NCBI RefSeq assembly: GCF_013205025.1 | Contig: NZ_JABMLE010000004.1 | Location: forward strand, 494,946 to 558,945 | DNA from: Rathayibacter sp. VKM Ac-2857 | Lineage (GTDB): Bacteria > Actinomycetota > Actinomycetes > Actinomycetales > Microbacteriaceae | Direction: 5' to 3' | DNA: 64,000 nucleotides | Shown here: positions 1 through 64,000 of the stretch, piece by piece | Layout: each line of letters begins with the position of its first letter | Position numbering within the stretch: the stretch's first letter is position 1 | Position numbers and translations under genes: made by a program | Notes under the pieces: generated by a model | The model's database searches: none | What the model saw: the letters and a program-made list of their open reading frames with translations, nothing else | What the model was told of the DNA's origin: nothing

Positions 1-801
1 CCCGGTCACCGAGTACGTGTAGAAGGCGACCGTGCCGCCCATCGTCACCGCGAAGCACAGGAGCAGCGGCCGCCACTGGTGGACGAGCAGCTCGCGCATC
101 GAGCCGTTCTGACGGGACCGCCCCGCTTTGACCGCGTCGATCTGCGTGGTCTCCAGCGACTCGTCCATGGTGCGCCGGAGCCAGAACACGACGACCGCCG
201 CGACGCCTCCGATGCCGAAGGCCACCCGCCAGCCCCAGGCGGAGATCGCCTCGTCGGGCAGGGTGGCGACCATCACGAGCAGCGTCAGCTGAGCGAGGAC
301 GTGCCCGCCGACGAGGGTGACGTAGTGGAACGACGAGAGGAAGCCGCGCCGGCCGGGAAGGGCCGCCTCGGACATGTAGGTGGCGCTCGTCCCGTACTCC
401 CCGCCGGTGGCGAAGCCCTGCAGCAGTCGTGCGAGGACCAGGATCACCACCGCTCCCCCGCCGATCGACTCGGCCGTCGGCGCGAAGGCGACGAGGAGGG
501 AGCAGGCGGCCATCAGGGAGACCGAGATCGTCAGCGCGAGTCGGCGCCCGTGCCGGTCCGCGAAGCGGCCGAAGAACCAGGAGCCGATCGGCCGCATGAG
601 GAAGGTGACCGCGAAGATGGCCCAGATGTAGAGCGTCGAGTTCTTCTCGCCCGGAGCGAAGAACTGCGATTCGAAGTAGAAGGCGAAGACGGAGTAGACG
701 TAGACGTCGTACCACTCGACGAGATTGCCCGCGGAGCCCTTCAACGTGTTGGAGATGGAGCGGCGGAGGCTGCTGGGGATCTTCGTCGTCGTCGTCGACA
801 T
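1..801 (-). CDS. MFS transporter, metabolite:H+ symporter type (partial, C-terminus off window)
   Basis: The first 267 codons of a major-facilitator permease; the gene runs off the left edge, so the C-terminal half is missing. The protein starts MSTTTTKIPSSLRRS, followed by the NLVEWYDVYVYSVFAFYF segment typical of the MHS subfamily (alpha-ketoglutarate, shikimate, proline/betaine and aromatic-acid symporters) in its first membrane helix. The loop between helices 2 and 3 reads FGRFADRHGRR, the MFS signature, and GFATGGEYGTSATYMSEAA is the conserved helix-4 region of MHS transporters. The substrate cannot be told from the fragment. It is transcribed away from the lipoprotein gene at 1057. ATG at 801 is the only start upstream of the first helix. 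Confidence 0.9.
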   Translation of the reverse strand, partial: MSTTTTKIPSSLRRSISNTLKGSAGNLVEWYDVYVYSVFAFYFESQFFAPGEKNSTLYIWAIFAVTFLMRPIGSWFFGRFADRHGRRLALTISVSLMAACSLLVAFAPTAESIGGGAVVILVLARLLQGFATGGEYGTSATYMSEAALPGRRGFLSSFHYVTLVGGHVLAQLTLLVMVATLPDEAISAWGWRVAFGIGGVAAVVVFWLRRTMDESLETTQIDAVKAGRSRQNGSMRELLVHQWRPLLLCFAVTMGGTVAFYTYSVTG

Positions 802-1023
802 GATGGTCCGATCATCAAGGGTTTCCGGATGGGAAGGGGTCTCGGGACGATGAGGGAGCTGCGGCGTCGTCGCCGTCGGCGCTCCGCGTCGCCACGAGCC
901 CAGGGGCATCTCTACCGCATTCCCGGCGGCGGATCCGGAAACCTAACGGTCTCCTGACGCGATCGAGTTCGAACCGCGACGAGGTCGGCTGCGTCTCGCG
1001 CCAGTCAGGCAGCGAAGCCGACC

Positions 1024-1038
1024 AGACCAGTATGGTCT
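1024..1038. promoter_or_regulatory. palindrome upstream of lipoprotein gene, probable operator
   Basis: A perfect inverted repeat AGACCA-gta-TGGTCT lies 18 bp before the start codon at 1057 and encloses TATGGT, a plausible -10 hexamer. This layout suits a repressor site controlling the five-gene cassette at 1057-5085. No regulator gene is adjacent, so the binding protein is unknown. The rest of the 802-1056 gap shows no convincing gene. Confidence 0.4.
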
Positions 1039-1056
1039 CTCGGTGGAGGTAGACAC

Positions 1057-1734
1057 ATGAGGATCCGTACTGAGAACTCGCTGAGGTCATCGGCGCCGAG
1101 GGCTCTTGCCGTCGTTTCGATCGTCACCATCGCCGCTTCGCTCTCCGGGTGCTCAGCGGGAGACGCCGCGCCGCCGAAGCCCACTGTCGCTCCGCTCCCG
1201 GCTGCTGAGGTGGAGCGCGCACTGGCCGAGAAGCAGGATCAAGACTGGGATCTGCTGGCAGTCAAGTATCCAGACGCGGTCCGACCCGAGGTCGACGTGA
1301 TCCGCACCGTGAACCCCGAGGAGTCGACGTCAGCGATCGCCGCCTGCATGGTCTCAGCCGGCTTCCCGGAGACCAAGGCCGATTCCGACGGCAGCCTCAA
1401 CTACGGTTCCTTCCCCACGGCGCAGACGCGGACTCACGACATCAGCCTGTTCGTGTGCGAATCGCAGTATCCGATGGATCCGAGATTCGACACGGCAACG
1501 AGCGAGGCGCAGTACGAGTTCCTTTACCACTACTACGCGCACGACCTCTCCGAGTGCCTGGAGAGTCACGGCATCGACGTGCCGGAGGCGCCCACCTACG
1601 AGACCTTCCGCGACACCATCGATTCGCGAGAGGCGTGGAACCCCTACCTCAGTTTCGAACCCACCGGGGATACGCAGTGGCTCGCCGTGAACAAGGACTG
1701 CCCGGAGACGCCTCCGGGCTACTTCGGCGAGTGA
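1057..1734 (+). CDS. cysteine-rich lipoprotein, function unknown
   Basis: A 225-residue protein with a lipoprotein signal: basic N-terminus, hydrophobic stretch and lipobox LSGC, so Cys32 would be lipidated and the protein tethered outside the membrane. A Pro/Ala-rich linker follows. The folded part carries four more cysteines (AACMVSAGF, LFVCESQY, SECLESHG, NKDCPE), enough for two disulfides, and aromatic-rich helices. A good ribosome site (GGAGGT) precedes the ATG. No enzyme motif is visible. It is the first gene of a co-directional cassette with a small secreted peptide and a MacA/MacB-like exporter, so it could be an immunity or receptor lipoprotein for that peptide; this role is inferred from position only. 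Confidence 0.75.
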   Translation: MRIRTENSLRSSAPRALAVVSIVTIAASLSGCSAGDAAPPKPTVAPLPAAEVERALAEKQDQDWDLLAVKYPDAVRPEVDVIRTVNPEESTSAIAACMVSAGFPETKADSDGSLNYGSFPTAQTRTHDISLFVCESQYPMDPRFDTATSEAQYEFLYHYYAHDLSECLESHGIDVPEAPTYETFRDTIDSREAWNPYLSFEPTGDTQWLAVNKDCPETPPGYFGE

Positions 1735-1823
1735 CGAGCGCTTCACTGCTCCACATGCCTGATTACTGCGACCGCCTTCACCCACGTCACGGATTTCGTG
1801 GCAGAAACAGAATGGAGAACATG

Positions 1824-2171
1824 ATGAGAAAATCACGTCCAGCAGCAGCAGCAGTGGCTCTGGTGGGGGGAATTGCTTTGGCGCTGATAGTCCCGGCGCC
1901 GGCCAACGCTGCGTCCTATTCGTGCGGTGGCACTCGCACAGTCGGCATCTCGGCGGTCTACTCGACGTCGAGCGACGGGGACGGGGGGATTCTCCACGGG
2001 TACGAGTCGACCAATGGTCGGACCTACGGCAAGGATTTCAGTTCACCCGCCAAATTGCCGGGTTCCCACAGAACATTCTCCCAGTCGGCGTTCCGCGGCG
2101 TTTCGAGCTGGAGTGTGGGAACCAACGGCACGGCCAGCCTGAACAGCTCGGGCGCGAGCTGCTACCAATGA
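1824..2171 (+). CDS. small secreted peptide with two cysteines, bacteriocin-like candidate
   Basis: A 115-residue precursor: a signal peptide of about 29 residues ending PAPANA and a mature part of about 86 residues starting ASYSCGG and ending GASCYQ. Only two cysteines occur, one near each end of the mature peptide, so a single disulfide could close almost the whole chain. The mature part is rich in Ser, Gly and Thr, with a YSTSSDGDGG...H segment and a late SAFRGVSSWSVG segment. The spacing of these aromatic/His positions loosely recalls lactococcin-972-type bacteriocins, but the similarity is too weak to assign. GGAG at 1814-1817 favours ATG 1824 (or 1821) over ATG 1812. Next downstream is a peptide-type ABC exporter. 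Confidence 0.65.
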   Translation: MRKSRPAAAAVALVGGIALALIVPAPANAASYSCGGTRTVGISAVYSTSSDGDGGILHGYESTNGRTYGKDFSSPAKLPGSHRTFSQSAFRGVSSWSVGTNGTASLNSSGASCYQ

Positions 2172-2270
2172 TCGAGATCTCTGCCTCGATCAGCGACGGC
2201 TGATCAGGCGCGACCGGTCGGAGGTGACAGCCGCCCTCCGACCGATCTCTGTAAGAAAAGGAGTGTGCTG

Positions 2271-3359
2271 GTGAAAGCCGATCGATCGCCTCGGAGACGT
2301 CTTCTCTCTCCCGTCGCCGCACTCGCCTGCTGCCTGGTGGTGATGGCCGGGGCGGCGGGCCTCTGGGCCGGAGCGGTGATCTTCACGCCGGCAGAGGAGG
2401 TCGTGCCGGTGACCGACTACACGACCGCCGTCGCTCGCGCGGGTGCTGTCAGCGCGTCGGTGGACCTGGTGGCGACCGCCCACTGGAGCCAGTCGCCCGC
2501 GGGAACCAATTCGGCACACGGCACGGTGACGACGGTCAGTCACGTTCCCGGTGAGGTCGCCGATCAGGGCGAGGAGCTCTACTCCGTGGACCTTCGGCCC
2601 GTGGTTCTCGCGCGCGGCGTGATTCCCGCGTTCCGGGACATCGACGGGACGAGCGAGGGCGAGGACGTGGAGCAGCTGCAGGAGCTGCTGGGCGACCTCG
2701 GGTATTACCGCGGTGCTGCGGACGGTGCGCCCGGACCGCGCACCGCGGCGGCGATCAAGGAGTGGCAGAAGGCTGCAGGATTCCCGGTGGACGGCGTCGT
2801 CCGACGGGGCGATCTGGTCTTCGTGCCCGAAGTGCCGACCCGGCTGGTCGTCGACGAGACCCTCATCACTCGAGGAGCCGTGGTCTCGGGCGGCGAGGTC
2901 GTCGCGAGGACGCTGCCGAGGACGCCGACGTTCTCCGTCACGGCGACAGCGGCCCAGGCCGCTCAGATCGGCGTGGGAGTCGCGGCGGAGATCACCGGAC
3001 CGGACGGACCCTGGCGGGCGGTCACGACGGTCCAGGAGGTGAAGCCCGAGGTCGGGGTGTCGATAGCGCTCGCCGGCGTGGACGGCGAGATCATCTGCGG
3101 CGAGGAGTGCGCGGATCTCGACGTGACTCAGGACACCCTACTCCCCGTCGTCCTCACGACGACACCCGAGACGTCGGGTCTGACCGTCCCGACCGCGAGC
3201 ATCCGGACCGACGTGAACGGGGATCTCGAAGTGACGGACTCGGCCGGCGAGAGACATCGTGTGGACGTCGTCGCTGCAGCCAAGGGCATCTCGGTCGTGA
3301 CCGGCCTCGTGGAAGGCACGGAAGTGCGCGTCTACGGCGACGACGCTGCACCCCGATGA
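2271..3359 (+). CDS. MacA/HlyD-like efflux adaptor with peptidoglycan-binding domain
   Basis: A 362-residue membrane-fusion-like protein. One membrane helix lies near residues 12-37, followed by an extracytoplasmic part. A PG_binding_1 domain occupies about 125-175 (DVEQLQELLGDLGYYRG...GPRTAAAIKEWQKAAGF), and beta-rich lipoyl/barrel-type segments flank it. In Gram-positive bacteria such proteins partner MacB-like ABC transporters and probably contact the wall. The start is set at GTG 2271, seven bases after AAAAGGAG; GTG 2265 lies almost on that ribosome site. The stop overlaps the ATPase start (ATGA), showing translational coupling. Its cargo is plausibly the peptide encoded just upstream. 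Confidence 0.85.
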   Translation: MKADRSPRRRLLSPVAALACCLVVMAGAAGLWAGAVIFTPAEEVVPVTDYTTAVARAGAVSASVDLVATAHWSQSPAGTNSAHGTVTTVSHVPGEVADQGEELYSVDLRPVVLARGVIPAFRDIDGTSEGEDVEQLQELLGDLGYYRGAADGAPGPRTAAAIKEWQKAAGFPVDGVVRRGDLVFVPEVPTRLVVDETLITRGAVVSGGEVVARTLPRTPTFSVTATAAQAAQIGVGVAAEITGPDGPWRAVTTVQEVKPEVGVSIALAGVDGEIICGEECADLDVTQDTLLPVVLTTTPETSGLTVPTASIRTDVNGDLEVTDSAGERHRVDVVAAAKGISVVTGLVEGTEVRVYGDDAAPR

Positions 3360-3988
3360 TCACCGCTGAGAGCATCGACTTCAGCTATCGACGCGGCCCC
3401 CGAGTCCTGTCCGACTTCAGCGCTGTCGTGATGCCCTCCGAGATGGTCGCGATCACCGGCCCATCGGGAAGGGGAAAGTCGACCCTGCTCTACGTCCTGG
3501 GCCTGATGGCGACTCCGGAATCGGGACGGATCCGGATCGATGGCATCGACGTCAGTGGCCTGAGTGATCGATCGAGGGCGGAGTACCGCGCGGAGAACAT
3601 CGGGTTCGTTTTCCAAGACGCCGCTCTGGATCCCACGAGAACGGTCCTCGACAACATCGTCGAGACTTCTCTCTATCAAGGGCGCAGGAACAAGGCGGTG
3701 GAACTCACGGCGCACGGCCTGATGGAGCGCTTCGGCGTCGCCCTGCGCGCCTCGGCGAGACCCCACCAGGTCTCCGGCGGCCAGGCGCAGCGGATAGCAC
3801 TGTGCCGGGCGCTCATCAACGATCCGACGATCATCCTCGCGGACGAGCCGACGGGGAATCTCGATCCCGACTCCGCGGCGGTGGTCGTCGACGCACTGCG
3901 AGAGCGCGCCCGATCGGGTTCGTGCGTGATCGTGGTCACTCACGACGAGACGGTCGTCGCCTCCTGCGACCGGAGGATCAGCCTGTGA
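3356..3988 (+). CDS. ABC transporter ATPase, MacB/LolD type
   Basis: A compact 210-residue ATPase. Walker A GPSGRGKST lies near residue 38, the Q-loop FVFQDAALD follows, the signature is VSGGQAQR, Walker B plus D-loop is IILADEPTGNLD, and the switch histidine is in VVTHDE. The size and the EPTGNLD sequence match the LolD/MacB/FtsE branch, which works with FtsX-type permeases to move lipoproteins, antibiotics or peptides rather than importing solutes. It overlaps the adaptor by ATGA and the permease by GTGA, so the three are one translational unit and presumably one exporter complex. Confidence 0.92.
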   Translation: MITAESIDFSYRRGPRVLSDFSAVVMPSEMVAITGPSGRGKSTLLYVLGLMATPESGRIRIDGIDVSGLSDRSRAEYRAENIGFVFQDAALDPTRTVLDNIVETSLYQGRRNKAVELTAHGLMERFGVALRASARPHQVSGGQAQRIALCRALINDPTIILADEPTGNLDPDSAAVVVDALRERARSGSCVIVVTHDETVVASCDRRISL

Positions 3989-5085
3989 GGCGGAGATTCG
4001 TCCTGCCCGTGCTCCGGGAAGCCCTCGCCTCCTCGATCGCGCAACCGGTGGCCTCTCTCCTCACTCTGGTGATGGTGGTGGCGATGTGCGCCGGGATCGT
4101 TCTGACGACCGGGCGGACCGTGGGTACGGAGCAGAGCGTCATCGCGACAGTGGATTCGGTGGGGACGCGTTCCATCCTGGTCCGAGGGGAGGCAGAGGCG
4201 GGCCTGTCCTCGGACGCACTGGAGAGGATCTCCCGACTCTCCGGCGTGCAGTGGGCCGCAGCGTTCTCGGATGCCAGTGACGTCGGCAACTCCCGGATCG
4301 CGGAGGGGAGGAAGGTGGCGCTTCGATCGGTGTGGTCGTCCGACTTCGCAGAGCTGGGAATCGAGGTGGGGCGGTTCCCCAGCGGCTCGGCGTGGGCGTC
4401 CGAGGAGGCTCTCGCCACTCTGGGCTTCGCCGAGCAGACCGGCTCGGTCTCTTCGGGCAGTGGAGCCGGGGTCGACGTCGTCGGGACCTTCGCCCCGTCC
4501 GAGTACCTGTCCTTCCTCGGCCCGTCCGTCCTGGTCCCGATGCCGCCGTCCTCGACCAGGAGTGTCGGCTATCTGATCGTCATCGCGTCGGAATCCGAGA
4601 CGATCCGCCCGCTGACGCGATCGATCGGCTCCCTTCTGGCTCCGGCGAACCCGCAGGTCGTCACCGTGACGACGAGCGCTCGGTACGCGGACCTGCGGGC
4701 CGTTCTCGAGGGCACTCTCGGGGGTTTCGGGCGAGATCTCGTGGTTCTCATCGCCGGCGCGGGCGCGGTCCTGGTCGGTGCGACGCAGTACGGTCTCGTC
4801 CAGATGAGGCGGAAGGACTTCGGACGTCGTAGGGCTCTCGGCGCCACGAGAGGCCTGATCGTCCTGCTCGTCGTCTGTCAGGTCCTTCTCGTCGCGACGA
4901 TCGGCGCTCTTCTGGGCACGGTGGGATCCGCCGTGTTCCTAGTGGCCGGCGGCGACCCGCTTCCCGGCATCGACTTCCTGGTCGCCACGGGCGCTCTGGC
5001 GATCGTGGTCTCCGTCTTCGCCGCGCTTCTCCCCGCTCAGAGGGCGGCGAGCAGGGATCCGCTGCACGAGCTGCGAGTGCCGTGA
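3985..5085 (+). CDS. ABC transporter permease, FtsX/MacB-like
   Basis: A 366-residue permease with the four-helix FtsX layout: one helix near residues 24-43, a large extracytoplasmic domain of about 200 residues, then helices near 248-268, 290-315 and 325-350, ending with the usual AASRDPLHELR tail. The loop RRKDFGRRRALGATRGLI between helices 2 and 3 is the coupling segment typical of the family. GTG start overlaps the ATPase stop by four bases. With the adaptor and ATPase it should form a tripartite exporter or a mechanotransmission complex. Convergent to the lactonase gene, with a hairpin between them. Confidence 0.9.
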   Translation: MRRRFVLPVLREALASSIAQPVASLLTLVMVVAMCAGIVLTTGRTVGTEQSVIATVDSVGTRSILVRGEAEAGLSSDALERISRLSGVQWAAAFSDASDVGNSRIAEGRKVALRSVWSSDFAELGIEVGRFPSGSAWASEEALATLGFAEQTGSVSSGSGAGVDVVGTFAPSEYLSFLGPSVLVPMPPSSTRSVGYLIVIASESETIRPLTRSIGSLLAPANPQVVTVTTSARYADLRAVLEGTLGGFGRDLVVLIAGAGAVLVGATQYGLVQMRRKDFGRRRALGATRGLIVLLVVCQVLLVATIGALLGTVGSAVFLVAGGDPLPGIDFLVATGALAIVVSVFAALLPAQRAASRDPLHELRVP

Positions 5086-5160
5086 TCCTGAGGGATCCCG
5101 CTCGAGGACGAAGCCCCGTGCGACCCGCCCCGCTTGCCGGCCCCCGATCGACGCGCTCCT

Positions 5161-5217
5161 CCATTCGCCAGGATCTGCGGTTCCGACCCGCGGAGAACAG
5201 CAGATCCTGTCGAATGG
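5161..5217. terminator. long inverted repeat between convergent genes, likely bidirectional terminator
   Basis: Arms 5161-5178 and 5200-5217 pair at 17 of 18 positions (left arm CCATTCGCCAGGATCTGC) around a 21-base loop, and the inner bases can add a few pairs (GTTC/GAAC). It sits between the end of the exporter operon (5085) and the end of the minus-strand lactonase gene (5230), as expected for a terminator serving both strands. No T-run follows, so it may work with Rho or be a dispersed repeat. Confidence 0.5.
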
Positions 5218-5229
5218 CGGACGGATTCG

Positions 5230-6168
5230 CTACGCGGTGGTGGTCTGCGGCGCCCGCGTGCGCGTCCGCAGCCGGTACAGGCTGGTGGTGGCGACGATGA
5301 AGAGGTCGGTGCCGTCCGTTCCGCCGAAGCAGACGTTCGCCACGACCTCCGGCACGGGCACGAAGAGCAGCTCGGCGCCGTCCGGGGCGAAGACGTGCAC
5401 ACCGTCGCCGGCGGAGGACCACACCCGGCCGCGCTCGTCGACGGCGATCCCGTCGGGGAAGCCCTGCTCGGTCTCCGCGAAGAGCCGCCCGTTGCGGGTG
5501 CCGACGCCGCCGTCGACGACGTCGTAGGCGCGGATCCAGTGGCCCGGGCCGTCCTCGAGGCTCATCGCCGTGTCGGTCACGTAGACCGTCGCGCCGTCGG
5601 GCGAGAAGGCGATGCCGTTCGGCTGCACGATGTCGGTGACGACCGGCGCGAGGCCGTCCTCTTCGCTCCAGCGGAACACCCAGCGCGCACCGTACTCGCG
5701 CTCGCCGGGGTGCCCCTCGGCCGGCTGCCGGATGCCGTAGTCCGGATCGGTGAACCAGTAGGAGCCGTCGGGAGCGACCGCGACGTCGTTGGGCGAGTTC
5801 AGCCTTCCGCCGTTCCAGCTCGAGACGAGCTCCTCGACGGTGCCGTCCGGCCGCTCTCGCTCCAGCCGGCGCAGCCCGTGCGAGCACTGCACGACGCTCC
5901 CGTCCTCGTCCAGCAGCCGGCCGTTGGTGAACTCGACGCCCTCGCGGTGCACCGAGGTCTCCCCCGTGGCGCTGTCCCACTGCAGGATGCGGTCGTTCGG
6001 GATGTCGCTCCAGCGCAGGCCCCCTTCGGCCGGGATCCAGAGCGGACCCTCGCTCCAGACGGCGCCCGTCCACAGCCGCTCGAGTCCGCCGTCGCCCTGG
6101 AGGAGCGCCTCGTCGGGCGTCCGCCCCTCGTCGTCCGTCCTTCTCTCGTCCGCTGTCTCGTCGCTCAT
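5230..6168 (-). CDS. SMP-30/gluconolactonase/LRE family protein
   Basis: A 312-residue six-bladed beta-propeller of the SMP-30/gluconolactonase family, which hydrolyses sugar or other lactones using one divalent metal. Expected metal ligands are visible: Glu40 in WSEGPLW, Asn127 in NSPNDVAV, Asn184 in QPNGIAFSPDG and Asp239 in FPDGIAVDERG. There is no signal peptide, so it is cytoplasmic. ATG at 6168 overlaps the TetR stop (ATGA), so the longer upstream reading frame is not part of it and the two genes are one operon. The substrate is not evident; the TetR partner and divergent esterase suggest ester or lactone metabolism. Confidence 0.88.
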   Translation of the reverse strand: MSDETADERRTDDEGRTPDEALLQGDGGLERLWTGAVWSEGPLWIPAEGGLRWSDIPNDRILQWDSATGETSVHREGVEFTNGRLLDEDGSVVQCSHGLRRLERERPDGTVEELVSSWNGGRLNSPNDVAVAPDGSYWFTDPDYGIRQPAEGHPGEREYGARWVFRWSEEDGLAPVVTDIVQPNGIAFSPDGATVYVTDTAMSLEDGPGHWIRAYDVVDGGVGTRNGRLFAETEQGFPDGIAVDERGRVWSSAGDGVHVFAPDGAELLFVPVPEVVANVCFGGTDGTDLFIVATTSLYRLRTRTRAPQTTTA

Positions 6169-6851
6169 CGGCTCCCGCCCTCGCTCTCGATCGTGTCCCC
6201 GTGAGGGGCTGTCCCGATCGAGCCCACCGGATGCGCGGCCTCGACGGTCAGCCCGCGGAGTACCGCTGCGATCGTCACGCGCTGGGTGAGCGCCGCGTCG
6301 GCGTCCACCGGCCACTGGCTCACGGTGCCGACGTGCGCCGCGACGACGGCCTTGGCCAGTACGTACGGCTCGACGATCGGGATGCGGCCGTGCACGGCGG
6401 CGAGGGCGACGAAGCGCTCCCCCAGCTCGAGGGAGGCGCGGCCGTCGTCGATCAGCATCAGCGCGGCGAAGGCCGGGTCGGCGGCGGCCCGTGCCAGCAG
6501 CACCGATCGCAGGGAAAACCACTCGCGGCTGGTGGGCAGCGCGTCGAGGAGGGCGCGCACGGCGTCGTCGAGCGTCTCCGCGCGGCCGTCCTCCTGAACC
6601 TGGGCCTCGAGGGCGAGGTGGAGCCGCCGCCACACCCGCGCGGCCTGCTCCTCGTGCAGGGCGAGGTAGAGCTGGTCGACGCCGCCGAAGTTGGAGTAGA
6701 AGGCGCCGCGGGTGAAGCCGGCCTGGGCGCAGATGTCCTCGACGCGCTGGCTGATGGTGCCGCTGCTCTCGAAGAGGGTGGCGGCCGCCGTGAGGAGGCG
6801 TCGTCGCGTCTCGCTCCGACGCCGGACTGGGGTGGGCTCGCCGTTGTTCAC
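6165..6851 (-). CDS. TetR family transcriptional regulator
   Basis: A 228-residue TetR-type repressor. The N-terminal helix-turn-helix domain spans about residues 10-60 (TRRRLLTAAATLFESSG...VEDICAQAGFTRGAFYSNFGGVDQLYLAL), the hallmark GAFYxNF being intact. The C-terminal helical domain should bind the inducer. The gene is divergent from the carboxylesterase at 6911 with only 59 bp between them, and that gap contains a long palindrome, so the protein most likely represses both its own operon with the lactonase and the esterase. The ligand is unknown. Confidence 0.9.
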   Translation of the reverse strand: MNNGEPTPVRRRSETRRRLLTAAATLFESSGTISQRVEDICAQAGFTRGAFYSNFGGVDQLYLALHEEQAARVWRRLHLALEAQVQEDGRAETLDDAVRALLDALPTSREWFSLRSVLLARAAADPAFAALMLIDDGRASLELGERFVALAAVHGRIPIVEPYVLAKAVVAAHVGTVSQWPVDADAALTQRVTIAAVLRGLTVEAAHPVGSIGTAPHGDTIESEGGSR

Positions 6852-6890
6852 AGCGTCAGCCTAGGCGGGGCCTTGCTCGACGCGCACTTC

Positions 6891-6927
6891 TTCAGTACGT
6901 TCTGTATTCGATGCGAAACGTATTGAA
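6891..6927. promoter_or_regulatory. TetR-type operator overlapping the esterase start codon
   Basis: A 37-bp imperfect palindrome centred at 6909 in the TetR/esterase gap. The outer arms TTCAGTACGTT (6891-6901) and AACGTATTGAA (6917-6927) match at all but one position, and partial symmetry continues inward. The size is right for a site bound by one or two TetR dimers. It covers the ATG of the esterase gene at 6911. Confidence 0.6.
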
Positions 6928-8767
6928 AGCAGAAGCGGGACCGACTACCGAAGAAACCGGTCGGGGTCGACGAAGGACTCCGTGGCTGCCCCTGGTGGCG
7001 GTCGGGCTCGTCGGGGCGGTGCTCGCCTGGCTGAACCAGGTGCCGTGGTGGGGCTGGCTCGTCGTCGGCGGAGCCGTGGCACTGGTGGCGTTCGCCGCGA
7101 GGACCTGGCGTCGCCGGCGCTGGTTCGTTCGAGGAGCGGCCTGGATCGCGGCCGCGGCGGTCGTCGGAGCGGCGGCGCTCGCGGCGGGGCCGCCCGCAGC
7201 GACCCGGACCCTCGACGGTCCGCACACCGACCCGGTGGCCACCCGGCAGGGCGATGTCGTCGGAGTGCGGAACGCCTCGGCCGGCGTCGACGCGTTCGCG
7301 GGCATCCCCTACGCCGCCCCGCCGGTCGGGGCACTGCGCTGGGCAGCGCCGAGCCCCGCCCCGCAGCGGTCGACCGTCCTCGTCGCCGACGACTTCGGAC
7401 CCTCCGCCGTTCAGCCCGAGCCGTCCTTCGTCTCCCGGGCCGCCACCCGTGTTCTCGACCTGCCGCTGGAGGAGACGCTGCTCGGCGGCTACGACACCGA
7501 TGAGGACAGCCTGCACCTGAACATCTGGCGGCCGTCCGGCGCGGCCGCCGAGCCTCTCCCGGTGCTCGTCTACCTGCACGGCGGAGGGTTCGTCGCCGGC
7601 TCCGGCGCCCTGCCCGCCTACGACGGCACGGCGCTGGCCTCTCGCGGCGACACCGTGGTCGTCACCCTCAACTACCGGCTCGGGGTCTTCGGCTTCCTCG
7701 CCGAGGACGCCCTCGGCGGCAGCACCCCGGGCAATCAGGGCCTGCTCGACCAGGTCGCCGCGCTGCAGTGGCTGCGGGACGACATCGCCGCGTTCGGCGG
7801 AGACCCGGACCGGGTGACCGTCGCCGGTCAGTCGGCCGGCTCAGGCAGCGCCTGCCTCCTCGGCGCCTCGCCGCTGGCGACCGGACTCCTGCACGGGATC
7901 ATCGGCGAGAGCGGCGGCTGCCTGGGGACGGTCGGCGACCGCGACGACGGCGACCTCTACGACAGTTCCGCCGTCGCGCGCGAGGCGGCGCTCGGTTTGA
8001 GCGAGGCGCTCGGCGGGGCGAGCCTGGCGGAGATGCGGGCGATGCCGGCCGCGCGCATCGCCGAAGCGGCGAAGAGCCTCTCGACGCACTGGTGGCCGAC
8101 CGTCGACGGCGTGGTCCTCCCCGACACCCCGAGCGCCGTCTACGCGGCTGGGCGGCAGAACGACGTCCCCCTCCTCCTCGGCAGCAACTCCGACGAGACG
8201 TCACTCGACCTGATCAGCGGCGTCGACTCGGACCCGGAGGCCTGGGCCCGGGAGGCGCGGGAGGACTACGGCCAGGATGCGGACCGCTTCCTCGAGCTGT
8301 ACCCGGGTGACGACGCGGACCAGGTCACGGAGTCGCGCCTGCGCGCCGGCACCGACGAGTCGATGACCGCGCCGATGCGCCGGTGGGCGCTCGCGGCCGC
8401 CGCCTCGGGGACGGCGCCCGTCCACGTCTACTCCTTCACCCGGACTCCGCCCGACCGCGGCCTGGAGCGCTTCGGCGCGTACCACGGAGCCGAGGTCATG
8501 TACGCGTACGGGAACCTCGGCGCGGACGGCGACGCCGACTACACGGAGGTCGACCGCCGGCTCGAGAGCGAGATGTCCGGGCGCTGGCTCGCCTTCGTCG
8601 CCGGCGAGGAGCCGAACACCCCTGGCGGGGAGCGCTGGCCCTCGTTCCAGGAGGCCCCCGACAGCGTCCTCGAGTTCGGCGACGCCGTCCGTGTCACCGA
8701 GCGCCCCTCCCCGGACGCGGTCGACTTCTGGACACCACCCCCGCGCATACCGCGGCCGCAGTCGTAG
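6911..8767 (+). CDS. membrane-anchored type-B carboxylesterase
   Basis: A 618-residue protein. About 100 N-terminal residues hold three hydrophobic segments (near 25-43, 46-63 and 73-92) joined by Arg-rich loops. From about residue 108 comes a type-B carboxylesterase/cholinesterase domain: GIPYAAPPVGALRW, the oxyanion-hole motif YLHGGGFVAGS, the nucleophile motif GQSAGSGS, a likely acidic residue in SNSDETSLD, and a His in AYHGAEVMYAYG. The catalytic domain probably sits outside the membrane, unlike the usual soluble or secreted members. No ribosome site precedes ATG 6911, so a leaderless transcript is possible; TTG 6923 is an alternative. Likely repressed by the divergent TetR protein. Confidence 0.87.
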   Translation: MRNVLKAEAGPTTEETGRGRRRTPWLPLVAVGLVGAVLAWLNQVPWWGWLVVGGAVALVAFAARTWRRRRWFVRGAAWIAAAAVVGAAALAAGPPAATRTLDGPHTDPVATRQGDVVGVRNASAGVDAFAGIPYAAPPVGALRWAAPSPAPQRSTVLVADDFGPSAVQPEPSFVSRAATRVLDLPLEETLLGGYDTDEDSLHLNIWRPSGAAAEPLPVLVYLHGGGFVAGSGALPAYDGTALASRGDTVVVTLNYRLGVFGFLAEDALGGSTPGNQGLLDQVAALQWLRDDIAAFGGDPDRVTVAGQSAGSGSACLLGASPLATGLLHGIIGESGGCLGTVGDRDDGDLYDSSAVAREAALGLSEALGGASLAEMRAMPAARIAEAAKSLSTHWWPTVDGVVLPDTPSAVYAAGRQNDVPLLLGSNSDETSLDLISGVDSDPEAWAREAREDYGQDADRFLELYPGDDADQVTESRLRAGTDESMTAPMRRWALAAAASGTAPVHVYSFTRTPPDRGLERFGAYHGAEVMYAYGNLGADGDADYTEVDRRLESEMSGRWLAFVAGEEPNTPGGERWPSFQEAPDSVLEFGDAVRVTERPSPDAVDFWTPPPRIPRPQS

Positions 8768-8789
8768 CGTCGATCACGGCTCGACCGCG

Positions 8790-9086
8790 TCAGGAGATGC
8801 GACCGGGCGGATCGCCGTCCCTCGCTCGGGACTTCGAGGCGCCGCGATGCGTCTCGAGGCCGGCGGACACGTGCGTGGGGGTGCGCGTCGTCGTGACCGA
8901 CCGCCCGAGGCGGCGAGCGACCGAGCGCGCGATCCAGCGCCAGTCCTCGATCGACACCTCCAGCTCGCCGATAGGCGTGCTGAAGGCCCCGTCCGCCTCG
9001 AAGGCGACTCGGATCTCCTCGGCCGTGCGCGCGCGGATGCTGCCGGTCGTGAGGGCTGCGGGCGAGCGGGGCGGAGCGGCAGTCAC
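8790..9086 (-). CDS. small hypothetical protein
   Basis: A 98-residue protein from GTG 9086, preceded by AGGAGA about 12 bases upstream. The middle part (EEIRVAFEADGAFSTPIGE and then EVSIEDWRWIARSVARRLG) looks like a folded, amphipathic protein rather than a random frame; the C-terminus is Arg/Ser-rich and probably disordered. I do not recognise the family. It lies just downstream of the pca thiolase on the same strand with a gap of about 60 bases and may be the last gene of that operon. The longer frame starting at 9257 would overlap the thiolase gene and is less likely. Confidence 0.5.
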   Translation of the reverse strand: MTAAPPRSPAALTTGSIRARTAEEIRVAFEADGAFSTPIGELEVSIEDWRWIARSVARRLGRSVTTTRTPTHVSAGLETHRGASKSRARDGDPPGRIS

Positions 9087-9147
9087 GGCGCTCGGGTCTC
9101 CTGGTCGCAGATAGGCCGGAGGAGAGAAGTGCCGCTCGCCGAGCCGG

Positions 9148-10374
9148 CTATTCACAGGCGGCCCAGATCGCGGCGAGGCCCTGGCCGCCGCCGATGCACA
9201 TCGTCTCGAGGAGGTGGCGGCCGCCGGTGCGGGCGAGGTGGCGGGAGCCGGTCGCAAGCATCCGGGCGCCGGTGGCGCCGACCGGGTGGCCGAGCGAGAT
9301 GCCGGAGCCGAGCGGGTTGGTCCGCTCCCAGTCGTCCTCGGTGAAGCGCCACTCCCGGCTGACCGCGAGGACCTGCGCGGCGAAGGCCTCGTTCAGCTCG
9401 ATCAGGTCCATGTCGGCGAGGGTGAGACCGGCGCGCTCGAGGGCCCGTGCGGTCGCGGCGACGGGGGCGATGCCCATCCGGGCGGGCTGGACGCCGGCGC
9501 GGGCCCAGGAGACGAGCCGGACGAGCGGGCGCAGGCCGAGCTCGGCGGCGCGCTCGGGGGTCGTCACGATGCAGGCGGCGGCCGCGTCGTTCTGGCCGGA
9601 GGCGTTGCCGGCGGTGACGGTCGCCGCGTCGTCGAGGTCGCGTCGCACGGGGGTGAGCCGGGCGAGGGCCTCGAGCGTCGTGTCGGCGCGCGGCCCCTCG
9701 TCCTGGTCGATCACGGTGACGGCGCCGCGGCGCCCGGGGACGGACACCGGGACGATCTCCTCGCGGAACAGTCCGGCCTCGGTCGCGGCGACGGCGCGGC
9801 GGTGCGAGCGCAGCGCGAGGGCGTCCTGTTCTTCGCGCGCGATCCCGTACTCGCGGCGCAGGTTCTCGGCTGTTTCGAGCATCCCGCCGGGGACGGGGTG
9901 CGCGCGGCCGCCGGCGGTCTCGCGGCCGCGGCCGAGGGCGTCGCGCAGCAGGAGGCCGCCGGTGCCCGGGACGCCCCAGCGCCCGTCGACCGTGTAGAGC
10001 GGTGCCTGGCTCATCGAGTCGACGCCGCCGGCGAGGCAGAGATCGCTGACGCCGGTCTGGATCTGCATCGCCGCGTCGAGGACGGCCTGGAGTCCGGAGC
10101 CGCAGCGGCGGTCGACCTGCGCGCCGCCGACGGTGACCGGGAGGCCCGCGTCGAGGGCGGCGACGCGGCCGATCGGCGGGGCCTCGGCCGTGGGGTAGCC
10201 CTGGCCGAGGATCACGTCGTCGACGTCTGCTCCGTCGAGTCCGGCGCGCTCGACGAGCGCCCGCAGCACGGTGGCGGCGAGCTCGGCCGGCGCGACGCTT
10301 CGCAGTCCACCGCCGAAGCGCCCGATGGGGGTGCGCAGCGGCTCGCAGACGACGACCTCGCGCAGCTGCGTCAT
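9148..10374 (-). CDS. pcaF: 3-oxoadipyl-CoA thiolase (acetyl-CoA acyltransferase)
   Basis: A 408-residue thiolase. The acylated cysteine is in [15 protein letters not shown] (residue about 89), the C-terminal active-site motifs are [11 protein letters not shown] and [12 protein letters not shown], and [10 protein letters not shown] is the usual NEAF element. In the beta-ketoadipate pathway PcaF splits 3-oxoadipyl-CoA into acetyl-CoA and succinyl-CoA. The assignment rests on its place directly after the CoA-transferase genes, with which it overlaps (ATGA at 10371-10374). A second thiolase lies at 17886. Length is normal for the family. Confidence 0.88.
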
Positions 10375-11024
10375 CGGACCGGCTCCGCGACGGCGACGAT
10401 CAGGGGGACGCCGGTCGCCGCCTGCACCTCGGCCACCGAGACACCGGGCGCGGTCTCGCGCAGGACGAGGCCCTCCTCGGTGACGTCGATGACAGCCAGG
10501 TCGGTGATGATGCGGTCGACCACCCGCCGGCCGGTGAGCGGGAGGAGGCACTCGGGCACGATCTTGTGCTCGCCGGTCTTCGTCACGTGCTCCATCAGCA
10601 CGATGACGCGCTCGGCGCCGTGAACGAGGTCCATCGCGCCGCCCATGCCCTTGACCATCCGGCCGGGCACCGCCCAGTTGGCGATGTCGCCGTGGACCGA
10701 GACCTGCATGGCGCCGAGCACCGCGACGTCGACGCGGCCGCTGCGGATCATCGCGAAGCTCTGCGCCGAGTCGAAGTAGCTCGCGCCGGCGTTCACGGTG
10801 ATCGTCTCCTTGCCCGCGTTGATCAGGGTCGGGTCCTCCTCCCCCTCCCAGGGGTAGGGGCCGACCCCGAGCACGCCGTTCTCGGAGTGCAGGATCACCG
10901 ACACTCCGTCGGGAATGTGGTTGGGGATCAGGGTCGGCAGACCGATGCCGAGGTTGACGTAGGCGCCGTCGGTGAGCTCGAGTGCCGCACGGGCGGCCAT
11001 CTCGTCGCGGGTGAGCGGGGTCAT
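10371..11024 (-). CDS. pcaJ: 3-oxoadipate CoA-transferase, beta subunit
   Basis: A 217-residue class I CoA-transferase beta subunit. The catalytic glutamate is in the SENGVLG motif (residue about 49, [12 protein letters not shown]), after [12 protein letters not shown]. It pairs with the alpha subunit encoded immediately upstream to move CoA from succinyl-CoA to 3-oxoadipate. Start ATG 11024 overlaps the stop of the alpha-subunit gene by four bases, which excludes the longer upstream frame. The 217-residue length is typical. The same family includes acetoacetate:succinyl-CoA transferases (ScoB), but the pca context favours the 3-oxoadipate enzyme. Confidence 0.9.
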
Positions 11025-11821
11025 GCGCGGGTCTCCTCTTGCGCGATGCGGCGGCGTACGGTGCGCTTCTCGATCGGCAGGTCGGCGGCCTCCTCGGCGG
11101 AGAGCTGGACGATCCGGTCGACGTAGATGCCGGGCAGGTGGATCTCGTCGGGGTCGAGCTCGCCCGGCTCGACCAGCTCGTCGACCTCCGCGATCGTGAG
11201 CCGGCCCGCCATGGCGGCCGGCGGGTTGAAGTTGCGCGCGGACCGCGCGAAGACGAGGTTGCCGTGCCGGTCGCCGCGGGCTGCGCGGACGAGCGCGAAG
11301 TCGGTGACGATCGCCTCCTCGAGCACGTACTGGGTCTGCTCGCCCAGCGACTCGAAGACGCGCACCTCCTTCGGGGCGCTGCGGACGACGACGCTGCCGT
11401 CGGCGCCGTAGCGCCAGGGCAGCCCGCCCTCGGCGACCATCGTGCCGACGCCGCTCGCGGTGTAGAAGGCGGGGATGCCGCTGCCGCCCGCGCGCAGCCT
11501 CTCGGCGAGCGTGCCTTGCGGGGTCAGCTCGACCTCGAGCTCGCCGCCGAGGTAGCGGCGCGCGAAGTCCTTGTTCTCGCCGATGTAGGAGGCGGTGACC
11601 CGGTCGATCCGGCCCGCGGCGAGGAGCTCGCCGAGCCCCCAGCCGTCGACGCCGCAGTTGTTCGAGACCACCGTGAGGCCCCGGGTGCCCTGGGCGAGCA
11701 GCGCGCGGATCAGCACGATCGGCACGCCGACCAGGCCGAAGCCGCCCACCGCGATCGAGGCGCCGTCCGGGATGTCGGCCACGGCCTCCGCCGCGCTCGC
11801 TCGGCTCTTGTCCAGCGTCAT
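11021..11821 (-). CDS. pcaI: 3-oxoadipate CoA-transferase, alpha subunit
   Basis: A 266-residue class I CoA-transferase alpha subunit with the GGFGLVGVP glycine-rich CoA motif near residue 26 and the [14 protein letters not shown] segment typical of the family. It forms the functional enzyme with the PcaJ-type subunit encoded next. About 30 extra C-terminal residues (after VDRIVQLS) carry charged sequence ending [11 protein letters not shown], common in actinobacterial members. It overlaps genes on both sides (ATGA), placing it inside one tightly coupled pca operon. Confidence 0.9.
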
Positions 11822-13023
11822 CGTCCGTCCTCTGCTTCGTCGTCGTGCGTGGTCGTGGGGGTCGGGTCCGGCGCCTGGTCCGCGGCGCCATCGGCAGCGG
11901 GATCGGCGGTGTCGAGGTCGGCGAGCACCTCGCGCAGTCGTGCGAACGCGGAGTTGGCGGCCGGCAGCCCGGCGTAGAGCGCGGTGTGCAGCAGCACCTC
12001 GGCGATCTCGGCGCGGGTGACGCCGTTGCGCAGGGCGCCGCGCAGGTGCATCGGGATCTCGTCCTCGGCGCGCAGGCTCACCAGCGCGGCCAGCGTGATC
12101 ATGCTGCGCTCGCGCCGGCCGAGTCCGGGGCGGGTCCAGACCTCGCCCCAGGCGTAGCGGGTGAGGAACTCCTGGAAGTCCGCGGTCTCGGGAGTGACGC
12201 GCGTCGCGGCCGCGTCCACGTGCGCGTCACCGAGGACGGCCCGCCGAGTCGTCGCGCCGGCCGAGGCGTTGCGGGCGACGAGCGCCGCCAGTCGCCCGGG
12301 TGCCTCGAAGCCCGGCAGGTGGCCGACGCCCTCGAGCACCACGACGCGGGCGCGAGGCATCGCCGCGGCCTGCTCGCGCACGCTCTCGGCGGGCATCGCC
12401 AGGTCGAGCTCGCCCGCCACCAGGAGCACGTCGCTCGCGACCGCGCGCTCGCCCGGAGCGCCGAGCGCCTCGCAGCAGAGCGCGTAGGACTCGTCGTCGA
12501 CGTCGACCAGCTCGCCGAGCGCGGCACCGGCGGCGTCCGGGTCGCGGCGGAGGAAGTCGGGGGCGAACCAGCGCTCGGCGCTCAGCGTCACCAGCGAGGC
12601 GGTGCCGGTGCTCCGCGCGCGGGCGGCCCGCTCGGCCCAGCCCTCGGGCGAGCCGATCCGCGGCGCGGAGCAGACGACGGCGAGCGAGGCGACGCGCTCG
12701 GGAGCATCGACCGCGAGCTGGAGGCCGATCGCCCCGCCGAGCGAGATGCCGGCGTAGTGGAAGGCGCCGCCGCCGGCTGCATCGACCAGGACGAGCACCG
12801 CCTGCGCGAGCTCCGCGATCGAGAAGGGGTCGGTCGTCGCGGGGCTCCGGCCGTGGCCGGGCATGTCGAAGCGCAGCACGCGGAACTCGCGCGCGAGCTC
12901 GGGGAGGCAGGCCTCCCAGAGCCGGGTCGTGGTGCCGAGTGAGGGACCGAGCACGAGCAGCGGCGCGTCGGCGCGGGCGGAGGTCGTCGCGGTGGTGAGG
13001 CCGGCGAGCACGGGGATGGTCAT
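11818..13023 (-). CDS. pcaL: fused 3-oxoadipate enol-lactonase / 4-carboxymuconolactone decarboxylase
   Basis: A 401-residue bifunctional enzyme. Residues 1 to about 255 are an alpha/beta hydrolase (PcaD): [13 protein letters not shown], the nucleophile motif [11 protein letters not shown], and the late His in [12 protein letters not shown]. Residues about 265-375 are a carboxymuconolactone decarboxylase domain (PcaC) with [23 protein letters not shown] and [22 protein letters not shown]. The order D then C is the actinobacterial PcaL fusion, which converts 4-carboxymuconolactone via the enol-lactone to 3-oxoadipate. An acidic, Pro-rich tail ends the protein. ATG 13023 overlaps the pcaB stop, so the longer upstream frame is rejected. 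Confidence 0.93.
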
Positions 13024-14474
13024 CGGGCGTCCTCCCGGGCGGTGGCGGTAGCGGTCGTGGGCCCGGAGTCGCGGACCGCGGCGAAGCGGGCGATCGCCGC
13101 GTCGATCCACGGCCCCGTCACTCCGGGCGAGGGAGAGGGCTCGAAGGCGCGGGCGACGCGCTCCTGCAGGGCGTCGTCGCCGAGCGGGCCGAGCAGGCCG
13201 GAGACGACCACGCGGAGGGGGCGGCCGGTCGCCGCGCTCTCACGGGAGGCCCGCCCGAGCAGCGCGAACGCCTCGGCGCGGTCGATGCTCTCGCCGAGCA
13301 GCGCCGCGACGTCCTCGCTGAAGACGGAGCCGTCGCCCGAGACGAGCTGCTCGCGCATCGTGTCGGCGCGCACCTCGAGCGAGGCGGCGAGATCCGCGGC
13401 GCCCGTGACGGCCCCGAGCGCCACCTCCTGCAGCTGCTGCAGTGGCCGCCACTCGGCGTGCCAGGCGCCGCTCGGGCGCTGGTCCTCCGCGGCGAGGGAC
13501 GAGAAGAGCGTGCCGACGAGCCCCGGGACCTGGCGGGCAGCGGCGACGACGAGCACCGCGCCGATCGGGTTGCGCTTGTGCGGCATCGCCGACGAGCCGC
13601 CCTCGCCGTCGTTGAGATGCTCGGCCAGCTCGGCGGTCTCGGTGCGCGCGAGCACGGTGACGTCGAGGGCGACGGCACCGGCCGCCCCGGCGGCGAGACC
13701 GAGGGCGGAGGCGAGCTCGACCACCGGCGTGCGGTCGGTGTGCCAGGCGGCGGCGGGCGTGCGGAGCCCGAGCCGGGCGGAGTAGCCGGCGACGACCCGC
13801 AGCGTGCGCTCGACGGCGTCGTCCGTGCCGGTCCGCTCGCCGACGACGGTGACGAGCGTCGCGAGGGTGCCGACCGCGCCGCCGAGCTGGGCGGGCAGGG
13901 ACGCCCGGACGCGCCGGACCGCGGTGAGCGCCGAGGTGACGGCGCCCAGTCGCTCGGCGGCGACAGCCCCGAAGACCGTGGGCGCCGCGTGCTGCCCGAG
14001 GGTGCGGCCGACCATCGCGGTGCCGCGGTGCGCGTCGGCGAGAGCCGCGAGGGCGGAGCCGAGCCGGACGAGCTCGGCGTCGAGGCGGTCGAGGACGGCG
14101 GCGGCGCGGACCACGACCGCCGTGTCGACGACGTCCTGGCTGGTCGCTCCGAGGTGGACGGCGTCGCCGGAACCGGGCACGGCGTCCTCGGCGGCGCGGC
14201 GCAGGCGGGGAACGAGCGGGATGACCGGGTTGCCGCCCGCGCGGGCTTCGTCCGCGATCGCGTCGAGCTGGTCGAGGACGGCGGCGCGGATCTCCTCGGA
14301 GTGGGCGGAGAGGTCTGTGCTCACGACGCCCTCGGCGGCCAGCGCGGCGACGAGGGCGAGCTCGGCGTCGATCATCGCGCCGAGCAGGGCCTCGTCGCCG
14401 GTCAGCGCGCGGATCACGGGCGAGGCGAGCGGATCGACGAGGCTCCGCCGCGCGGCTCCGGTCCGCTCAGCCAT
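13020..14474 (-). CDS. pcaB: 3-carboxy-cis,cis-muconate cycloisomerase
   Basis: A 484-residue member of the fumarase/aspartase superfamily. The signature GEGGSSAMPHKRNP near residue 295 is intact, and the early HLGATSQDVVDTA and TLGQHAAPTVFG motifs carry the other active-site regions. In the pathway it closes 3-carboxymuconate to 4-carboxymuconolactone, the substrate of the PcaC half of the next protein. It is longer than Pseudomonas PcaB (about 450) owing to a low-complexity C-terminus ([15 protein letters not shown]). It overlaps pcaG by eight bases and pcaL by four. Confidence 0.92.
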   Translation of the reverse strand: MAERTGAARRSLVDPLASPVIRALTGDEALLGAMIDAELALVAALAAEGVVSTDLSAHSEEIRAAVLDQLDAIADEARAGGNPVIPLVPRLRRAAEDAVPGSGDAVHLGATSQDVVDTAVVVRAAAVLDRLDAELVRLGSALAALADAHRGTAMVGRTLGQHAAPTVFGAVAAERLGAVTSALTAVRRVRASLPAQLGGAVGTLATLVTVVGERTGTDDAVERTLRVVAGYSARLGLRTPAAAWHTDRTPVVELASALGLAAGAAGAVALDVTVLARTETAELAEHLNDGEGGSSAMPHKRNPIGAVLVVAAARQVPGLVGTLFSSLAAEDQRPSGAWHAEWRPLQQLQEVALGAVTGAADLAASLEVRADTMREQLVSGDGSVFSEDVAALLGESIDRAEAFALLGRASRESAATGRPLRVVVSGLLGPLGDDALQERVARAFEPSPSPGVTGPWIDAAIARFAAVRDSGPTTATATAREDAR

Positions 14475-15045
14475 CGAGTCCGCCGGTCAGGTCGAGGAAG
14501 ACGGTCTCGCCGTCGCCCTGCAGTCGGATGTCGAAGCGCACGACCGGGATTCCGGTCGCGGCACCCTCCTCGACGACGAGCAGCGTGCTCCGCCGGGCCG
14601 GGTCGACCGCGCGCAGCAGCGGATCGGCGGCGTCACTGCCCGCGAAGTAGGCGCGGGTGCTCAGGTGGTGGGTGACCCCGCGGGCGAAGACGGTGACGAC
14701 GATGAACGGCACGGTCCCCTCCGGAGCCCCAGGCCGCACCGTGGTGAACGCGTAATCGCCGGCGCGCGAGGTCGCGGTGCGCCCGAAGCCGGTGAAGGCG
14801 ATGCCGTCGCGGAGCAGGCTGCCCCGGACGCGGGGGATGCTCCCGTCTGCGTCCCGCTGCCAGATCTCGACGACCGCGTCGGGCACGGGCTCCCCCGCGC
14901 CGTCGGTGATGGTGCCTCTGAAGCGGATCGCGTCCGGGTGCAAGGCGGCGACCAGCTCCGGCCCGCCCGCGTAGGGCAGGGCGTAGCCGAAGAACGGCCC
15001 GACGGTCTGCGAAGGCGTCTGCACGAACGCGCGCGGCTCAGGCAT
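14467..15045 (-). CDS. pcaG: protocatechuate 3,4-dioxygenase, alpha subunit
   Basis: A 192-residue intradiol dioxygenase subunit. The N-terminus has TPSQTVGPFFGYALPY, the core includes VEIWQRDADG, and FIVVTVFARGVTHHLSTRAYFAG covers the strand region where the iron histidines sit in the beta subunit. The alpha subunit lacks the complete iron site but shapes the active-site pocket. It works with PcaH, encoded just upstream, with ORFs overlapping by eight bases. Length is close to known PcaG proteins (about 200). Confidence 0.93.
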   Translation of the reverse strand: MPEPRAFVQTPSQTVGPFFGYALPYAGGPELVAALHPDAIRFRGTITDGAGEPVPDAVVEIWQRDADGSIPRVRGSLLRDGIAFTGFGRTATSRAGDYAFTTVRPGAPEGTVPFIVVTVFARGVTHHLSTRAYFAGSDAADPLLRAVDPARRSTLLVVEEGAATGIPVVRFDIRLQGDGETVFLDLTGGLDG

Positions 15046-15814
15046 GGTCGTCCTCCGCCTCGAGCGGGGTCGCCCGCGAGCCGGTGAGCACGACGTCCCA
15101 GCGGTAGCCGAGCGAGAACTCCGGCGTGCTGCTGTCGTGGTCGTAGGCGCCGACGAGCCGCTCGCGCGCGGCCGGGTCGGCGATCGACTGCAGGATCGGG
15201 TCGAGGGGGAACAGCGGGTCTCCGGGGAAGTACATCTGCGTGATCAGCCGCTGGGTGAACGCGGTGCCGAAGAAGGAGAAGTGGATGTGCGCAGGGCGCC
15301 AGGCGTTGCGGTGGTTGCGCCACGGGTAGGCGCCCGGCTTGATCGTCGTGAAGCGGTAACCGCCGTCGGCGCCGGTGATCAGCCGGCCGACCCCGGTGAA
15401 GTTCGGGTCGAGCGGAGCCGGGTGCTGGTCGCGCTTGTGCACGTAGCGGCCGGACGCGTTCGCCTGCCACAGCTCGACCAGTTGGCCGGCCACCGGGCGG
15501 CCCTCGCCGTCGAGCACACGGCCCGAGACGGTGATCCGCTCCCCCAGCGGCTCGCCGGTGTGCTGGATCGTCAGGTCGCTCTCGTACTCGTCGACGTCGG
15601 TGTGGCCGAACGCGGGCGAGGTCAGCTCGATCTCCTCGGGGTCGGCGCGCACCAGCTCGTGGGTCGGGTGCCGCAGCGTCGTGCTGCGGTACGGCGGGTA
15701 GTCGCGGCGCGGGTGCAGCTCGGGCGCCCCGCCCTCGCGGACGCGGCGGCGCGCGTCCTCCTGCACCTCGGCGATCTCGGCGGAGATCTCGGCCTGGCCG
15801 AGCGGCGCGGTCAC
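15038..15814 (-). CDS. pcaH: protocatechuate 3,4-dioxygenase, beta subunit
   Basis: A 258-residue iron-containing subunit. The N-terminal RRDYPPYRSTTLRHP motif marks PcaH. Expected iron ligands are Tyr in ASGRYVHKRDQ, Tyr in GAYPWRNHRNAWRPAH, and the two His of RPAHIHFSFFG. The enzyme opens protocatechuate between the hydroxyls to 3-carboxymuconate. GTG 15814 overlaps the pobA stop (GTGA), which ties supply of protocatechuate to its cleavage. The frame open further upstream would lie inside pobA and is rejected. Confidence 0.94.
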   Translation of the reverse strand: MTAPLGQAEISAEIAEVQEDARRRVREGGAPELHPRRDYPPYRSTTLRHPTHELVRADPEEIELTSPAFGHTDVDEYESDLTIQHTGEPLGERITVSGRVLDGEGRPVAGQLVELWQANASGRYVHKRDQHPAPLDPNFTGVGRLITGADGGYRFTTIKPGAYPWRNHRNAWRPAHIHFSFFGTAFTQRLITQMYFPGDPLFPLDPILQSIADPAARERLVGAYDHDSSTPEFSLGYRWDVVLTGSRATPLEAEDDHA

Positions 15815-16998
15815 AGCGGGAGCCCCGTGTACTGCTCGGCGAGCGAGCGGCGGGCGTGCACGGAGTCGACGACGTAGTCGAGCCGGCCCAGCTGCGCGTG
15901 GAAGTCGAACTCGCCGCTCGCGGTGACGGGCGGGCGGTGTAGCAGCTCGGTCATCCAGACCGAGAATTGCTGGACTCGCCACTGCCGCGCGAGCGCGGCG
16001 GCCTCGTAGCCGTCGAGCAGCGCTGAGTCGCCGCCGACCGCCGCGATCAGCCCTCGGACCAGCAGCACCACGTCGGCGATCGCCGAGTTGAGGCCCTTGG
16101 CGCCGGTCGGCGGGACGATGTGCCCCGCGTCGCCGACGAGGAACAGCCGGCCGTGCGCGAGCCGTGACGAGACGAAGCTGCGCATCGGCGTGATCGACTT
16201 CTCGGTGATCGGCCCCTCCTGCAGCGTCCAGCCCTCGACGCCCAGGCGCGTCTGCAGCGCCGCCCAGATCCGCTCGTCGGGCCAGGCGGAGATGTCGTCG
16301 TCGGGGTCGACCTGGAGGTAGAGCCGCGAGACCGAGCCGCTGCGCATCGAGTGCATGGCGAAGCCGTCGGCGTGCAGCGCGTAGATCAGCTCGTCGGTCG
16401 ACGGTGCGACGTCGGCGAGGACGCCCAGCCAGGCGTAGGGGTAGCTCCGGGCGAGGTCGGCCCGCTCGGGGATGCTCGGCCGACTGATGCCGTGGAAGCC
16501 GTCGGCGCCGACGACGTAGTCGGCCTCGAGGCGCTGCTCCTCCCCGTCGAAGGAGTAGGTCACCACCGGGTGCTCGCCGTCGAGGTCGTGCAGCGCGACG
16601 TCGGAGACGCGGTAGCGGATGACGGTCCTTTCGGCCTCGTGCGCGGCGATCAGGTCCTTGACGACCTCCTGCTGCCCGTAGACGGTGACCGTGCGGCCGA
16701 TCAGCTCCTCGAAGTCGACGTGGTGGCGACGGCTGACGCCCTGCGCATCAGGGCCCTGCAGGTAGATGCCGCGGTGGCGCATCCCGTCGCTCGCGATCCG
16801 CTCCCCCAGGCCGAGGCCGGTGAGCACGTCGACCGAGCTCTGCTCGAGCACGCCGGCGCGGATCCGCGACAGCACGTAGTCGCGCGAGCGGTTCTCGAGG
16901 ACGACCGAGTCGATGCCGGCGCGGCGGAGCGCCCAGCTGAGCAGCAGGCCCGCGGGCCCGGCGCCGATGACGGCGACACGTGTGGAGTGAGTGGGCAC
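15811..16998 (-). CDS. pobA: 4-hydroxybenzoate 3-monooxygenase
   Basis: A 395-residue FAD-dependent aromatic hydroxylase, the same size as Pseudomonas PobA. The N-terminal dinucleotide motif VIGAGPAGLLLSWALRRAG, the middle VVGADGFHGISR (DG motif) and the late FLVGDAGHIVPPTGAKGLN (GD motif) are all intact, and SRIRAGVLEQ is characteristic of PobA. It turns 4-hydroxybenzoate into protocatechuate with NAD(P)H and O2. GTG 16998, preceded by GAGGA six bases upstream, gives the family length; the open frame reaches far upstream through neighbouring genes and those starts are rejected. An IclR-type box lies about 70 bp upstream. Confidence 0.94.
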   Translation of the reverse strand: MPTHSTRVAVIGAGPAGLLLSWALRRAGIDSVVLENRSRDYVLSRIRAGVLEQSSVDVLTGLGLGERIASDGMRHRGIYLQGPDAQGVSRRHHVDFEELIGRTVTVYGQQEVVKDLIAAHEAERTVIRYRVSDVALHDLDGEHPVVTYSFDGEEQRLEADYVVGADGFHGISRPSIPERADLARSYPYAWLGVLADVAPSTDELIYALHADGFAMHSMRSGSVSRLYLQVDPDDDISAWPDERIWAALQTRLGVEGWTLQEGPITEKSITPMRSFVSSRLAHGRLFLVGDAGHIVPPTGAKGLNSAIADVVLLVRGLIAAVGGDSALLDGYEAAALARQWRVQQFSVWMTELLHRPPVTASGEFDFHAQLGRLDYVVDSVHARRSLAEQYTGLPL

Positions 16999-17064
16999 GG
17001 GGTTCCTCGCGACGGTGACAGGGACACCACCATGCTCCGGACGGACCCGGCCTCGGGGGGCCCG

Positions 17065-17083
17065 ACTTCCATCCAGTGGAAAG
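17065..17083. promoter_or_regulatory. IclR-type operator upstream of pobA
   Basis: Inverted repeat TTCCA-tccag-TGGAA (17067-17081) in the 119-bp gap between the IclR gene and pobA. Its core, TCCA-nn-C-R-GTGGA, matches two other sites in the window, at 19158-19176 and 28104-28122. It is the right size and symmetry for an IclR-family dimer. Position upstream of pobA suggests control of the pob/pca genes. Confidence 0.6.
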
Positions 17084-17117
17084 GACCGGCGATCGTCCGC
17101 CTGGGGAGGAGGGCCGC

Positions 17118-17882
17118 TCACGCGACCACCGAGCGGCGGTACCCCAGCGCCCGGCTCACGCCCGCTGCCGCGGCGCGCACCTCGCGCTCGAGCAGGTCGC
17201 CCTGCCGCGGCTCCGAGCCCGTGACGATCGACAGCGCGGCGACCACCCGCGAGGCCCGGTCGCGCACCGGCGCCGCGATCGAGCTCGTTCCCGCCGTCAT
17301 CTCCTCCGACGAGTGCGCGATGCCGCTCAGCCGGATCTCCGCCAACCGTCGCCGCAGAACCTCCGCCGAGGTGACCGTCCGCGGCAGGAAGCGCGGCAGA
17401 TCGCGCGCGACGTACGCGTCCAGATCGTCGGCGGGCGCGTGCGCGAGCAGCACCAACCCGACGCCGGTGCAGTACAGCGGCAGCCGTGCCCCGACGCTCG
17501 ACACCACCGGCACGGCCCGGTGCGCCGACAGCTTCTCGATGTAGAGCGCCTCCGCCCCGTCGAGCACCGCGAGGTGCACGTGCTGGTGCGTCGCCTCGTA
17601 GAGGTCCTCGAGGAACGGCAGCGCGATCGCCCGCAGCGAGCGGGTCGCCGGCACCCGCGTCCCCAGCTCCCAGAGCCGCAGGCCGAGGGTGTATCGGCCG
17701 TCGTCGCGGCGGACCAGCCCGCCCCACTCGACCAGCTCGGCGAGCATCCGGTGCGTGGTCGACACCGGCAGCTCCGCGCGCTGGGCGATCTCGGACAGGC
17801 CGAGCGAGGCGCGCGCATCGGGCTGCGCGAAGACGTCGAGGATAGAGAGCAGCCGGGCCGCGACCGAGATCGGCGCGGTCAC
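17118..17882 (-). CDS. IclR family transcriptional regulator of the pob/pca genes
   Basis: A 254-residue IclR-type regulator. The winged helix-turn-helix is at about residues 5-60 (LLSILDVFAQ...LGLSEIAQRAELPVSTTHRMLAELVEWGGLVRR), and the effector domain follows (YCTGVGLVLLAHAP, ARDLPRFLPRTVTS, IAAPVRDRASRVVAALSIV). PcaR, PcaU and PobR, which sense 3-oxoadipate, protocatechuate or 4-hydroxybenzoate, belong to this family, so the neighbouring pob/pca genes are the likely targets. GTG 17882 lies three bases after the upstream thiolase stop, so it is co-transcribed with it. Whether it activates or represses is not visible. Confidence 0.88.
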   Translation of the reverse strand: MTAPISVAARLLSILDVFAQPDARASLGLSEIAQRAELPVSTTHRMLAELVEWGGLVRRDDGRYTLGLRLWELGTRVPATRSLRAIALPFLEDLYEATHQHVHLAVLDGAEALYIEKLSAHRAVPVVSSVGARLPLYCTGVGLVLLAHAPADDLDAYVARDLPRFLPRTVTSAEVLRRRLAEIRLSGIAHSSEEMTAGTSSIAAPVRDRASRVVAALSIVTGSEPRQGDLLEREVRAAAAGVSRALGYRRSVVA

Positions 17883-17885
17883 GGC

Positions 17886-19076
17886 TCAGCCCACCGCGGA
17901 GAGGACGAGCGCCGAGCCCTGCCCGCCGCCGCCGCAGATGCCCGCGGCGCCGACCGAGCCCGGGCCTAGTGCTGCGAGCCGCCGGGCGAGGTGGCCGACG
18001 ATCCGTGCCCCGGACGCCCCGATCGGGTGGCCGAGCGCGATCGCTCCCCCGTGCGGATTCACGATCGCCGGGTCGACGCCGAGGTCGGCGGTCGACTGCA
18101 CGGCGACCGCCGCGAACGCCTCGTTGATCTCGACCGCGGCGAGGTCCGCGGCGCCCCACGGCGTCCGCTCCAGCGCCCGGAGGATCGCGGCCGAGGGCTG
18201 CGAGTGCAGGGTCAGCCCCGGCCCGGCGACCATCGCGGCCGCCTCGATCCGGGCGATCGGGCGGAGTCCGCGGCGCTGCGCCTCCCCCTCCTCCATCAGC
18301 ACGAGCGCGGCGGCGCCGTCGGTGATCTGCGAGGAGTTGCCGGCCGTGATCGTGCCGTCGGCGGCGAAGGCAGGGCGGAGGGCCGCGAGGCGCTCCGCGG
18401 TGGTCTCGGGACGGACCCCGTCGTCGGCCACGACCACGGAGGCGTCGCGCCCCCGGGTCGTGACCGGCGCGATCTCCTCGGCCAGCAGGTCCGCAGCGGC
18501 AGCGGCCCTGGCGTGCGAGGCGGCGGCGAACGCGTCCTGCTCGGCGCGGCCGAGACCGAGCCGGCCGTTCTCCTCCTCCGTCGAGGCGCCCATCGAGCGG
18601 TGCTCGAACGCGTCGCTCAGGCCGTCGTGCTCCATCGTGTCGAGCATCGTCACCTCGCCGAAGCGGCGGCCCTGCCGCGAGCCCGGCCAGACGTGCGGGG
18701 CGAGCGACATCGACTCCTGCCCGCCGGCGACCGCGACGTCGACCTCGCCGAGCACGATCCGGCGCGCGGCATCGGCCACCGCCTCCGCCCCGGAGAGGCA
18801 GACGGCGTTGAGCGTCATCGCCGGCACGTGCAGCGGGATCCCCGCGCCCCGGGCGGTCTGCCGCGCCGGGTTCTGCCCGGCGCCGGCCTGCAGCACCTGG
18901 CCCATCAGCACGATCTCGACGTCCTCGGGCGCGACGCCGGAGCGCTCGAGCGCGGCCGAGACGGCGTGCGCCCCGAGGGCGGTCGCCGGCAGTGCGGCGA
19001 AGCGGCCGAGGTAGCGGGCGAACGGGGTGCGGGCGTAACCGACCACGACGGCGCGGCGGGGGTGGGTGGTGATCAT
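17886..19076 (-). CDS. acetyl-CoA C-acyltransferase (thiolase)
   Basis: A 396-residue thiolase with nucleophile cysteine in LNAVCLSGAEAVADA (about residue 90), NEAFAAVAVQ, GHPIGASGARIVG and the final GICGGGGQGSALVL. It resembles biosynthetic/acetoacetyl-CoA thiolases more than the pcaF product at 9148, although a second 3-oxoadipyl-CoA thiolase is possible. It is the first gene of the minus-strand unit that continues into the IclR gene, and a copy of the IclR-type box lies about 80 bp upstream, so it probably belongs to the same aromatic regulon. Confidence 0.85.
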   Translation of the reverse strand: MITTHPRRAVVVGYARTPFARYLGRFAALPATALGAHAVSAALERSGVAPEDVEIVLMGQVLQAGAGQNPARQTARGAGIPLHVPAMTLNAVCLSGAEAVADAARRIVLGEVDVAVAGGQESMSLAPHVWPGSRQGRRFGEVTMLDTMEHDGLSDAFEHRSMGASTEEENGRLGLGRAEQDAFAAASHARAAAAADLLAEEIAPVTTRGRDASVVVADDGVRPETTAERLAALRPAFAADGTITAGNSSQITDGAAALVLMEEGEAQRRGLRPIARIEAAAMVAGPGLTLHSQPSAAILRALERTPWGAADLAAVEINEAFAAVAVQSTADLGVDPAIVNPHGGAIALGHPIGASGARIVGHLARRLAALGPGSVGAAGICGGGGQGSALVLSAVG

Positions 19077-19157
19077 CGGCGATCCTCCGGTCGAGCTGGG
19101 CTCCCCTCATCCTCGTCACGCGGAGGGCGCCTGCGAAGACGCGATCGGTGATGCCGC

Positions 19158-19176
19158 GCTTCCGCCCGGTGGATGC
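19158..19176. promoter_or_regulatory. IclR-type box between thiolase and LysR genes
   Basis: The 19-mer GCTTCCGCCCGGTGGATGC shares its right arm TGGATGC exactly with the site at 28104-28122 and has a two-mismatch left arm. It lies 82 bp upstream of the thiolase start on the minus strand, within the divergent thiolase/LysR gap. Confidence 0.45.
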
Positions 19177-19265
19177 GCACGTCCGCCTCCGCTGTCGTGT
19201 CGCTCACCTCGTCGCGTCCTCGGGATCGGCGCGACGCCCCGCACGGACGCCGCGCTACCGTGGTG

Positions 19266-19287
19266 GGCGGCGCATCGATGCGCCGCC
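19266..19287. promoter_or_regulatory. 22-bp perfect palindrome before the LysR gene
   Basis: A gapless 22-bp palindrome with core GCGCATCGATGCGC ends just before the ribosome site GAGGAGGAA. As DNA it may be the binding site of the LysR protein or of another dimeric regulator; as RNA it could fold only as a hairpin with a very tight loop. It does not mask the ribosome site. Confidence 0.4.
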
Positions 19288-19298
19288 GAGGAGGAACC

Positions 19299-19337
19299 GT
19301 GAGCACCCGATCATTGGCGACGGACGTGCGAGCGTGA
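19299..19337 (+). CDS. 12-codon leader ORF coupled to the LysR gene
   Basis: A GTG five bases after the strong ribosome site GAGGAGG opens a 12-codon frame (VSTRSLATDVRA) whose TGA at 19335-19337 overlaps the GTG start of the LysR gene (GTGA). The LysR start itself has no ribosome site, so the leader probably serves to bring ribosomes to it. Both starts begin GTGAGCACC, 35 bp apart, so the arrangement may come from a small insertion or duplication in an ancestral start region. Confidence 0.4.
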   Translation: MSTRSLATDVRA

Positions 19338-20278
19338 GCACCGGCCGGATGAGTCCGCGCCCCGACATGAACCTGCTGGTCGTGCTCGACGCGCTGCTCT
19401 CCGAGCGCAGCGTCACCCGCGCCGCTCAGAGCCTGGGCCTCAGCCAGCCGGCGGTGAGCGCCTCGCTCGCGCGGCTGCGGATCCACTTCGACGATGAGAT
19501 CCTCACCCGCGTCGGCAACACCTACCGGCTGACCCCGCTCGCGATCCGCCTGATCGACCAGACCAGCTCGGCCCTCGAGGCCACCCGCTCGGTCTTCTCG
19601 ACCGCGGCCCTCTTCGACCCCGCGACCTCCTCGCGCGAGTTCAGCCTCTACGGCTCCGATTACGCGTTCGCCATCGTCGGCAGCCGGGTCTCCCTCGCCG
19701 TCCGCGAGAGCGCCCCGCACGTCCGCTTCCGCTTCGCCCTGCACAACCCGGCGATCGTCGAGGACCCGATGAACACCCTCCGCAACGTCGACGGGATGCT
19801 CCTCCCCCGCGGCTTCGCGAGCGACCTGCCCTCGATGGACCTCTACGAGGACGACTGGCTGGCCGTGGTCTGGGCGGGCAACGACACCGTCGGCGAGGCG
19901 CTGACCCTGGAGGACCTGCACCGGCTGCCGTGGGTGTTCACCTACAAGACGCGGAGCGCGTTCACGGCGGCGTCCCGGCAGCTGGAGACGATCGGGATCG
20001 AGCCGCGCGTGGACGTGGTGGTCGAGGGATTTCTGGCGCTGCCGTACTTCATCGTGGGGACCGACCGCATCGGCATCGTGCAGAAGCGGCTGGCGGACCG
20101 GATGCTGGCGGCCGGCGATTTGCGGGTGCTGCCGCTCCCGTTCGACGCGCTGCGACTGTCGGGAGCGCTGTGGTGGCACCCGATGCACAACGACGACCCG
20201 GGGCACCAGTGGATGCGGCAGCAGTTCCGGCGGCACGGGCGGAGCGTCGACGGGGAGAAATCCTTCATTGTCAGGTGA
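19334..20278 (+). CDS. LysR family transcriptional regulator
   Basis: A 314-residue LysR-type regulator. The N-terminal helix-turn-helix is DMNLLVVLDALLSERSVTRAAQSLGLSQPAVSASLARLRIHFDDE (split here only by wording), followed by an LRLTPLA-type linker (YRLTPLAIRLIDQ) and a two-lobed effector domain. The F-SLYGSDYAFAIVG segment and spacing resemble the NodD/NahR/PcpR branch, which often senses aromatic compounds. It is divergent from the thiolase gene and next to the pob/pca cluster, so an aromatic catabolic role is likely; it may also act on the cluster at 22831-29262. ATG 19349 is an alternative start. Confidence 0.87.
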   Translation: MSTGRMSPRPDMNLLVVLDALLSERSVTRAAQSLGLSQPAVSASLARLRIHFDDEILTRVGNTYRLTPLAIRLIDQTSSALEATRSVFSTAALFDPATSSREFSLYGSDYAFAIVGSRVSLAVRESAPHVRFRFALHNPAIVEDPMNTLRNVDGMLLPRGFASDLPSMDLYEDDWLAVVWAGNDTVGEALTLEDLHRLPWVFTYKTRSAFTAASRQLETIGIEPRVDVVVEGFLALPYFIVGTDRIGIVQKRLADRMLAAGDLRVLPLPFDALRLSGALWWHPMHNDDPGHQWMRQQFRRHGRSVDGEKSFIVR

Positions 20279-20396
20279 CGTAGCCCCTCCCGAGCTTCAA
20301 GTGCACGCATCGAAGCAACGGAGTCTCCGCAGACGTGCCTCCTGGAGAATTAACTCTGAATGTGCAAGTTCGATACGAACGAATAGGTGACGTGAA

Positions 20397-22428
20397 GTGA
20401 AGCACATGTTCAGGACCATTGCTCGAGCCGCTACGCGAGTGGACCATCAGTTACTATTCAATTCGATTTCCACGCACTTCGTACTTACGGCAAGCATGGC
20501 TGGAAGTGTCGATTTGACGCGTTGGTCCCGTGCGCTATTAAATGCAGATATTGCCATCTCTGCAGCGTGGCCATCAGAGTCCGCTATCCGAGTATCGGAC
20601 CGGCTTCGTAAAAATGCTTGGCAATTACGCCGAGTTCGCCGGATGAAAGCCCTGCAGAAAAAAGCCACTGCCAGCAATTCGATTGTCGCGATCCTCTTGC
20701 TTTCCACTTCATCTCCGAAACTTGGAATCCTGCAGCTAAGGGCGAACTGGTATCAAGCTCGCTTGATTCCAGCATTCAACCGCTTCAAAGCCAACCAAAA
20801 TTGGCTAAGCCTCGCTCGACTTGCTATTAGTCACCCAGTCTTTTTTGTTCGCCATATAGTTCCGAGTATCAAAATCACGTTCGGCGATAAAAATCATTAT
20901 AAGGACACTGCGGGACGTGAATCTTCAGAGGGGAATTTAGAATCGTTAGCTGACAAGAGATCAGAGGATCTCGATGACGAAGCGGACGTAGAAGCGGATC
21001 AAAGAATTTCCGCCTTACTCGCAGAAGCAGAAGAGGCTTATCTCGATCGGCAGGTAGTGTCCGTTGCGATTCGTCAGCGCGATTCTGATCTCTTCAGCCG
21101 GTCCAGCATCGACGGCGATACCTATGTTCGACTCATGCTACGTGAAAGTTATCATGATTTTCAATTGCCTGATTCAGATGAAATTCATCACGTCGTTTTT
21201 GAACCTAGGCTGTTATTACATCGTTCCGGGATGGCACAGATCGACCTAACTATCAGCGCAACAGGCGGACTGAACGTTCGCCAAGCTTTAGCCATGTCGT
21301 GGGGGGGGCGAGAAGCTTTTCACGCAATCCAAGATGGCGAAGCCGCTTCTGCGGCATACGGAATGGATGGAGCGGGCCGACTTCTCGGCGGGGGAGCTCG
21401 ATGCGAATGAACCTCTCGGAGAGATCGTTCACACCTCCCGAGCATCGGTTACAGAATTGCTTGAGATTCACCTGTCGGCAATTCTCGCTTGCGTCCGAGG
21501 CAACGCTGTCCATTTTGTGAATTATCCAGTATCCATCATTCAATCCAGCCCGTGTTGCAAACCCGAAGCATGGAAAGTCAAGCACCGGGACGATCTCTTG
21601 CGCCTTTCAATGCGCGGATCGATTGACCGCCAGATATCCCCTGAGATGCCGCTACCCGTCGACTTGTCCCTCGGCCGCGATCACTCCCTCTTCGCCAACA
21701 TGGGTTCTGCCGTGTATATGAAGTGGGAGGGTGAAGCTCCAAAAAGTATCTCCGAATTGGACACCGTATTAGTTTTCGAGCATGCCTTACTGCTTTACAT
21801 GCGTCTCCATTCACTGGAGCAGAAGGTGACGAACGGGCCTCTGCGAGCAAGCGAGCTTCGCCTGCGCAACAGGGACGCGATCGAACTCTTTTCTGAACTT
21901 CGACAAAGGGATCTTCGGTTCGGAGAAGCGCGCGACATTGCTCGGCATGTACTCGAGGACCTTGGCGCATCTGATATCCGGCGCACCATCGAAGTAGCAC
22001 TGGATCTTTCGGCCTCTGCATACGGCGTCCTTAGTGCTGAACGAGCAGCTACCCGCGCGTGGTGGGTTACTCTGGCGGCTACCGTTCTGGCGTTTGTCTT
22101 AGCCATTCAGCCGATCGGAAGTCTCATCCAATCCGCGTCGACGGATGTGAATGTTACTGGCTTACCGAAAATGGCGTTTGTTCACCTCCAGACGCTTGGA
22201 TTTTGGGCTCCATGGGCGGTACTGTCAACGATGGTTCTGGCAACGGGCGTCGCGAGAGTCATCGCGTCACTTTTTCGACGAGAGGATAAACCCAGCCGGT
22301 CAAAACGCCGTGGTTACAAATGGCCCACAGAATTCGTCATCGATAGCTCAAATTACTCACCAGCTCATTCCGGGGAGTCGGGGGTTCACTTCAAAGCGCA
22401 TCTCGATGGCGAAAGCGAAGAAGATTAA
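20397..22428 (+). pseudogene. low-GC island gene split by a frameshift; unknown membrane-anchored protein
   Basis: Two frames cover one gene: frame A 20397-21410 (GTG after AGGTGA, 337 residues) and frame B to 22428 (open from before 21334). They join if the run of eight G at 21301-21308 loses one base, giving about 677 residues continuous across MSWGGEKLFTQSK. Without that change frame A ends in an out-of-frame tail. The N-terminal part is basic and helical, followed by an acidic stretch (EDLDDEADVEADQ). Near the C-terminus are two membrane helices (AWWVTLAATVLAFVLAIQPI and LGFWAPWAVLSTMVLATGVA) and a basic tail. No family is recognised. Base composition and codon use differ sharply from neighbours, showing horizontal transfer. 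Confidence 0.65.
21301..21308. repeat. homopolymer G8 at the frameshift
   Basis: A run of eight G preceded by T. It sits exactly where the two reading frames of the island gene must switch; seven G would restore one long frame. It may be a contingency tract, a fixed mutation or an assembly error. Confidence 0.6.
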
Positions 22429-22830
22429 GTAATATAAGACCTGTCGCTGGCGGCACTACCCGAGGCGAACGAACTTAGGTGTGCTAGAGAGCCAGCGTCG
22501 TCGGCCTCGGTATCTTTTCGAAGATCAGTCCGAGGCGGCCAAATTTCGAGTTCTCGGAACGAGACTTTCAAGCGTTCAGCCCCTACTCCTATAGCCCGAG
22601 GATAGCCGTCGCACTTCCTTTCGAGCCGAACTCCGACCGAAGGCTTCGCCGGCCCGAGCCGTCCGAGGGCCTTTCGACACCGAGACGGCATTCATCGCGC
22701 GGCCTACTGCTCCACCCAAGCTCGAACGGCGAAGAATCGATGCTCGATAATTGAGAATCCGTCTGCTTATGGCGCCCGGTCGGTAATGAAGAGTGTTCAA
22801 TAGATGGGCGCCGAGGAGCGGAGGCGCGGG
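22429..22830. other. gene-free stretch at the right end of the low-GC island
   Basis: About 400 bp between the island gene and the aromatic operon. I see no convincing coding frame, tRNA, integrase remnant or direct repeat matching the left edge (20279-20396). Composition returns gradually from the island to the chromosomal average. Confidence 0.4.
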
Positions 22831-23811
22831 TCAGCTCTGGCGGGCTCTCGCGGCCGGGGAGCCAGGGCGGGGCCGGGCGCGCACGAGCGGCGGCACTGGC
22901 CGCGGAGTCCCGACCACGGTCGAGATCGTGCCCAGGCCGTCGACCGTCATCGTGACCTCGTCGCCCGCCGTCAGCGGCGGAGGCGTCAGGCCTCCGGCCC
23001 GCCCCCACAGCTCCGCCAAGCAACCGGTGCCGGCCGTGCCCGACCCGAGCACGTCCCCCGCTACCAGCCGCGAGTCGCGGGACGCGTACGCCACCAGCTC
23101 CGCGAAGGGCCAGCCCATGTCCGCGAGCGTGTCCCGGCCGATCTCGACTCCGTTGACGGAGACGGTCATCACGAGGTCCAGGAACCCGTCGGAGTCGTGC
23201 CGCTCCGCCACCTCGTCCGCGGTCGTGATCCACGGGCCGAGCGTGCTCCCGAAGTCCTTCCCCTTGCACGGCCCCAGCCGCACCTTCATCTCGCGCGACT
23301 GGATGTCGCGCGCGGACCAGTCGTTGAAGACGGCGTAGCCGAAGATCCGCTCGTGGGCCGCGGCCGCGTCGAGCGAGCGGGAAGGCCCCGTCCCGCCGAT
23401 CACGGCGGCGACCTCGAGCTCGAAGTCGAGGCGCTCCGACGCGGGAGGCACGAGCTCCTCGCCGGTCGCGAGGACGGTGTGCGGGTTGGTGAAGTAGAAG
23501 GTCGGCGCCTCGTACCACTCGGGCACCACGCCCTCCGAGGAGTCCACGCTGCGGACGACGCCCTCGACGTGCTCCTCGAAGGCCACGAAGTCGCGGATGC
23601 TCGGCGGGTCGAGCGGGGTGCGCAGGCGCACGGCCGACAGCTCCTCCCCCGCCCCGGACACCAGCGCGTCACCGCGGCGCAGCGCCTCCGGCAGTCCGGC
23701 GCGCAGCACCTCCAGCACGGTCAGTCCGTCGACGAACGGGACGACGCGGTCCTCGACCACGAGCCCCTCCGCCGGTGTTCCGTCGGCCACGACCCAGCGC
23801 GCGAGCCTCAC
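22831..23811 (-). CDS. fumarylacetoacetate hydrolase (FAH) family protein
   Basis: A 326-residue FAH-superfamily enzyme. The metal-binding core is present: PEWYEAPTFYFTNPHTVLATGEELV, then the acidic pair in LDFELEVAAVIGG, YAVFNDWSARDIQ, and the C-terminal VLGSGTAGTGC. The superfamily includes fumarylacetoacetases, 2-keto-4-pentenoate hydratases and oxaloacetate or oxalocrotonate decarboxylases, acting late in aromatic ring degradation on the cleavage product. GTG 23811 overlaps the amidohydrolase stop (GTGA). It is the last gene of a five-gene minus-strand unit. Confidence 0.85.
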   Translation of the reverse strand: MRLARWVVADGTPAEGLVVEDRVVPFVDGLTVLEVLRAGLPEALRRGDALVSGAGEELSAVRLRTPLDPPSIRDFVAFEEHVEGVVRSVDSSEGVVPEWYEAPTFYFTNPHTVLATGEELVPPASERLDFELEVAAVIGGTGPSRSLDAAAAHERIFGYAVFNDWSARDIQSREMKVRLGPCKGKDFGSTLGPWITTADEVAERHDSDGFLDLVMTVSVNGVEIGRDTLADMGWPFAELVAYASRDSRLVAGDVLGSGTAGTGCLAELWGRAGGLTPPPLTAGDEVTMTVDGLGTISTVVGTPRPVPPLVRARPRPGSPAARARQS

Positions 23812-24812
23812 GGCGCCACCGCCTCGACGCCGAAGAGCGCGGCCGCGTTCTCGCCCAGCACGGCCTCCAGTGCAGCGGAGTCCAGCGCCTCGCGCACCGC
23901 CCCGACCGGATCCTCGACCCCCATGTCGAACGGGTAGTCCGAGCCGAGCAGCACCCGGTCCGCCCCGGCGACCTCGACGAGGGCGCGCAGCTGCGACGCC
24001 GAGTGGGTCAGCGAGTCGAACCACAGCCGCCGCAGATAGCTCGACGGCGGGTGCTCGCACGAGCGGGCCTCCGGGCGCACACGCCAGCCGTGGTCGCTGC
24101 GGCCGATCGAGGTGGGCAGGTAGCCGCCGGCGTGCGCGGCGACGATCCGCAGCTCCGGGAAGCGGTCGAGGACTCCGCCGAAGATCAGGTGCGACAGCGC
24201 GATCGCGTTCTCGGCGGGCTGGCCGACGATGTTGGAGAGGTAGTGCTGGTCGATCCGCTCGTCGAGGGTGCAGCCGAAGGGGTGCAGGAACAGCACGGCG
24301 CCGGTCTCGGCCGCGCGAGCCCAGAACGGGTCGAGCCGCGGGTCCGACAGCTCCACGCCGTTCGCGGTCGACGAGATCTCGACGCCGGCGAGGCCCTGCG
24401 CGAGGGCGTCGTCCAGCAGCTCGACGCAGAGCTCGGGGTGCTGCGCGGCGACCAGGCCGAGGCCTCGGAGCCGCGTGGGCGCTTGGGCGACCAGCTCGGC
24501 GACCAGGCGGTTCGCCTCGCGCGCCGACCAGGCGGCCAGCTCCGCGCCGGCCCAGGGGTAGTAGTGCGAGGGCGACGGCGAGACGATCTGCACGTCGACG
24601 CCGGCCTCGTCCATGTCGGCGAGGCGGCGCTCGAGCACGGTGAGGCGCTCGAACCGCGAGCGGATCATCCCGCCGGAGACGGCCAGCGACTCCGGACCCT
24701 GACGGCGCGCGTCGAGGGCCTGCGCGGCGGCGATGCCCTCGGGGTCGCGCGCGGAGACGGCGCCCTGCAGCCCGGGCAGCAGGACGTGGGCGTGGACGTC
24801 GACGACGCTCAT
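23808..24812 (-). CDS. amidohydrolase family protein (ACMSD/decarboxylase-like)
   Basis: A 334-residue TIM-barrel amidohydrolase 2 family enzyme. The first metal motif is VDVHAHVLLPG (His7, His9), followed by FLHPFG, AHAGGYLP and the C-terminal LLGSDYPFDMG, the usual set for the ACMSD/gamma-resorcylate decarboxylase clan. Members decarboxylate hydroxylated aromatic acids or muconate semialdehydes, or hydrolyse ring-cleavage lactones. In this operon a decarboxylase acting before or after ring opening is likely. ATG 24812 overlaps the monooxygenase stop by four bases. Confidence 0.85.
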   Translation of the reverse strand: MSVVDVHAHVLLPGLQGAVSARDPEGIAAAQALDARRQGPESLAVSGGMIRSRFERLTVLERRLADMDEAGVDVQIVSPSPSHYYPWAGAELAAWSAREANRLVAELVAQAPTRLRGLGLVAAQHPELCVELLDDALAQGLAGVEISSTANGVELSDPRLDPFWARAAETGAVLFLHPFGCTLDERIDQHYLSNIVGQPAENAIALSHLIFGGVLDRFPELRIVAAHAGGYLPTSIGRSDHGWRVRPEARSCEHPPSSYLRRLWFDSLTHSASQLRALVEVAGADRVLLGSDYPFDMGVEDPVGAVREALDSAALEAVLGENAAALFGVEAVAP

Positions 24813-25951
24813 GCCGGCTGCCCCACGACGGCGGCGACGCGGCGCATCAGCCCGGGGACGTCGGCTCCGCGGTCGTGCGCGAACAGCCAGTCGCAGAGCT
24901 GCACCGAGGCCTCGACGACCTGGCGGGCGCGGTCGAGGCGACGGTCCGTGAACGCGGCGAAGACCGCCTCGTCGATCGTGTCGGCGCCGAGCAGCAGCTC
25001 CGAGAGCACGAGCGCGTCCTCGAGCGCCATCGCGGCGCCCTGGGCGACGGTGGGCGGGCAGCTGTGCGCGGCGTCGCCGATGACGATCACGCGGCCGCGG
25101 TTCCACGGGCCGTCGATCAGGTGGCTGGTGAACCAGGTGTAGTTGACCCGGGAGTCGTCGTCGATGCTGTCCCGCACCTCGTCCCAGGGGCCGTGGTAGG
25201 CCTGCGCGAGCTGCTTCATCGTGACGACCTGCTCCTCGGGCGAGAGCAGCTGCCGCTCCTGCGCGTCCTCGACGAGGTACGCGTACATCCGGTCCTCGCT
25301 GGTCGGGCAGTAGCCGGCGATGTAGCAGGGGCCGCCGTAGACGAGGTCCGTGTGGGTGACCTCGGCGGGGCGCGGCACGAAGGCGCGCCAGATACCCATG
25401 CCGTTGCGCTGCGGTGTGGTCTCGATGCCGATCATCGAGCGGACCGCGGAGTGCAGGCCGTCGGCGCCGATCACGAGGTCGTAGCGGTCGGTGACGCGCT
25501 CGCCCCCGACGGTGGAGTGCAGCGAGACGGCGTCGCCGTGGTCGTCGAGCGCGTCCACCCGGGTCGACCAGCGGACCCGGGCACCGAGCTCCTCCGCACG
25601 GGCGAGCAGGATGCGGGCCAGCTCCGGCCGGTACATGCCGATCGTCGCGGGGAAGTCGGGGCCGCCGGTCTTCGCGTCCGGGATCATCGCGACGACGGTC
25701 GCCTGCGGGTCGGGGGCGCGCAGACCGAGCACGTCGGCGGGGTAGGAGCGCTGGAGCACCTCGTCCCAGACGCCCAGGCGGGCGAGGGTGCGGCAGGCGT
25801 TGCCCTGGATGGTGATGCCCGAGCCGATGTCGGAGAGGCCGTCGCGCGAGTCGAGGAGGTCGACGGCGACCCCTCCCTCGCGCAGGAGGATCGCGGCGGC
25901 GAGACCGGCGAAGCCGGCCCCGACGATGCCGACGGAGGAGAGTGCGGGCAT
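24809..25951 (-). CDS. FAD-dependent aromatic monooxygenase
   Basis: A 380-residue group A flavoprotein hydroxylase. GIVGAGFAGLAAAILLREGG is the N-terminal FAD motif, VIGADGLHSAVRSMIG the DG motif, and IGDAAHSCPPTVAQGAAMALEDA the GD motif. Size and order resemble salicylate, 3-hydroxybenzoate and 6-hydroxynicotinate hydroxylases. It should add a hydroxyl ortho or para to an existing one, producing the diol that the extradiol dioxygenase at 28246 could open. ATG 25951 is chosen because it gives the complete FAD motif at the N-terminus; the open frame further upstream overlaps the cyclase gene. Confidence 0.87.
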   Translation of the reverse strand: MPALSSVGIVGAGFAGLAAAILLREGGVAVDLLDSRDGLSDIGSGITIQGNACRTLARLGVWDEVLQRSYPADVLGLRAPDPQATVVAMIPDAKTGGPDFPATIGMYRPELARILLARAEELGARVRWSTRVDALDDHGDAVSLHSTVGGERVTDRYDLVIGADGLHSAVRSMIGIETTPQRNGMGIWRAFVPRPAEVTHTDLVYGGPCYIAGYCPTSEDRMYAYLVEDAQERQLLSPEEQVVTMKQLAQAYHGPWDEVRDSIDDDSRVNYTWFTSHLIDGPWNRGRVIVIGDAAHSCPPTVAQGAAMALEDALVLSELLLGADTIDEAVFAAFTDRRLDRARQVVEASVQLCDWLFAHDRGADVPGLMRRVAAVVGQPA

Positions 25952-26016
25952 GGCCGGCTCCTTCAGTGAGGGTGATGCGGGGAGGTGGCGGCGACGGGCG
26001 CCGGGAGAAGAGGGGG

Positions 26017-27030
26017 TTACTTCAGGGCGATCGGATTGACCGGTGCCCCGACGGCGCCCGTGAACGGGATGGGGGCGGCGACGAGGAGGAACTCCCAGAC
26101 GCCGTCCGCGCGGCAGTCGGCCGCGAGCGCGTCGAGGTCCCACATCTCGCCGATGGTGAGGCCCATGTTCGGGATGGCGACCTGGTGCAGCGGCTGGAAG
26201 GCCTCGTCGAACTCGTTCGGCCGGACCTCGAAGCCCCAGGTGTCGGTGGCGACCGCGGCGACGTCGCGCTCGCGCAGCCAGCCGGCGGTGGTGAAGGAGA
26301 GGCCGGCGCTCGGGCCGCCCGCGTAGCCGTTCCAGCCCTCGCGCCGGGCGCGGGCCAGGCGGCCGGTGCGGACGAGCAGCAGGTCGCCCTCGCCGACGGC
26401 CGAGCTCGGACCCTGCGCCGCGATGGTGCGCTCGAGGTCCTCGATCGTGATGCCGTAGCCGTCGGGCAGCTCGCCGCCCTCGCCGATAGCGCTGCCGACG
26501 TCGAGCAGCACGCCGCGGCCGTTGAGGAGCGCGCTGACGTGCTCGATCCCGGTCATCCGGTCGCCCTCGCTGGTGACGACCTTCCCGGCCGCGCGGCCGT
26601 TCCAGGCCTTGCCGCGGTCGAAGATGTGGCCGAGGCCGTCCCACTGGGTGGACGCCTGCAGCGGCATGGCGACCACGTCGTCCGCACCGCCGATGCCGTG
26701 CGGGAAGCCCTGGTCGCCGAACTCGGCGTCCAGGCCCGTGTCGAGCATGGTGTGCACCGGGTTGGTGCGCCGGCGCCAGCCGTTCTGCGGGCCCTCGGAG
26801 TCGAAGCGCTGGGCGAGGCTGAACGCGGCGCCGCGGGTGACCAGGCGGGCCGCGGCGAGGCGGCGCTCGTCGGTGATCAGGTTGGCGGTGCCGATCCGGT
26901 CGTCCTCGCCCCAGCGGCCCCAGTTGCGGTGCGCCTCGGCGGAGCGGGCGACCTCGGCGGCGGGGTCGCCGCGGTCGAGGGCGGCGGGGTCGCGGGTGGG
27001 CGGCGTCTGCGCGGTCTGCGGCGCCGTCAT
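26017..27030 (-). CDS. cyclase family protein (kynurenine-formamidase-like fold)
   Basis: A 337-residue member of the cyclase/kynurenine formamidase fold (PF04199 type). The metal site of the large subgroup is seen as ASTQWDGLGHIFDRG in place of the classical HxGTHxDxPxH, and ATDTWGFEVRPNE carries a further conserved part. Such enzymes hydrolyse amides, lactones or ring-cleavage products. The start overlaps the stop of the upstream FAH gene (ATGA); a 65-bp gap separates it from the monooxygenase gene. The precise reaction cannot be read from sequence. Confidence 0.82.
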   Translation of the reverse strand: MTAPQTAQTPPTRDPAALDRGDPAAEVARSAEAHRNWGRWGEDDRIGTANLITDERRLAAARLVTRGAAFSLAQRFDSEGPQNGWRRRTNPVHTMLDTGLDAEFGDQGFPHGIGGADDVVAMPLQASTQWDGLGHIFDRGKAWNGRAAGKVVTSEGDRMTGIEHVSALLNGRGVLLDVGSAIGEGGELPDGYGITIEDLERTIAAQGPSSAVGEGDLLLVRTGRLARARREGWNGYAGGPSAGLSFTTAGWLRERDVAAVATDTWGFEVRPNEFDEAFQPLHQVAIPNMGLTIGEMWDLDALAADCRADGVWEFLLVAAPIPFTGAVGAPVNPIALK

Positions 27031-28010
27031 CGCTGCTCCGCCACGCAGGTGAAGCGCTGGGTGCCGAGGCCCGTGATCGAGCCCTCGAGGCGGTCGCCGG
27101 CCTTCAGGAAGATCCCGCGGGCCTGGCCGTTGCCGGCCGGGCTGCCGGTGAGCAGCAGGTCGCCGGGCAGCAGCGGGATCGTCTGGGAGGCGGCGGAGAT
27201 CAGGCGGGGGATGTCGAAGAGGAGGTCGCCGGTGTCGGCGTCCTGCATCGTCTCGCCGTTGACGTCGAGGCGCAGCTCGAACAGGCCGTCGCCGAACTCC
27301 GACGCGGGCACCGCGAACGGGCCGGTCGGGTTGAAGCCGGGCGAGTTCTTCGCGCGGAACCAGTCGGTGCCGATCTCGGGCATGTCCTTGCGGAAGATCA
27401 GGTCGCGGGTGCTCACGTCGTTGACGATCGTGTAGCCCCAGACGTGGTCGAGCGCGTCCTCGGGGGCGACGTGGAAGGCCGGGGTGCCGATGATCACGGC
27501 CAGCTCGAGCTCCCAGTCGTGGCGCTCGCTCGCGGCGGGCAGCACCAGGTCGGAGTCGGCGGCGACCACGGTCTGCGGCAGGCCGATGAAGAAGTAGGGC
27601 TCGCCGTGCGCGGCGCGGGCGTCCATCATCGCGGCGGCCTCCTCACGGACCTGCTCGACGGGGCGCGGGTCGTCCGGCGAGCGGTGGCCGACGACCAGGC
27701 CGATCACGTGCGTGCGGTAGTTGGCGCCGGTCTGCAGCAGCTGGCGCGGCGCGACCGGGGCGAGCAGCTCGACCTCGTCGAGGGCGAGGCCCTCGGAGTG
27801 GGCGGGGATCGCGCGGACCGCCTGTTCGAGCTCGGCCCAGCGGGCGAAGACGTCGTTGACGTCGGCGGCGCCGAGCTGCGCGAGGTCGACGCGGTGCACG
27901 CGGCCCTCGGACAGGACGCCGAGGTCGGCGGTGGCGGGGGCAGTGCTGTCGGTCGGGCGGTAGCGCACCAGTCCGAATCGGACGAGGGCGTCCTCGGGTC
28001 GCAGCGTCAT
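27027..28010 (-). CDS. FAH family hydrolase/isomerase
   Basis: A 327-residue FAH-superfamily protein, distinct in sequence from the one at 22831. The N-terminal domain (residues 1 to about 85) precedes the catalytic core QTGANYRTHV, the acidic metal ligands in DWELELAVIIG, YTIVNDVSTRDL, RAKNSPGFNPTGPF and LLTGSPAGNG. Fumarylpyruvate hydrolases and homoprotocatechuate-pathway isomerase/decarboxylases have this architecture. It is the first gene of the minus-strand operon; the promoter region shared with the dioxygenase contains an IclR-type box. Confidence 0.86.
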   Translation of the reverse strand: MTLRPEDALVRFGLVRYRPTDSTAPATADLGVLSEGRVHRVDLAQLGAADVNDVFARWAELEQAVRAIPAHSEGLALDEVELLAPVAPRQLLQTGANYRTHVIGLVVGHRSPDDPRPVEQVREEAAAMMDARAAHGEPYFFIGLPQTVVAADSDLVLPAASERHDWELELAVIIGTPAFHVAPEDALDHVWGYTIVNDVSTRDLIFRKDMPEIGTDWFRAKNSPGFNPTGPFAVPASEFGDGLFELRLDVNGETMQDADTGDLLFDIPRLISAASQTIPLLPGDLLLTGSPAGNGQARGIFLKAGDRLEGSITGLGTQRFTCVAEQR

Positions 28011-28103
28011 CGGTGACGGTCCTTCCGGTCCAGCGGCGTCGTCACCGCTCCCTCACTCTGACCTCGGACGGAGGGATCCGCCAGAACGATTCCACGATGC
28101 CGT

Positions 28104-28122
28104 GCATCCATGCGGTGGATGC
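28104..28122. promoter_or_regulatory. IclR-type operator in the divergent meta-cleavage promoter region
   Basis: Perfect seven-base inverted repeat GCATCCA-tgcgg-TGGATGC in the 235-bp gap between the FAH gene (minus, 28010) and the dioxygenase gene (plus, 28246). It matches the sites at 19158-19176 and 17065-17083 and is the most symmetric copy. It is placed to control both operons at once. Confidence 0.65.
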
Positions 28123-28245
28123 CCACGGGCATCACTCGCACTGATGCTGACGATAGGGAAGATCAGGTTCCCGGATGCTGCGGCACTGGCGAGAGTGGGG
28201 AGCGCGGCTCGCTCAGGCCGCCCGAGTCCCCGGAAAGGATCAACG

Positions 28246-29262
28246 ATGATCAAGCTGCTCTCCCACCTCTCGTTCGTGACGATCACCGCCCCCGACGTCG
28301 AGGCCAGCGTGCGCTTCTACGAGGAGCAGGTCGGCCTCACCGTCGTCGACCGCACCGACGACGCCGTCTACCTGCGCTGCTGGGGCGACTACTACCGCTA
28401 CAGCGTGGTGATCGTCGCCGGCGACGAGCCCTCGCTCGAGACCATGGCGTGGCGCACCTCCAGCGCCGAGGCCCTCGAGGAGGCGGCGCGCCGCATCGAG
28501 GAGGCCGGCTCGGCGGGCGAGTGGTTCGAGGGCGCCGGCATCGGCCGCGCCTACCGCTTCGTCGGCCCCTACGGCCACTCGATGACCCTGCACTGGGACG
28601 TCGAGCACTTCCACGCCGAGGGCGACGCCGGCTCGATCTACCCGGACCGCCCGTCGCGCCGCAGCCGGCACCTCGGCGCGCCGCGTCAGCTCGACCACGT
28701 CACCATCGCCGCGCGCGACGTCGACGGCTTCGCGAAGTGGTACAACGACGTGCTCGGCTTCCGGATCATGGCGCGCACCGTGCTCGACGAGGCGCCGATC
28801 TCGGTCTTCTCGGTGCTCACCACCAACGAGAAGTCGCACGACCTCGGCGTCGTCCTCGACGGCTCCTCGCGCCCCGGCCGCGTCAACCACTACGCCTTCT
28901 GGGTCGACCAGCGCGAGGACCTGCTGCAGGCCGCCGACATCCTGATGGAGAACGGCGTGCCGATGGAGTACGGCCCCTCGATCCACGGCATCGGCGAGCA
29001 GAACTTCCTCTACTTCCGCGACCCGTCGACGCTGCGCATCGAGATGAACACCGGCGGCTACCGCAACTACGTGCCGGACTGGACGCCGAACACCTGGAAG
29101 CCCTCGCTCGGCTCGAACAACTTCTACCGCAACAGCGCCATGCCGATGTCGATGACGGAGTCCTTCCCTCCGGCCGACGGCCCGAGCGCCACGGAGGAGG
29201 GCGTCCCCGACGAGATCAAGGACGCGCTGCTCAACCCCTACAAGGTGCAGGGTCGCGGCTGA
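28246..29262 (+). CDS. extradiol ring-cleavage dioxygenase (VOC superfamily)
   Basis: A 338-residue type I extradiol dioxygenase with two vicinal-oxygen-chelate modules. The N-terminal module starts LLSHLSFVTITAPDVEASVRFYEE; the catalytic module starts at about residue 146 with LDHVTIAARDVDGFAKWY. Likely iron ligands are His in LDHVTI, His in VNHYAFWV and Glu in STLRIEMNTGGY, all present. It should open a catechol-type ring next to the diol. The ribosome site AGGA is six bases before ATG 28246. The C-terminal tail of about 60 residues is long for the family. Confidence 0.9.
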   Translation: MIKLLSHLSFVTITAPDVEASVRFYEEQVGLTVVDRTDDAVYLRCWGDYYRYSVVIVAGDEPSLETMAWRTSSAEALEEAARRIEEAGSAGEWFEGAGIGRAYRFVGPYGHSMTLHWDVEHFHAEGDAGSIYPDRPSRRSRHLGAPRQLDHVTIAARDVDGFAKWYNDVLGFRIMARTVLDEAPISVFSVLTTNEKSHDLGVVLDGSSRPGRVNHYAFWVDQREDLLQAADILMENGVPMEYGPSIHGIGEQNFLYFRDPSTLRIEMNTGGYRNYVPDWTPNTWKPSLGSNNFYRNSAMPMSMTESFPPADGPSATEEGVPDEIKDALLNPYKVQGRG

Positions 29263-29282
29263 CGCGCCGCCCCATAGACCGC

Positions 29283-29323
29283 GGGAGCGCCGCACCGGCC
29301 TGGAGGGTGGGTGCGGCGCTCCC
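29283..29323 (+). terminator. strong hairpin after the dioxygenase gene
   Basis: GGGAGCGCCGCACC (29283-29296) pairs perfectly with GGTGCGGCGCTCCC (29310-29323) around a 13-base loop, 20 bases after the stop codon. No T-run follows, as often in high-GC actinobacteria. Confidence 0.75.
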
Positions 29324-29360
29324 GTGCGTCCGGCCCCTGCCGATCGAGGGCGTCCTCCCC

Positions 29361-29580
29361 TTGCTGATCGAGTAGCCCTCGGAGAGGGCGTATCGAGATC
29401 CACCGTCGTCGGTACGTGGGTCTCGATACGCGCTGCGCGCTACTCGACCAGCATGGGGCGCGCTGCGCGCTACTCGACCAGCATGGGGCGCGCTGCGCGC
29501 TACTCGACCAGCATGGGGCGCGTTGCGCTCCTTCCCGTGCCTGGGGCGCGCGCCGCGCTACTCGACCAGCAGGGGGTCGC
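29361..29580. repeat. dispersed repeat family, locus A, with three exact 30-bp tandem copies
   Basis: One element TTGCTGATCGAGTAG...GTATCGAGATC (29361-29400) is followed by inverted copies of the same element. From 29431 to 29520 a 30-bp unit containing CTACTCGACCAGCAT is repeated three times exactly, with a degenerate fourth copy to about 29580. The same element family occurs at 53142-53420 and 60235-60445. The last copy provides the final codons (LLVE) and stop of the MFS gene at 29558. Confidence 0.85.
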
Positions 29581-30979
29581 GGGGGCGCGCCGGCGAGGTG
29601 TCGCCGCGGCGGATGAGGAGCACCCCGATCAGCGCGGCGGCGGCCATGACGCCGGCGCAGGCGACGAAGACGCCGGCGAACCCGCGGACCAGGTCGGGCG
29701 CCGTGCCGGCCGCACCGGAGACGGCGAGGAACAGGTTCGTGATCAGCGCGAGGCCGAGCGCGCCGCCGACCTGGGACGCGGCCTGCGACGCGGCGCTGGC
29801 GGCACCCGCTTCGTCGGGCCGGACGCCGAGCAGGGCGAGGTTCTGCGCGGCGATGAACACGCCCGACATGCCGGCGCCCATCAGCGCGAGGCCGGGGAGC
29901 AGCTGCGTCCAGTAGGAGCCTCCGACGGTGATCGTCGCGAGGAGGAGCACCCCGGGAGCGGCGACCGCCGAGGCGACGACGAGGGTCAGGCGCAGGCCGA
30001 GGCGGGTGCTGGCGCGGACGAAGACCGGGATGCCCGCCGCGATGCCCAGGGCGAGCGGCAGCATCGCCAGTCCGGACAGCAGCGGCCCGACCTCGAGCAC
30101 CTGCTGGAGGTGCAGCGTCGCGTAGAGCGAGACCGCGGCCATGACGGTCCCGGCGCAGATCTGGATGAGCAGCGCGCCGCCGCGGGACCGGTCGAGCAGG
30201 ATGCCGAGGGGCAGGACCGGCGAGTCGACCCGCCTCTCCACGAGCACGAACGCCGCGAGCAGGAGGACGCCGGCGGCGAGGGCGGCGACCGTCAGGGGCT
30301 CCGGTCGCCCTCCCCCGAGTCCGGTCAGCCCGAAGACGGTGAGCGAGAGCCCGGCGGCGATCAGGAGCGCTCCGGCGATGTCGTAGCTGCGGCGTCCGCT
30401 GACGCGGCTCTCCTCGAGAGTGGTGAGCGCGAGCAGGATCGCCAGCACCCCGACCGGCACGTTGATCAGCAGGCACCACCGCCAGCCGACCGTCTCGGTG
30501 AGGAGCCCGCCCAGGATCAGTCCGAGGGCGGCTCCGCTGGAGGCCACTCCCCCGAGGATCCCGAACGCGATCGCGCGGACCCGCCCGGTCGGAAAGGCCA
30601 GCGTGACGATCGAGAGGGCGGCCGGCGCCATCAGGGCCGCCCCCACGCCCTGGGTGGCGCGCGCGAGAACGAACTCGAGTCCGGACTGGGCGGCCCCTCC
30701 CCAGGCGCTGGCGGCGCAGAAGAGGGCGACGCCCGTGACCAGGGTGCGCTTGCGCCCCCAGTAGTCGGCGATCCGCCCGCCGATCAGGAGGGCCGCGCCG
30801 AAGGCGAGCGCGTAGGCGGTGACCACCCACTGCCGCCCGACGTCGTCCAGGCCGAGCTCCCCCGCCGCCGAGGGGATGGCGGCGGTCACGATCGTCGTGT
30901 CGAGGATGCCGAGCAGATTCACGCTCACCACCGAGGTCAGCACCGAGAGCGCGCGGAAGTCGAGTCGTTCGAGGGTCAT
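29558..30979 (-). CDS. DHA2-type (14-helix) MFS drug exporter
   Basis: A 473-residue MFS transporter of the EmrB/QacA (DHA2) family. Helix 1 has the LGILDTTIVTAAIPS motif (motif D1), the loop between helices 2 and 3 has GGRIADYWGRKRT, and helix 5 contains LGLILGGLLTETVGWRW (motif C of antiporters). It should export toxic organic compounds by proton antiport. It is the next gene after the GH3 glucosidase on the same strand but with its own control region of about 100 bp. Its C-terminal four residues and stop codon are encoded by a dispersed repeat, so the end of the protein was probably rewritten by repeat insertion. Confidence 0.9.
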   Translation of the reverse strand: MTLERLDFRALSVLTSVVSVNLLGILDTTIVTAAIPSAAGELGLDDVGRQWVVTAYALAFGAALLIGGRIADYWGRKRTLVTGVALFCAASAWGGAAQSGLEFVLARATQGVGAALMAPAALSIVTLAFPTGRVRAIAFGILGGVASSGAALGLILGGLLTETVGWRWCLLINVPVGVLAILLALTTLEESRVSGRRSYDIAGALLIAAGLSLTVFGLTGLGGGRPEPLTVAALAAGVLLLAAFVLVERRVDSPVLPLGILLDRSRGGALLIQICAGTVMAAVSLYATLHLQQVLEVGPLLSGLAMLPLALGIAAGIPVFVRASTRLGLRLTLVVASAVAAPGVLLLATITVGGSYWTQLLPGLALMGAGMSGVFIAAQNLALLGVRPDEAGAASAASQAASQVGGALGLALITNLFLAVSGAAGTAPDLVRGFAGVFVACAGVMAAAALIGVLLIRRGDTSPARPRDPLLVE

Positions 30980-31036
30980 GGGCTGGTCTCCGGTGTCATC
31001 GACGGAGGTTTCCAGCCTGGATCGCAGTGCGACCGC

Positions 31037-31062
31037 CCGGTGACGTCACCGGTCCACCGGTG
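31037..31062. promoter_or_regulatory. palindromes upstream of the MFS exporter gene
   Basis: A perfect 16-bp palindrome CCGGTGACGTCACCGG (31037-31052) and, three bases further, CACCGGTG (31055-31062) share the CCGGTGA half-site. They lie 58 to 83 bp upstream of the exporter start on the minus strand. A drug-responsive repressor site is plausible, although no regulator gene is adjacent. Confidence 0.4.
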
Positions 31063-31083
31063 AGAATACCAGCCGGATGTCGG

Positions 31084-32925
31084 TCATCGTGCGGTCGAAC
31101 CGCCGACGGTGAGTCCTGCCCCGTGGCGGAACAGAGGGTCGACCGTGTCGGACGGCACGTCCGGCCGGCTCGCCTCGACGGCCGCCATCGACCGCGGCAG
31201 CTCGACCGGGAGCCGGCCCTCCGCCGCGACGTCGCCGACGAGAGCGTCGAGCAGCGCGCGGTCCGAGACCCCGAAGCCCGCGGTGAGGGCGGCGACGGCG
31301 CCGGAGAACGGCGTCAGGATCGCCGCGCGGTCGAGGTGGACGTCGAGGACGACGGGCAGGCGGGCCGCGAGCCCGAGCACCCGGTCGACGACCTCGGCGG
31401 GGAAGTCGAGCGACCCCTGGTGGGTCTGCTCCTCCAGGAAGTACTGCGACCGGGGCTCGAACGGTGCCGCGAGCCGCACGATCGCGAGGTCCGCGTCGGC
31501 GGGGTCGTCGACGACCTCGCCGTACTCGCGGGCGACGGCGGGATCGACGCCGACGAGGTGCAGGCGCCGCCCCCGCGCCAGCGGCAGCACTCCGTCGTTC
31601 TCGAGGACGACGACGGAGCGGGACTGCGCACGACGGCCCGCGGCGACGGCCGCAGGCGCGCCGACGCGGTCGGCGACACGGCTCTCGTCGACGAACGGGT
31701 CGTCGAAGAGGCCGAGCCGGAACTTGACCAGGAGAAGCCGACGGACGGACGCGTCGAGGCGGTCCACGGAGACGCGGCCGCTCTCGACCAGCTCGACGAC
31801 GAGCTCGGGGGACGCCTCGCCGCCGAACTGGTCGGCACCCGCCTCGAGGATCCGGAGCACCCGCTCCATCCGGGAGAGGTGCTCCACGCCCCAGGCCTTC
31901 GCGGGCCAGCCGAGGCCGCCGATCTCGATGTCGGTGACGAGTGCCCAGTCGGTGAGGACCACCCCGTCGTAGCCCAGCTCCTCGCGGAGCAGGCCGGTGA
32001 TGATCCGCCGGTTGTAGGAGAAGCCGACCTCCTCGACCTGCTCGCCCTCGAGGACGAGACTGGAGGGGAGCGCGTAGTACGGCATGATCGCGCTCGTGCC
32101 GGCGGCGATGGCGGCGCGGAACGGCGCGAGGTGCTCCTCGAACCGGCCCCCGGGGTAGACCTGCTCGCGGCCGTAGGGGAAGTGCGGGTCCTCGCCGTCC
32201 TTCTGCGGTCCGCCGCCGGGGAAGTGCTTCGTCGTGCACGCCACGCTGTCCGGGCCGAGGACGTCCCCCTGCAGCCCGGCCAGGTAGGCCGTGACGAGCT
32301 CGGAGGCGAGGCGGGAGTCGGCTCCGAAGGTCTGCAGCTGTCGGGCCCAGCGCGGCTCGGTCGCCAGGTCGACCTGCGGGTGCAGGGCGGCGCGGATGCC
32401 GACGGCGACGTACTCCTCGCGGACCGTCTCAGCGAAGGAGCGGACCAGGTCCGGGTCGCCGAGGGCCGCGAGACCGAGGAACTCGGGCCACTCCGAGAAC
32501 GCGCCCGCGCGAAACGCCATCCCCTCGTTCTCCGCGAAGCCGTGGCGCGGGTCGCTCGAGAAGGTGATCGGGATGCCGTGCGGAGCCTCGGCCGCCAGCT
32601 CCTGCAGCGCGTTCTGCCAGGCGGCCGTCTCCACGGGGTCGTCGATCCGCCCGAGGTTGAAGTGATTGATCATCCGCGAGCCGACGACCTCGCGGTGGGT
32701 GCCGCCGAGGAAGTGGTCCATCGAATCGTGGTCACCGGCCGGGAGCGCCGAGATCACGGTGTGGAAGAGCAGGCCCGCCTTCTCGGCGAGCGACAGCCGG
32801 GGCAGCAGATCGTCGGTGCGCTGCTCGGGAGTGAGGCGCGCGTCCTCGTAGGGGTCCATCACTCCGTTGCCGTTGAGGTCGCGGAAGACCGCGCCGTCCG
32901 GAGCCTTCTGAGAGTCCCTGGCCAT
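31084..32925 (-). CDS. glycoside hydrolase family 3, beta-glucosidase-like
   Basis: A 613-residue GH3 enzyme without a signal peptide, so it hydrolyses imported oligosaccharides or glycosides inside the cell. TKHFPGGGP (residues 232-240) and the nucleophile motif VVLTDWALV (Asp326) mark the catalytic barrel; the C-terminal alpha/beta sandwich is present, while a fibronectin-like domain seems absent. Near the N-terminus, residues 16-27 read DLNGNGVMDPYE, a calcium-loop-like motif. GAGG/AAGGAG precedes ATG 32925. The gene is divergent from a ROK repressor, whose operator probably lies in the 105-bp gap. Confidence 0.9.
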   Translation of the reverse strand: MARDSQKAPDGAVFRDLNGNGVMDPYEDARLTPEQRTDDLLPRLSLAEKAGLLFHTVISALPAGDHDSMDHFLGGTHREVVGSRMINHFNLGRIDDPVETAAWQNALQELAAEAPHGIPITFSSDPRHGFAENEGMAFRAGAFSEWPEFLGLAALGDPDLVRSFAETVREEYVAVGIRAALHPQVDLATEPRWARQLQTFGADSRLASELVTAYLAGLQGDVLGPDSVACTTKHFPGGGPQKDGEDPHFPYGREQVYPGGRFEEHLAPFRAAIAAGTSAIMPYYALPSSLVLEGEQVEEVGFSYNRRIITGLLREELGYDGVVLTDWALVTDIEIGGLGWPAKAWGVEHLSRMERVLRILEAGADQFGGEASPELVVELVESGRVSVDRLDASVRRLLLVKFRLGLFDDPFVDESRVADRVGAPAAVAAGRRAQSRSVVVLENDGVLPLARGRRLHLVGVDPAVAREYGEVVDDPADADLAIVRLAAPFEPRSQYFLEEQTHQGSLDFPAEVVDRVLGLAARLPVVLDVHLDRAAILTPFSGAVAALTAGFGVSDRALLDALVGDVAAEGRLPVELPRSMAAVEASRPDVPSDTVDPLFRHGAGLTVGGSTAR

Positions 32926-32977
32926 CGTGATCTCCTTGTCATCAGCGCTGAGGGGCGACTTCGTCCGGTCACCGCAA

Positions 32978-33003
32978 AAGGACGATAGCCTAAGGATCGT
33001 CTT
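32978..33003. promoter_or_regulatory. inverted repeat between GH3 and ROK genes, probable ROK operator
   Basis: AAGGACGAT (32978-32986) and ATCGTCTT (32996-33003) form an imperfect inverted repeat with 5-bp perfect inner arms (ACGAT/ATCGT) in the divergent gap. It is positioned to control both the glucosidase and the regulator. Confidence 0.4.
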
Positions 33004-33030
33004 CACTGTCGAATCGTCGAAGGGACCCGC

Positions 33031-34275
33031 ATGGCTGCCGAGCGGTTCACGGGATTGGCGGCGGTCCTCGCCACGATCCGCTCCGAGCCCGCCCTGACGC
33101 AGGGCGAGCTCACCGATCGGGTCGGCCTCGGCCGCAGCGTGGTGGCCGAGCGGGTCACCGAGCTCGAGGAGGCGCAGCTGCTCGTCACCGGCGGGCTCGC
33201 GCCCTCGACCGGCGGGCGGGCGCCGCGGCGCCTGCAGCTGAACCCGCACGCCGGCTTCGTGATCGGCATCGATGTGACGGCGTACGACCTCTTCGTCGCG
33301 GCGGCCGACCTGACGGGCAGCATCCTCGGCTCCCGCCACGAGACCATCGACGTTGCCGACGGCCCGGAGGCGGTCCTCACCCGGGTGCGGGCGCTGGCCA
33401 ACGAGCTGCTCCAGCAGCGCGACTGGGCGGGCGAGCTGCTGGCGGTCGCCGCCGGAATGGCCGGTCCCGTCGCCTTCGACACCGGCACGACCGTGGGCGT
33501 CCCGATGCTGCCCGGGTGGGAGGACCACCCGGTCCGCGCGGTGCTCGAGGACGAGTGGGACGTCCCGGTCTGGGTCGACAGCCGGGTGAACCTCCTGGCC
33601 CTGGCCGAGACCCGGTCCAATCCCGCCGCCAGGACCGCGAAGAACGCGATCTACTTCGAGTTCGGCGTCGGCTGCGCCGCGTCATTGATCGTCGACGGGC
33701 AGCTCTACCGAGGGGCCCACGGGCTCGCCGGGGCGATCGGCCACACGGCGGTCGCCGAGGCGAGCCATGTGATCTGCCGGTGCGGCCGCGTCGGCTGCCT
33801 CGAGGCGATCACCAGCGGCTGGGCCATCGCCCGCGACGGCCGCCTGCTCGCCGAGAGCGGGCGCAGTCCGATGCTCGCCCGGGCCCTCGCCGCGAACGGC
33901 GAGGTGCGCCCGATCGACGTCACCGCCGCGGCGGAGGGGGGCGACCCGGCCGCCGTCGAGCTCCTCGAGCGGACCTCCGCCCTGCTCGGCAGCAGCATGG
34001 CGACCGTCGTCGCCTTCTTCGCCCCTCAGCTGCTCATCATCGGCGGGGGGATCGCGCGCGCGGGCGATCTCGCCCTGGCGCCGCTGCGTCGCGCGCTGGA
34101 GGCGCGGATCCTGCCGGCGGCGGCGGCGGACCTCCTCGTCGAGCTCCCCGTCCTCGACGAGAACTCCGGCGGCGTCACCGGCGCGATCCAGCTCGCGCTC
34201 GAGGAGCTCTTCACCCGGGACCAGCTCCCCCGCCTCCTGAGCTCTGTGTCGGCGCGGTCGGAGCTGTCCGCCTGA
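33031..34275 (+). CDS. ROK family transcriptional repressor
   Basis: A 414-residue ROK protein with an N-terminal winged helix-turn-helix (ALTQGELTDRVGLGRSVVAERVTELEEAQLL) and a sugar-kinase-like C-terminal domain. The zinc motif CRCGRVGCLEAI is intact, next to IGHTAVAEASHV. The phosphate-binding region (FVIGIDVTAYDLFVAAADL) has lost the usual DxGxT kinase signature, so it senses a sugar rather than phosphorylating it. Flanked by GH3 (divergent) and an ABC importer (downstream, same strand), it likely represses both. Confidence 0.9.
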   Translation: MAAERFTGLAAVLATIRSEPALTQGELTDRVGLGRSVVAERVTELEEAQLLVTGGLAPSTGGRAPRRLQLNPHAGFVIGIDVTAYDLFVAAADLTGSILGSRHETIDVADGPEAVLTRVRALANELLQQRDWAGELLAVAAGMAGPVAFDTGTTVGVPMLPGWEDHPVRAVLEDEWDVPVWVDSRVNLLALAETRSNPAARTAKNAIYFEFGVGCAASLIVDGQLYRGAHGLAGAIGHTAVAEASHVICRCGRVGCLEAITSGWAIARDGRLLAESGRSPMLARALAANGEVRPIDVTAAAEGGDPAAVELLERTSALLGSSMATVVAFFAPQLLIIGGGIARAGDLALAPLRRALEARILPAAAADLLVELPVLDENSGGVTGAIQLALEELFTRDQLPRLLSSVSARSELSA

Positions 34276-34278
34276 CCC

Positions 34279-34341
34279 TTCTGTGCCGAATGCACAGAAG
34301 TTGGACCGAATCGCTTGACTTAGACCGGTTCCCGGTAAAAG
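34279..34341 (+). promoter_or_regulatory. stem-loop, operator and candidate promoter before the ABC importer
   Basis: Three elements. TTCTGTGC-cgaat-GCACAGAA (34279-34299) starts three bases after the ROK stop and may end that transcript. TTGACT (34315-34320) is a good -35. The palindrome ACCGG-ttc-CCGGT (34324-34336) lies just behind it, before TAAAAG (34336-34341), a possible -10 with a short 15-bp spacer. The operator position suggests repression by the adjacent ROK protein. The rest up to 34460 holds no gene. Confidence 0.4.
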
Positions 34342-34474
34342 ATCGACTCACACGCGGGACGTCCTCGGACACCGCCCCCCTGAATCCCGACCGTCTGAGC
34401 CCGACAGCGACGCGGTACCCGCCACCCAGTGCCGCGGGAACGGGCAGAACATCCCTTCAATGACGAGGAGAACC

Positions 34475-35998
34475 ATGCGCAAGCCCATCGCCGTCGCGAC
34501 GATCGCGATCGCCGCCCTGGCACTGTCCGCCTGCTCCGCCGACGCGGGCGGCGGGAACGGCTCCGGCTCGACCGCCGCGCTCCGGCTGTCCACCCTCACC
34601 TCCGTGGAGTCCTTCGCTCCCGGCGCCTTCGGGACCGGTCCGGTGACGATCGCCCTCGAGCCTGTCTACGACTCGCTCTTCCGCAACGACGACGAGGGCG
34701 AGCCCGGCGCGCACATCGCGACCGAGTGGAGCTACGACGACACGAACACGGTCCTCAGCCTCACCCTTCGCGACGACGTGACCTTCACCGACGGGACCGC
34801 CCTCGACGCGGACGCCGTGAAGAAGAACCTCGACTCCGCTCGGGCCCAGTCCGGAGAGTCCGGCGGCCAGCTCCGCTTCCTCTCCTCCGTCGACGTCGTC
34901 GACGCCACGCACCTCACCATCACCCTGACCGCGCCGGACCCGTCGCTGCTGAGCAACCTCGGCGGCACCGCCGGCATGCTCGCCAGCCCGGCGGTCCTCG
35001 ACACCCCCGGGCTGGCCACCGTGCCGGTCGGGTCGGGCCCCTACGAGTACGACGAGGCCCAGAGCCAGGCGGGGACGACCTACGTCTACGACCGCAACGA
35101 GGACTACTGGGACAAGGACGCCTACCCCTACGACTCCGTCACGGTGACCGTCTACAACGACGCGACCTCGCTGATCAACTCCCTCCGCTCCGGTCAGCTC
35201 GACTCCGGCGCCGTCGACGCGAAGGAGGTCGCCGGACTCGAGTCCGCGGGCCTGAAGACCACCTCCGCGCCGGCCTACACGACGAGCGGCCTCTTCCTCT
35301 TCGACCGCGCCGGGACCCTGGTCCCCGCGCTCGGGGACGTCCGGGTGCGCCAGGCCATCAACTACGCGTTCGACCGCTCGGCCTTCGCCGACCAGGTCTT
35401 CGGCGGAGAGGCCACGGCGACGGACCAGATGTTCAGCGCCGACAGCGCCGCGTACGACCCCGCCCTCGAGGACGCCTACCCCTACGACGTCGACAAGGCG
35501 AAGGCGCTCCTCGCCGAGGCCGGCTACGCGGACGGCTTCGACCTCCCGATGCCCGACGTCTCGGTCGTCTTCCCGACGCAGCAGGCGGCCGTCACCGAGG
35601 CGCTGACCGCCATCGGCATCCGCCCCCAGTACCAGCCCGTCAACGGCGCCACCTTCATCTCGGACCTGCTCTCGGCCAAGTACCCCGCCGCGATCTTCAA
35701 CCTGAACAGCTTCCGCCCGTGGGACGTCGCGCAGCTCTCCATGACCTCGCAGTCCGTCTGGAACACCTTCAAGACCGACGACGCCACCGTGAACGACCTG
35801 ATCATGACCGCTCAGACGCAGACTGGCGACGAGCAGGTCGCGACCTTCCAGAAGCTCAACTCCTACATCGTCGAGCAGGCCTGGTACGCCCCCTACGCCC
35901 AGCAGAACAACGTGTACGCGACCTCGTCGAGCCTCTCGATCACGCCGCAGAGGTACCTGACCTCCATCCCCCTCTGGAACTACGCCCCGGCGTCCTGA
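34475..35998 (+). CDS. ABC transporter substrate-binding lipoprotein, family 5 (peptide/oligosaccharide type)
   Basis: A 507-residue lipoprotein with lipobox ALSAC (Cys20) and the SBP_bac_5 fold: LEPVYDSLFRND near the N-terminus, LTLRDDVTFTDGTALDADAVKKNLD and PVGSGPYEY. Family 5 proteins bind peptides, nickel or, in actinobacteria, plant oligosaccharides; the surrounding glycosidase genes favour a glycoside ligand. ATG 34475 follows GAGGAG by four bases and begins directly with the signal MRKPIAVATIAI; ATG 34460 is less likely. It heads an operon with two permease domains and two ATPase domains. Confidence 0.88.
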   Translation: MRKPIAVATIAIAALALSACSADAGGGNGSGSTAALRLSTLTSVESFAPGAFGTGPVTIALEPVYDSLFRNDDEGEPGAHIATEWSYDDTNTVLSLTLRDDVTFTDGTALDADAVKKNLDSARAQSGESGGQLRFLSSVDVVDATHLTITLTAPDPSLLSNLGGTAGMLASPAVLDTPGLATVPVGSGPYEYDEAQSQAGTTYVYDRNEDYWDKDAYPYDSVTVTVYNDATSLINSLRSGQLDSGAVDAKEVAGLESAGLKTTSAPAYTTSGLFLFDRAGTLVPALGDVRVRQAINYAFDRSAFADQVFGGEATATDQMFSADSAAYDPALEDAYPYDVDKAKALLAEAGYADGFDLPMPDVSVVFPTQQAAVTEALTAIGIRPQYQPVNGATFISDLLSAKYPAAIFNLNSFRPWDVAQLSMTSQSVWNTFKTDDATVNDLIMTAQTQTGDEQVATFQKLNSYIVEQAWYAPYAQQNNVYATSSSLSITPQRYLTSIPLWNYAPAS

Positions 35999-36003
35999 CG
36001 GAC

Positions 36004-36031
36004 GGGCCGGCGCCCTCGCGGGCGCCGGCCC
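36004..36031 (+). terminator. GC-rich hairpin between binding-protein and permease genes
   Basis: A perfect 12-bp stem GGGCCGGCGCCC/GGGCGCCGGCCC with a four-base TCGC loop lies in the 67-bp gap. Inside an importer operon such a hairpin commonly stabilises the upstream mRNA or partly terminates, giving more binding protein than permease. Confidence 0.7.
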
Positions 36032-36065
36032 CCTCCCCCTTCCGTTCCGACCCTGGAGCCGTCCC

Positions 36066-37007
36066 ATGCTGATGTTCCTGCTGCGCCGCGTCGGCGCCGG
36101 ACTCGTCCTGCTCTTCGTGATCGCCTCGGCGACCTTCTTCCTCCTGAACCTCGCCGGTCAGGACCCCGCCCGCCAGGTCCTCGGACCCGTCGCGACGGCC
36201 GCCCAGGTCGACGCGAAGCGCGCCGAGCTCGGACTCGACCAGCCGGTCCTCGCCCGCTACGGCGAGTGGCTGCTGTCGGCCCTGCGCGGAGACCTCGGCG
36301 TCTCCTGGTTCTCGAACCAGCCGGTCGCCGTCCTCCTCGGGCAGGCGCTGCCCGCGACGCTCTCGATCGTCCTCGGCTCCGTGCTCGTCACTGCCCTTAT
36401 CGGCACCCTGATCGGCGCCTCCGCCGCCGTGCGCGGCGGGATCGTCGACCGCGGCCTGCAGCTCGTCTCCACCTTCGTGCAGGCGATCCCGAACTTCCTC
36501 GTCGCGCTGATCCTCGCCTTCCTGTTCGCGGTCCAGCTGCGCGTCCTCCCGGCCACCGGGTTCACCTCGTTCACGAACAGTCCCTCGGGCTGGGCCGCCT
36601 CGATCGTGCTCCCCGTGGTCGCCCTCGCCGTCGGCTCCATCGCCGCCGTCGCCCTCCAGGTCCGGGGCTCGATGATCGACGTCCTCCGACTCGACTACAT
36701 CCGCACCCTCCGGGGACGGGGCCTGCCCTCCGGCAGCATCCTCTTCCGCCACGCTCTGCGGAACGCCGCTCCCCCCTCGCTCACGACCCTCTCGCTGATG
36801 TTCATCGTGTCGATCTCCGGCTCGGTCGTCGTCGAGAAGGTCTTCAACATCCCCGGCATCGGGACAGCCGCGAACATCGCGGCCGGCCGTGGCGACCTGC
36901 CGATCGTGCTCGGAGTCGTGGTCGTGACCGTCGTCCTCGTCGTCCTCGTCAATCTCCTCGTCGATCTGGCGCAGGGCTGGCTCAACCCGAAGGTGCGTGT
37001 CTCATGA
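36066..37007 (+). CDS. ABC transporter permease, DppB/OppB family
   Basis: A 313-residue permease with six predicted helices. The N-terminus MLMFLLRRVGAGLVLLFVIASATFFLLNLAG and the coupling motif LDYIRTLRGRGLPSGSILFRHALRNA (EAA loop) are typical of the DppB branch, and KVFNIPGIG precedes the last helices. With the next gene's permease domain it makes the translocation pore. It ends overlapping the next start (ATGA). Confidence 0.92.
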   Translation: MLMFLLRRVGAGLVLLFVIASATFFLLNLAGQDPARQVLGPVATAAQVDAKRAELGLDQPVLARYGEWLLSALRGDLGVSWFSNQPVAVLLGQALPATLSIVLGSVLVTALIGTLIGASAAVRGGIVDRGLQLVSTFVQAIPNFLVALILAFLFAVQLRVLPATGFTSFTNSPSGWAASIVLPVVALAVGSIAAVALQVRGSMIDVLRLDYIRTLRGRGLPSGSILFRHALRNAAPPSLTTLSLMFIVSISGSVVVEKVFNIPGIGTAANIAAGRGDLPIVLGVVVVTVVLVVLVNLLVDLAQGWLNPKVRVS

Positions 37008-38839
37008 CCGAAGGCCTCGTCACGACCGGACCGGTCCGGCAGCGCCGCGCACCGCGGCCCGTCCGCCGCGGATTCCTCCCCCGCCTGCTGCGCGATCCCG
37101 GAGCCGTCGTCTCCGTCCTCTTCCTCCTCGCCGTCATCGTCCTCGGCATCTGCGCGCCGCTGCTCACGTCGTACGACCCGGTCGAGTCGCGCCTCGCGGA
37201 CGTCCTCGCCCCGCCCTTCACCGCGGCTCACCCGCTCGGCGCCGACGGCACCGGACGCGACATCCTCGCCGGCCTGCTCTACGGCGCGCGGACCAGCATC
37301 CTCTGCGGCCTGATCGTGGTCGGCGTCGCCCTCGCCATCGGCGTGCCGACCGGCCTGGCCGCCGGCTACTACCGCGGCTGGATCGACGGCGTCACCTCCT
37401 GGATCGCCGGAGCCCTGCTCTCCCTACCCGCGATCATCGTGCTCCTGGTCGTCCTCGCCCGCGTCGGCCGGAGCACCTTCCTCGCCCTCGCCGTCTTCGG
37501 GGTCCTCATCGCCCCCGCGGTCTACCAGCTGGTCCGCACCTCCGTCCGCGGGGTCCGCGAGGAGCTGTACGTCGACGCCGCGAAGGTCTCGGGGCTGCGC
37601 GACTCCCGGATCCTCCGCCGCCACATCCTCCCGGTCGTCGTGAAGCCGACCATCGTCCAGGCGGCGCTGCTGGCGAGCGCGGGCATCGGCATCGAGGCCG
37701 GCATCGCCTTCCTCGGGCTCGGCTCCAGCGACCGGGCGAGCTGGGGGCTGATGCTCAACGACGCCTCGCAGAACGTCTACAACGCACCGATCCTGCTCCT
37801 GTGGCCCAGCGCTGCGCTGGTGCTGACGGTCATGGCGTTCTCGATCCTCGGCAACGGCCTGCGCGACGCGCTGTCCGACGTCGGCACGGTCCGCGCCAAG
37901 CGCTCGCGCTCGGCCGCGGCACTCGTCCCGCCGACCGCGGCGATCCGGACCTACGCCCCGGTCACCGTGCCCACCGCCATCGGTGCGAGCGACTCCCTGC
38001 TGGAGCTCTCCGAACTGCGGGTCGCCTACCCCCGCGCCGAGGGCGGCGAGTCCGAGGTCGTCCGCGGCGTCTCCCTGACCCTGAAGCGCGGCGAGATCCT
38101 CGGCCTGGTCGGCGAGTCCGGATCGGGGAAGTCGCAGACCGCCTTCTCCATCCTCGGCCTGCTCCCCCGCCAGGCGCGGATGACGGCGGACCGGATGACC
38201 TTCGACGGCCTCGATCTGCTCTCGATGTCGCCTCAGGCCCGGAACAGCATCCGCGGGAAGCGCATCGGGTACATCCCGCAGGAGCCGATGAGCAACCTCG
38301 ACCCGTCGTTCCGCCTCGGGTTCCAGCTGACCGAGCCGATGCGGCACCACCTCGGCCTCTCGAGCAGCGCCGCGCGCACCTCCGCCCTGGAGCTGCTCGA
38401 CCGGGTCGGCATCCGCGATCCCGAGCGCGTCTTCCACTCGTACCCGCACGAGATCTCGGGAGGCATGGCGCAGCGCGTCCTCATCGCCGGCGCCGTCTCC
38501 TGCAACCCCGATCTGCTCATCGCCGACGAGCCCACCACCGCGCTCGACGTCACCGTGCAGGCCGACGTCCTCGACCTGCTGCGCAGCCTCCAGGCCGAGC
38601 GCGGGATGGCCGTCCTCCTCGTCACCCACAACTTCGGCGTCGTCGCCGACCTGTGCGACAAGGTCGCCGTGATGCAGGCCGGCGAGATCATCGAGGCCGC
38701 GACGGCCGACACCCTCTTCTCGGCTCCCCGGCACGACTACACCAAGACGCTGCTCGCCGCGATGCTCGAGGACGCCCCGCTGCGGACCCCGATCGGCGCG
38801 ACGACCCGCGCAACCGGAACGGACGGAACCCCGGCATGA
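37004..38839 (+). CDS. fused ABC permease and ATPase (DppC-DppD)
   Basis: A 611-residue fusion. Residues about 1-295 are a DppC-type permease (PHPLGADGTGRDILAGLLYGARTSI-like motif at about 74, EAA loop YVDAAKVSGLRDSRILRRHILP). After a linker of about 40 residues, 330-611 are a DppD-type ATPase: Walker A GESGSGKSQ, signature ISGGMAQR, Walker B LLIADEPTTALD, and the C-terminal HDYTKTLLAAM element of oligopeptide ATPases. Fusion of permease with ATPase is unusual for this family, where they are normally separate. No stop or frameshift lies between the halves. Confidence 0.92.
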   Translation: MTEGLVTTGPVRQRRAPRPVRRGFLPRLLRDPGAVVSVLFLLAVIVLGICAPLLTSYDPVESRLADVLAPPFTAAHPLGADGTGRDILAGLLYGARTSILCGLIVVGVALAIGVPTGLAAGYYRGWIDGVTSWIAGALLSLPAIIVLLVVLARVGRSTFLALAVFGVLIAPAVYQLVRTSVRGVREELYVDAAKVSGLRDSRILRRHILPVVVKPTIVQAALLASAGIGIEAGIAFLGLGSSDRASWGLMLNDASQNVYNAPILLLWPSAALVLTVMAFSILGNGLRDALSDVGTVRAKRSRSAAALVPPTAAIRTYAPVTVPTAIGASDSLLELSELRVAYPRAEGGESEVVRGVSLTLKRGEILGLVGESGSGKSQTAFSILGLLPRQARMTADRMTFDGLDLLSMSPQARNSIRGKRIGYIPQEPMSNLDPSFRLGFQLTEPMRHHLGLSSSAARTSALELLDRVGIRDPERVFHSYPHEISGGMAQRVLIAGAVSCNPDLLIADEPTTALDVTVQADVLDLLRSLQAERGMAVLLVTHNFGVVADLCDKVAVMQAGEIIEAATADTLFSAPRHDYTKTLLAAMLEDAPLRTPIGATTRATGTDGTPA

Positions 38840-39729
38840 CCACGCAGAATCCCGCGCCGGGCGCCACCGGCACTCCCGTCCTCGAGGTGAAGGACCTCGT
38901 CGTCGAGTACCCCGGCCGCCTGGGCCGCCGCTCCGCCTTCCGCGCCCTGCACGGGATCGACATGACGATCGCCCCGGGTGAGACCGTCGGCCTCGTCGGC
39001 GAGTCGGGATCGGGCAAGAGCACGCTCGGCCGTGCGGTCCTCGGGCTCGCGCCGATCACCGAGGGCAGCGTCCGGTTCGACGGGAAGGACATCACGAGGA
39101 TCGGCCGGAACGCGCGTCGGGGTCTCAGCCGGGACCTCCAGGTGGTGTTCCAGGACCCGTACACGTCGCTGAACCCCGCGATGACGGTCAGCGACATCCT
39201 CACCGAGCCGCTCCTCGTCTCCGGCTCCACCAGGAAGGACGCCGGGACGCGCGTCACAGCACTGCTCGACCAGGTGCACCTGCCCGCCGACGCGGCCGGC
39301 CGCTACCCGCGGGAGTTCTCCGGCGGTCAGCGCCAGCGCATCGCCATCGCCCGGGCCCTCTGCCTCGACCCCAAGCTCATCGTCTGCGACGAGCCCGTCA
39401 GCGCGCTCGACCTCTCGACGCAGGCGCGGGTCCTGGACCTCTTCATCGAGATCCAGGAGCGCACGGGCGTCGCCTACCTCTTCGTCACGCACGACCTCGC
39501 GGTGGTGCGCAGCATCAGCCACCGCGTGGCCGTGATGCGCCGGGGCGAGATCGTCGAGTCCGGCGACGTCGACCAGGTCACCTCCCGTCCGGTCCACCCC
39601 TACACGCAGGCGCTGCTGCTGGCGGCGCCGGTGCCGGACCCCGCCCGGCAGGCCGAGCGCCGCTCGGAGCGCCGCCGCTTCCTCGACGAGCAGAAGGCCG
39701 CGGCCGGGGACGTCCCGCTCACGGCCTGA
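38836..39729 (+). CDS. ABC transporter ATPase, DppF/OppF family
   Basis: A 297-residue ATPase: Walker A GESGSGKSTLGRA, Q-loop VVFQDPYTSLNPAMTV, signature FSGGQRQRIAIARAL, Walker B LIVCDEPVSALD, switch FVTHDLAVV, and the oligopeptide-type tail RPVHPYTQALLLAAPVPDP. It would pair with the ATPase half of the preceding fusion. It begins inside the stop of that gene (ATGA). The next gene follows after a hairpin. Confidence 0.92.
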   Translation: MTTQNPAPGATGTPVLEVKDLVVEYPGRLGRRSAFRALHGIDMTIAPGETVGLVGESGSGKSTLGRAVLGLAPITEGSVRFDGKDITRIGRNARRGLSRDLQVVFQDPYTSLNPAMTVSDILTEPLLVSGSTRKDAGTRVTALLDQVHLPADAAGRYPREFSGGQRQRIAIARALCLDPKLIVCDEPVSALDLSTQARVLDLFIEIQERTGVAYLFVTHDLAVVRSISHRVAVMRRGEIVESGDVDQVTSRPVHPYTQALLLAAPVPDPARQAERRSERRRFLDEQKAAAGDVPLTA

Positions 39730-39750
39730 CGGCCCCTCGAAGACTTCATC

Positions 39751-39775
39751 GGGACCGCCCGCACAGGGCGGTCCC
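39751..39775 (+). terminator. hairpin between the importer and deglycosidase genes
   Basis: A perfect ten-base stem GGGACCGCCC/GGGCGGTCCC with a five-base loop, 22 bases after the ATPase stop and 24 before the next start. It may be a partial terminator or an mRNA-stabilising element within one operon. Confidence 0.65.
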
Positions 39776-39798
39776 CTGCACAGATCAGGAGAAGAACC

Positions 39799-40203
39799 AT
39801 GCTCGAGAGAGAGCTCATCCAGACCCGGGGCGTCCGGAACGTCGAGGAGGACGGTGCCGTCACCGGCTTCCAGTTCACGCTGCGGATGCCCAACTACCGG
39901 GGCGTCTGGGGCAGCCTGATCGACGGTGTCGACGTCACCGTCGGCGACCTGTCCTGGGACCGCGAGGTCCCGCGCTGGACCCTCCAGGGCCGCGAGTTCA
40001 GCATCCAGGAGCTCCGCGCGACCGACGCCGAGGTCCGCTGGCAGCTGGACGAGGTCGCGACCATCACGGTCCCCCACCCCGGCGGACTCCCCGTCGGCGT
40101 GCACGACCTCGCCGTGGACATCGCGATCCACGCCCCCTACATTCCGGCGGAGTTCCAGCCGTCGGTGTTCCACTCCGAGCGGAAGGTCACGATCGTCGCA
40201 TGA
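39799..40203 (+). CDS. C-glycoside deglycosidase small (beta) subunit-like protein
   Basis: A 134-residue beta-rich protein resembling the small subunit of C-glycoside deglycosidases (CarB/DgpB type, DUF6379-like), including RMPNYRGVWGSLIDGVDVTVGD and FSIQELRATDAEVRWQLDEVATITVP. In the known enzymes this subunit forms a complex with a TIM-barrel partner that removes a 3-oxo sugar from an aglycone. The partner gene follows at once, overlapping by four bases (ATGA), which supports the call. AGGAGAAG precedes the ATG. Recognition is from family features seen by eye, not from a search. Confidence 0.75.
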   Translation: MLERELIQTRGVRNVEEDGAVTGFQFTLRMPNYRGVWGSLIDGVDVTVGDLSWDREVPRWTLQGREFSIQELRATDAEVRWQLDEVATITVPHPGGLPVGVHDLAVDIAIHAPYIPAEFQPSVFHSERKVTIVA

Positions 40204-41090
40204 GCGCTGCACTGAAGTACGGGGTGTCCCTGTACAGCTACACCGGTGACATGAACACCGTCCTCACCCTCGAGGACGCCTTCGCCGAGATCGCCGACCT
40301 CGGCGCGACCGGCATCGAGATCCTCGGCGAGGGCAACATCAGCGGGTACCCGGCTCCCGGGACCGCGTGGATCGACGAGTGGCAGCGCCTCCTGGAGACG
40401 TACCGCCTCGAGCCGACGAACTACGGCTCGTGGATCGACTCGCGGCTCTGGCGCGACCGCGACCTCTCGGCCGAGCAGGGCGCACGGATGCTCGCCGGCG
40501 ACCTCCGGCTCGCGTCGACGCTCGGCTTCACCACGATCCGGCCCAAGATCGGCGTGATCGCGATGGACCTCACGCCGCACCCGATCTGGGAAAAGGTCGT
40601 CGAGCGCAACCTCGACCTCGCCCACGAGCTCGGGCTCATCATCTGCCCGGAGATCCACGCGCCGACCCCGATCAAGCACCCGGTGGTCGACGAGTACCTC
40701 GCGTTCATCGAGCGCACCGGCTCGCCGAACTTCCGGCTCATGCTCGACACCGGCATCTTCCAGCGGACCGTCACCACCGCGAAGCACGACGGTCTGAGCG
40801 AGGAGGCCGTGGACGAGGGCTGGCGGAAGCCCCTCGCCGTCCCGATGTCGGATCTCGCGGAGGTGCTGCCCTACACCGCGTTCATCCAGACCAAGTTCTT
40901 CGACATCGACGAGGACCTCGTCGACCAGCAGATCCCGTGGGAGGAGATCATGCAGACCCTGATCGACAACGAGTGGTCGGGCTACCTCTCCAGCGAGTAC
41001 GAGGGCGACCGCCTGCCCTACCGGTCCATCGAGCAGGTCCGCCGCCAGCACGCCCTGCTGCACTCGATCGAGGATCGGCTCACCGCATGA
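40200..41090 (+). CDS. C-glycoside deglycosidase large (alpha) subunit-like TIM-barrel protein
   Basis: A 296-residue sugar phosphate isomerase/epimerase-like barrel resembling CarC/DgpC. Metal-ligand candidates are Glu151 (ICPEIHAP), Asp183 (LMLDTGIF) and Glu266 (LSSEYEGD); the third position of this fold falls in FIQTKFFDID. With the small subunit it is expected to split 3-oxo-C-glycosides (or O-glycosides) by beta-elimination, freeing the aglycone. The opening YGVSLYSYTGDMNTVLTLEDAF matches the family better than xylose-isomerase-like epimerases. It overlaps the GH43 gene by ATGA. Confidence 0.78.
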   Translation: MSAALKYGVSLYSYTGDMNTVLTLEDAFAEIADLGATGIEILGEGNISGYPAPGTAWIDEWQRLLETYRLEPTNYGSWIDSRLWRDRDLSAEQGARMLAGDLRLASTLGFTTIRPKIGVIAMDLTPHPIWEKVVERNLDLAHELGLIICPEIHAPTPIKHPVVDEYLAFIERTGSPNFRLMLDTGIFQRTVTTAKHDGLSEEAVDEGWRKPLAVPMSDLAEVLPYTAFIQTKFFDIDEDLVDQQIPWEEIMQTLIDNEWSGYLSSEYEGDRLPYRSIEQVRRQHALLHSIEDRLTA

Positions 41091-42577
41091 CCGCGTCAGA
41101 CCAGCGTCCCGTCGTCCCCGGCTTCCACCCCGACCCGTCGGTCTGCGTCGTGGACGGCGTCGCGTATCTGGCGAACTCGACCTTCGAGTACGCGCCCGGC
41201 GTGCCGATCCACGCGTCGACCGACTTCAGGACGTGGACGCTGGTCGGGCACGCCCTCCACCGGCCGGACCAGCTCCCCCTCGCCGGGACCGGCCCCTCCG
41301 GCGGGATCTTCGCGCCGACCCTGCGCCACCACGACGGACGCTTCTGGATGATCACGACCAACGTCGCCGACGAGCAGGGGCAGGTGCTCGTCACCGCAGA
41401 GGACGCCGCCGGCCCCTGGTCCGAGGCGATCCGCATCCCGGGTATCGACGGCATCGACCCCGACATCGCCTGGGGTGAGGACGGAACCTGCTACGTCACC
41501 TACGCGGGTCGCACCGGGATCGCGCAGGTCGAGATCGACCCCGCCACGGGAGAGGTCCTCACCGAGCCGCGGCTGCTCTGGTCGGGCACCGGCGGGAAGT
41601 TCCCGGAGGGGCCGCACCTGCTCGAGCGCGACGGGCACTGGTACCTCCTCATCGCCGAGGGCGGCACTGAGCGCGGGCACTCCGTCTCAATCGCCCGCGG
41701 CCCGTCGCCCTCCGGGCCCTTCACCGGGAATCCGGCGAACCCGATCCTCACCAAGCGCGGCACCTCCTCCTCCGTGCAGAGCACCGGGCACTCGGACCTG
41801 GTCGAGATCGCACCCGGCGTGTGGGCGCTCGTCTACCTCGCCGTCCGACCTCGCGGGAGCAGTCCGGAGTGGCACGTCCTCGGCCGCGAGACGTTCGCCT
41901 CAGCGGTGGAGTGGATTGACGGCTGGCCCGTCGTCGGAGCGCCGATCGAGCCGCCCGAGCGGCCGAGCCGGGAGACCCTGGTGCGGGGTGAGGCGCTGCC
42001 GCCGACCTGGGTGGGCGACGAGGTGTTCCCCACCGACGTGGTCGAGGTGTCCGAGCACGGATGGACCCTCACCGGCTCCGGGAGTCAGGAGACGTTCGTC
42101 GGACGCCGCCAGGACCGCCTCTTCTTCTCCGCCCGCGCGGCTCTCAGCACGACCGGCGAGGCGGCCCTCTCCGTGCGGATCGACCGCCGGCACCGGTTCC
42201 GGCTCGAGCTCGAGGGCGATCGCCTGAGCACCGTGCTCGTGGTCGGCGGGCACCGCGTCGTCCTCGACGAGCGGGCAGCGGTCACCGGCGCCGAGCTGCA
42301 GATCCGCACCTTCCCCGTCGAAGGAGGCTTCTTCGAGGCACGGGGCCCGGACCACCTGGTCGGCGGTGTCGTCGTGGACGGCGTCTTCACCGAGACGGGG
42401 CGCGCCGACGGCCGCTACGTCTCCACGGAGGTGGCGGGCGGCATGACCGGGCGGATCATCGGCATCGAGGTCGGCGTCGGAAGGGCCGAGCTGACCGCCT
42501 TCACGTACGTCGGATCCGATGAGCCGCTCGCCGAGCCGTTCCCCGTCGAGCAGCTCGAGGAGACGACCGTCAGTTGA
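41087..42577 (+). CDS. glycoside hydrolase family 43 protein
   Basis: A 496-residue cytoplasmic GH43 enzyme: a five-bladed propeller (about 1-310) with catalytic base Asp16 (GFHPDPS), a second Asp near 124-126 (GIDPDIAW) and acid Glu174 (KFPEGPHL), then a C-terminal beta-sandwich of about 180 residues as in GH43 beta-xylosidases/arabinofuranosidases. It lacks a signal peptide, so it trims imported xylosides or arabinosides. It is the last gene of the importer/deglycosidase operon and overlaps the convergent ROK gene by eight bases. Confidence 0.88.
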   Translation: MTASDQRPVVPGFHPDPSVCVVDGVAYLANSTFEYAPGVPIHASTDFRTWTLVGHALHRPDQLPLAGTGPSGGIFAPTLRHHDGRFWMITTNVADEQGQVLVTAEDAAGPWSEAIRIPGIDGIDPDIAWGEDGTCYVTYAGRTGIAQVEIDPATGEVLTEPRLLWSGTGGKFPEGPHLLERDGHWYLLIAEGGTERGHSVSIARGPSPSGPFTGNPANPILTKRGTSSSVQSTGHSDLVEIAPGVWALVYLAVRPRGSSPEWHVLGRETFASAVEWIDGWPVVGAPIEPPERPSRETLVRGEALPPTWVGDEVFPTDVVEVSEHGWTLTGSGSQETFVGRRQDRLFFSARAALSTTGEAALSVRIDRRHRFRLELEGDRLSTVLVVGGHRVVLDERAAVTGAELQIRTFPVEGGFFEARGPDHLVGGVVVDGVFTETGRADGRYVSTEVAGGMTGRIIGIEVGVGRAELTAFTYVGSDEPLAEPFPVEQLEETTVS

Positions 42578-43910
42578 ACGCCCCGGCGTAGCGCTGCAGC
42601 GCCGTCGCGTGGCCGAACGGCACGCCCTCGCCGACCCACTGGGTCAGGCCGGCGGGGGCGAGCACGTTCTCGATCGCCAGCAGCGCCGCCCCGGTGACGC
42701 CCTCCAGCTGATCCAGGCTCGCCGCGCGGATGACGAGGCGCTCGGCGACCAGATCGGTGCAGCCGGACCGGACCGCGTCGGTCACGAGATCGACGAAGTA
42801 CTCCCCGCCCCGCAGGACGCCGCCGCCGATCGCGACGACCCCCGGGTTCAGCACGTTGACGAGATTCGCGACCACGCCGGCCACGATGCGGCCCGCGCTC
42901 GTCAGCAGCTCCATCGAGAGCGGATCGCCCTCGAGAGCGGCTCGCCCGAGGTCCCCGAGAGCGAGAGCGTCGCCCCGGTCGACGACCTCCGCGAGGAGCG
43001 GGCTCTCCCGGGCGCGATCCTGTGCGGCGTGGAGGAGCGACCAGCCGCTCGCGACCGCCTCGAGGCAGCCGATCCGCCCGCAGCGGCAGACCGCGGCGGG
43101 GTCGTCGGACACCTTGATGTGGCCGATGTCGCCCGCGCCGCCGCGCTCGCCGCGGATGAGGCGCCCGCGGATGATCATCCCGGCGCCGACGCCCGTGCCC
43201 ACCTTCACGAACAGCATGTCGCGACCGTCCCGGTGCGCCCCCGCGGCCCACTCGCCCAGGGCCATCAGGTTGACGTCGTTGTCGACCCAGACCGGGGCGT
43301 CGTAGTGGTCGCGGAACCACGCGCGCACGTTGACGTCGTGCCAGCCGGGCATGATCGGCGGCGCGACGAGGCGGCCGGACCCGTACTCGACCGGGCCGGG
43401 CACTCCGATCGCGATCCCCCACGGGCGCGACACCCCGGCGCTCGCGGCGACCCGCTCGAACTGCAGGCGCACGCGCTCCAGAGTCTCCTGCGGGCCGTTC
43501 GCGACACTCCAGTCCTCGTGCCCGGTCGCGAGCAGCGTGCCGGAGAGATCGGAGACGGCCACCGTGAACTCGGACGCGCCGATCACGGCCGCGAAGACGT
43601 GCCCGGCGTCGGCGGCGAAGTGCAGCGTCCGGGCCTGGCGGCCGCCCTCCGACGGGGCCAGCCCTCCCTCGCCCAGCAGTCCCAGCGCGAGAGCCTGCTC
43701 GACGCGCTGGGTCACGATCTTGCGACTCAGGCCGCTCGCCGCGACGAGCTCCGGCCGCGTCGCCGCCCGGCCGGTCCGGACGAGCTCGATGATCGCCGCG
43801 AGCGGAGCCGCCTCGAGGGCCGGAGCGACCGAACCGCCGGGGACGTCGAAGCCGCCGAGAAGGGAGGCGGCGTGCTCCGCGGGCGTCGTCGTCGTCGTGT
43901 CCACGGTCAC
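42570..43910 (-). CDS. ROK family transcriptional repressor
   Basis: A 446-residue ROK regulator, second in the region. The winged helix-turn-helix is AATRPELVAASGLSRKIVTQRVEQALALGLL; the sugar-binding domain includes PVWVDNDVNLMALGEW, VKVGTGVGAGMIIRG, GDIGHIKVSDD and the zinc motif CRCGRIGCLEAV. Compared with the protein at 33031 it keeps the GTG-GAG glucokinase-like motif. GTG 43910 follows TAGGAGG. It is divergent from the GMC oxidoreductase gene and probably controls 44099-48288. Confidence 0.9.
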   Translation of the reverse strand: MTVDTTTTTPAEHAASLLGGFDVPGGSVAPALEAAPLAAIIELVRTGRAATRPELVAASGLSRKIVTQRVEQALALGLLGEGGLAPSEGGRQARTLHFAADAGHVFAAVIGASEFTVAVSDLSGTLLATGHEDWSVANGPQETLERVRLQFERVAASAGVSRPWGIAIGVPGPVEYGSGRLVAPPIMPGWHDVNVRAWFRDHYDAPVWVDNDVNLMALGEWAAGAHRDGRDMLFVKVGTGVGAGMIIRGRLIRGERGGAGDIGHIKVSDDPAAVCRCGRIGCLEAVASGWSLLHAAQDRARESPLLAEVVDRGDALALGDLGRAALEGDPLSMELLTSAGRIVAGVVANLVNVLNPGVVAIGGGVLRGGEYFVDLVTDAVRSGCTDLVAERLVIRAASLDQLEGVTGAALLAIENVLAPAGLTQWVGEGVPFGHATALQRYAGAFN

Positions 43911-43933
43911 CGCGTCCTCCTAGGGTCCCTCCG

Positions 43934-44040
43934 AGCATAAGTGCTGCGCCGGCGGAGGGCCGCGAGAGGGCTGCCAGGACACCGGACGAGGTCGGGAACC
44001 GTGGTCGGCTCTTGCGGTTAGGTGCGTGAAGCACATAAGT
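43934..44040. promoter_or_regulatory. divergent promoter region between ROK and GMC genes
   Basis: On the plus strand TTGCGG (44012-44017), a 17-bp spacer and ATAAGT (44035-44040) form a promoter for the GMC gene; the spacer contains GTGC-gtgaa-GCAC (44022-44034). Near the ROK start, AGCATAAGTGCT (43934-43945) is a near-palindrome over the ROK -10 region. Both places share GCA..TAAGT, suggesting two copies of one ROK operator. Confidence 0.45.
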
Positions 44041-44098
44041 TGGTCGACGACCGACGGGGCTCGACCGGCTCGTCGGCACGGCTCCCGAAAGGCTCGAC

Positions 44099-45634
44099 AT
44101 GACGGACAGGACGAACGACTCCCGCGGCTACCCGGACAGGGTGGACGTCGCGATCATCGGAAGCGGGCCGGCGGGCGCCGCCTACGCCCGCATCCTGAGC
44201 GAGCGCTCCCCCGGGGCCTCGATCGCCCTGTTCGAGGTCGGACCGACGATCAGCGATCCGCCCGGGACGCACGTGAAGAACATCGCCGATCTGCACGAGC
44301 GCGCGCGGGCGCAGCGCCGGTCGGAGGGGCCGCGCCCCCAGGGCGAGACGTCGACCGACACCCTGGACGACTACGCGACCGACGCCGCGCGCATGCAGCG
44401 GGCCGGCACCTTCCTCCTCGCCGACGGCTGGCAGCAGCCCGGCGAGGACGGCCTCCCCGCCGCCGCGATGTCGAGCAACGTCGGCGGCATGGCCGCGCAC
44501 TGGACCGGCGCCTGCCCGCGACCCGGCGCCAGCGAGCGGATCGCGTTCCTCCCCGATCTCGACGAGCTCTTGACCGAGGCCGAGCGACTCCTCTCCGTCA
44601 CCGCCGACGCCCTCGGCGACGCACCTCTCGCCGGCGACGTGCGCGCCCGGCTCTCCGCCGCCCTCGACGCCGGCCGCTCGCCCGACCGCCGGGTGCAGCC
44701 GATGCCGCTCGCCGTGCGCCGCACCGAGGACGGGTCGCTGATCTGGTCCGGCTCGGACGTGGTCTTCGGCGACGCCACCCGCGAGAACGAGCGCTTCACG
44801 CTCTTCGACGAGTCCCTCGTGACCCGTGTCCTCACCGAGGACGGAGCGGCGTCCGGCGTCACCGTGCGCGACCGGCGCAGCGGAGCGGAGCAGGACGTCG
44901 CCGCCCGCTTCGTGGTCGTAGCGGCGGACAGCCTCCGCACGCCCCAGGTGCTACACGCCTCCGGCGTCCGCCCCGAGGCGCTCGGCCGCTACCTCAACGA
45001 CCAGCCGCAGATGGTGCACGGCGCGATCCTCACCGACGTGCCCGAGGTCCCTACCGCCTCCGGCGCGGACACCGCGATCACCGCGCAGAGCGGAGTGTCC
45101 TGGATCCCCTTCACCGACGAGTTCCCGTTCCACGGCCAGGTCATGCAGCTCGACGCCTCGCCCGTTCCGCTGGACTTCGACACGATCCCCGGCTCGATCG
45201 TCGGGCTCGGCTGGTTCTGCGCCAAGGATCTCCAGGCCTCCGACCGGGTCGCGTTCTCGGACGACGAGACCGACGAGTACGGGATGCCCGCGCTCCGGAT
45301 CCACTACACGCTCACCGGCAAGGACCACGAGACACTGGCGCGGGCGCGCGAGTCGATCCTCGCCGCGGCTCTGGCCGTCGGCCGCCCCCTCGGCGACGAG
45401 CCGCGCCTCTTCCCGGCCGGCGCCTCGCTGCACTACCAGGGCAGCGTCCGCATGGGCGAGACCGACGACGGCACGTCCGTCTGCGATCCGACGGGCCAGG
45501 TCTGGGGACACTCCGGTCTCTTCGTCGCCGGCAACGGCGTCATCCCGACCGCCACCGCCTGCAATCCCACCCTCACCGGTGTCGCCCTCGCCGTGCGCGG
45601 AGCCCGCCGCATCGCCGAGGAGCTGAACCGATGA
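44099..45634 (+). CDS. GMC-type FAD oxidoreductase, candidate glycoside 3-oxidase
   Basis: A 511-residue glucose-methanol-choline oxidoreductase. The FAD motif IIGSGPAGAAYARIL starts at residue 19, SSNVGGMAAHWTGA is the second flavin contact, and the C-terminal active-site pair is His445 (SLHYQGSVRMG) and Asn489 (CNPTLTG). There is no signal peptide. Size and class fit C-glycoside 3-oxidases (CarA) and pyranose-2/3-oxidases. Beside the deglycosidase-like genes at 39799-41090, oxidation of the sugar C3 hydroxyl is the likely reaction; the electron acceptor (O2 or other) is not visible. Confidence 0.82.
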   Translation: MTDRTNDSRGYPDRVDVAIIGSGPAGAAYARILSERSPGASIALFEVGPTISDPPGTHVKNIADLHERARAQRRSEGPRPQGETSTDTLDDYATDAARMQRAGTFLLADGWQQPGEDGLPAAAMSSNVGGMAAHWTGACPRPGASERIAFLPDLDELLTEAERLLSVTADALGDAPLAGDVRARLSAALDAGRSPDRRVQPMPLAVRRTEDGSLIWSGSDVVFGDATRENERFTLFDESLVTRVLTEDGAASGVTVRDRRSGAEQDVAARFVVVAADSLRTPQVLHASGVRPEALGRYLNDQPQMVHGAILTDVPEVPTASGADTAITAQSGVSWIPFTDEFPFHGQVMQLDASPVPLDFDTIPGSIVGLGWFCAKDLQASDRVAFSDDETDEYGMPALRIHYTLTGKDHETLARARESILAAALAVGRPLGDEPRLFPAGASLHYQGSVRMGETDDGTSVCDPTGQVWGHSGLFVAGNGVIPTATACNPTLTGVALAVRGARRIAEELNR

Positions 45635-47292
45635 CCCCCCTCACCTCAGGAGCCCCCGTGTCCGACCTCCCCCGCCTCGACCGTTCGGCGCGTCCGACGC
45701 AGCTGATCGTCGACGGCGCTCCGTTCCTCTGCCTCGGCGGCGAGCTCCACAACTCCAGCCCGTCCGACCCGCGGCACATGGCTCCGATCTGGTCGACGAT
45801 CGGAGCGTCCGGCGTGAGCTCGATCGTCGCCCCGGTCGGCTGGGACCAGGTGGAGCCCATGGAGGGCGAGTTCGACTTCGGCGTCGTCGACGCGCTGCTC
45901 GAGGGTGCGCGCTCCGCGGGCGTCCGACTCGTCCTGATCTGGTTCGGCGCCTTCAAGAACGCCCTCTCGACCTACGCCCCGACCTGGGTTCGCGCCGACA
46001 CGACGCGGTTCGAACGAGCCGACCGCGGCCCGTCGCCGCTGCGCGCCCCGCTCACCTACGACGGATCCATGCCCCGACCCGGCCTCTCGGTGTTCTCCGA
46101 CGAGCTCCGTCGTGCGGACCAGGTCGCCTACACAGCCCTGATGGAGCACCTCGCCCGCGTGGACGAGGTCCACACCGTGATCATGACGCAGGTGGAGAAC
46201 GAGGTGGGCCTGCTTGGAGCGAGCCGCGACCTCTCCGACCCCGCTCGGCGCGCCTGGCTCGCACCTGTCCCCGCCGCGCTCGTCGAGGCCGTCTCGAACG
46301 AGCCCGCCGGCTTCCACGAGGACGTCGTCGCGCTCTTCGAGCGCTCCCGCTCCGACGGAGCCTCCTGGCAGGAGCGCTTCGGCGACGACGACCCCGTGGC
46401 GGACGAGGTCTTCATGTCCTGGGGCTACGGCAGCTACCTGGGCACCCTCGCCGCGGCAGGCAAGACGGTCAAGGCGCTGCCCGCCTACGCGAACGCGTGG
46501 CTCGGGCCGCAGCCGGGGCAGGACGCCCCCGGCCAGTACCCCAGCGGCGGCCCGACCGCGCGGATGCGAGGAGTGTGGAAGGTCGCGGGACCGGCGCTCG
46601 ACTTCGTCTCCCCCGACATCTACGTCCAGCACAGCGAGCCGGTGATGCGCGAGTACTCGGCCCCCGACAACCCGCTCTTCATCCCCGAGGCGCGCGTCCT
46701 CACCGGCGACGCCTTCCGTGCGATCGGCGGATTCGACGCCCTCGGCTATCACGTGTTCGGCGTCGACGACGTCCGCGAGGGCAGCCAGCTGTACGGCGCC
46801 TTCCGGCAGTTGCTCGCCCTCGCCCCACAGATCCTCGAGGCCCAGCGTGCGGGCCGCATCATCGGCTTCGCCCTCGATGCCGGGACGGAGTCGCTCACGA
46901 CGGAGATCGAGGGGATGACCGTCGTGGCGCGCAGCGCGCCGAGCATGCTGGCGAACCTGCTCCTCGACGTCGGAGTCCGGCTCCCCGAGCCGGCGCCGCT
47001 CCCCGACGAGAACCTGCCCACGGCGCACGCCCCCTCCCCCGCGGACGGGCGCGCCTTCGGGATCGTCCTGCAGACCGGGCCGCTCGAGTACCTCGCCCTC
47101 GGCCAGCAGACCATGATCGACTTCAGCCGCGACGGCGTGCAGGTCGAGATCGACGGCCTCCGCGAGCTGCGGCTCCAGAACGGCGAGTGGGTCGAGGGAC
47201 GGATCCTCAACGGCGACGAGCGGCTGATGATCCTCGGCGCGCACGGCGTGACCGCGGTGCGGGTCAGGCTCCTCGAAACACCGGCGGCCTGA
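45631..47292 (+). CDS. beta-galactosidase-like glycoside hydrolase (GH35/GH42 clan, DUF5597-type C-terminus)
   Basis: A 553-residue cytoplasmic clan-A glycosidase. The N-terminal barrel has FLCLGGELHNSS, APVGWDQVEPMEGEFDF and the acid/base Glu189 in MTQVENEVG; the nucleophile is probably the Glu of PLFIPEARV. The C-terminal part (from about 440) is a small beta domain like that found with DUF5597-containing galactosidases. The expected substrate is a beta-linked galactoside or related glycoside. It overlaps the GMC gene stop by four bases, so both proteins are made together. Confidence 0.87.
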   Translation: MTPLTSGAPVSDLPRLDRSARPTQLIVDGAPFLCLGGELHNSSPSDPRHMAPIWSTIGASGVSSIVAPVGWDQVEPMEGEFDFGVVDALLEGARSAGVRLVLIWFGAFKNALSTYAPTWVRADTTRFERADRGPSPLRAPLTYDGSMPRPGLSVFSDELRRADQVAYTALMEHLARVDEVHTVIMTQVENEVGLLGASRDLSDPARRAWLAPVPAALVEAVSNEPAGFHEDVVALFERSRSDGASWQERFGDDDPVADEVFMSWGYGSYLGTLAAAGKTVKALPAYANAWLGPQPGQDAPGQYPSGGPTARMRGVWKVAGPALDFVSPDIYVQHSEPVMREYSAPDNPLFIPEARVLTGDAFRAIGGFDALGYHVFGVDDVREGSQLYGAFRQLLALAPQILEAQRAGRIIGFALDAGTESLTTEIEGMTVVARSAPSMLANLLLDVGVRLPEPAPLPDENLPTAHAPSPADGRAFGIVLQTGPLEYLALGQQTMIDFSRDGVQVEIDGLRELRLQNGEWVEGRILNGDERLMILGAHGVTAVRVRLLETPAA

Positions 47293-47319
47293 GCCGGTGC
47301 CGGGATCCACGAGGAAGCG

Positions 47320-48288
47320 ATGACGGCCGTCGTCCGCTGGGGCATCGCCGGGACGGGGCCGATCTCGCAGCAGATCGCGCGAGACTTCGGCCTCGTCGAC
47401 GGCGCGGAGCTCGTCGCCGTCGCTTCGCGTACCGCGGCGAATGCTGCGGGATTCGGCGACGAGTTTGCGATCCCGCTCCGGTTCTCCGACTACTCGGCGA
47501 TGCTCGACGCGGACCTCGACGCCGTCTACCTCGGCACTCCCCACGTCACCCACTTCGCGCTGGCGAAGGAGGCCCTGCAGCGTGGACGCCACGTTCTCTG
47601 CGAGAAGCCCCTCGGACTCGACGCGACCGAGGTCCGCGAGCTGTCCGCGATCGCGCGCGGCGCGGGCGTCTTCCTCATGGAGGCCATGTGGATGCGGTTC
47701 ACCCCGCTGATGGCGCTCGTGCGCGAGATCGTCGACTCCGGTGAGATCGGCGAGGTGCGCGCCGTGCAGGCGGCGTTCGGCGCGCCCTTCCCGCGCGACG
47801 GCTCCAGCCGCTGGCAGCGCGGCGGCAGCTCGCTTCTCGACCAGGGGATCTACCCCGTCACCCTCGCGCACCTGATGCTGGGCGCGCCGGAGAGCGTCAC
47901 CGCCACCGGCGTGATCGACCCTCTCGGCATCGACCTCAGCACCCACTTCACCCTCGAGTACGGCGGCGGGCGCTTCGCCCAGGGGGCGAGCTCGATGGTC
48001 GAGTTCCTCGCCGGCACCGCCTCCGTCTCGGGCAGAACCGGCTGGATCGGCATCGATCCCGGCTTCTGGTTCGCCTCGGGGCTCACCGTCCACGGCTACG
48101 GCCCCACCGGACCGACCGCCCGGCGCCACGAGGTCGAGCGGGAGGGCCACGGCTACGTCCCCATGCTGCGCGAGGTCACCCGCGCCATCACAGCCGGGCT
48201 CCTCGAGCATCCCCTGCACACTCTGGAGGACGCCGTCGCCGTCTTCGAGACTCTCGACGCCGTTCGACGTCGAACGATCCAGGTGTGA
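47320..48288 (+). CDS. Gfo/Idh/MocA family oxidoreductase
   Basis: A 322-residue NAD(P)-dependent dehydrogenase. The Rossmann motif GIAGTGPISQQIA starts at residue 9, the GTPHVTHF motif follows, and the EKPLGLD motif (Glu-Lys-Pro) carries the catalytic lysine; LDQGIYPVTLAHLMLG contains the usual conserved Gly-x-Tyr-x-x-x-x-x-His region. Members interconvert sugars and 3-oxo or inositol forms and act on 3-ketoglycosides, so here it may reduce the released 3-oxo sugar back to glucose. It follows the galactosidase gene by 27 bp with a GAGGAA ribosome site. Confidence 0.88.
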   Translation: MTAVVRWGIAGTGPISQQIARDFGLVDGAELVAVASRTAANAAGFGDEFAIPLRFSDYSAMLDADLDAVYLGTPHVTHFALAKEALQRGRHVLCEKPLGLDATEVRELSAIARGAGVFLMEAMWMRFTPLMALVREIVDSGEIGEVRAVQAAFGAPFPRDGSSRWQRGGSSLLDQGIYPVTLAHLMLGAPESVTATGVIDPLGIDLSTHFTLEYGGGRFAQGASSMVEFLAGTASVSGRTGWIGIDPGFWFASGLTVHGYGPTGPTARRHEVEREGHGYVPMLREVTRAITAGLLEHPLHTLEDAVAVFETLDAVRRRTIQV

Positions 48289-48509
48289 GGTTCCGCGCAC
48301 GAGAGTCGCGGCCAGACCGACTCATCAGGAGCGCCGATGAACGACAGGCTCGCATCAGAGCGAGAAGCGCCTCTCGCGCGGGCGTTCGCGCCCGATCGTC
48401 CAGAGGAGGAGGCGACGCTTCTCTCCCGAGACGAGCCTCGCAGTAGCGTCGACATCGCGTCCCTCTGCACACCCCTGTTCCGAGCTGACGGGTGGACGGC
48501 CGGCCGGTC
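48289..48509. other. non-coding stretch entering a decayed region
   Basis: About 220 bp after the Gfo/Idh gene. The frames open here on both strands are compositionally driven, and I see no protein feature, terminator or repeat. Eroded 3' sequence of the SDR pseudogene may extend into it. Confidence 0.4.
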
Positions 48510-49114
48510 GGTCGACCAGCGGGTCCGCGTGCAGCGCCAGTGCAGGCTCTGGCCGAAGCCTGCAGCGTTGCCTCGAAGCGCGGCCTCCGGCGCCACGTTC
48601 ACGATGGCGCCGCGACCCTTGCCTCGAGCATCGCGGGCAGCACCGCGCGGCTCAGCGCGACCGTCCCGTCGACGTCGACCGAGAAGACGCGGTGCCACAG
48701 GGCGTCGTCCGCCTCGTGCAGTGGGGTCATGCCGTCCATGATGCCGGCGATGTTCGCCGGCCCGTCGATGCTTCCGCCCGCTACGGCGACGATCGATGCG
48801 ACTCCTTCGGCTGAGGTGATGTCGGCGGCGACCGTGACCATGAGGCCCTCGGGGGATGCCGCGGCGAGAGCCTCGATCCCGGTAGGCACCACGTCGACGG
48901 CGATCACTCGGCCGCCCTCGCGCGTGATGCGGCGGGCTGTCGCGCGTCCGATGCTCGAGCCGGCGCCGGTCGCGATCACGGTCTTGCCCGCGAAACCGTC
49001 GGATGAGCCCTGTGGCACCTCGGTCTCCTCCGGCGGGATGACGCCGCCGCCGGCCTGCTTCGCAAGCGTCTCGACCAGCTCCTGCGGGAAGGCTCCTCCG
49101 CCCAGCTCGACCAT
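48510..49114 (-). pseudogene. short-chain dehydrogenase/reductase remnant
   Basis: The open part, 48599-49114, encodes 171 residues with the SDR cofactor motif TVIATGAGSSIGRATA, then AADITSAEG, NIAGIMDGMTPLHE (NAG region altered to NIAG) and the start of the fourth helix (LSRAVLPAMLEA). It then hits a stop. One base out of frame the text continues GKGRGAIVNVAPEAALRGNAAG, after which the catalytic Tyr-x-x-x-Lys segment cannot be found. The gene is thus frameshifted near 48620 and truncated before its active site. Confidence 0.65.
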
Positions 49115-49273
49115 CGCTCGGAGAGTCAGCTGCCGCGCGGGGCGCAGTGCTTTCCCGTCCAGCCGCCCTGGGCGAGCATCTCCAGGAGAAACCGGCCGCC
49201 GACGGCGCCGTCGAGCCGCTCGTGCAGCGTGTTCTAAGCAGTGAGGGTCGAGTTGCTCTCCTCTGATCGCCAG

Positions 49274-50150
49274 CTAGACCGCGCGCCGGTGTGTGGCGGC
49301 GCATTGTCCGAGCCAGGCGAGGCTCGGCTTGGGGGTGCGGATGAACGTCTCCCGGTCGACGGCGATGAGTCCGAAGGTGGGTCCCCAGTGGCCCCACTCG
49401 TAGTTGTCGAGGATGCTCCAATGCAGGTAGCCGCGGACATCGATGCCGTCCGCGACGGCGTCGGAGAGCCCGGCGAGGGCGCCTTCGGTGTAGGCGATGC
49501 GACGGGTGTCGTCGGCGGTGGCGATGCCGTTCTCGGTCACCAGGATCGGGACGCCGGCCATCTCCGCGGCGTGGCGGACGGCCATACCGAGCGCGTCGGG
49601 GCGGTACGCGGTGCCGGTGATCGTGTTGTCCGGGTGCGGAGGGTGAGGGACGAGTCCGTTCTCGTCGACGGCCTGCGAGGAGTAGGACTGGACCCCCACG
49701 AAGTGATACTTCGAGGTAGAGGTCCTCCCAGACGTAGCGGACGGTGGTCAGCTTCGCCTCGTTGCCCGGCGTCGCGGTGAAGGCCTGGCAGGCGATGCTC
49801 CAGCCGACTTTCGCTACGGTGCTCTCGCGGATCGTGTCACGGACGGCGCGGTGTAGCTCGGCCAACCGGTGTCCGGTCTCGGCCTCAGGGTCCGGAAGAC
49901 TCCACCCACGGCCGGCATCGACGCTTTCCTCCGCAGCAGGGCCGACCTGCTCGCCGGCACGGCCGGTGTCGAACATCTGCTGCGCCTTGATCATCATCGA
50001 GAGCATGTTCGGCTCGTTGAAGGTGATGATCCACTCGACGCCGGTGAGGACGGGAAGGATCGTGTCGACGTAGCTGCGCCAGCGGGCGTGCGCGGTGTCG
50101 CCGGTCCAGCCGCCCTCCTCCGCGAACCACAGCGGGACCGTGAAGTGGGG
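49274..50150 (-). pseudogene. glycoside hydrolase family 1 (beta-glucosidase) remnant, 5'-truncated and frameshifted
   Basis: From 50147 downwards the frame reads HFTVPLWFAEEGGWTG and continues to ITFNEPNMLSMM, the GH1 acid/base motif (NEP). Near 49715 a frameshift moves the text to VGVQSYSSQAVDENG, and 49699-49274 gives ILVTENGIATADD (nucleophile motif ENG), GYLHWSILDNYEWG and the normal C-terminus. About the first 100 to 120 residues of a normal GH1 enzyme are missing. The cut edge at about 50148 coincides with the cut edge of the lacI remnant on the other strand. Confidence 0.8.
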
Positions 50151-50551
50151 ACGAGCGCGAGTCGGGCGTCCGCGACGAGTGCCAGGACCAGGGTCTGGCC
50201 GCGCCGGCGATCCTCAGGCTGGGCGTGGACCGCGACGAGGTGCTGGCCGTCGTGGACTCCCTGGCGGAGGGCCCGATCGCGATCGCCTGCTACAACGACG
50301 ACATCGCGGTCGCTCTCCTCGCGGCCGCGACGATCCGCGGGCGTCGCATCCCCGAGGATCTCGCCGTGATCGGCATGGACAACACGCCGGTCTCCCAGGT
50401 CGTGGTGCCTCGCCTCACCACCATTGACTACCCCGCCTCCGAGGCCGTTCACCTCAGCGTGGCGGGCTTCCTCTCGGCCGTCACAGGCGAGCCGATCGAG
50501 GCGTCCGCCCTCCACCTCGCCCTGCGCATCATCGAGGGCGAGACCACCTAG
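50144..50551 (+). pseudogene. LacI family regulator remnant, N-terminal part deleted
   Basis: In frame from about 50144 the text reads DERESGVRDECQDQG and then PIAIACYNDDIAVALLAAATIRGRRIPEDLAVIGMDNTPVSQVV, the C-terminal ligand-binding half of a LacI protein, ending at TAG 50549-50551. The helix-turn-helix and first half of the sensor domain are absent, with a stop codon right before the fragment. An internal GTG at 50225 could start a 108-residue peptide, but no ribosome site supports it. Confidence 0.8.
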
Positions 50552-50715
50552 CGGTCGCGGGCTGCGGGCCGATCGTCCGGCTCTTCCCCGAAGCGGCGGA
50601 TGAACGTCCGGCGCAGCTCCTCGAGCTGCTCGCGCTCGCGGTCGCTGATCGGATCCGCCTGTCCCGCTGCGATCCGACGCTGCAGGCTGTTCGCTCGCCT
50701 GATCACCTCGACCAC
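50548..50715 (-). CDS. small charged hypothetical protein
   Basis: A 55-residue protein beginning at GTG 50715, preceded at a good distance by a near-perfect ribosome site (GGAGGTGA on the minus strand). The sequence is helical and highly charged (VEVIRRANSLQRRIAAGQAD, then SDREREQLEELRRTFIRRFG) with a disordered tail. It is too short for default gene callers. Its TAG stop shares the palindrome CTAG with the stop of the convergent lacI remnant. The family is not recognised; the strong ribosome site and coherent helix pattern argue that it is real. Confidence 0.55.
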   Translation of the reverse strand: MVEVIRRANSLQRRIAAGQADPISDREREQLEELRRTFIRRFGEEPDDRPAARDR

Positions 50716-50981
50716 GGGAATCACCTCCGCCTTCGATTCTCCGTCGGGTCAGGGCGGACCACGCGCCGCACGTCCACGCGCAGTCCGCGGTGCTGTATCC
50801 CGGGCCGCGCTGATCGCAACCAGCCGGAAGCCGCCAGGGTGACCGACCCGAGGTGCGGGATGCGGGATCTGGCGCGAGATGACAGCCGGGACCGGTTGTC
50901 GCAGGTCGTCTCGAGTGCCAGGGTCGGCACTGGGCGAGTCGTGCAGGCGCCCGGTCGCTCCGCCCGTAGAGGAACCCGCTG

Positions 50982-53111
50982 ATGCGTTTCACTGGTCGTC
51001 GTCTCGCTGTCCCCCGCAGTCTCGCCGTCCCCCGCAGTCTCGCCGTCGCCGTGCTGGCCGTCGCGCTCGTCGTCTCGGGCGCTCCCGCCCAGGCCGCGCC
51101 CGCTCCGGCGCAGGCGGCGGCCGCAGCGGCTCCCGTCGTCGGCCCGATCACCGGGGTCGCCTCGAAGCGCTGCCTCGACGTGCCGAACGGGTCGACCGCG
51201 AATCGGACGATCGTCGTGCTCTACGACTGCAACAGCGGCGCCAACCAGAAGTGGACGATCGCCACGACCGGCGAGATCACCGTCTACGGCGGCACGAAGT
51301 GCCTGGAGGTGCGCAACCGCGCGACGACGGCCGGCGCCGACGTGCAGATCTCGGACTGCGTCGGCGGGGACGGGCAGCGCTGGCGGATCGAGAGCGACGG
51401 CACGATCCGCGCCGTCGCCTCGGGCCTCTGCCTGAGCGTCAAGGACCGGAAGACGGCGAACCGCTCGTCCGTGCAGATCGCGGCCTGCGCCGGCGGGGAC
51501 TGGCAGAAGTGGCGGACGACCGCGGCCGTCGCGGACACCACCGCCCCGTCCGCGCCGACGAGCCCGCGGGTGACGAACCTGGCCTGCCGCACGGCCACGT
51601 TCACCTGGAACGCGTCCACGGACGCCGTCGGAGTGGCGGGATACGACGTCTACCACGACGGACAGTTCATGAAGTCGGTCGCCGGGAACGTCCTCTCCAC
51701 GGGCCTCGACGTGGTGCCGGGTGCGCAGTGGGGCCTCTACGTGAACGCCCGCGACGCCGCCGGGAACGTCTCGCAGGCGAGCGCGACCGTCGCCGTCACG
51801 ATCCCGCAGTGCAGCACCGACACCCAGGCGCCCACCCGCCCGACCGGCCTCACCGCGCGGGCGTCCGGCACCGCCGTCACCCTCACCTGGACCGCGAGCA
51901 CCGACGACGTCGGAGTGCGCAGCTACAGCGTCTTCCGCGGCTCCGCGCAGGTCGGCACGGTCGCCGGCAGCGGCACGACGGCGCCGGTCACGACCTTCAC
52001 CGAGAGCGGCCTGGCGGCGAACACCGCCTACTCCTACACGGTCGCCGCCGTCGACGCCCAGGGCAACACCTCCGCCCGGAGCGCTGCCGCCGCGGTGACC
52101 ACCGGCGGGGCCTGCAGCACCGCGTTCTGCACCGTGACCCAGACCGCCACCGACACCGACATCCCGTGGGGGCTGACGACCGTTCCCGACGGGACCGTGC
52201 TCTACTCCCGCCGCGACGCGCAGGACATCGTCCGCCTGAACCCCACGACGGGCGTGAAGACGAGCCTCGGGACGGTGCCGAACGTGCAGAGCACGGACGG
52301 CGAGGGCGGCCTCCTGGGGATCGCGGTGTCGCCGACGTTCGCCACGGACCAGTGGCTGTACGTGATGCACACCTCCCCCACCGACAACCGGGTGATCCGC
52401 CTGAAGCTCGTCGGCGACCGTCTCGACACGAGCACCGTGCAGGTCCTCGCCTCCGGGATCCTCCGGAACAAGTACCACAACGGCGGACGCCTGCGCTTCG
52501 GCCCCGACGGCAAGCTCTACGTGAGCACGGGCGACGGCCAGAACACCGCCACCGCGCAGAACCTGAACTCCTTGAGCGGCAAGATCCTGCGGATCAACCC
52601 GGACGGCTCGATCCCCTCGGACAACCCCTTCGGGAACGCCGTCTGGAGCTACGGGCACCGCAACCCGCAGGGGCTCGCCTTCGACTCGCAGGGCCGCCTG
52701 TGGGAGCAGGAGTTCGGCAACAGCGTCATGGACGAGACGAACCTCATCGTCCGCGGCGGCAACTACGGCTGGCCGGCCTGCGAGGGGACGTCCGGCAGCT
52801 GCGGCACCGCCGGCTTCCTCGCCCCGAAGCAGACCTACCCGACCTCCGCGGGCTCCTGCTCCGGCCTCACGGTCGTCCGCGACGTCGTCTACATCGCCTG
52901 CCTCCGCGGCACCCGGCTCTACCGCGCCCCCATCGTCGGCGACGCGCTGGCCACCCCGACCTCGGCCTTCGTCGGCACCTACGGCCGCCTGCGCACCGTC
53001 GAGCCCGACGGTCACGGCGGCCTCTGGATGACGACCTCCAACACCGGCGACAAGGACAGCATCCCGAACAACAGCAGCGAGAAGCTCCTCCGCGTGACCC
53101 TCGGCGGCTGA
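50982..53111 (+). CDS. secreted PQQ-dependent sugar dehydrogenase with ricin-B and fibronectin domains
   Basis: A 709-residue exported protein. The signal peptide covers about 1-38. Residues 52-178 form a ricin-type beta-trefoil with three QxW-type repeats (NQKW, GQRW, WQKW), a carbohydrate-binding module. Fibronectin type III domains follow at about 188-274 and 283-374. Residues about 390-709 are a six-bladed glucose/sorbosone dehydrogenase propeller (DIPWGLTTVPDG, GEGGLLGIAVSP, HNGGRLRFGPDGKLYVSTGDG, SYGHRNPQGLAF, GGNYGWPACEG) that would use PQQ. The enzyme would oxidise sugar at the surface of plant or fungal material. No PQQ synthesis genes are in the window. Confidence 0.9.
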   Translation: MRFTGRRLAVPRSLAVPRSLAVAVLAVALVVSGAPAQAAPAPAQAAAAAAPVVGPITGVASKRCLDVPNGSTANRTIVVLYDCNSGANQKWTIATTGEITVYGGTKCLEVRNRATTAGADVQISDCVGGDGQRWRIESDGTIRAVASGLCLSVKDRKTANRSSVQIAACAGGDWQKWRTTAAVADTTAPSAPTSPRVTNLACRTATFTWNASTDAVGVAGYDVYHDGQFMKSVAGNVLSTGLDVVPGAQWGLYVNARDAAGNVSQASATVAVTIPQCSTDTQAPTRPTGLTARASGTAVTLTWTASTDDVGVRSYSVFRGSAQVGTVAGSGTTAPVTTFTESGLAANTAYSYTVAAVDAQGNTSARSAAAAVTTGGACSTAFCTVTQTATDTDIPWGLTTVPDGTVLYSRRDAQDIVRLNPTTGVKTSLGTVPNVQSTDGEGGLLGIAVSPTFATDQWLYVMHTSPTDNRVIRLKLVGDRLDTSTVQVLASGILRNKYHNGGRLRFGPDGKLYVSTGDGQNTATAQNLNSLSGKILRINPDGSIPSDNPFGNAVWSYGHRNPQGLAFDSQGRLWEQEFGNSVMDETNLIVRGGNYGWPACEGTSGSCGTAGFLAPKQTYPTSAGSCSGLTVVRDVVYIACLRGTRLYRAPIVGDALATPTSAFVGTYGRLRTVEPDGHGGLWMTTSNTGDKDSIPNNSSEKLLRVTLGG

Positions 53112-53141
53112 CCCGCGAGATCGGCCCGTCGACCCGCCGTC

Positions 53142-53420
53142 TGACGCCGGTGGATCTCGATACGCCCGCTGCGCGGACTACTCGATCAGCATGAACCCGA
53201 GCGCGGCGGCCGCATGTCGACATGCCCCTTGCATGCTGGTCGAGTAGCCGCCGGCGGCGGCGTATCGAGACCCGCCGTCACCAGCAGGCCGGTCTGCAGA
53301 CCCGCGTTCTGACGCCGGTGGATCTCGATACGCCCGCTGCGCGGGCTACTCGATCAGCATGAGACGACCCGCCCCTCGCATGCTGGTCGAGTAGCCCCGC
53401 GGGGGCGTGTCGAGACCTGC
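53142..53420. repeat. dispersed repeat family, locus B (four inverted elements)
   Basis: Elements of the form CTCGATACGC...CTACTCGATCAGCAT and its complement TGCTGGTCGAGTAGC...GTATCGAGA alternate at about 53157-53193, 53235-53272, 53325-53360 and 53380-53415. A block of about 100 bp, including CAGCAGGCCGGTCTGCAGAC at 53281-53300, is repeated nearly exactly near 60362. The gap up to the LacI gene holds no coding sequence. Confidence 0.85.
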
Positions 53421-53465
53421 CGTCCCCACTGGGGCCGTTCAACGAATGTCCGAGGGTCCGCCGCG

Positions 53466-53483
53466 ATTGACTGCGCAGTCAAT
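53466..53483. promoter_or_regulatory. LacI operator O1 overlapping the -35 element
   Basis: A perfect 18-bp palindrome ATTGACTGCGCAGTCAAT. Its left part TTGACT is also a -35 hexamer; after a 17-bp spacer TGTACT (53490-53495) is the matching -10. Occupancy would block RNA polymerase. Confidence 0.8.
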
Positions 53484-53509
53484 CCGTGCTGTACTCATCG
53501 CACGGCGCC

Positions 53510-53527
53510 GTTGACTGCGCTGTCAAC
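53510..53527. promoter_or_regulatory. LacI operator O2
   Basis: GTTGACTGCGCTGTCAAC, a palindrome with one central mismatch pair and the same half-site (TTGACwGCG) as O1. The centres of O1 and O2 are 44 bp apart, about four helical turns, which would suit binding on one DNA face or short looping. Confidence 0.75.
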
Positions 53528-53560
53528 TCCTCGGCAGAGGACGAGCGAAGGAGCTGCGAC

Positions 53561-54664
53561 ATGGACGCATCGAAGGCCGTGCCGCAGCCGGACGACCGCG
53601 GTCGCCGCGTCTCGATGGCCGACGTCGCCCGTGCCGCCGGTGTCAGTCAGAAGACCGTCTCCCGCGTCGTCAACGGCGAGGCGCACGTCTCCCCCGCGAT
53701 CGGCGAGCGGGTCACCGCCGCGATCCGCACGCTCGGCTTCCGGCCGAACGCCGCCGCCCGCGCGCTCGCCACCCAGCGCAGCCGCCGGATCGGCATGGTC
53801 ACGATGGGCACCTCGCTCTACGGGCCCTCCGCGATCCTGGACGGCGTCGAACAGGCCTCCCGCGCCGCCGGCTACTTCCTCAGCGTGGTGCGCACGGTCG
53901 AGAACAGCGGCGCCGAGCTGCAGGAGGCCGTCGACACGCTCGTCGACCAGGGCGTCGACGGCATCATCCTCTCGGAGCCGGTCGACTTCGGGCACCCTCG
54001 CCTGAGCATCCCCGCCGACGTCACCGTGCTCAGCTTCGACCACCCGAGCGAGGAGCATCGCCCGGAGGAGCTCGTCGTGGGCACCGACGAGGCCGGCGCC
54101 GCCCGCAGCGCCACCGAGCACCTCCTCGCTCTCGGCCACGAGACGGTCTGGCACATCGCCGGCGCCGGCACCTGGTCGGCCACCCGCCGCCGCATCGACG
54201 GCTGGCGGGCCGCCCTCGCCGATGCCGACGTCGCCGAGCCGCCCGTGCTCAGTGGCGACTGGAGCCCGCGCTCCGGCGCCGAGGCCATGGCCTCGATCCT
54301 GCACCGCCGGGACGTGACCGCCGTCTTCGCCGCCAACGACCAGATGGCTGTCGGCGCGATCCACGCCGCCGAGGCCGCCGGCCTGCGCATCCCGGAGGAC
54401 CTCAGCGTCGTCGGCTTCGACGACGACCCGATCTCGGAGTACCTGCACCGGCCGCTCACGACGGTCAAGCAGGACTTCGCCGAGGTCACGCGCATCGCGA
54501 TGCACCGGATGATCCGCACGCTCGACGGCCACGCGCCCACCGACCGCCACCGCTCCGTCCCCGCCCAGCTGATCGTCCGCGCCTCCACCGGTCCCGCGAA
54601 TCCCGAGCGCGCCGCTCTGGCGCCGGCGACTCCGGCCCCCGTCCCCCGTCTCCCCCTCCCCTAG
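53561..54664 (+). CDS. LacI family transcriptional regulator
   Basis: A 367-residue LacI protein. The DNA-binding domain is at residues 15-70: RVSMADVARAAGVSQKTVSRVVNGE, VSPAIGERVTAAIRTLGFRPNAAARAL, including the hinge helix. The periplasmic-binding-like sensor domain follows (GPSAILDGVEQASRAAGYFLSV, FAANDQMAVGAIHAAEAAGLRIPEDLSVVGFDD). ATG 53561 with GAAGGAG upstream gives the normal N-terminus; the longer frame would include the operators. Two palindromes at 53466 and 53510 indicate autoregulation, and the ABC importer and GH42 genes downstream are the probable targets, perhaps from the same promoter. Confidence 0.93.
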   Translation: MDASKAVPQPDDRGRRVSMADVARAAGVSQKTVSRVVNGEAHVSPAIGERVTAAIRTLGFRPNAAARALATQRSRRIGMVTMGTSLYGPSAILDGVEQASRAAGYFLSVVRTVENSGAELQEAVDTLVDQGVDGIILSEPVDFGHPRLSIPADVTVLSFDHPSEEHRPEELVVGTDEAGAARSATEHLLALGHETVWHIAGAGTWSATRRRIDGWRAALADADVAEPPVLSGDWSPRSGAEAMASILHRRDVTAVFAANDQMAVGAIHAAEAAGLRIPEDLSVVGFDDDPISEYLHRPLTTVKQDFAEVTRIAMHRMIRTLDGHAPTDRHRSVPAQLIVRASTGPANPERAALAPATPAPVPRLPLP

Positions 54665-54789
54665 CTCTTCCACCCCCCGACCCGTCCCTCCCCCGCCGCC
54701 GTCCGCGCGGTCGGCACCAGCCGCCTCCGCGCGGTCCCTCCGGCGCGCCCGCCGGCCCGTCCCTCCCCCTTCTCCGAAGGAGCTCCTCC

Positions 54790-56136
54790 ATGCACCCACT
54801 GTCCCCCGCGCTCTCGCGCCGCGGGCTGCTCCGTCTCGGCGCCGCCGCCGGCGGCTCGGCGGCCCTCGCCACCCTGCTCGCCTCCTGCGCCGCGACCGGC
54901 CCGCAGGCGGCCGTCGAGTCCGGAGCCGTCGACCTCTCGTTCTGGACCCACGACGACGGCTACGTGGCCTTCTTCACGGAGGCGCTCGCGCTCGCCGACG
55001 CGCGCACCGACTTCGCCTACTCGCTCGACGTCACCAAGATCGGCGCGACCGACATCGTCACCAAGCTGATCGCGCAGGCCGTCGCCGGCTCCGGCACGCC
55101 GGACCTCGTCGGCATCGAGGTCGCGAACTTCGCGCGCACGCTCCGCGGCTCGATCGCCCCCGAGCTGCTCGTCGATCTCACCGAGGCGACCGCGCCCTAC
55201 CGCGACGACCTCATCGCCGCGCGCGTCGACGCGTTCAGCAAGGACGGCGCCCTCTACGCGCTCGACTCCGACACCCCGCTCGCCGTCTACTACTACCGCG
55301 AGGACGAGTTCGCGCGCCTCGGCGTGCCCACCGACGTCGAGACCTGGGAGGAGTTCGCCCGCGTCGGCGGCGAGATCAGCGCCCGCGAGGGCGTCTCGTT
55401 CGGCGCCCTCTCCGTCGGAAGCGATCTGCCGCAGGTCGTGCAGGGCTACCAGCTGCTGCTGATGCAGCGCGGCGGGCAGCTCTTCGACCGCGACGGGAAC
55501 CTCGATCTCGCCACCCCGGAGGCCGAGGAGGCACTGCAGTTCGCGGTCGACGGACTCGCCTCCGGCTTCTTCACGACCGTCGCCGACTACTACGGCCCGA
55601 GCATGCAGAGCGGCCTCAAGCAGGGCTCGATCCTCGGCGTCGACATGCCCACCTGGTACTCGAGCTACGGCATCAAGCCCAACGTGCCCGAGCAGGCCGG
55701 CCTCTGGCGGGTCAAGGCGCTGCCGCGGTTCGAGAACGGCGGCAGCCGCACGGCCGTCGGCGGTGGCACCGGCTTCGCGGCGGTCACCGGCAAGGCCAAC
55801 AGCGACGCCGCCGTCGAGCTCGTCCTCGCCGCCTACCTCGACCCGGCCCAGCAGGTGAAGCGCTACCGCGATCTCGGCTACCTGCCGACGCTGCGCTCGG
55901 TCTACGACGACCCCGAGCTCGCGACGATCACCGACGACTACTTCGGCGGCCAGGCGCTCTTCGAGGTCTACGGCGAGATCATCGACGAGGTCCCGTCGCT
56001 CTTCCAGAGCCAGGACCAGCAGATCCTCACGACCGTGCTGTCGGGCTACCTCCTCCAGGCCTACAAGGGCACCCTCTCCCCGGCGCAGGCGCTCCGCGCC
56101 ACGGCCGAGGACTTCCGCGGCCAGGCCCGCAGCTAA
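54790..56136 (+). CDS. carbohydrate ABC transporter substrate-binding lipoprotein (family 1)
   Basis: A 448-residue sugar-binding protein. Its signal combines twin arginines (SRRGLLRLG, residues 9-17) with a lipobox LASC (Cys33), so it may be exported folded by Tat and then lipidated. SBP_bac_1 features include VDLSFWTHDDGY, LIAQAVAGSGTPDLVGIEV, LYALDSDTPLAVYYYREDEF and ETWEEFARVG. The ligand is probably an oligosaccharide cleaved by the GH42 enzyme encoded three genes later. AAGGAG precedes ATG 54790. Confidence 0.9.
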   Translation: MHPLSPALSRRGLLRLGAAAGGSAALATLLASCAATGPQAAVESGAVDLSFWTHDDGYVAFFTEALALADARTDFAYSLDVTKIGATDIVTKLIAQAVAGSGTPDLVGIEVANFARTLRGSIAPELLVDLTEATAPYRDDLIAARVDAFSKDGALYALDSDTPLAVYYYREDEFARLGVPTDVETWEEFARVGGEISAREGVSFGALSVGSDLPQVVQGYQLLLMQRGGQLFDRDGNLDLATPEAEEALQFAVDGLASGFFTTVADYYGPSMQSGLKQGSILGVDMPTWYSSYGIKPNVPEQAGLWRVKALPRFENGGSRTAVGGGTGFAAVTGKANSDAAVELVLAAYLDPAQQVKRYRDLGYLPTLRSVYDDPELATITDDYFGGQALFEVYGEIIDEVPSLFQSQDQQILTTVLSGYLLQAYKGTLSPAQALRATAEDFRGQARS

Positions 56137-56142
56137 GGATCG

Positions 56143-57114
56143 ATGATGTCGACTCTCACCACGGCCGGGGCGCCCGCCTCCGCCCAGGACGGCCGCGGCG
56201 GCTCCCCGCTCGAGGCCCGGCGCGCCGCGAAGCGGAAGCGCCTGAACACCTCCGGCGGCAGGGCCCCGTACCTCTTCATCGCGCCGTTCTACCTGCTCTA
56301 CGCGCTGTTCATGATCGTCCCGGTCGGCGCGGCGATCTACCTCAGCCTCACCGAGTGGGTCGGCCTCGGCTCTCCCGAGTTCGTCGGGCTGGCCAACTAC
56401 GGCGACCTGCTCGGCGACACGAGCTTCGGCGTCGCGCTGGTGAACACGCTGATCTACACGCTGATCGCGGTGTTCGTGATCGTGCCGTGCTCGCTGATGA
56501 TCGCGCAGGGCCTGAACGCCCGCGGGCTCAAGGCGCGGGATCTGTTCCGGCTCACCTTCTTCATCCCGATGGTGCTCTCGCCGATCGTCATCGCGCTGAT
56601 CTACAGCCTGATCTTCGATCGCAGCTACGGGCTCCTGAACTCGCTGATCCGCGCGGTCTTCGGGTTCGGCGACATCGACTGGCTCGGCGACCCGACCCTC
56701 GCCAAGGTCGCGATCGGCTTCGTCCTGCTCTGGCGCACGGTCGGCTACCTGACGATCTTCTTCCTGGCCGCGCTGCAGGCCGTGCCGAAGGAGCTGTACG
56801 AGGCGGCCGAGCTCGACGGCGCCGGCGTGCTCGCGAAGTTCCGCACCGTGACGCTCCCCGCGATCCGGCCGGTGACCGCGTTCGTCGTCGTCACCTCCTT
56901 CATCAGCGCCGCCCAGCTCTTCGACGAGCCCTACCTGCTCACGCGGGGCGGGCCGGGCGAGGCGACCCTCTCCGTCTCGATGTTCATCTACCGCGCCGCG
57001 TTCGAACGCCAGCAGTTCGGCTACGCCGCCGCGGCCGGAGTCGTGCTCTTCGTGCTCGTCTTCGCCGTCAGCCAGATCCTCAACCGCGCCCTCGCCATCG
57101 GGAGAACCTCATGA
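56143..57114 (+). CDS. carbohydrate ABC transporter permease (MalF/UgpA type)
   Basis: A 323-residue inner-membrane permease with a disordered 35-residue N-terminus followed by six helices (first PYLFIAPFYLLYALFMIVPVGAAIYLSL). The EAA loop is PKELYEAAELDGAGVLAKFRTVTLPAIRP. It pairs with the next gene's permease. No ATPase is encoded nearby, as usual for actinobacterial sugar importers that share an MsiK-type ATPase. AAGGAT precedes the ATG pair at 56143/56146. Confidence 0.92.
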   Translation: MMSTLTTAGAPASAQDGRGGSPLEARRAAKRKRLNTSGGRAPYLFIAPFYLLYALFMIVPVGAAIYLSLTEWVGLGSPEFVGLANYGDLLGDTSFGVALVNTLIYTLIAVFVIVPCSLMIAQGLNARGLKARDLFRLTFFIPMVLSPIVIALIYSLIFDRSYGLLNSLIRAVFGFGDIDWLGDPTLAKVAIGFVLLWRTVGYLTIFFLAALQAVPKELYEAAELDGAGVLAKFRTVTLPAIRPVTAFVVVTSFISAAQLFDEPYLLTRGGPGEATLSVSMFIYRAAFERQQFGYAAAAGVVLFVLVFAVSQILNRALAIGRTS

Positions 57115-58010
57115 CCGCCACCACGGGAATCGTCACCGCCGACGCTCCGGACCGCCGCATCCCGCGGAGGCAGCGCCGGGCGAGCGGCGGCGAGCGCGCC
57201 CGCCGCGGACTGCTCTACATCACCCTCTCGGCCCTGCTGCTCGTCTTCGTGTTCCCGCTGCTGTGGGCGCTGAGCGGCTCGTTCAAGGACCGCGGCGACA
57301 TCTTCTCCACTCCCCCTTCGCTCGTCCCGAACCCCGCGACCACCGACAACTACGTCAACCTGCTGACCACGCAGCCCTTCTGGGCCTGGTTCGGGATGAG
57401 CGTCGGCACCTCGCTGCTCGCGACCGCGGTCTCGGTCTTCGTCTGCGCGATGGCGGGCTACGGCTTCGCGAAGTTCGCCTTCCGCGGCAAGAAGGTGCTC
57501 TTCACGATCATGTTCTCTTCGCTGTCGGTGCCGTTCGTCGTGATCCTGGTGCCGCTGTTCATCCTGATCGTGAAGGCGGGGCTCTCGAACCCGTGGTTCG
57601 CGCTGATCGTGCCGTGGGTCGCCCCCGCGTTCGGGATCTTCATGATGCAGCAGTTCATCGTCCAGTCCATCCCGGACGAGATCATCGAGGCGGCCCGGAT
57701 CGACGGCAACAGCGAGTTCGGCACCTTCTGGCGCGTGGTGCTGCCGCTGCTGCGCCCCTCCCTCGGCGCGCTCGGCGTCTGGGGCTTCCTGCAGAGCTAC
57801 AACAGCTTCCTCTGGCCGCTCGTGCTGCTCTCGGACTCGTCGCAGTACACGATCCCGCTGGGCCTGAACATCCTGTTCGCGTCCGAGAACCGCTCCTACG
57901 ACCTCGTCCTGGCCGGCGCGGTGCTCGCCTCGGTACCGACGATCCTGGTGTTCTTCCTGCTGCGCAAGCAGCTGCTCGACGGGCTGACCGCGGGCGCCGT
58001 CAAGGGCTGA
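57111..58010 (+). CDS. carbohydrate ABC transporter permease (MalG/UgpE type)
   Basis: A 299-residue permease: first helix LLYITLSALLLVFVFPLLWALSGSFKDRGDIF, EAA loop IPDEIIEAARIDGNSEFGTFWRVVLPLLRPSLG, and the GITAGAVKG-like end (DGLTAGAVKG) typical of the MalG branch. It starts inside the stop of the preceding permease gene (ATGA) and is followed after 54 bp by the GH42 gene. Confidence 0.92.
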   Translation: MTATTGIVTADAPDRRIPRRQRRASGGERARRGLLYITLSALLLVFVFPLLWALSGSFKDRGDIFSTPPSLVPNPATTDNYVNLLTTQPFWAWFGMSVGTSLLATAVSVFVCAMAGYGFAKFAFRGKKVLFTIMFSSLSVPFVVILVPLFILIVKAGLSNPWFALIVPWVAPAFGIFMMQQFIVQSIPDEIIEAARIDGNSEFGTFWRVVLPLLRPSLGALGVWGFLQSYNSFLWPLVLLSDSSQYTIPLGLNILFASENRSYDLVLAGAVLASVPTILVFFLLRKQLLDGLTAGAVKG

Positions 58011-58064
58011 CGCCCCCATCGCCCTCCTCCGCCACTCCTCTCCCGAACGTCCGAAAGGCCCCCC

Positions 58065-60206
58065 ATGCAGCACCTCACCGACCGCATCCTGTTCGGCGCG
58101 GCGTACTACCACGAGTACCAGCCGACCTCCCGGCTGGGCAGTCGCGACCTCGCCGAGGACCTCCGGCTGATGAAGGCGGCGGGCTTCACCGTCATCCGCG
58201 TCGGCGAGTCGGTCTGGTCGACCTGGGAGCCCGAGAACGGCGTCTTCGAGCTCGACTGGCTGCAGCCGGTGCTGGACGCCGCGCACGAGCACGGCATCGC
58301 GGTGGTGCTGGGCACGCCGACCTACGCGGCGCCGATGTGGCTCGCGCGCCTGTATCCCGAGATCAACGTCGAGCGCTCGAGCGGTCGGCCGATGGGCTGG
58401 GGTGCCCGGCAGGAGATCGACTACTCCCACCCGGCCTTCCTCTTCCACGCCGAGCGCCTCGTCCGGAGGATCGTCGAGCGCTACGCCGCGCATCCCGCGG
58501 TGATCGGCTTCCAGGTCGACAACGAGCCGGGCAACGAGATCTTCCACAACCGGCAGGTCTTCCAGCGCTTCGTCGACCACCTGCGCGCCCGCTACGGCAC
58601 CGTCGAGGCGCTGAACGACGAGTGGGGGCTGACCTACTGGTCGCACCGCCTGTCGACCTGGGCCGATCTCTGGACGCCGGACGCCAACCAGCAGCCGCAG
58701 TACGACCTGGCCTGGCGCCGCTTCCAGGCCTCGCTGACCACCGACTTCATCGGCTGGCAGGCCGAGATCGTGCGCGAGATCACCGCGCGGTCGGGGCGCG
58801 AGGACCAGTTCGTCACGACCTGCATCTCCTACGAGCGCAGGACGGTCCAGGACGAGGAGCTCGTGCGCTCCCTCGACATCGCCGCCGGCAATCCCTACTA
58901 CCGGATGCAGGACGGCCTCGAGCTGCCGGACGCGCGCGCGTTCGACCAGCACTGGACCACCTCGGGCACCTGGGCGCTGTACGCCACGGCCGACAGGATG
59001 TACGGCTCGAAGCAGGCGCCGTTCCTGGTCACCGAGACGGACGCGCAGGCGATCGGCATGCCGTGGTCGAACGAGCCCGGCTTCGACGGGCAGTGGCGCC
59101 AGGCCGCCTGGGCCCTGGTCTCGCGCGGCGCGACGATGATCGAGTACTGGCACTGGCACACGCTGCACCACGGCGCCGAGACCTACTGGGGCGGCGTCCT
59201 GCCGCACTCGCAGGAGCCGGGCCGCGTCTACGAGCAGATCGCCGCCCTGGGCGCCGACTTCGCGGCCGCCGGCGATCGGGTGACCGAGCTGACCCCCGAC
59301 TCCGACGTCGCGATCCTGTTCTCGAACGAGAGCAAGTGGGCGCTCGAGGAGCACCCCTCCTTCAGCGACCCGACCCAGGGCACCGGCGCCGCCCGCGGCG
59401 TGCCCGTCGCGTCGACGCGCACCTTCCAGAACGCCTTCGACGCCTTCGCGCGCGGCGCCTTCGACGCGGGGCTGCAGTCGAACACGGTGCACCCCTCGCA
59501 GCTGACCGAGACGACGCCCGCCGCCTACGCGGCCGGGCATCCCGTGCTGGTCGCCGCGGCGTTCACCATCGCCGACGACGCGCAGCTGCAGTGGCTGGAG
59601 GCGTACGCCGCAGCGGGCGGGCACCTGATCGTCGGCGTGCGCACCGGCTACGAGGACGAGGAGGCGCGGGCCCGCCTGCAGCGCAAGCCGGCGTTCCTCG
59701 ACGAGGCCGCGGGCGTGCACTACGACGAGTTCGCGAACCTGGCGGTCCCCGTGCCGGTCGTCGCGGAGTCGGGCTTCCCGCTGCCGGCCGGCGCCACGGC
59801 GACCCTGTGGGCGGACGGCCTGCAGCCCGACAACGCCGAGGTGCTGGTGCGCTACGTCCACCCGCACTACGGGCGCTTCGCCGCCGTCACGACACGGTCG
59901 CACGGCGCAGGACGGGTGACGACCGTCGGGACCGTGCCCGACCTCGAGTTCGCGCGGAGCCTGATGACCTGGGCCGTCGGCGACGCCGCGTCCGGCTGGC
60001 GCCGCGCCGCGGAGTCGCAGACGGTCACGAGCGCGACCAACCGGCGCGGGGAGCGCATCCGCTTCGTGCACAACTGGTCGTGGAAGCCGTCGGTGTACCC
60101 GCTGCCGGCCGCCGCGACCGACGTCCTGTCGGGCGAGGAGCTGTCGGCCGGGACCGAGCTGGCGCTCGGGCCGTGGGACGTGCGCGTCCTGGCCTCCGCC
60201 GACTGA
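58065..60206 (+). CDS. beta-galactosidase, glycoside hydrolase family 42
   Basis: A 713-residue GH42 enzyme without signal peptide. The N-terminal TIM barrel starts ILFGAAYYHEYQP and holds the acid/base Glu154 (FQVDNEPGN) and nucleophile Glu324 (FLVTETDAQ). A trimerisation domain (about 410-630: LIVGVRTGYEDEEAR and neighbours) and a small C-terminal beta domain ending ALGPWDVRVLASAD complete the normal architecture. It should split beta-galactosides brought in by the adjacent importer. Ribosome site GAAAGG is before ATG 58065. Last gene of the LacI-controlled unit. Confidence 0.92.
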   Translation: MQHLTDRILFGAAYYHEYQPTSRLGSRDLAEDLRLMKAAGFTVIRVGESVWSTWEPENGVFELDWLQPVLDAAHEHGIAVVLGTPTYAAPMWLARLYPEINVERSSGRPMGWGARQEIDYSHPAFLFHAERLVRRIVERYAAHPAVIGFQVDNEPGNEIFHNRQVFQRFVDHLRARYGTVEALNDEWGLTYWSHRLSTWADLWTPDANQQPQYDLAWRRFQASLTTDFIGWQAEIVREITARSGREDQFVTTCISYERRTVQDEELVRSLDIAAGNPYYRMQDGLELPDARAFDQHWTTSGTWALYATADRMYGSKQAPFLVTETDAQAIGMPWSNEPGFDGQWRQAAWALVSRGATMIEYWHWHTLHHGAETYWGGVLPHSQEPGRVYEQIAALGADFAAAGDRVTELTPDSDVAILFSNESKWALEEHPSFSDPTQGTGAARGVPVASTRTFQNAFDAFARGAFDAGLQSNTVHPSQLTETTPAAYAAGHPVLVAAAFTIADDAQLQWLEAYAAAGGHLIVGVRTGYEDEEARARLQRKPAFLDEAAGVHYDEFANLAVPVPVVAESGFPLPAGATATLWADGLQPDNAEVLVRYVHPHYGRFAAVTTRSHGAGRVTTVGTVPDLEFARSLMTWAVGDAASGWRRAAESQTVTSATNRRGERIRFVHNWSWKPSVYPLPAAATDVLSGEELSAGTELALGPWDVRVLASAD

Positions 60207-60234
60207 GGAAGCCCGGACAGGGGGGGCGGCCGAC

Positions 60235-60445
60235 CGCGGCCCGCCGCACAGCATGCTGGTCGAGGAGCCGCCGCCTGCGGACAGCATGCGGCCGACCGCG
60301 GACCGCCGGACAGCATGCTGGTCGAGGAGCCGCCTCCGGCGGCGTACCGAGACCCGCCGTCCCCAGCAGGCCGGTCTGCAGACCCGGCTTCTGACGCCGG
60401 TGGGTCCCGATACCCGCTGCGCGCTGCTCGACCGGCAGGAGGCGT
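60235..60445. repeat. dispersed repeat family, locus C
   Basis: Two copies of GACAGCATGCTGGTCGAGGAG-like sequence (near 60250 and 60308) precede a block of about 100 bp starting GCGTACCGAGACCCGCCGTC that matches 53258-53360 with few changes. It ends with a ...CCCGATACCCGCTGCGCGCTGCTCGACCGGCA half element. No gene is seen between 60207 and 60788. Confidence 0.75.
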
Positions 60446-60523
60446 CGGCGGTGCATCCGTGCGGATCCGGCCGAGAACGCCGTTCTCGGAGGGCGCGGCT
60501 TTTGGCAGTTCCGGATCCGATCA

Positions 60524-60634
60524 CTTTCGAAAGAATGACCCGGACTTTCGCAATACTGCCTTCTCGGACTTTCGAAAGAATGGCGTCGCCCGGCTTTGCG
60601 GGAACTTGCTCGAGAAGTACACGAAACGTTTCGT
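60524..60634. promoter_or_regulatory. array of LacI-type operators upstream of the second sugar importer
   Basis: CTTTCGAAAG palindromes at 60524-60533 and 60569-60578 are embedded in a repeated ACTTTCGAAAGAATG sequence 45 bp apart; a half copy (CTTTCG) sits between at 60545. A third, different palindrome, ACGAAACGTTTCGT (60621-60634), perfect over 14 bp, lies just before the -35 element. The core CGAAACGTTTCG is typical of LacI-family operators. Confidence 0.65.
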
Positions 60635-60641
60635 TTTCTTA

Positions 60642-60670
60642 TTGACAGGGGTGTTATCGGCTGCTTAGTC
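60642..60670 (+). promoter_or_regulatory. promoter of the second sugar importer operon
   Basis: TTGACA (60642-60647), a consensus -35, a 17-bp spacer and TTAGTC (60665-60670) as -10. It lies seven bases after the perfect operator palindrome at 60621-60634 and about 120 bp before the first permease start. Confidence 0.65.
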
Positions 60671-60788
60671 TCGTCCTCGTTCCGAATCACCGGCGATTGG
60701 ATGTCTCGACCATGCACACCCGAAACGGGGCAGGCGGCGCCCTGGCGGCGACCCTGCCGCCCCTTCTCCCGACACCGGTCGGCGCGGC

Positions 60789-61823
60789 ATGGTGATGCCG
60801 CTGACCGGTGCGCCCGGGACGACCGTCCCCGGCGCGACCGTGCCCGGCTCCCCCGGCCCGGAGGAGCCCGTCCCCGGCGGACCCGTGACGATCCGTGGCC
60901 GCTCGAACGTCCGCGGCTTCCGCGCCGCGCGGCGCAGCTTCCGCCGGCACTGGCAGCTCTACCTGCTGATCCTGCCCCCGCTGCTCTACTTCATCGTCTT
61001 CAAGTACGTGCCGATGTCGAACGCGATCATCGCGTTCAAGGACTACAACGTCATCGACGGCGTCTGGGGCAGCCCGTGGGTGGGCCTCAAGCACTTCGAG
61101 CGGTTCTTCTCCAATCCGATCTTCTGGACGCTGCTGAAGAACACCTTCCTGCTCTCGGCCTATGTGGTGCTCGCGGGCTTCCCGTTCCCGATCCTGCTCG
61201 CACTCGCACTGAACGAGGTGCGGCTGCGCTTCTTCCAGCGCACCGTGCAGATGGTCACCTACGCGCCCTATTTCATCTCCACGGTCGTCGTGATCTCGAT
61301 GACGATCCTGTTCCTCTCACCCAAGCTCGGCCCGGTCAGCGAGGTCACCTCGTTCTTCGGTCTCGGGGCGATCGACTTCCTCGGCGATCCGGACTTCTTC
61401 CGGCACATCTACGTCTTCAGCGACGTCTGGCAGACCACCGGCTATTCCGCCGTCCTCTACATGGCGGCTCTGTCGTCGATCGACACCTCGCTCTACGAGG
61501 CGGCCCGGGTCGACGGTGCGAGCCGGCTGCAGAAGATCTGGCACGTCGACATCCCCGGCATCATGCCCACGGCGATCACCATCCTCATCCTCGGCGTCGG
61601 CAACGTGATGGCGATCGGCTTCGAGAAGGCGTTCCTGCTGCAGAACTCGCTGAACCTCTCGCAGTCCGAGATCATCCCCACCTACGTCTACAAGGTGGGA
61701 CTGCTCAACGCCGACTTCAGTCAGGCCGCGGCCATCGGACTCTTCAACGGAATGATCAACCTGGTCCTGCTCCTGGGCGTCAACGCGCTCGCGAAGCGGA
61801 CCACGGGACAGGGGCTCTGGTGA
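60789..61823 (+). CDS. carbohydrate ABC transporter permease (LplB type)
   Basis: A 344-residue permease with six helices, resembling LplB/YteP proteins of importers for complex plant oligosaccharides: HWQLYLLILPPLLYFIVFKYVPMSNAIIAFKDYN, then the EAA loop DTSLYEAARVDGASRLQKIWHVDIPGIMP. About 38 N-terminal residues are a Pro/Gly/Val low-complexity stretch, and ATG 60789 has no clear ribosome site. A start at GTG 60885 would remove this stretch but also lacks a good site, so the N-terminus is uncertain. Confidence 0.88.
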   Translation: MVMPLTGAPGTTVPGATVPGSPGPEEPVPGGPVTIRGRSNVRGFRAARRSFRRHWQLYLLILPPLLYFIVFKYVPMSNAIIAFKDYNVIDGVWGSPWVGLKHFERFFSNPIFWTLLKNTFLLSAYVVLAGFPFPILLALALNEVRLRFFQRTVQMVTYAPYFISTVVVISMTILFLSPKLGPVSEVTSFFGLGAIDFLGDPDFFRHIYVFSDVWQTTGYSAVLYMAALSSIDTSLYEAARVDGASRLQKIWHVDIPGIMPTAITILILGVGNVMAIGFEKAFLLQNSLNLSQSEIIPTYVYKVGLLNADFSQAAAIGLFNGMINLVLLLGVNALAKRTTGQGLW

Positions 61824-62782
61824 CCGCACTCGACACACCCACGACGACCGCCGCCGAGGGCCGCGAGCTCGCGAAGCTCCCGCGCCGCCGCCAGCGCACG
61901 ACCCGCATCAAGGACCCGCTGGTCGACCGCGTCTTCATGATCGCCGTCTACGTCCTGCTCACGACGTTCCTGCTGGCGGTGCTCCTGCCGCTGCTCTACA
62001 TCCTGGCCAGCTCGTTCAGCTCGCCACTGGCCGTCTCGTCCGGCCGGGTCAGCTTCTGGCCGATCGACTTCACCCTCGAGGGCTACGAGCGCGCCCTCGG
62101 CGACTCGACGATCCTCGCGGGCTTCGCCAACTCGCTCTTCTACACGGCCGCCGGCACCTTCGTCAGCCTCGTGCTCACCGTCGCGATCGCCTACCCGCTC
62201 TCACGGAAGGACTTCTGGGGGCGCGGCGGGATCACCCTCGGCGTCATCTTCACGATGCTCTTCGCCGGCGGCATCATCCCCACCTATCTGGTGGTGCAGC
62301 AGCTCGGCCTCCTCGACACCCGCTGGGCGCTGATCCTCCCCCAGGCGGTCGGCGTCTGGCAGGTGATCATCGCGGTCGTCTTCTTCCGCTCCTCCATCCC
62401 GGACGAGCTCTACGAGGCGGCGCAGCTGGACGGCGCGAGCGATCTCCGCTTCCTCTGGACGATCGTGCTCCCGCTCTCCAAGCCGCTGCTCGCGGTGGTC
62501 GCGCTGATGTACGCGATCTACCAGTGGAACTCCTACTTCGACGCGCTGCTCTACCTCCGCGATCCGAGTCTCTATCCGCTGCAGCTGGTGCTGCGGAACG
62601 TCCTGATCCTCAATCAGGCGACTCCGGGCATGGATGCGGCCGCGCAGATCGAGCGCCAGCAGCTCGCGGATCTCCTCAAGTACTCCCTGATCGTCATCTC
62701 GACGGTTCCGGTGATGGTCCTCTATCCCTTCGTCGCCCGGTACTTCAACAAGGGCATCATGCTCGGCGCCGTCAAGGGCTGA
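61820..62782 (+). CDS. carbohydrate ABC transporter permease (LplC/YtcP type)
   Basis: A 320-residue permease starting at GTG 61820 inside the stop of the previous gene (GTGA). First helix MIAVYVLLTTFLLAVLLPLLYILASSFSS, EAA loop IPDELYEAAQLDGASDLRFLWTIVLPLSKP, end FVARYFNKGIMLGAVKG as in the YtcP branch, which differs from MalG by a longer loop before the last helix (RNVLILNQATPGMDAAAQIERQQ). It forms the pore with the LplB-type protein. No ATPase is seen in the operon within the window. Confidence 0.92.
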   Translation: MTALDTPTTTAAEGRELAKLPRRRQRTTRIKDPLVDRVFMIAVYVLLTTFLLAVLLPLLYILASSFSSPLAVSSGRVSFWPIDFTLEGYERALGDSTILAGFANSLFYTAAGTFVSLVLTVAIAYPLSRKDFWGRGGITLGVIFTMLFAGGIIPTYLVVQQLGLLDTRWALILPQAVGVWQVIIAVVFFRSSIPDELYEAAQLDGASDLRFLWTIVLPLSKPLLAVVALMYAIYQWNSYFDALLYLRDPSLYPLQLVLRNVLILNQATPGMDAAAQIERQQLADLLKYSLIVISTVPVMVLYPFVARYFNKGIMLGAVKG

Positions 62783-62870
62783 GCGCCCCTGAGCCGGCCC
62801 CCCGCGGGGCTCGCTCCCTCCCCGGTCGCGTGGACCCCGCGCGGCTTTCTCACCCATGGAAGGAAACACC

Positions 62871-64000
62871 TTGTTCTCTCGCACACAGCACGGCAACGAC
62901 GCCGGGCGGAGGAAGCGCCTCCTCTTCGGCGCCGTCCTCACCACCGCGATCATCGGACTCACCGGCTGCACCGGCGAGAGCCCGGAGGCCGACCGCAAGG
63001 TCATCCGGATCTTCGGCGAGCAGGGCGCGCAGATCGACCTGAACACCAACTCGTTCACCAAGGTGCTGGAGGACAAGTTCGGCGTCGACATCCAGTTCGA
63101 GACGACCTCCTACGGCGCCTCCGAGGCGACGGAGGCGCGGCAGATCTCGCTCGCCGGCGGCGACCTGCCCGAGGCCTACATGCTCGTCCCCTGGGCCTCG
63201 CAGTTCAGCCGGGCCGAGCTCCAGCGCTACGGCGACCAGGGGCTTCTCGTGCAGCTCAACGACCTGATCGACTCGAACGGGCCGAACATCAAGGCGGCCC
63301 TCGACGCGGAGCCGGGCTTCAAGGAGCTCACCGAGACCCCGGACGGCAAGATCTGGGGCCTGCCGCAGTGGAACGACTGCTACCACTGCTCCTACCCCTA
63401 CAAGTTCTGGATCAACACCGACTGGCTCGACACCCTCGGCCTCGCGGCCCCGACCACCCCCGACGAGTTCTTCGCGGTGATGCAGGCCTTCAAGACCCAG
63501 GACCCGAACGGCAACGGCCAGGCGGACGAGATCCCGCTCACCGGCAGCACCCAGCAGTCGCTCGTGCCGTACATCATGAACGCGTTCGTCTACAACGCCT
63601 TCAACACCGGCTCCGGAGCGAACGGGCAGCCCGTCTCGCTCGGACTCGACGGCGACGCCGTGCAGCTGCAGACCATGCAGGACGGCTGGCGCGAGGGCCT
63701 GCAGTTCCTGCACAAGCTGTGGGACGCCGGCCTGATCGACCCCGCCACCTTCTCGCAGGGCGGCGACCAGATGACCGCGACCGGCAACGCGGCCCAGGGC
63801 GTCCTCATCGGCGGCTTCACCGCCATCCACCCCGGCTTCGCCGTCACCATCGGCCAGGAGGACGGGCGCGACACGCAGTACGACCTGCTCCCCCCGCTGA
63901 CGGGCCCCGGCGGCCAGAACGCCACCTTCCTCCTGCCGAGCGTCCCCGGTGCGACCTTCGTCGTCACCAAGGCGGCCGACGAGGAGGAGCAGAAGGTCAT
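62871..64000 (+). CDS. carbohydrate ABC transporter substrate-binding lipoprotein (LplA/YtcQ type), partial
   Basis: The first 376 codons of a lipoprotein cut by the window end. The lipobox is LTGC (Cys33), after a basic start and hydrophobic helix. The mature part matches binding proteins that go with LplB/LplC permeases: KFWINTDWLDTLGLAAPTTPDEFFAVMQAFKTQDPNGNGQADEIPLTG is the characteristic central segment (calcium-like DPNGNGQAD loop). A TTG start at 62871 fits the ribosome site AAGGAAA; ATG 62856 overlaps that site and is less likely. The ligand is probably a plant cell-wall oligosaccharide. Confidence 0.9.
   Translation, partial: MFSRTQHGNDAGRRKRLLFGAVLTTAIIGLTGCTGESPEADRKVIRIFGEQGAQIDLNTNSFTKVLEDKFGVDIQFETTSYGASEATEARQISLAGGDLPEAYMLVPWASQFSRAELQRYGDQGLLVQLNDLIDSNGPNIKAALDAEPGFKELTETPDGKIWGLPQWNDCYHCSYPYKFWINTDWLDTLGLAAPTTPDEFFAVMQAFKTQDPNGNGQADEIPLTGSTQQSLVPYIMNAFVYNAFNTGSGANGQPVSLGLDGDAVQLQTMQDGWREGLQFLHKLWDAGLIDPATFSQGGDQMTATGNAAQGVLIGGFTAIHPGFAVTIGQEDGRDTQYDLLPPLTGPGGQNATFLLPSVPGATFVVTKAADEEEQKV

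Follow-up and report, generated by a model that had tools for sequence, protein, structure and literature searches.

A predicted C-glycoside deglycosidase linked to a candidate aromatic-ring cleavage module in Rathayibacter

C-glycosides withstand ordinary glycosidases. In the closest described systems, CarABC, AgCGD and PurABC of soil actinobacteria, a GMC C-glycoside oxidase is paired with a heterodimeric C-glycoside deglycosidase (CGD), and the chemistry of such pairs is documented in PMC8563793 and PMC12724307. The accounts of these three systems, in the portions consulted, cover the first two steps and no aglycone module, and Mori et al. left the remaining cluster genes as future work (PMC8563793). 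AgCGD2 has a lid domain, and DfgAB/EuCGD of Eubacterium cellulosolvens (7bvs), with a short alpha subunit without a lid, cleaves C6-glucosyl flavones (PMC8563793); its partner is the oxidoreductase DfgE and not a GMC oxidase. The CGD of Microbacterium testaceum (8qrz, 8un2) has beta and alpha fused into one 435-aa chain; Deinococcus aerius has separate CGD subunits with a long alpha (8qvc) and a GMC oxidase (8qve). For A-ring cleavage the fde (Herbaspirillum) and ifc (Variovorax) pathways are precedents, each with a FAD monooxygenase and a glyoxalase-like dioxygenase; fde products continue to protocatechuate and pca. The consulted text on fde and ifc mentions no CGD, and ifc uses the cupin IfcD.

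We analysed a window of 64,000 nucleotides from Rathayibacter sp. VKM Ac-2857, in which the region of about 9-48 kb is probably a catabolic island leading flavonoid C-glycosides to central metabolism via A-ring cleavage and protocatechuate (Table 1). The observations behind this reading are the gene families, the conserved residues, the predicted fold, and the co-occurrence and linkage of the genes. The window resembles the soil actinobacterial systems in its GMC oxidase and CGD heterodimer, and DfgAB in its short alpha subunit, which lacks the lid of AgCGD2. Its alpha is 55-56% identical to the alpha part of the M. testaceum enzyme, 37-38% to DfgAB and 26-31% to the D. aerius subunit, and its subunits are separate as in D. 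aerius, whereas those of M. testaceum are fused. It is likened to fde and ifc at the level of gene families.

Table 1. Features of the window, with positions counted from its first letter
Feature	Position	Strand	Evidence or content
4-hydroxybenzoate/protocatechuate (pob/pca) run	9148..16998	-	members at 9148, 10371, 11021, 11818, 13020, 14467, 15038, 15811
LysR-type regulator	19334..20278	+	PF00126, PF03466
FAH-superfamily hydrolase 2 (FAH2)	22831..23811	-	PF01557 E 7.6e-46; fumarylacetoacetase-like, 71 bits
Amidohydrolase, ACMSD-type decarboxylase-like	23808..24812	-	PF04909; 169 bits to ACMSD 2wm1/4ofc
FAD aromatic monooxygenase	24809..25951	-	PRK06847 subfamily 410 bits, above cut-off 372; PF01494
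Cyclase-type protein	26017..27030	-	PF04199 E 6.5e-17; 203 bits to 5ibz, uncharacterised
FAH-superfamily hydrolase 1 (FAH1)	27027..28010	-	PF01557 E 1.7e-58
VOC-type extradiol dioxygenase (EDO), predicted ring cleavage	28246..29262	+	TIGR03211 catechol_2_3 249 bits, under cut-off 320
MFS transporter (DHA2-like)	29558..30979	-	PF07690
GH3 glycosidase	31084..32925	-	PF00933, PF01915
ROK-family regulator (ROK1)	33031..34275	+	PF00480 E 4.2e-43
Oligopeptide-type ABC importer	34475..39729	+	SBP_bac_5, OppC_N, oligo_HPY; SBP 34475-35998, permease 36066-37007, fused OppC-OppD 37004-38839, ATPase 38836-39729
CGD beta subunit	39799..40203	+	134 aa; Pfam CGDB PF19906 E 5.2e-36, over cut-off
CGD alpha subunit	40200..41090	+	296 aa, short TIM barrel; AP_endonuc_2 E 7.3e-15
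GH43 glycosidase	41087..42577	+	PF04616 E 1.6e-74; motifs HPDPS, GIDPDI, PEGPHL
ROK-family regulator (ROK2)	42570..43910	-	PF00480 E 1.2e-51
GMC FAD oxidase, predicted C-glycoside 3-oxidase	44099..45634	+	GMC_C PF05199 7.7e-19, GMC_N PF00732 1.8e-8
GH35-like glycosidase with DUF5597	45631..47292	+	PF18120 E 3.4e-19; NCBIfam GH35_fam 467 bits, under cut-off 500
Gfo/Idh/MocA oxidoreductase	47320..48288	+	PF01408, PF22725; GFO_IDH_MocA E 8.1e-24

Sequence matches and predicted fold mark the pair at 39799-41090 as a CGD, predicted to cleave 3-oxo C-glycosides. The first-pass annotation had described the overlapping pair as CarBC/DgpBC-like, and both the genes and the likeness hold up. The beta subunit carries the CGDB domain and aligns with 8qrz (residues 2-133) at 129 bits and with DfgB (7bvs) at 70 bits, and the top solved matches of the alpha subunit, by sequence and by predicted fold, are CGDs, with the M. 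testaceum enzyme (8qrz) first. The domain PF19906 occurs once in the window's genome and in none of 14 control genomes, so the identification is not due to chance. The beta and alpha genes share four bases (ATGA), as do the alpha and GH43 genes, and an AGGAG motif stands before the beta start. The nearest alpha in the plasmid collection is just 58% identical; no near plasmid relative was thus found there, and we rejected a recent plasmid origin.

The catalytic and metal positions of the alpha subunit are E151, H153, D183, Q230, K232, E266 and E268. The metal ligands Glu147, Asp179, Lys271 and Glu305 correspond to E151, D183, K232 and E266, and the catalytic His149 and Glu307 to H153 and E268; these six residues are unchanged in all 50 aligned rows. 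The metal site on which the first-pass annotation had staked its reading is therefore kept at these positions but differs at one, where the ligand His269 (AgCGD2 numbering) is replaced by Gln230. Glutamine also stands there in 8qrz and in all 38 short alpha rows of the alignment, so that His269 is not invariant among named CGDs; DfgAB and the Deinococcus aetherius orthologue of the D. aerius enzyme have the histidine.

The substitution throughout the short alpha lineage might mark a different substrate, and the oxidase and CGD could act mainly on O-glycosides. In that case 3-oxidation would be followed by loss of the O-linked aromatic through beta-elimination, and the catabolism of flavonoid aglycones would stay the same. 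The CGD PuCGE also cleaves 3-keto-phlorizin (kcat 1.20 per s), as does the unrelated AtOGE with a similar Mn centre (PMC10628242), and PurA oxidises daidzin, genistin and apigetrin (PMC12724307). However, the 3-keto O-glycosides made by PurA fell apart spontaneously (PMC12724307), which would make a dedicated CGD less necessary for them, and the solved Gln-type relative 8qrz was deposited as a C-glucosyl deglycosidase. We consider O-glycosides unlikely as the main substrates.

The GMC oxidase, placed at 44099 in the first-pass annotation, shares 326 of 498 aligned residues (65.5%) with 7qf8, including the C-terminal motifs LHYQG (444) and TACNPT (486), which are identical there. The His and Asn of these motifs are presumably catalytic. 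The scores are 704 bits to 7qf8 and 700 bits to 7dve, which published papers identify as PsG3Ox and MtCarA. It is hardly credible that this enzyme oxidises free sugars as a pyranose oxidase and that the neighbouring pair is a sugar isomerase/epimerase: Pfam does name the alpha xylose isomerase-like, and the oxidase scores 205 bits on the pyranose oxidase family TIGR02462, but the cut-off of that family is 545 bits, the top structural matches belong to C-glycoside oxidases and CGDs, and the beta subunit has a CGD domain. For the alpha subunit (40200-41090) the isomerase/epimerase assignment was ruled out by its sequence matches and predicted fold.

Several other proteins near the CGD genes could deal with the glycoside. 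Pfam confirmed the earlier GH43 and Gfo/Idh/MocA calls, and we take the three GH43 motifs to hold the catalytic triad. The GH35/42-like call is backed by the DUF5597 and GH35_fam matches, but the latter stays below its cut-off. A tRNA-Arg call at 45794-45891 lies inside this gene and was taken as a false positive. The GH3 enzyme, the second ROK regulator and the importer exist as announced, but outside the span of 39799-48288 given for the cluster, and the importer belongs with oligopeptide transporters, not with sugar CUT1 systems. It precedes GMC-CGD in the same gene order in five other loci (L003, L004, L006, L007, L008; 59-73% identity). ROK2 homologues (57-64%) are close to GMC/CGD in L005, L009, L010, L011 and L014, and a GH3 homologue (61-64%) is found in five Arthrobacter loci. 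We set aside the GH43 and GH35 pairing, once singled out as the point of interest, because close homologues vary between lineages.

The first-pass reading of a full route is supported in part, by the oxidase and CGD homology, but it missed the larger unit formed with the aromatic module at 22831-29262. The EDO has its best PDB score with 9wgj (174 bits; 127 bits to 3lm4) and contains the motifs LDHVTI, VNHYAF and LRIEMN. Among 22 other regions of the window's family, the FAD monooxygenase and the EDO are both present at 45% identity or more in 17, and a LysR homologue (55-98%) in 20; FAH1 and the amidohydrolase are missing from many. In the window the pob/pca run adjoins this module. Its PcaH (15038, 348 bits) and PobA-like protein (15811, subfamily, 510 bits) score over their cut-offs and its PcaB-like protein (13020, 299 bits) under; the members at 9148, 10371, 11021, 11818 and 14467 were named by eye. 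PcaH and PobA each occur in 7 of the 22 regions, and among 15 genomes of the window's genus the CGD alpha occurs in two and PobA in the same two.

We compared CGD alpha (E<=1e-90) and EDO (E<=1e-60) across 398 genomes of the window's family, with cut-offs chosen after the hit lists were seen and alternative cuts also computed. The alpha was found in 23 genomes and the EDO in 41: all 23 carriers have the EDO, against 18 of 375 non-carriers (Fisher p 1.6e-26 by genome, 3.7e-11 by genus). A looser alpha cut (E<=0.001) gives 25 of 26 with EDO (p 8.7e-28), and a stricter EDO definition (at least 78% identity) 20 of 23 carriers versus 5 of 375 others (p 3.6e-26). The two genes lie within 40 kb in 19 of the 23. 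In a second family (that of G404, 245 genomes) the alpha occurs in 5 and the EDO in 23, with 5 of 5 carriers versus 18 of 240 (p 4.8e-6) and a distance of at most 20 kb in three of the five.

The pairing spans 13 genera and another phylum. An Agromyces locus (L005) holds GMC, both CGD subunits, EDO, FAH1, cyclase, FAD monooxygenase, amidohydrolase and FAH2 within 20.9 kb at 53-85% identity. On a D. aetherius plasmid, an SBP, two permeases, CGD alpha and beta, GMC, EDO, an annotated cyclase, FAH, two more enzymes and a FAD monooxygenase run in one direction; this alpha scores 750 bits against 8qvc, the structure of the D. aerius CGD, and the GMC 1018 bits against 8qve, and the D. aerius-type run here carries on into the EDO.

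This linkage bears on whether two unrelated clusters are mere neighbours, the CGD being used to obtain sugar from any C-glycoside and the aromatic genes to degrade another phenolic. The 18 of 41 EDO genomes without a strong CGD fit such an arrangement, as does one genome (G022) with the EDO module and pob/pca but no CGD, and they indicate that the aromatic genes are not dedicated to C-glycosides. The Arthrobacter loci, closest to the window in transporter and glycosidase content, have no EDO near the CGD, and 2 of 13 CGD genomes are without an EDO orthologue. In three of the 23 carriers (G155, G283, G346) the sole EDO is of a 65-70% type far from the alpha gene, and the 20-kb stretches around that of G283 and G346 showed neither a cyclase nor a FAD monooxygenase. 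Novosphingobium ES2-1 has a CGD with no GMC and no aromatic module within 14 kb. Against chance neighbourhood stand the complete co-occurrence in both families, the linkage in most carriers and the taxonomic spread, which make it still less likely than a role on O-glycosides.

For the catabolic island, we infer substrate identity, the order of steps and every reaction of the aglycone module. The importer would take up C-glycosides from plants, the likeliest being flavone C-glucosides like isovitexin or isoorientin, and GH3, GH35 and GH43 may strip further O-linked sugars. The GMC oxidase would form the 3-oxo sugar, and the metal/His site of the CGD would abstract the proton from C2, with elimination of the aglycone. 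The anhydro-hexenulose left behind could be converted to glucose by some hydratase and a reductase, perhaps the Gfo/Idh enzyme. The FAD monooxygenase may hydroxylate ring A of the released aglycone to a catechol, which the EDO would open. The ring-opened product would be trimmed by the cyclase and the FAH proteins, and the B-ring piece (4-hydroxybenzoate or protocatechuate) would enter the adjacent pob/pca pathway.

In the consulted portions of the open-licence PubMed Central literature we found no account of CGD genes coupled to an A-ring module. There is perhaps an even chance that, as a rule, aerobic bacterial CGDs stand at the entrance to an island dedicated to mineralising flavonoids, whose steps of C3 oxidation, C-C elimination, extradiol cleavage of ring A and breakdown of protocatechuate are co-inherited in Actinomycetota and Deinococcota, with one lineage, including that of the window, having a Gln-containing metal centre. 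The Gln-for-His site offers a ready variable for mechanism studies, and candidate enzymes for apigenin and luteolin breakdown can now be named, i.e. the FAD monooxygenase, EDO, cyclase and FAH2. The co-occurrence of the CGD and the ring-cleavage module suggests a route, open to testing, by which C-glycosyl flavones could reach central metabolism, and their pairing provides a marker with which to recognise C-glycoside degraders in soil and on plants.

The genes for the two subunits of the C-glycoside deglycosidase (CGD), CGDb (beta) and CGDa (alpha), are accompanied in the window by a set of aromatic genes, which were located by a coding-potential script and family scans of the window. The first-pass annotation had described a C-glycoside deglycosylation cluster; all the ORFs it named are present and its CGD part holds, while the aromatic run at 22831-29262, the LysR gene and the pob/pca run had been overlooked. 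The importer ends ~70 bases before CGDb, with an AGGAG motif in this gap, and CGDb, CGDa and GH43 follow in series, CGDa and GH43 each overlapping the preceding gene by ATGA. The importer, CGDb, CGDa and GH43 look like a single transcription unit. This unit faces a convergent ROK gene, and the genes for the predicted C-glycoside 3-oxidase (GMC), GH35 and Gfo lie downstream on the plus strand.

Features of the window, with the number of 22 other family regions holding a homologue of at least 45% identity (lower bounds)
Feature	Position	Remark	Regions
pob/pca run	9148-16998	farther out than the aromatic run	PcaH 7, PobA 7
LysR	19334	farther out than the aromatic run	20
Aromatic run	22831-28010	minus strand; the five genes below
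FAH2 (FAH protein)	22831-23811		16
ACMSD-like amidohydrolase		169 bits to ACMSD	7
FAD monooxygenase	24809-25951		17
PF04199 cyclase			17
FAH1 (FAH protein)	27027-28010		9
Extradiol dioxygenase (EDO)	28246-29262	divergent from the aromatic run	19
Importer	34475-39729		binding protein (SBP) 1
OppC + OppD ORF	37004-38839	one 611-aa ORF; aligns as a single piece in Arthrobacter loci
CGDb	39799-40203		15
CGDa	40200-41090		21
GMC	44099-45634		22
GH43, GH35, GH3, Gfo, ROK2			2 each
MFS, ROK1			1 each
SDR (171 aa) and C-terminal GH1 (141 aa) fragments	48599-49699	right edge; resemble gene remnants
Ricin-type lectin, Fn3, glucose/sorbosone dehydrogenase protein	51051-53111
LacI-like, sugar-type ABC, GH42-like genes	53615-62782	beside the island; named by eye

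GMC matches 7qf8 with 704 bits (326 identical residues of 498 aligned) and 7dve with 700 bits. Published papers identify these as PsG3Ox and MtCarA, and PMC10646112 places CGD genes next to the PsG3Ox gene. The CGD and the oxidase of the window are new members of known families. At 40887-40889 a Gln replaces a metal-ligand His, a swap found throughout the short CGD alpha lineage, the solved 8qrz included. Both the short and a long alpha type (24-27% identity to the window) occur in the related loci L040, L046, L054, L061, L063, L082 and L084, and a second GMC (about 40%) lies beside an MFS gene in many family loci.

The homologue counts in the table come from regions of 20-60 kb in Microbacteriaceae, including the Rathayibacter genome G011 and one of two regions for each of G068, G283 and G346. 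Judging by these counts, the conserved unit is the oxidase, the CGD, LysR, EDO, the FAD monooxygenase, the cyclase and FAH2. Remoter homologues of GH43, GH3, Gfo and GH35 were found in at least 11, 8, 6 and 4 of the 22 regions, respectively, and hence the glycosidases recur in kind while their close homologues differ by lineage; the importer, GH3 and GH35 are common to the window and Arthrobacter loci.

Within the genus, CGDa was found in two of 15 genomes, and PobA (E<=1e-80) in the same two. The gene order from pca through Gfo in G011 is the same as in the window, whose genome has 4.6 Mb. Either one acquisition of the block or its loss from other genomes would account for this distribution. 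About 5 kb extra, including a ROK-like gene at 39% identity, lies between MFS and GH3 in G011 (locus L032). The closest named relative found by genome scan is Rathayibacter sp. VKM Ac-2856 (CGDa 98% identity).

We collected 13 CGD loci by genome scan. Of their 13 genomes, 11 encode an EDO of at least 69% identity, and those of L011 and L013 do not; EDO lies <20 kb from CGDa in L002 and L005, was not seen within 20 kb in the remaining nine of the 11, and is about 1.9 Mb away in the L003 genome. The single Agromyces terreus locus L005 holds GMC, CGDb, CGDa, EDO, FAH1, the cyclase, the FAD monooxygenase, the amidohydrolase and FAH2 (53-85% identity), with pob/pca genes beyond it. PcaI, PcaJ and thiolase homologues (53-65%) lie near the CGD in Demequina L012 (14844-16183).

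Among 398 Microbacteriaceae genomes, CGDa (E<=1e-90) was found in 23 and EDO (E<=1e-60) in 41, at cut-offs chosen after the lists were inspected, and all 23 CGDa genomes encode EDO. Fisher's test of the association gives p 1.6e-26 when genomes are counted and p 3.7e-11 when genera are counted (13/13 versus 6/72). Three further genomes (G086, G199, G242) have weaker CGDa matches, two with EDO and one without; taking all 26 matches, EDO is present in 25 (p 8.7e-28). EDO at 78% identity or more is found in 20/23 carriers versus 5/375 others (p 3.6e-26). All of these p values still include kinship. The two genes are <40 kb apart in 19 of the 23 carriers and farther apart in G155, G068, G283 and G346; EDO in G155, G283 and G346 is of a 65-70% identity type. 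In a second family (that of G404; 245 genomes), EDO occurs in 5/5 CGD carriers versus 18/240 others (p 4.8e-6), <20 kb from CGDa in G536, G552 and G645 and not in G404 and G478.

Outside these families, the Deinococcus aetherius plasmid pDAETH-1 encodes in the same direction SBP, two permeases, CGDa (29% identity to the window), CGDb, GMC (48%), EDO (66%), an annotated cyclase without a match to the window cyclase at the cut used, FAH (39%), two other enzymes and FAD monooxygenase (35%). Its CGDa matches 8qvc, the solved D. aerius CGD, with 750 bits, and its GMC matches 8qve, presumably the D. aerius oxidase, with 1018 bits; this oxidase and CGD reportedly convert isovitexin and isoorientin to apigenin and luteolin. 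An Arthrobacter StoSoilB13 plasmid encodes CGD, LysR, GMC and the six aromatic genes. In Sphingobium TomTYG65 the CGD genes lie near genes annotated as hydratase, cyclase and hydrolase and near an FAD monooxygenase gene of 35% identity. Novosphingobium ES2-1 has a CGD with neither GMC nor aromatic module within 14 kb, which counts against the coupling as a general rule.

The window contains the gene types of two published schemes: aglycone release by the oxidase and then CGD (PMC12724307), and the fde/ifc scheme, in which ring A receives a hydroxyl group at C8 from an FAD monooxygenase before a glyoxalase-like dioxygenase opens it, the fde products going to protocatechuate and pca (PMC11069340, PMC11303751). 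The two likely fit together in the window. The oxidase and then CGD would free the aglycone, and we infer every step on it: the FAD monooxygenase would hydroxylate ring A, EDO would open it, and the products would reach protocatechuate and pca, as in fde. The decarboxylase-like and FAH genes would suit a meta-cleavage route. IfcA does not accept isoflavone glycosides (PMC11069340); such a preference in the window enzyme would account for the need to remove the sugar first.

The coupling of CGD to the aromatic module is new as far as our searches of the open-licence literature show, which found no report of it, though one may be in print elsewhere. The linkage is strong and testable, and its underlying logic is unsurprising. 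Because the sole EDO of three of the 23 carriers is diverged and unlinked, and the module is missing in Novosphingobium, we consider it an evenly balanced question whether CGDs of aerobic bacteria are, as a rule, the entry step of a dedicated flavonoid mineralisation island, in which C3 oxidation, C-C elimination, A-ring extradiol cleavage and protocatechuate catabolism would be inherited together in Actinomycetota and Deinococcota, with one lineage, including that of the window, using a Gln-containing metal centre.
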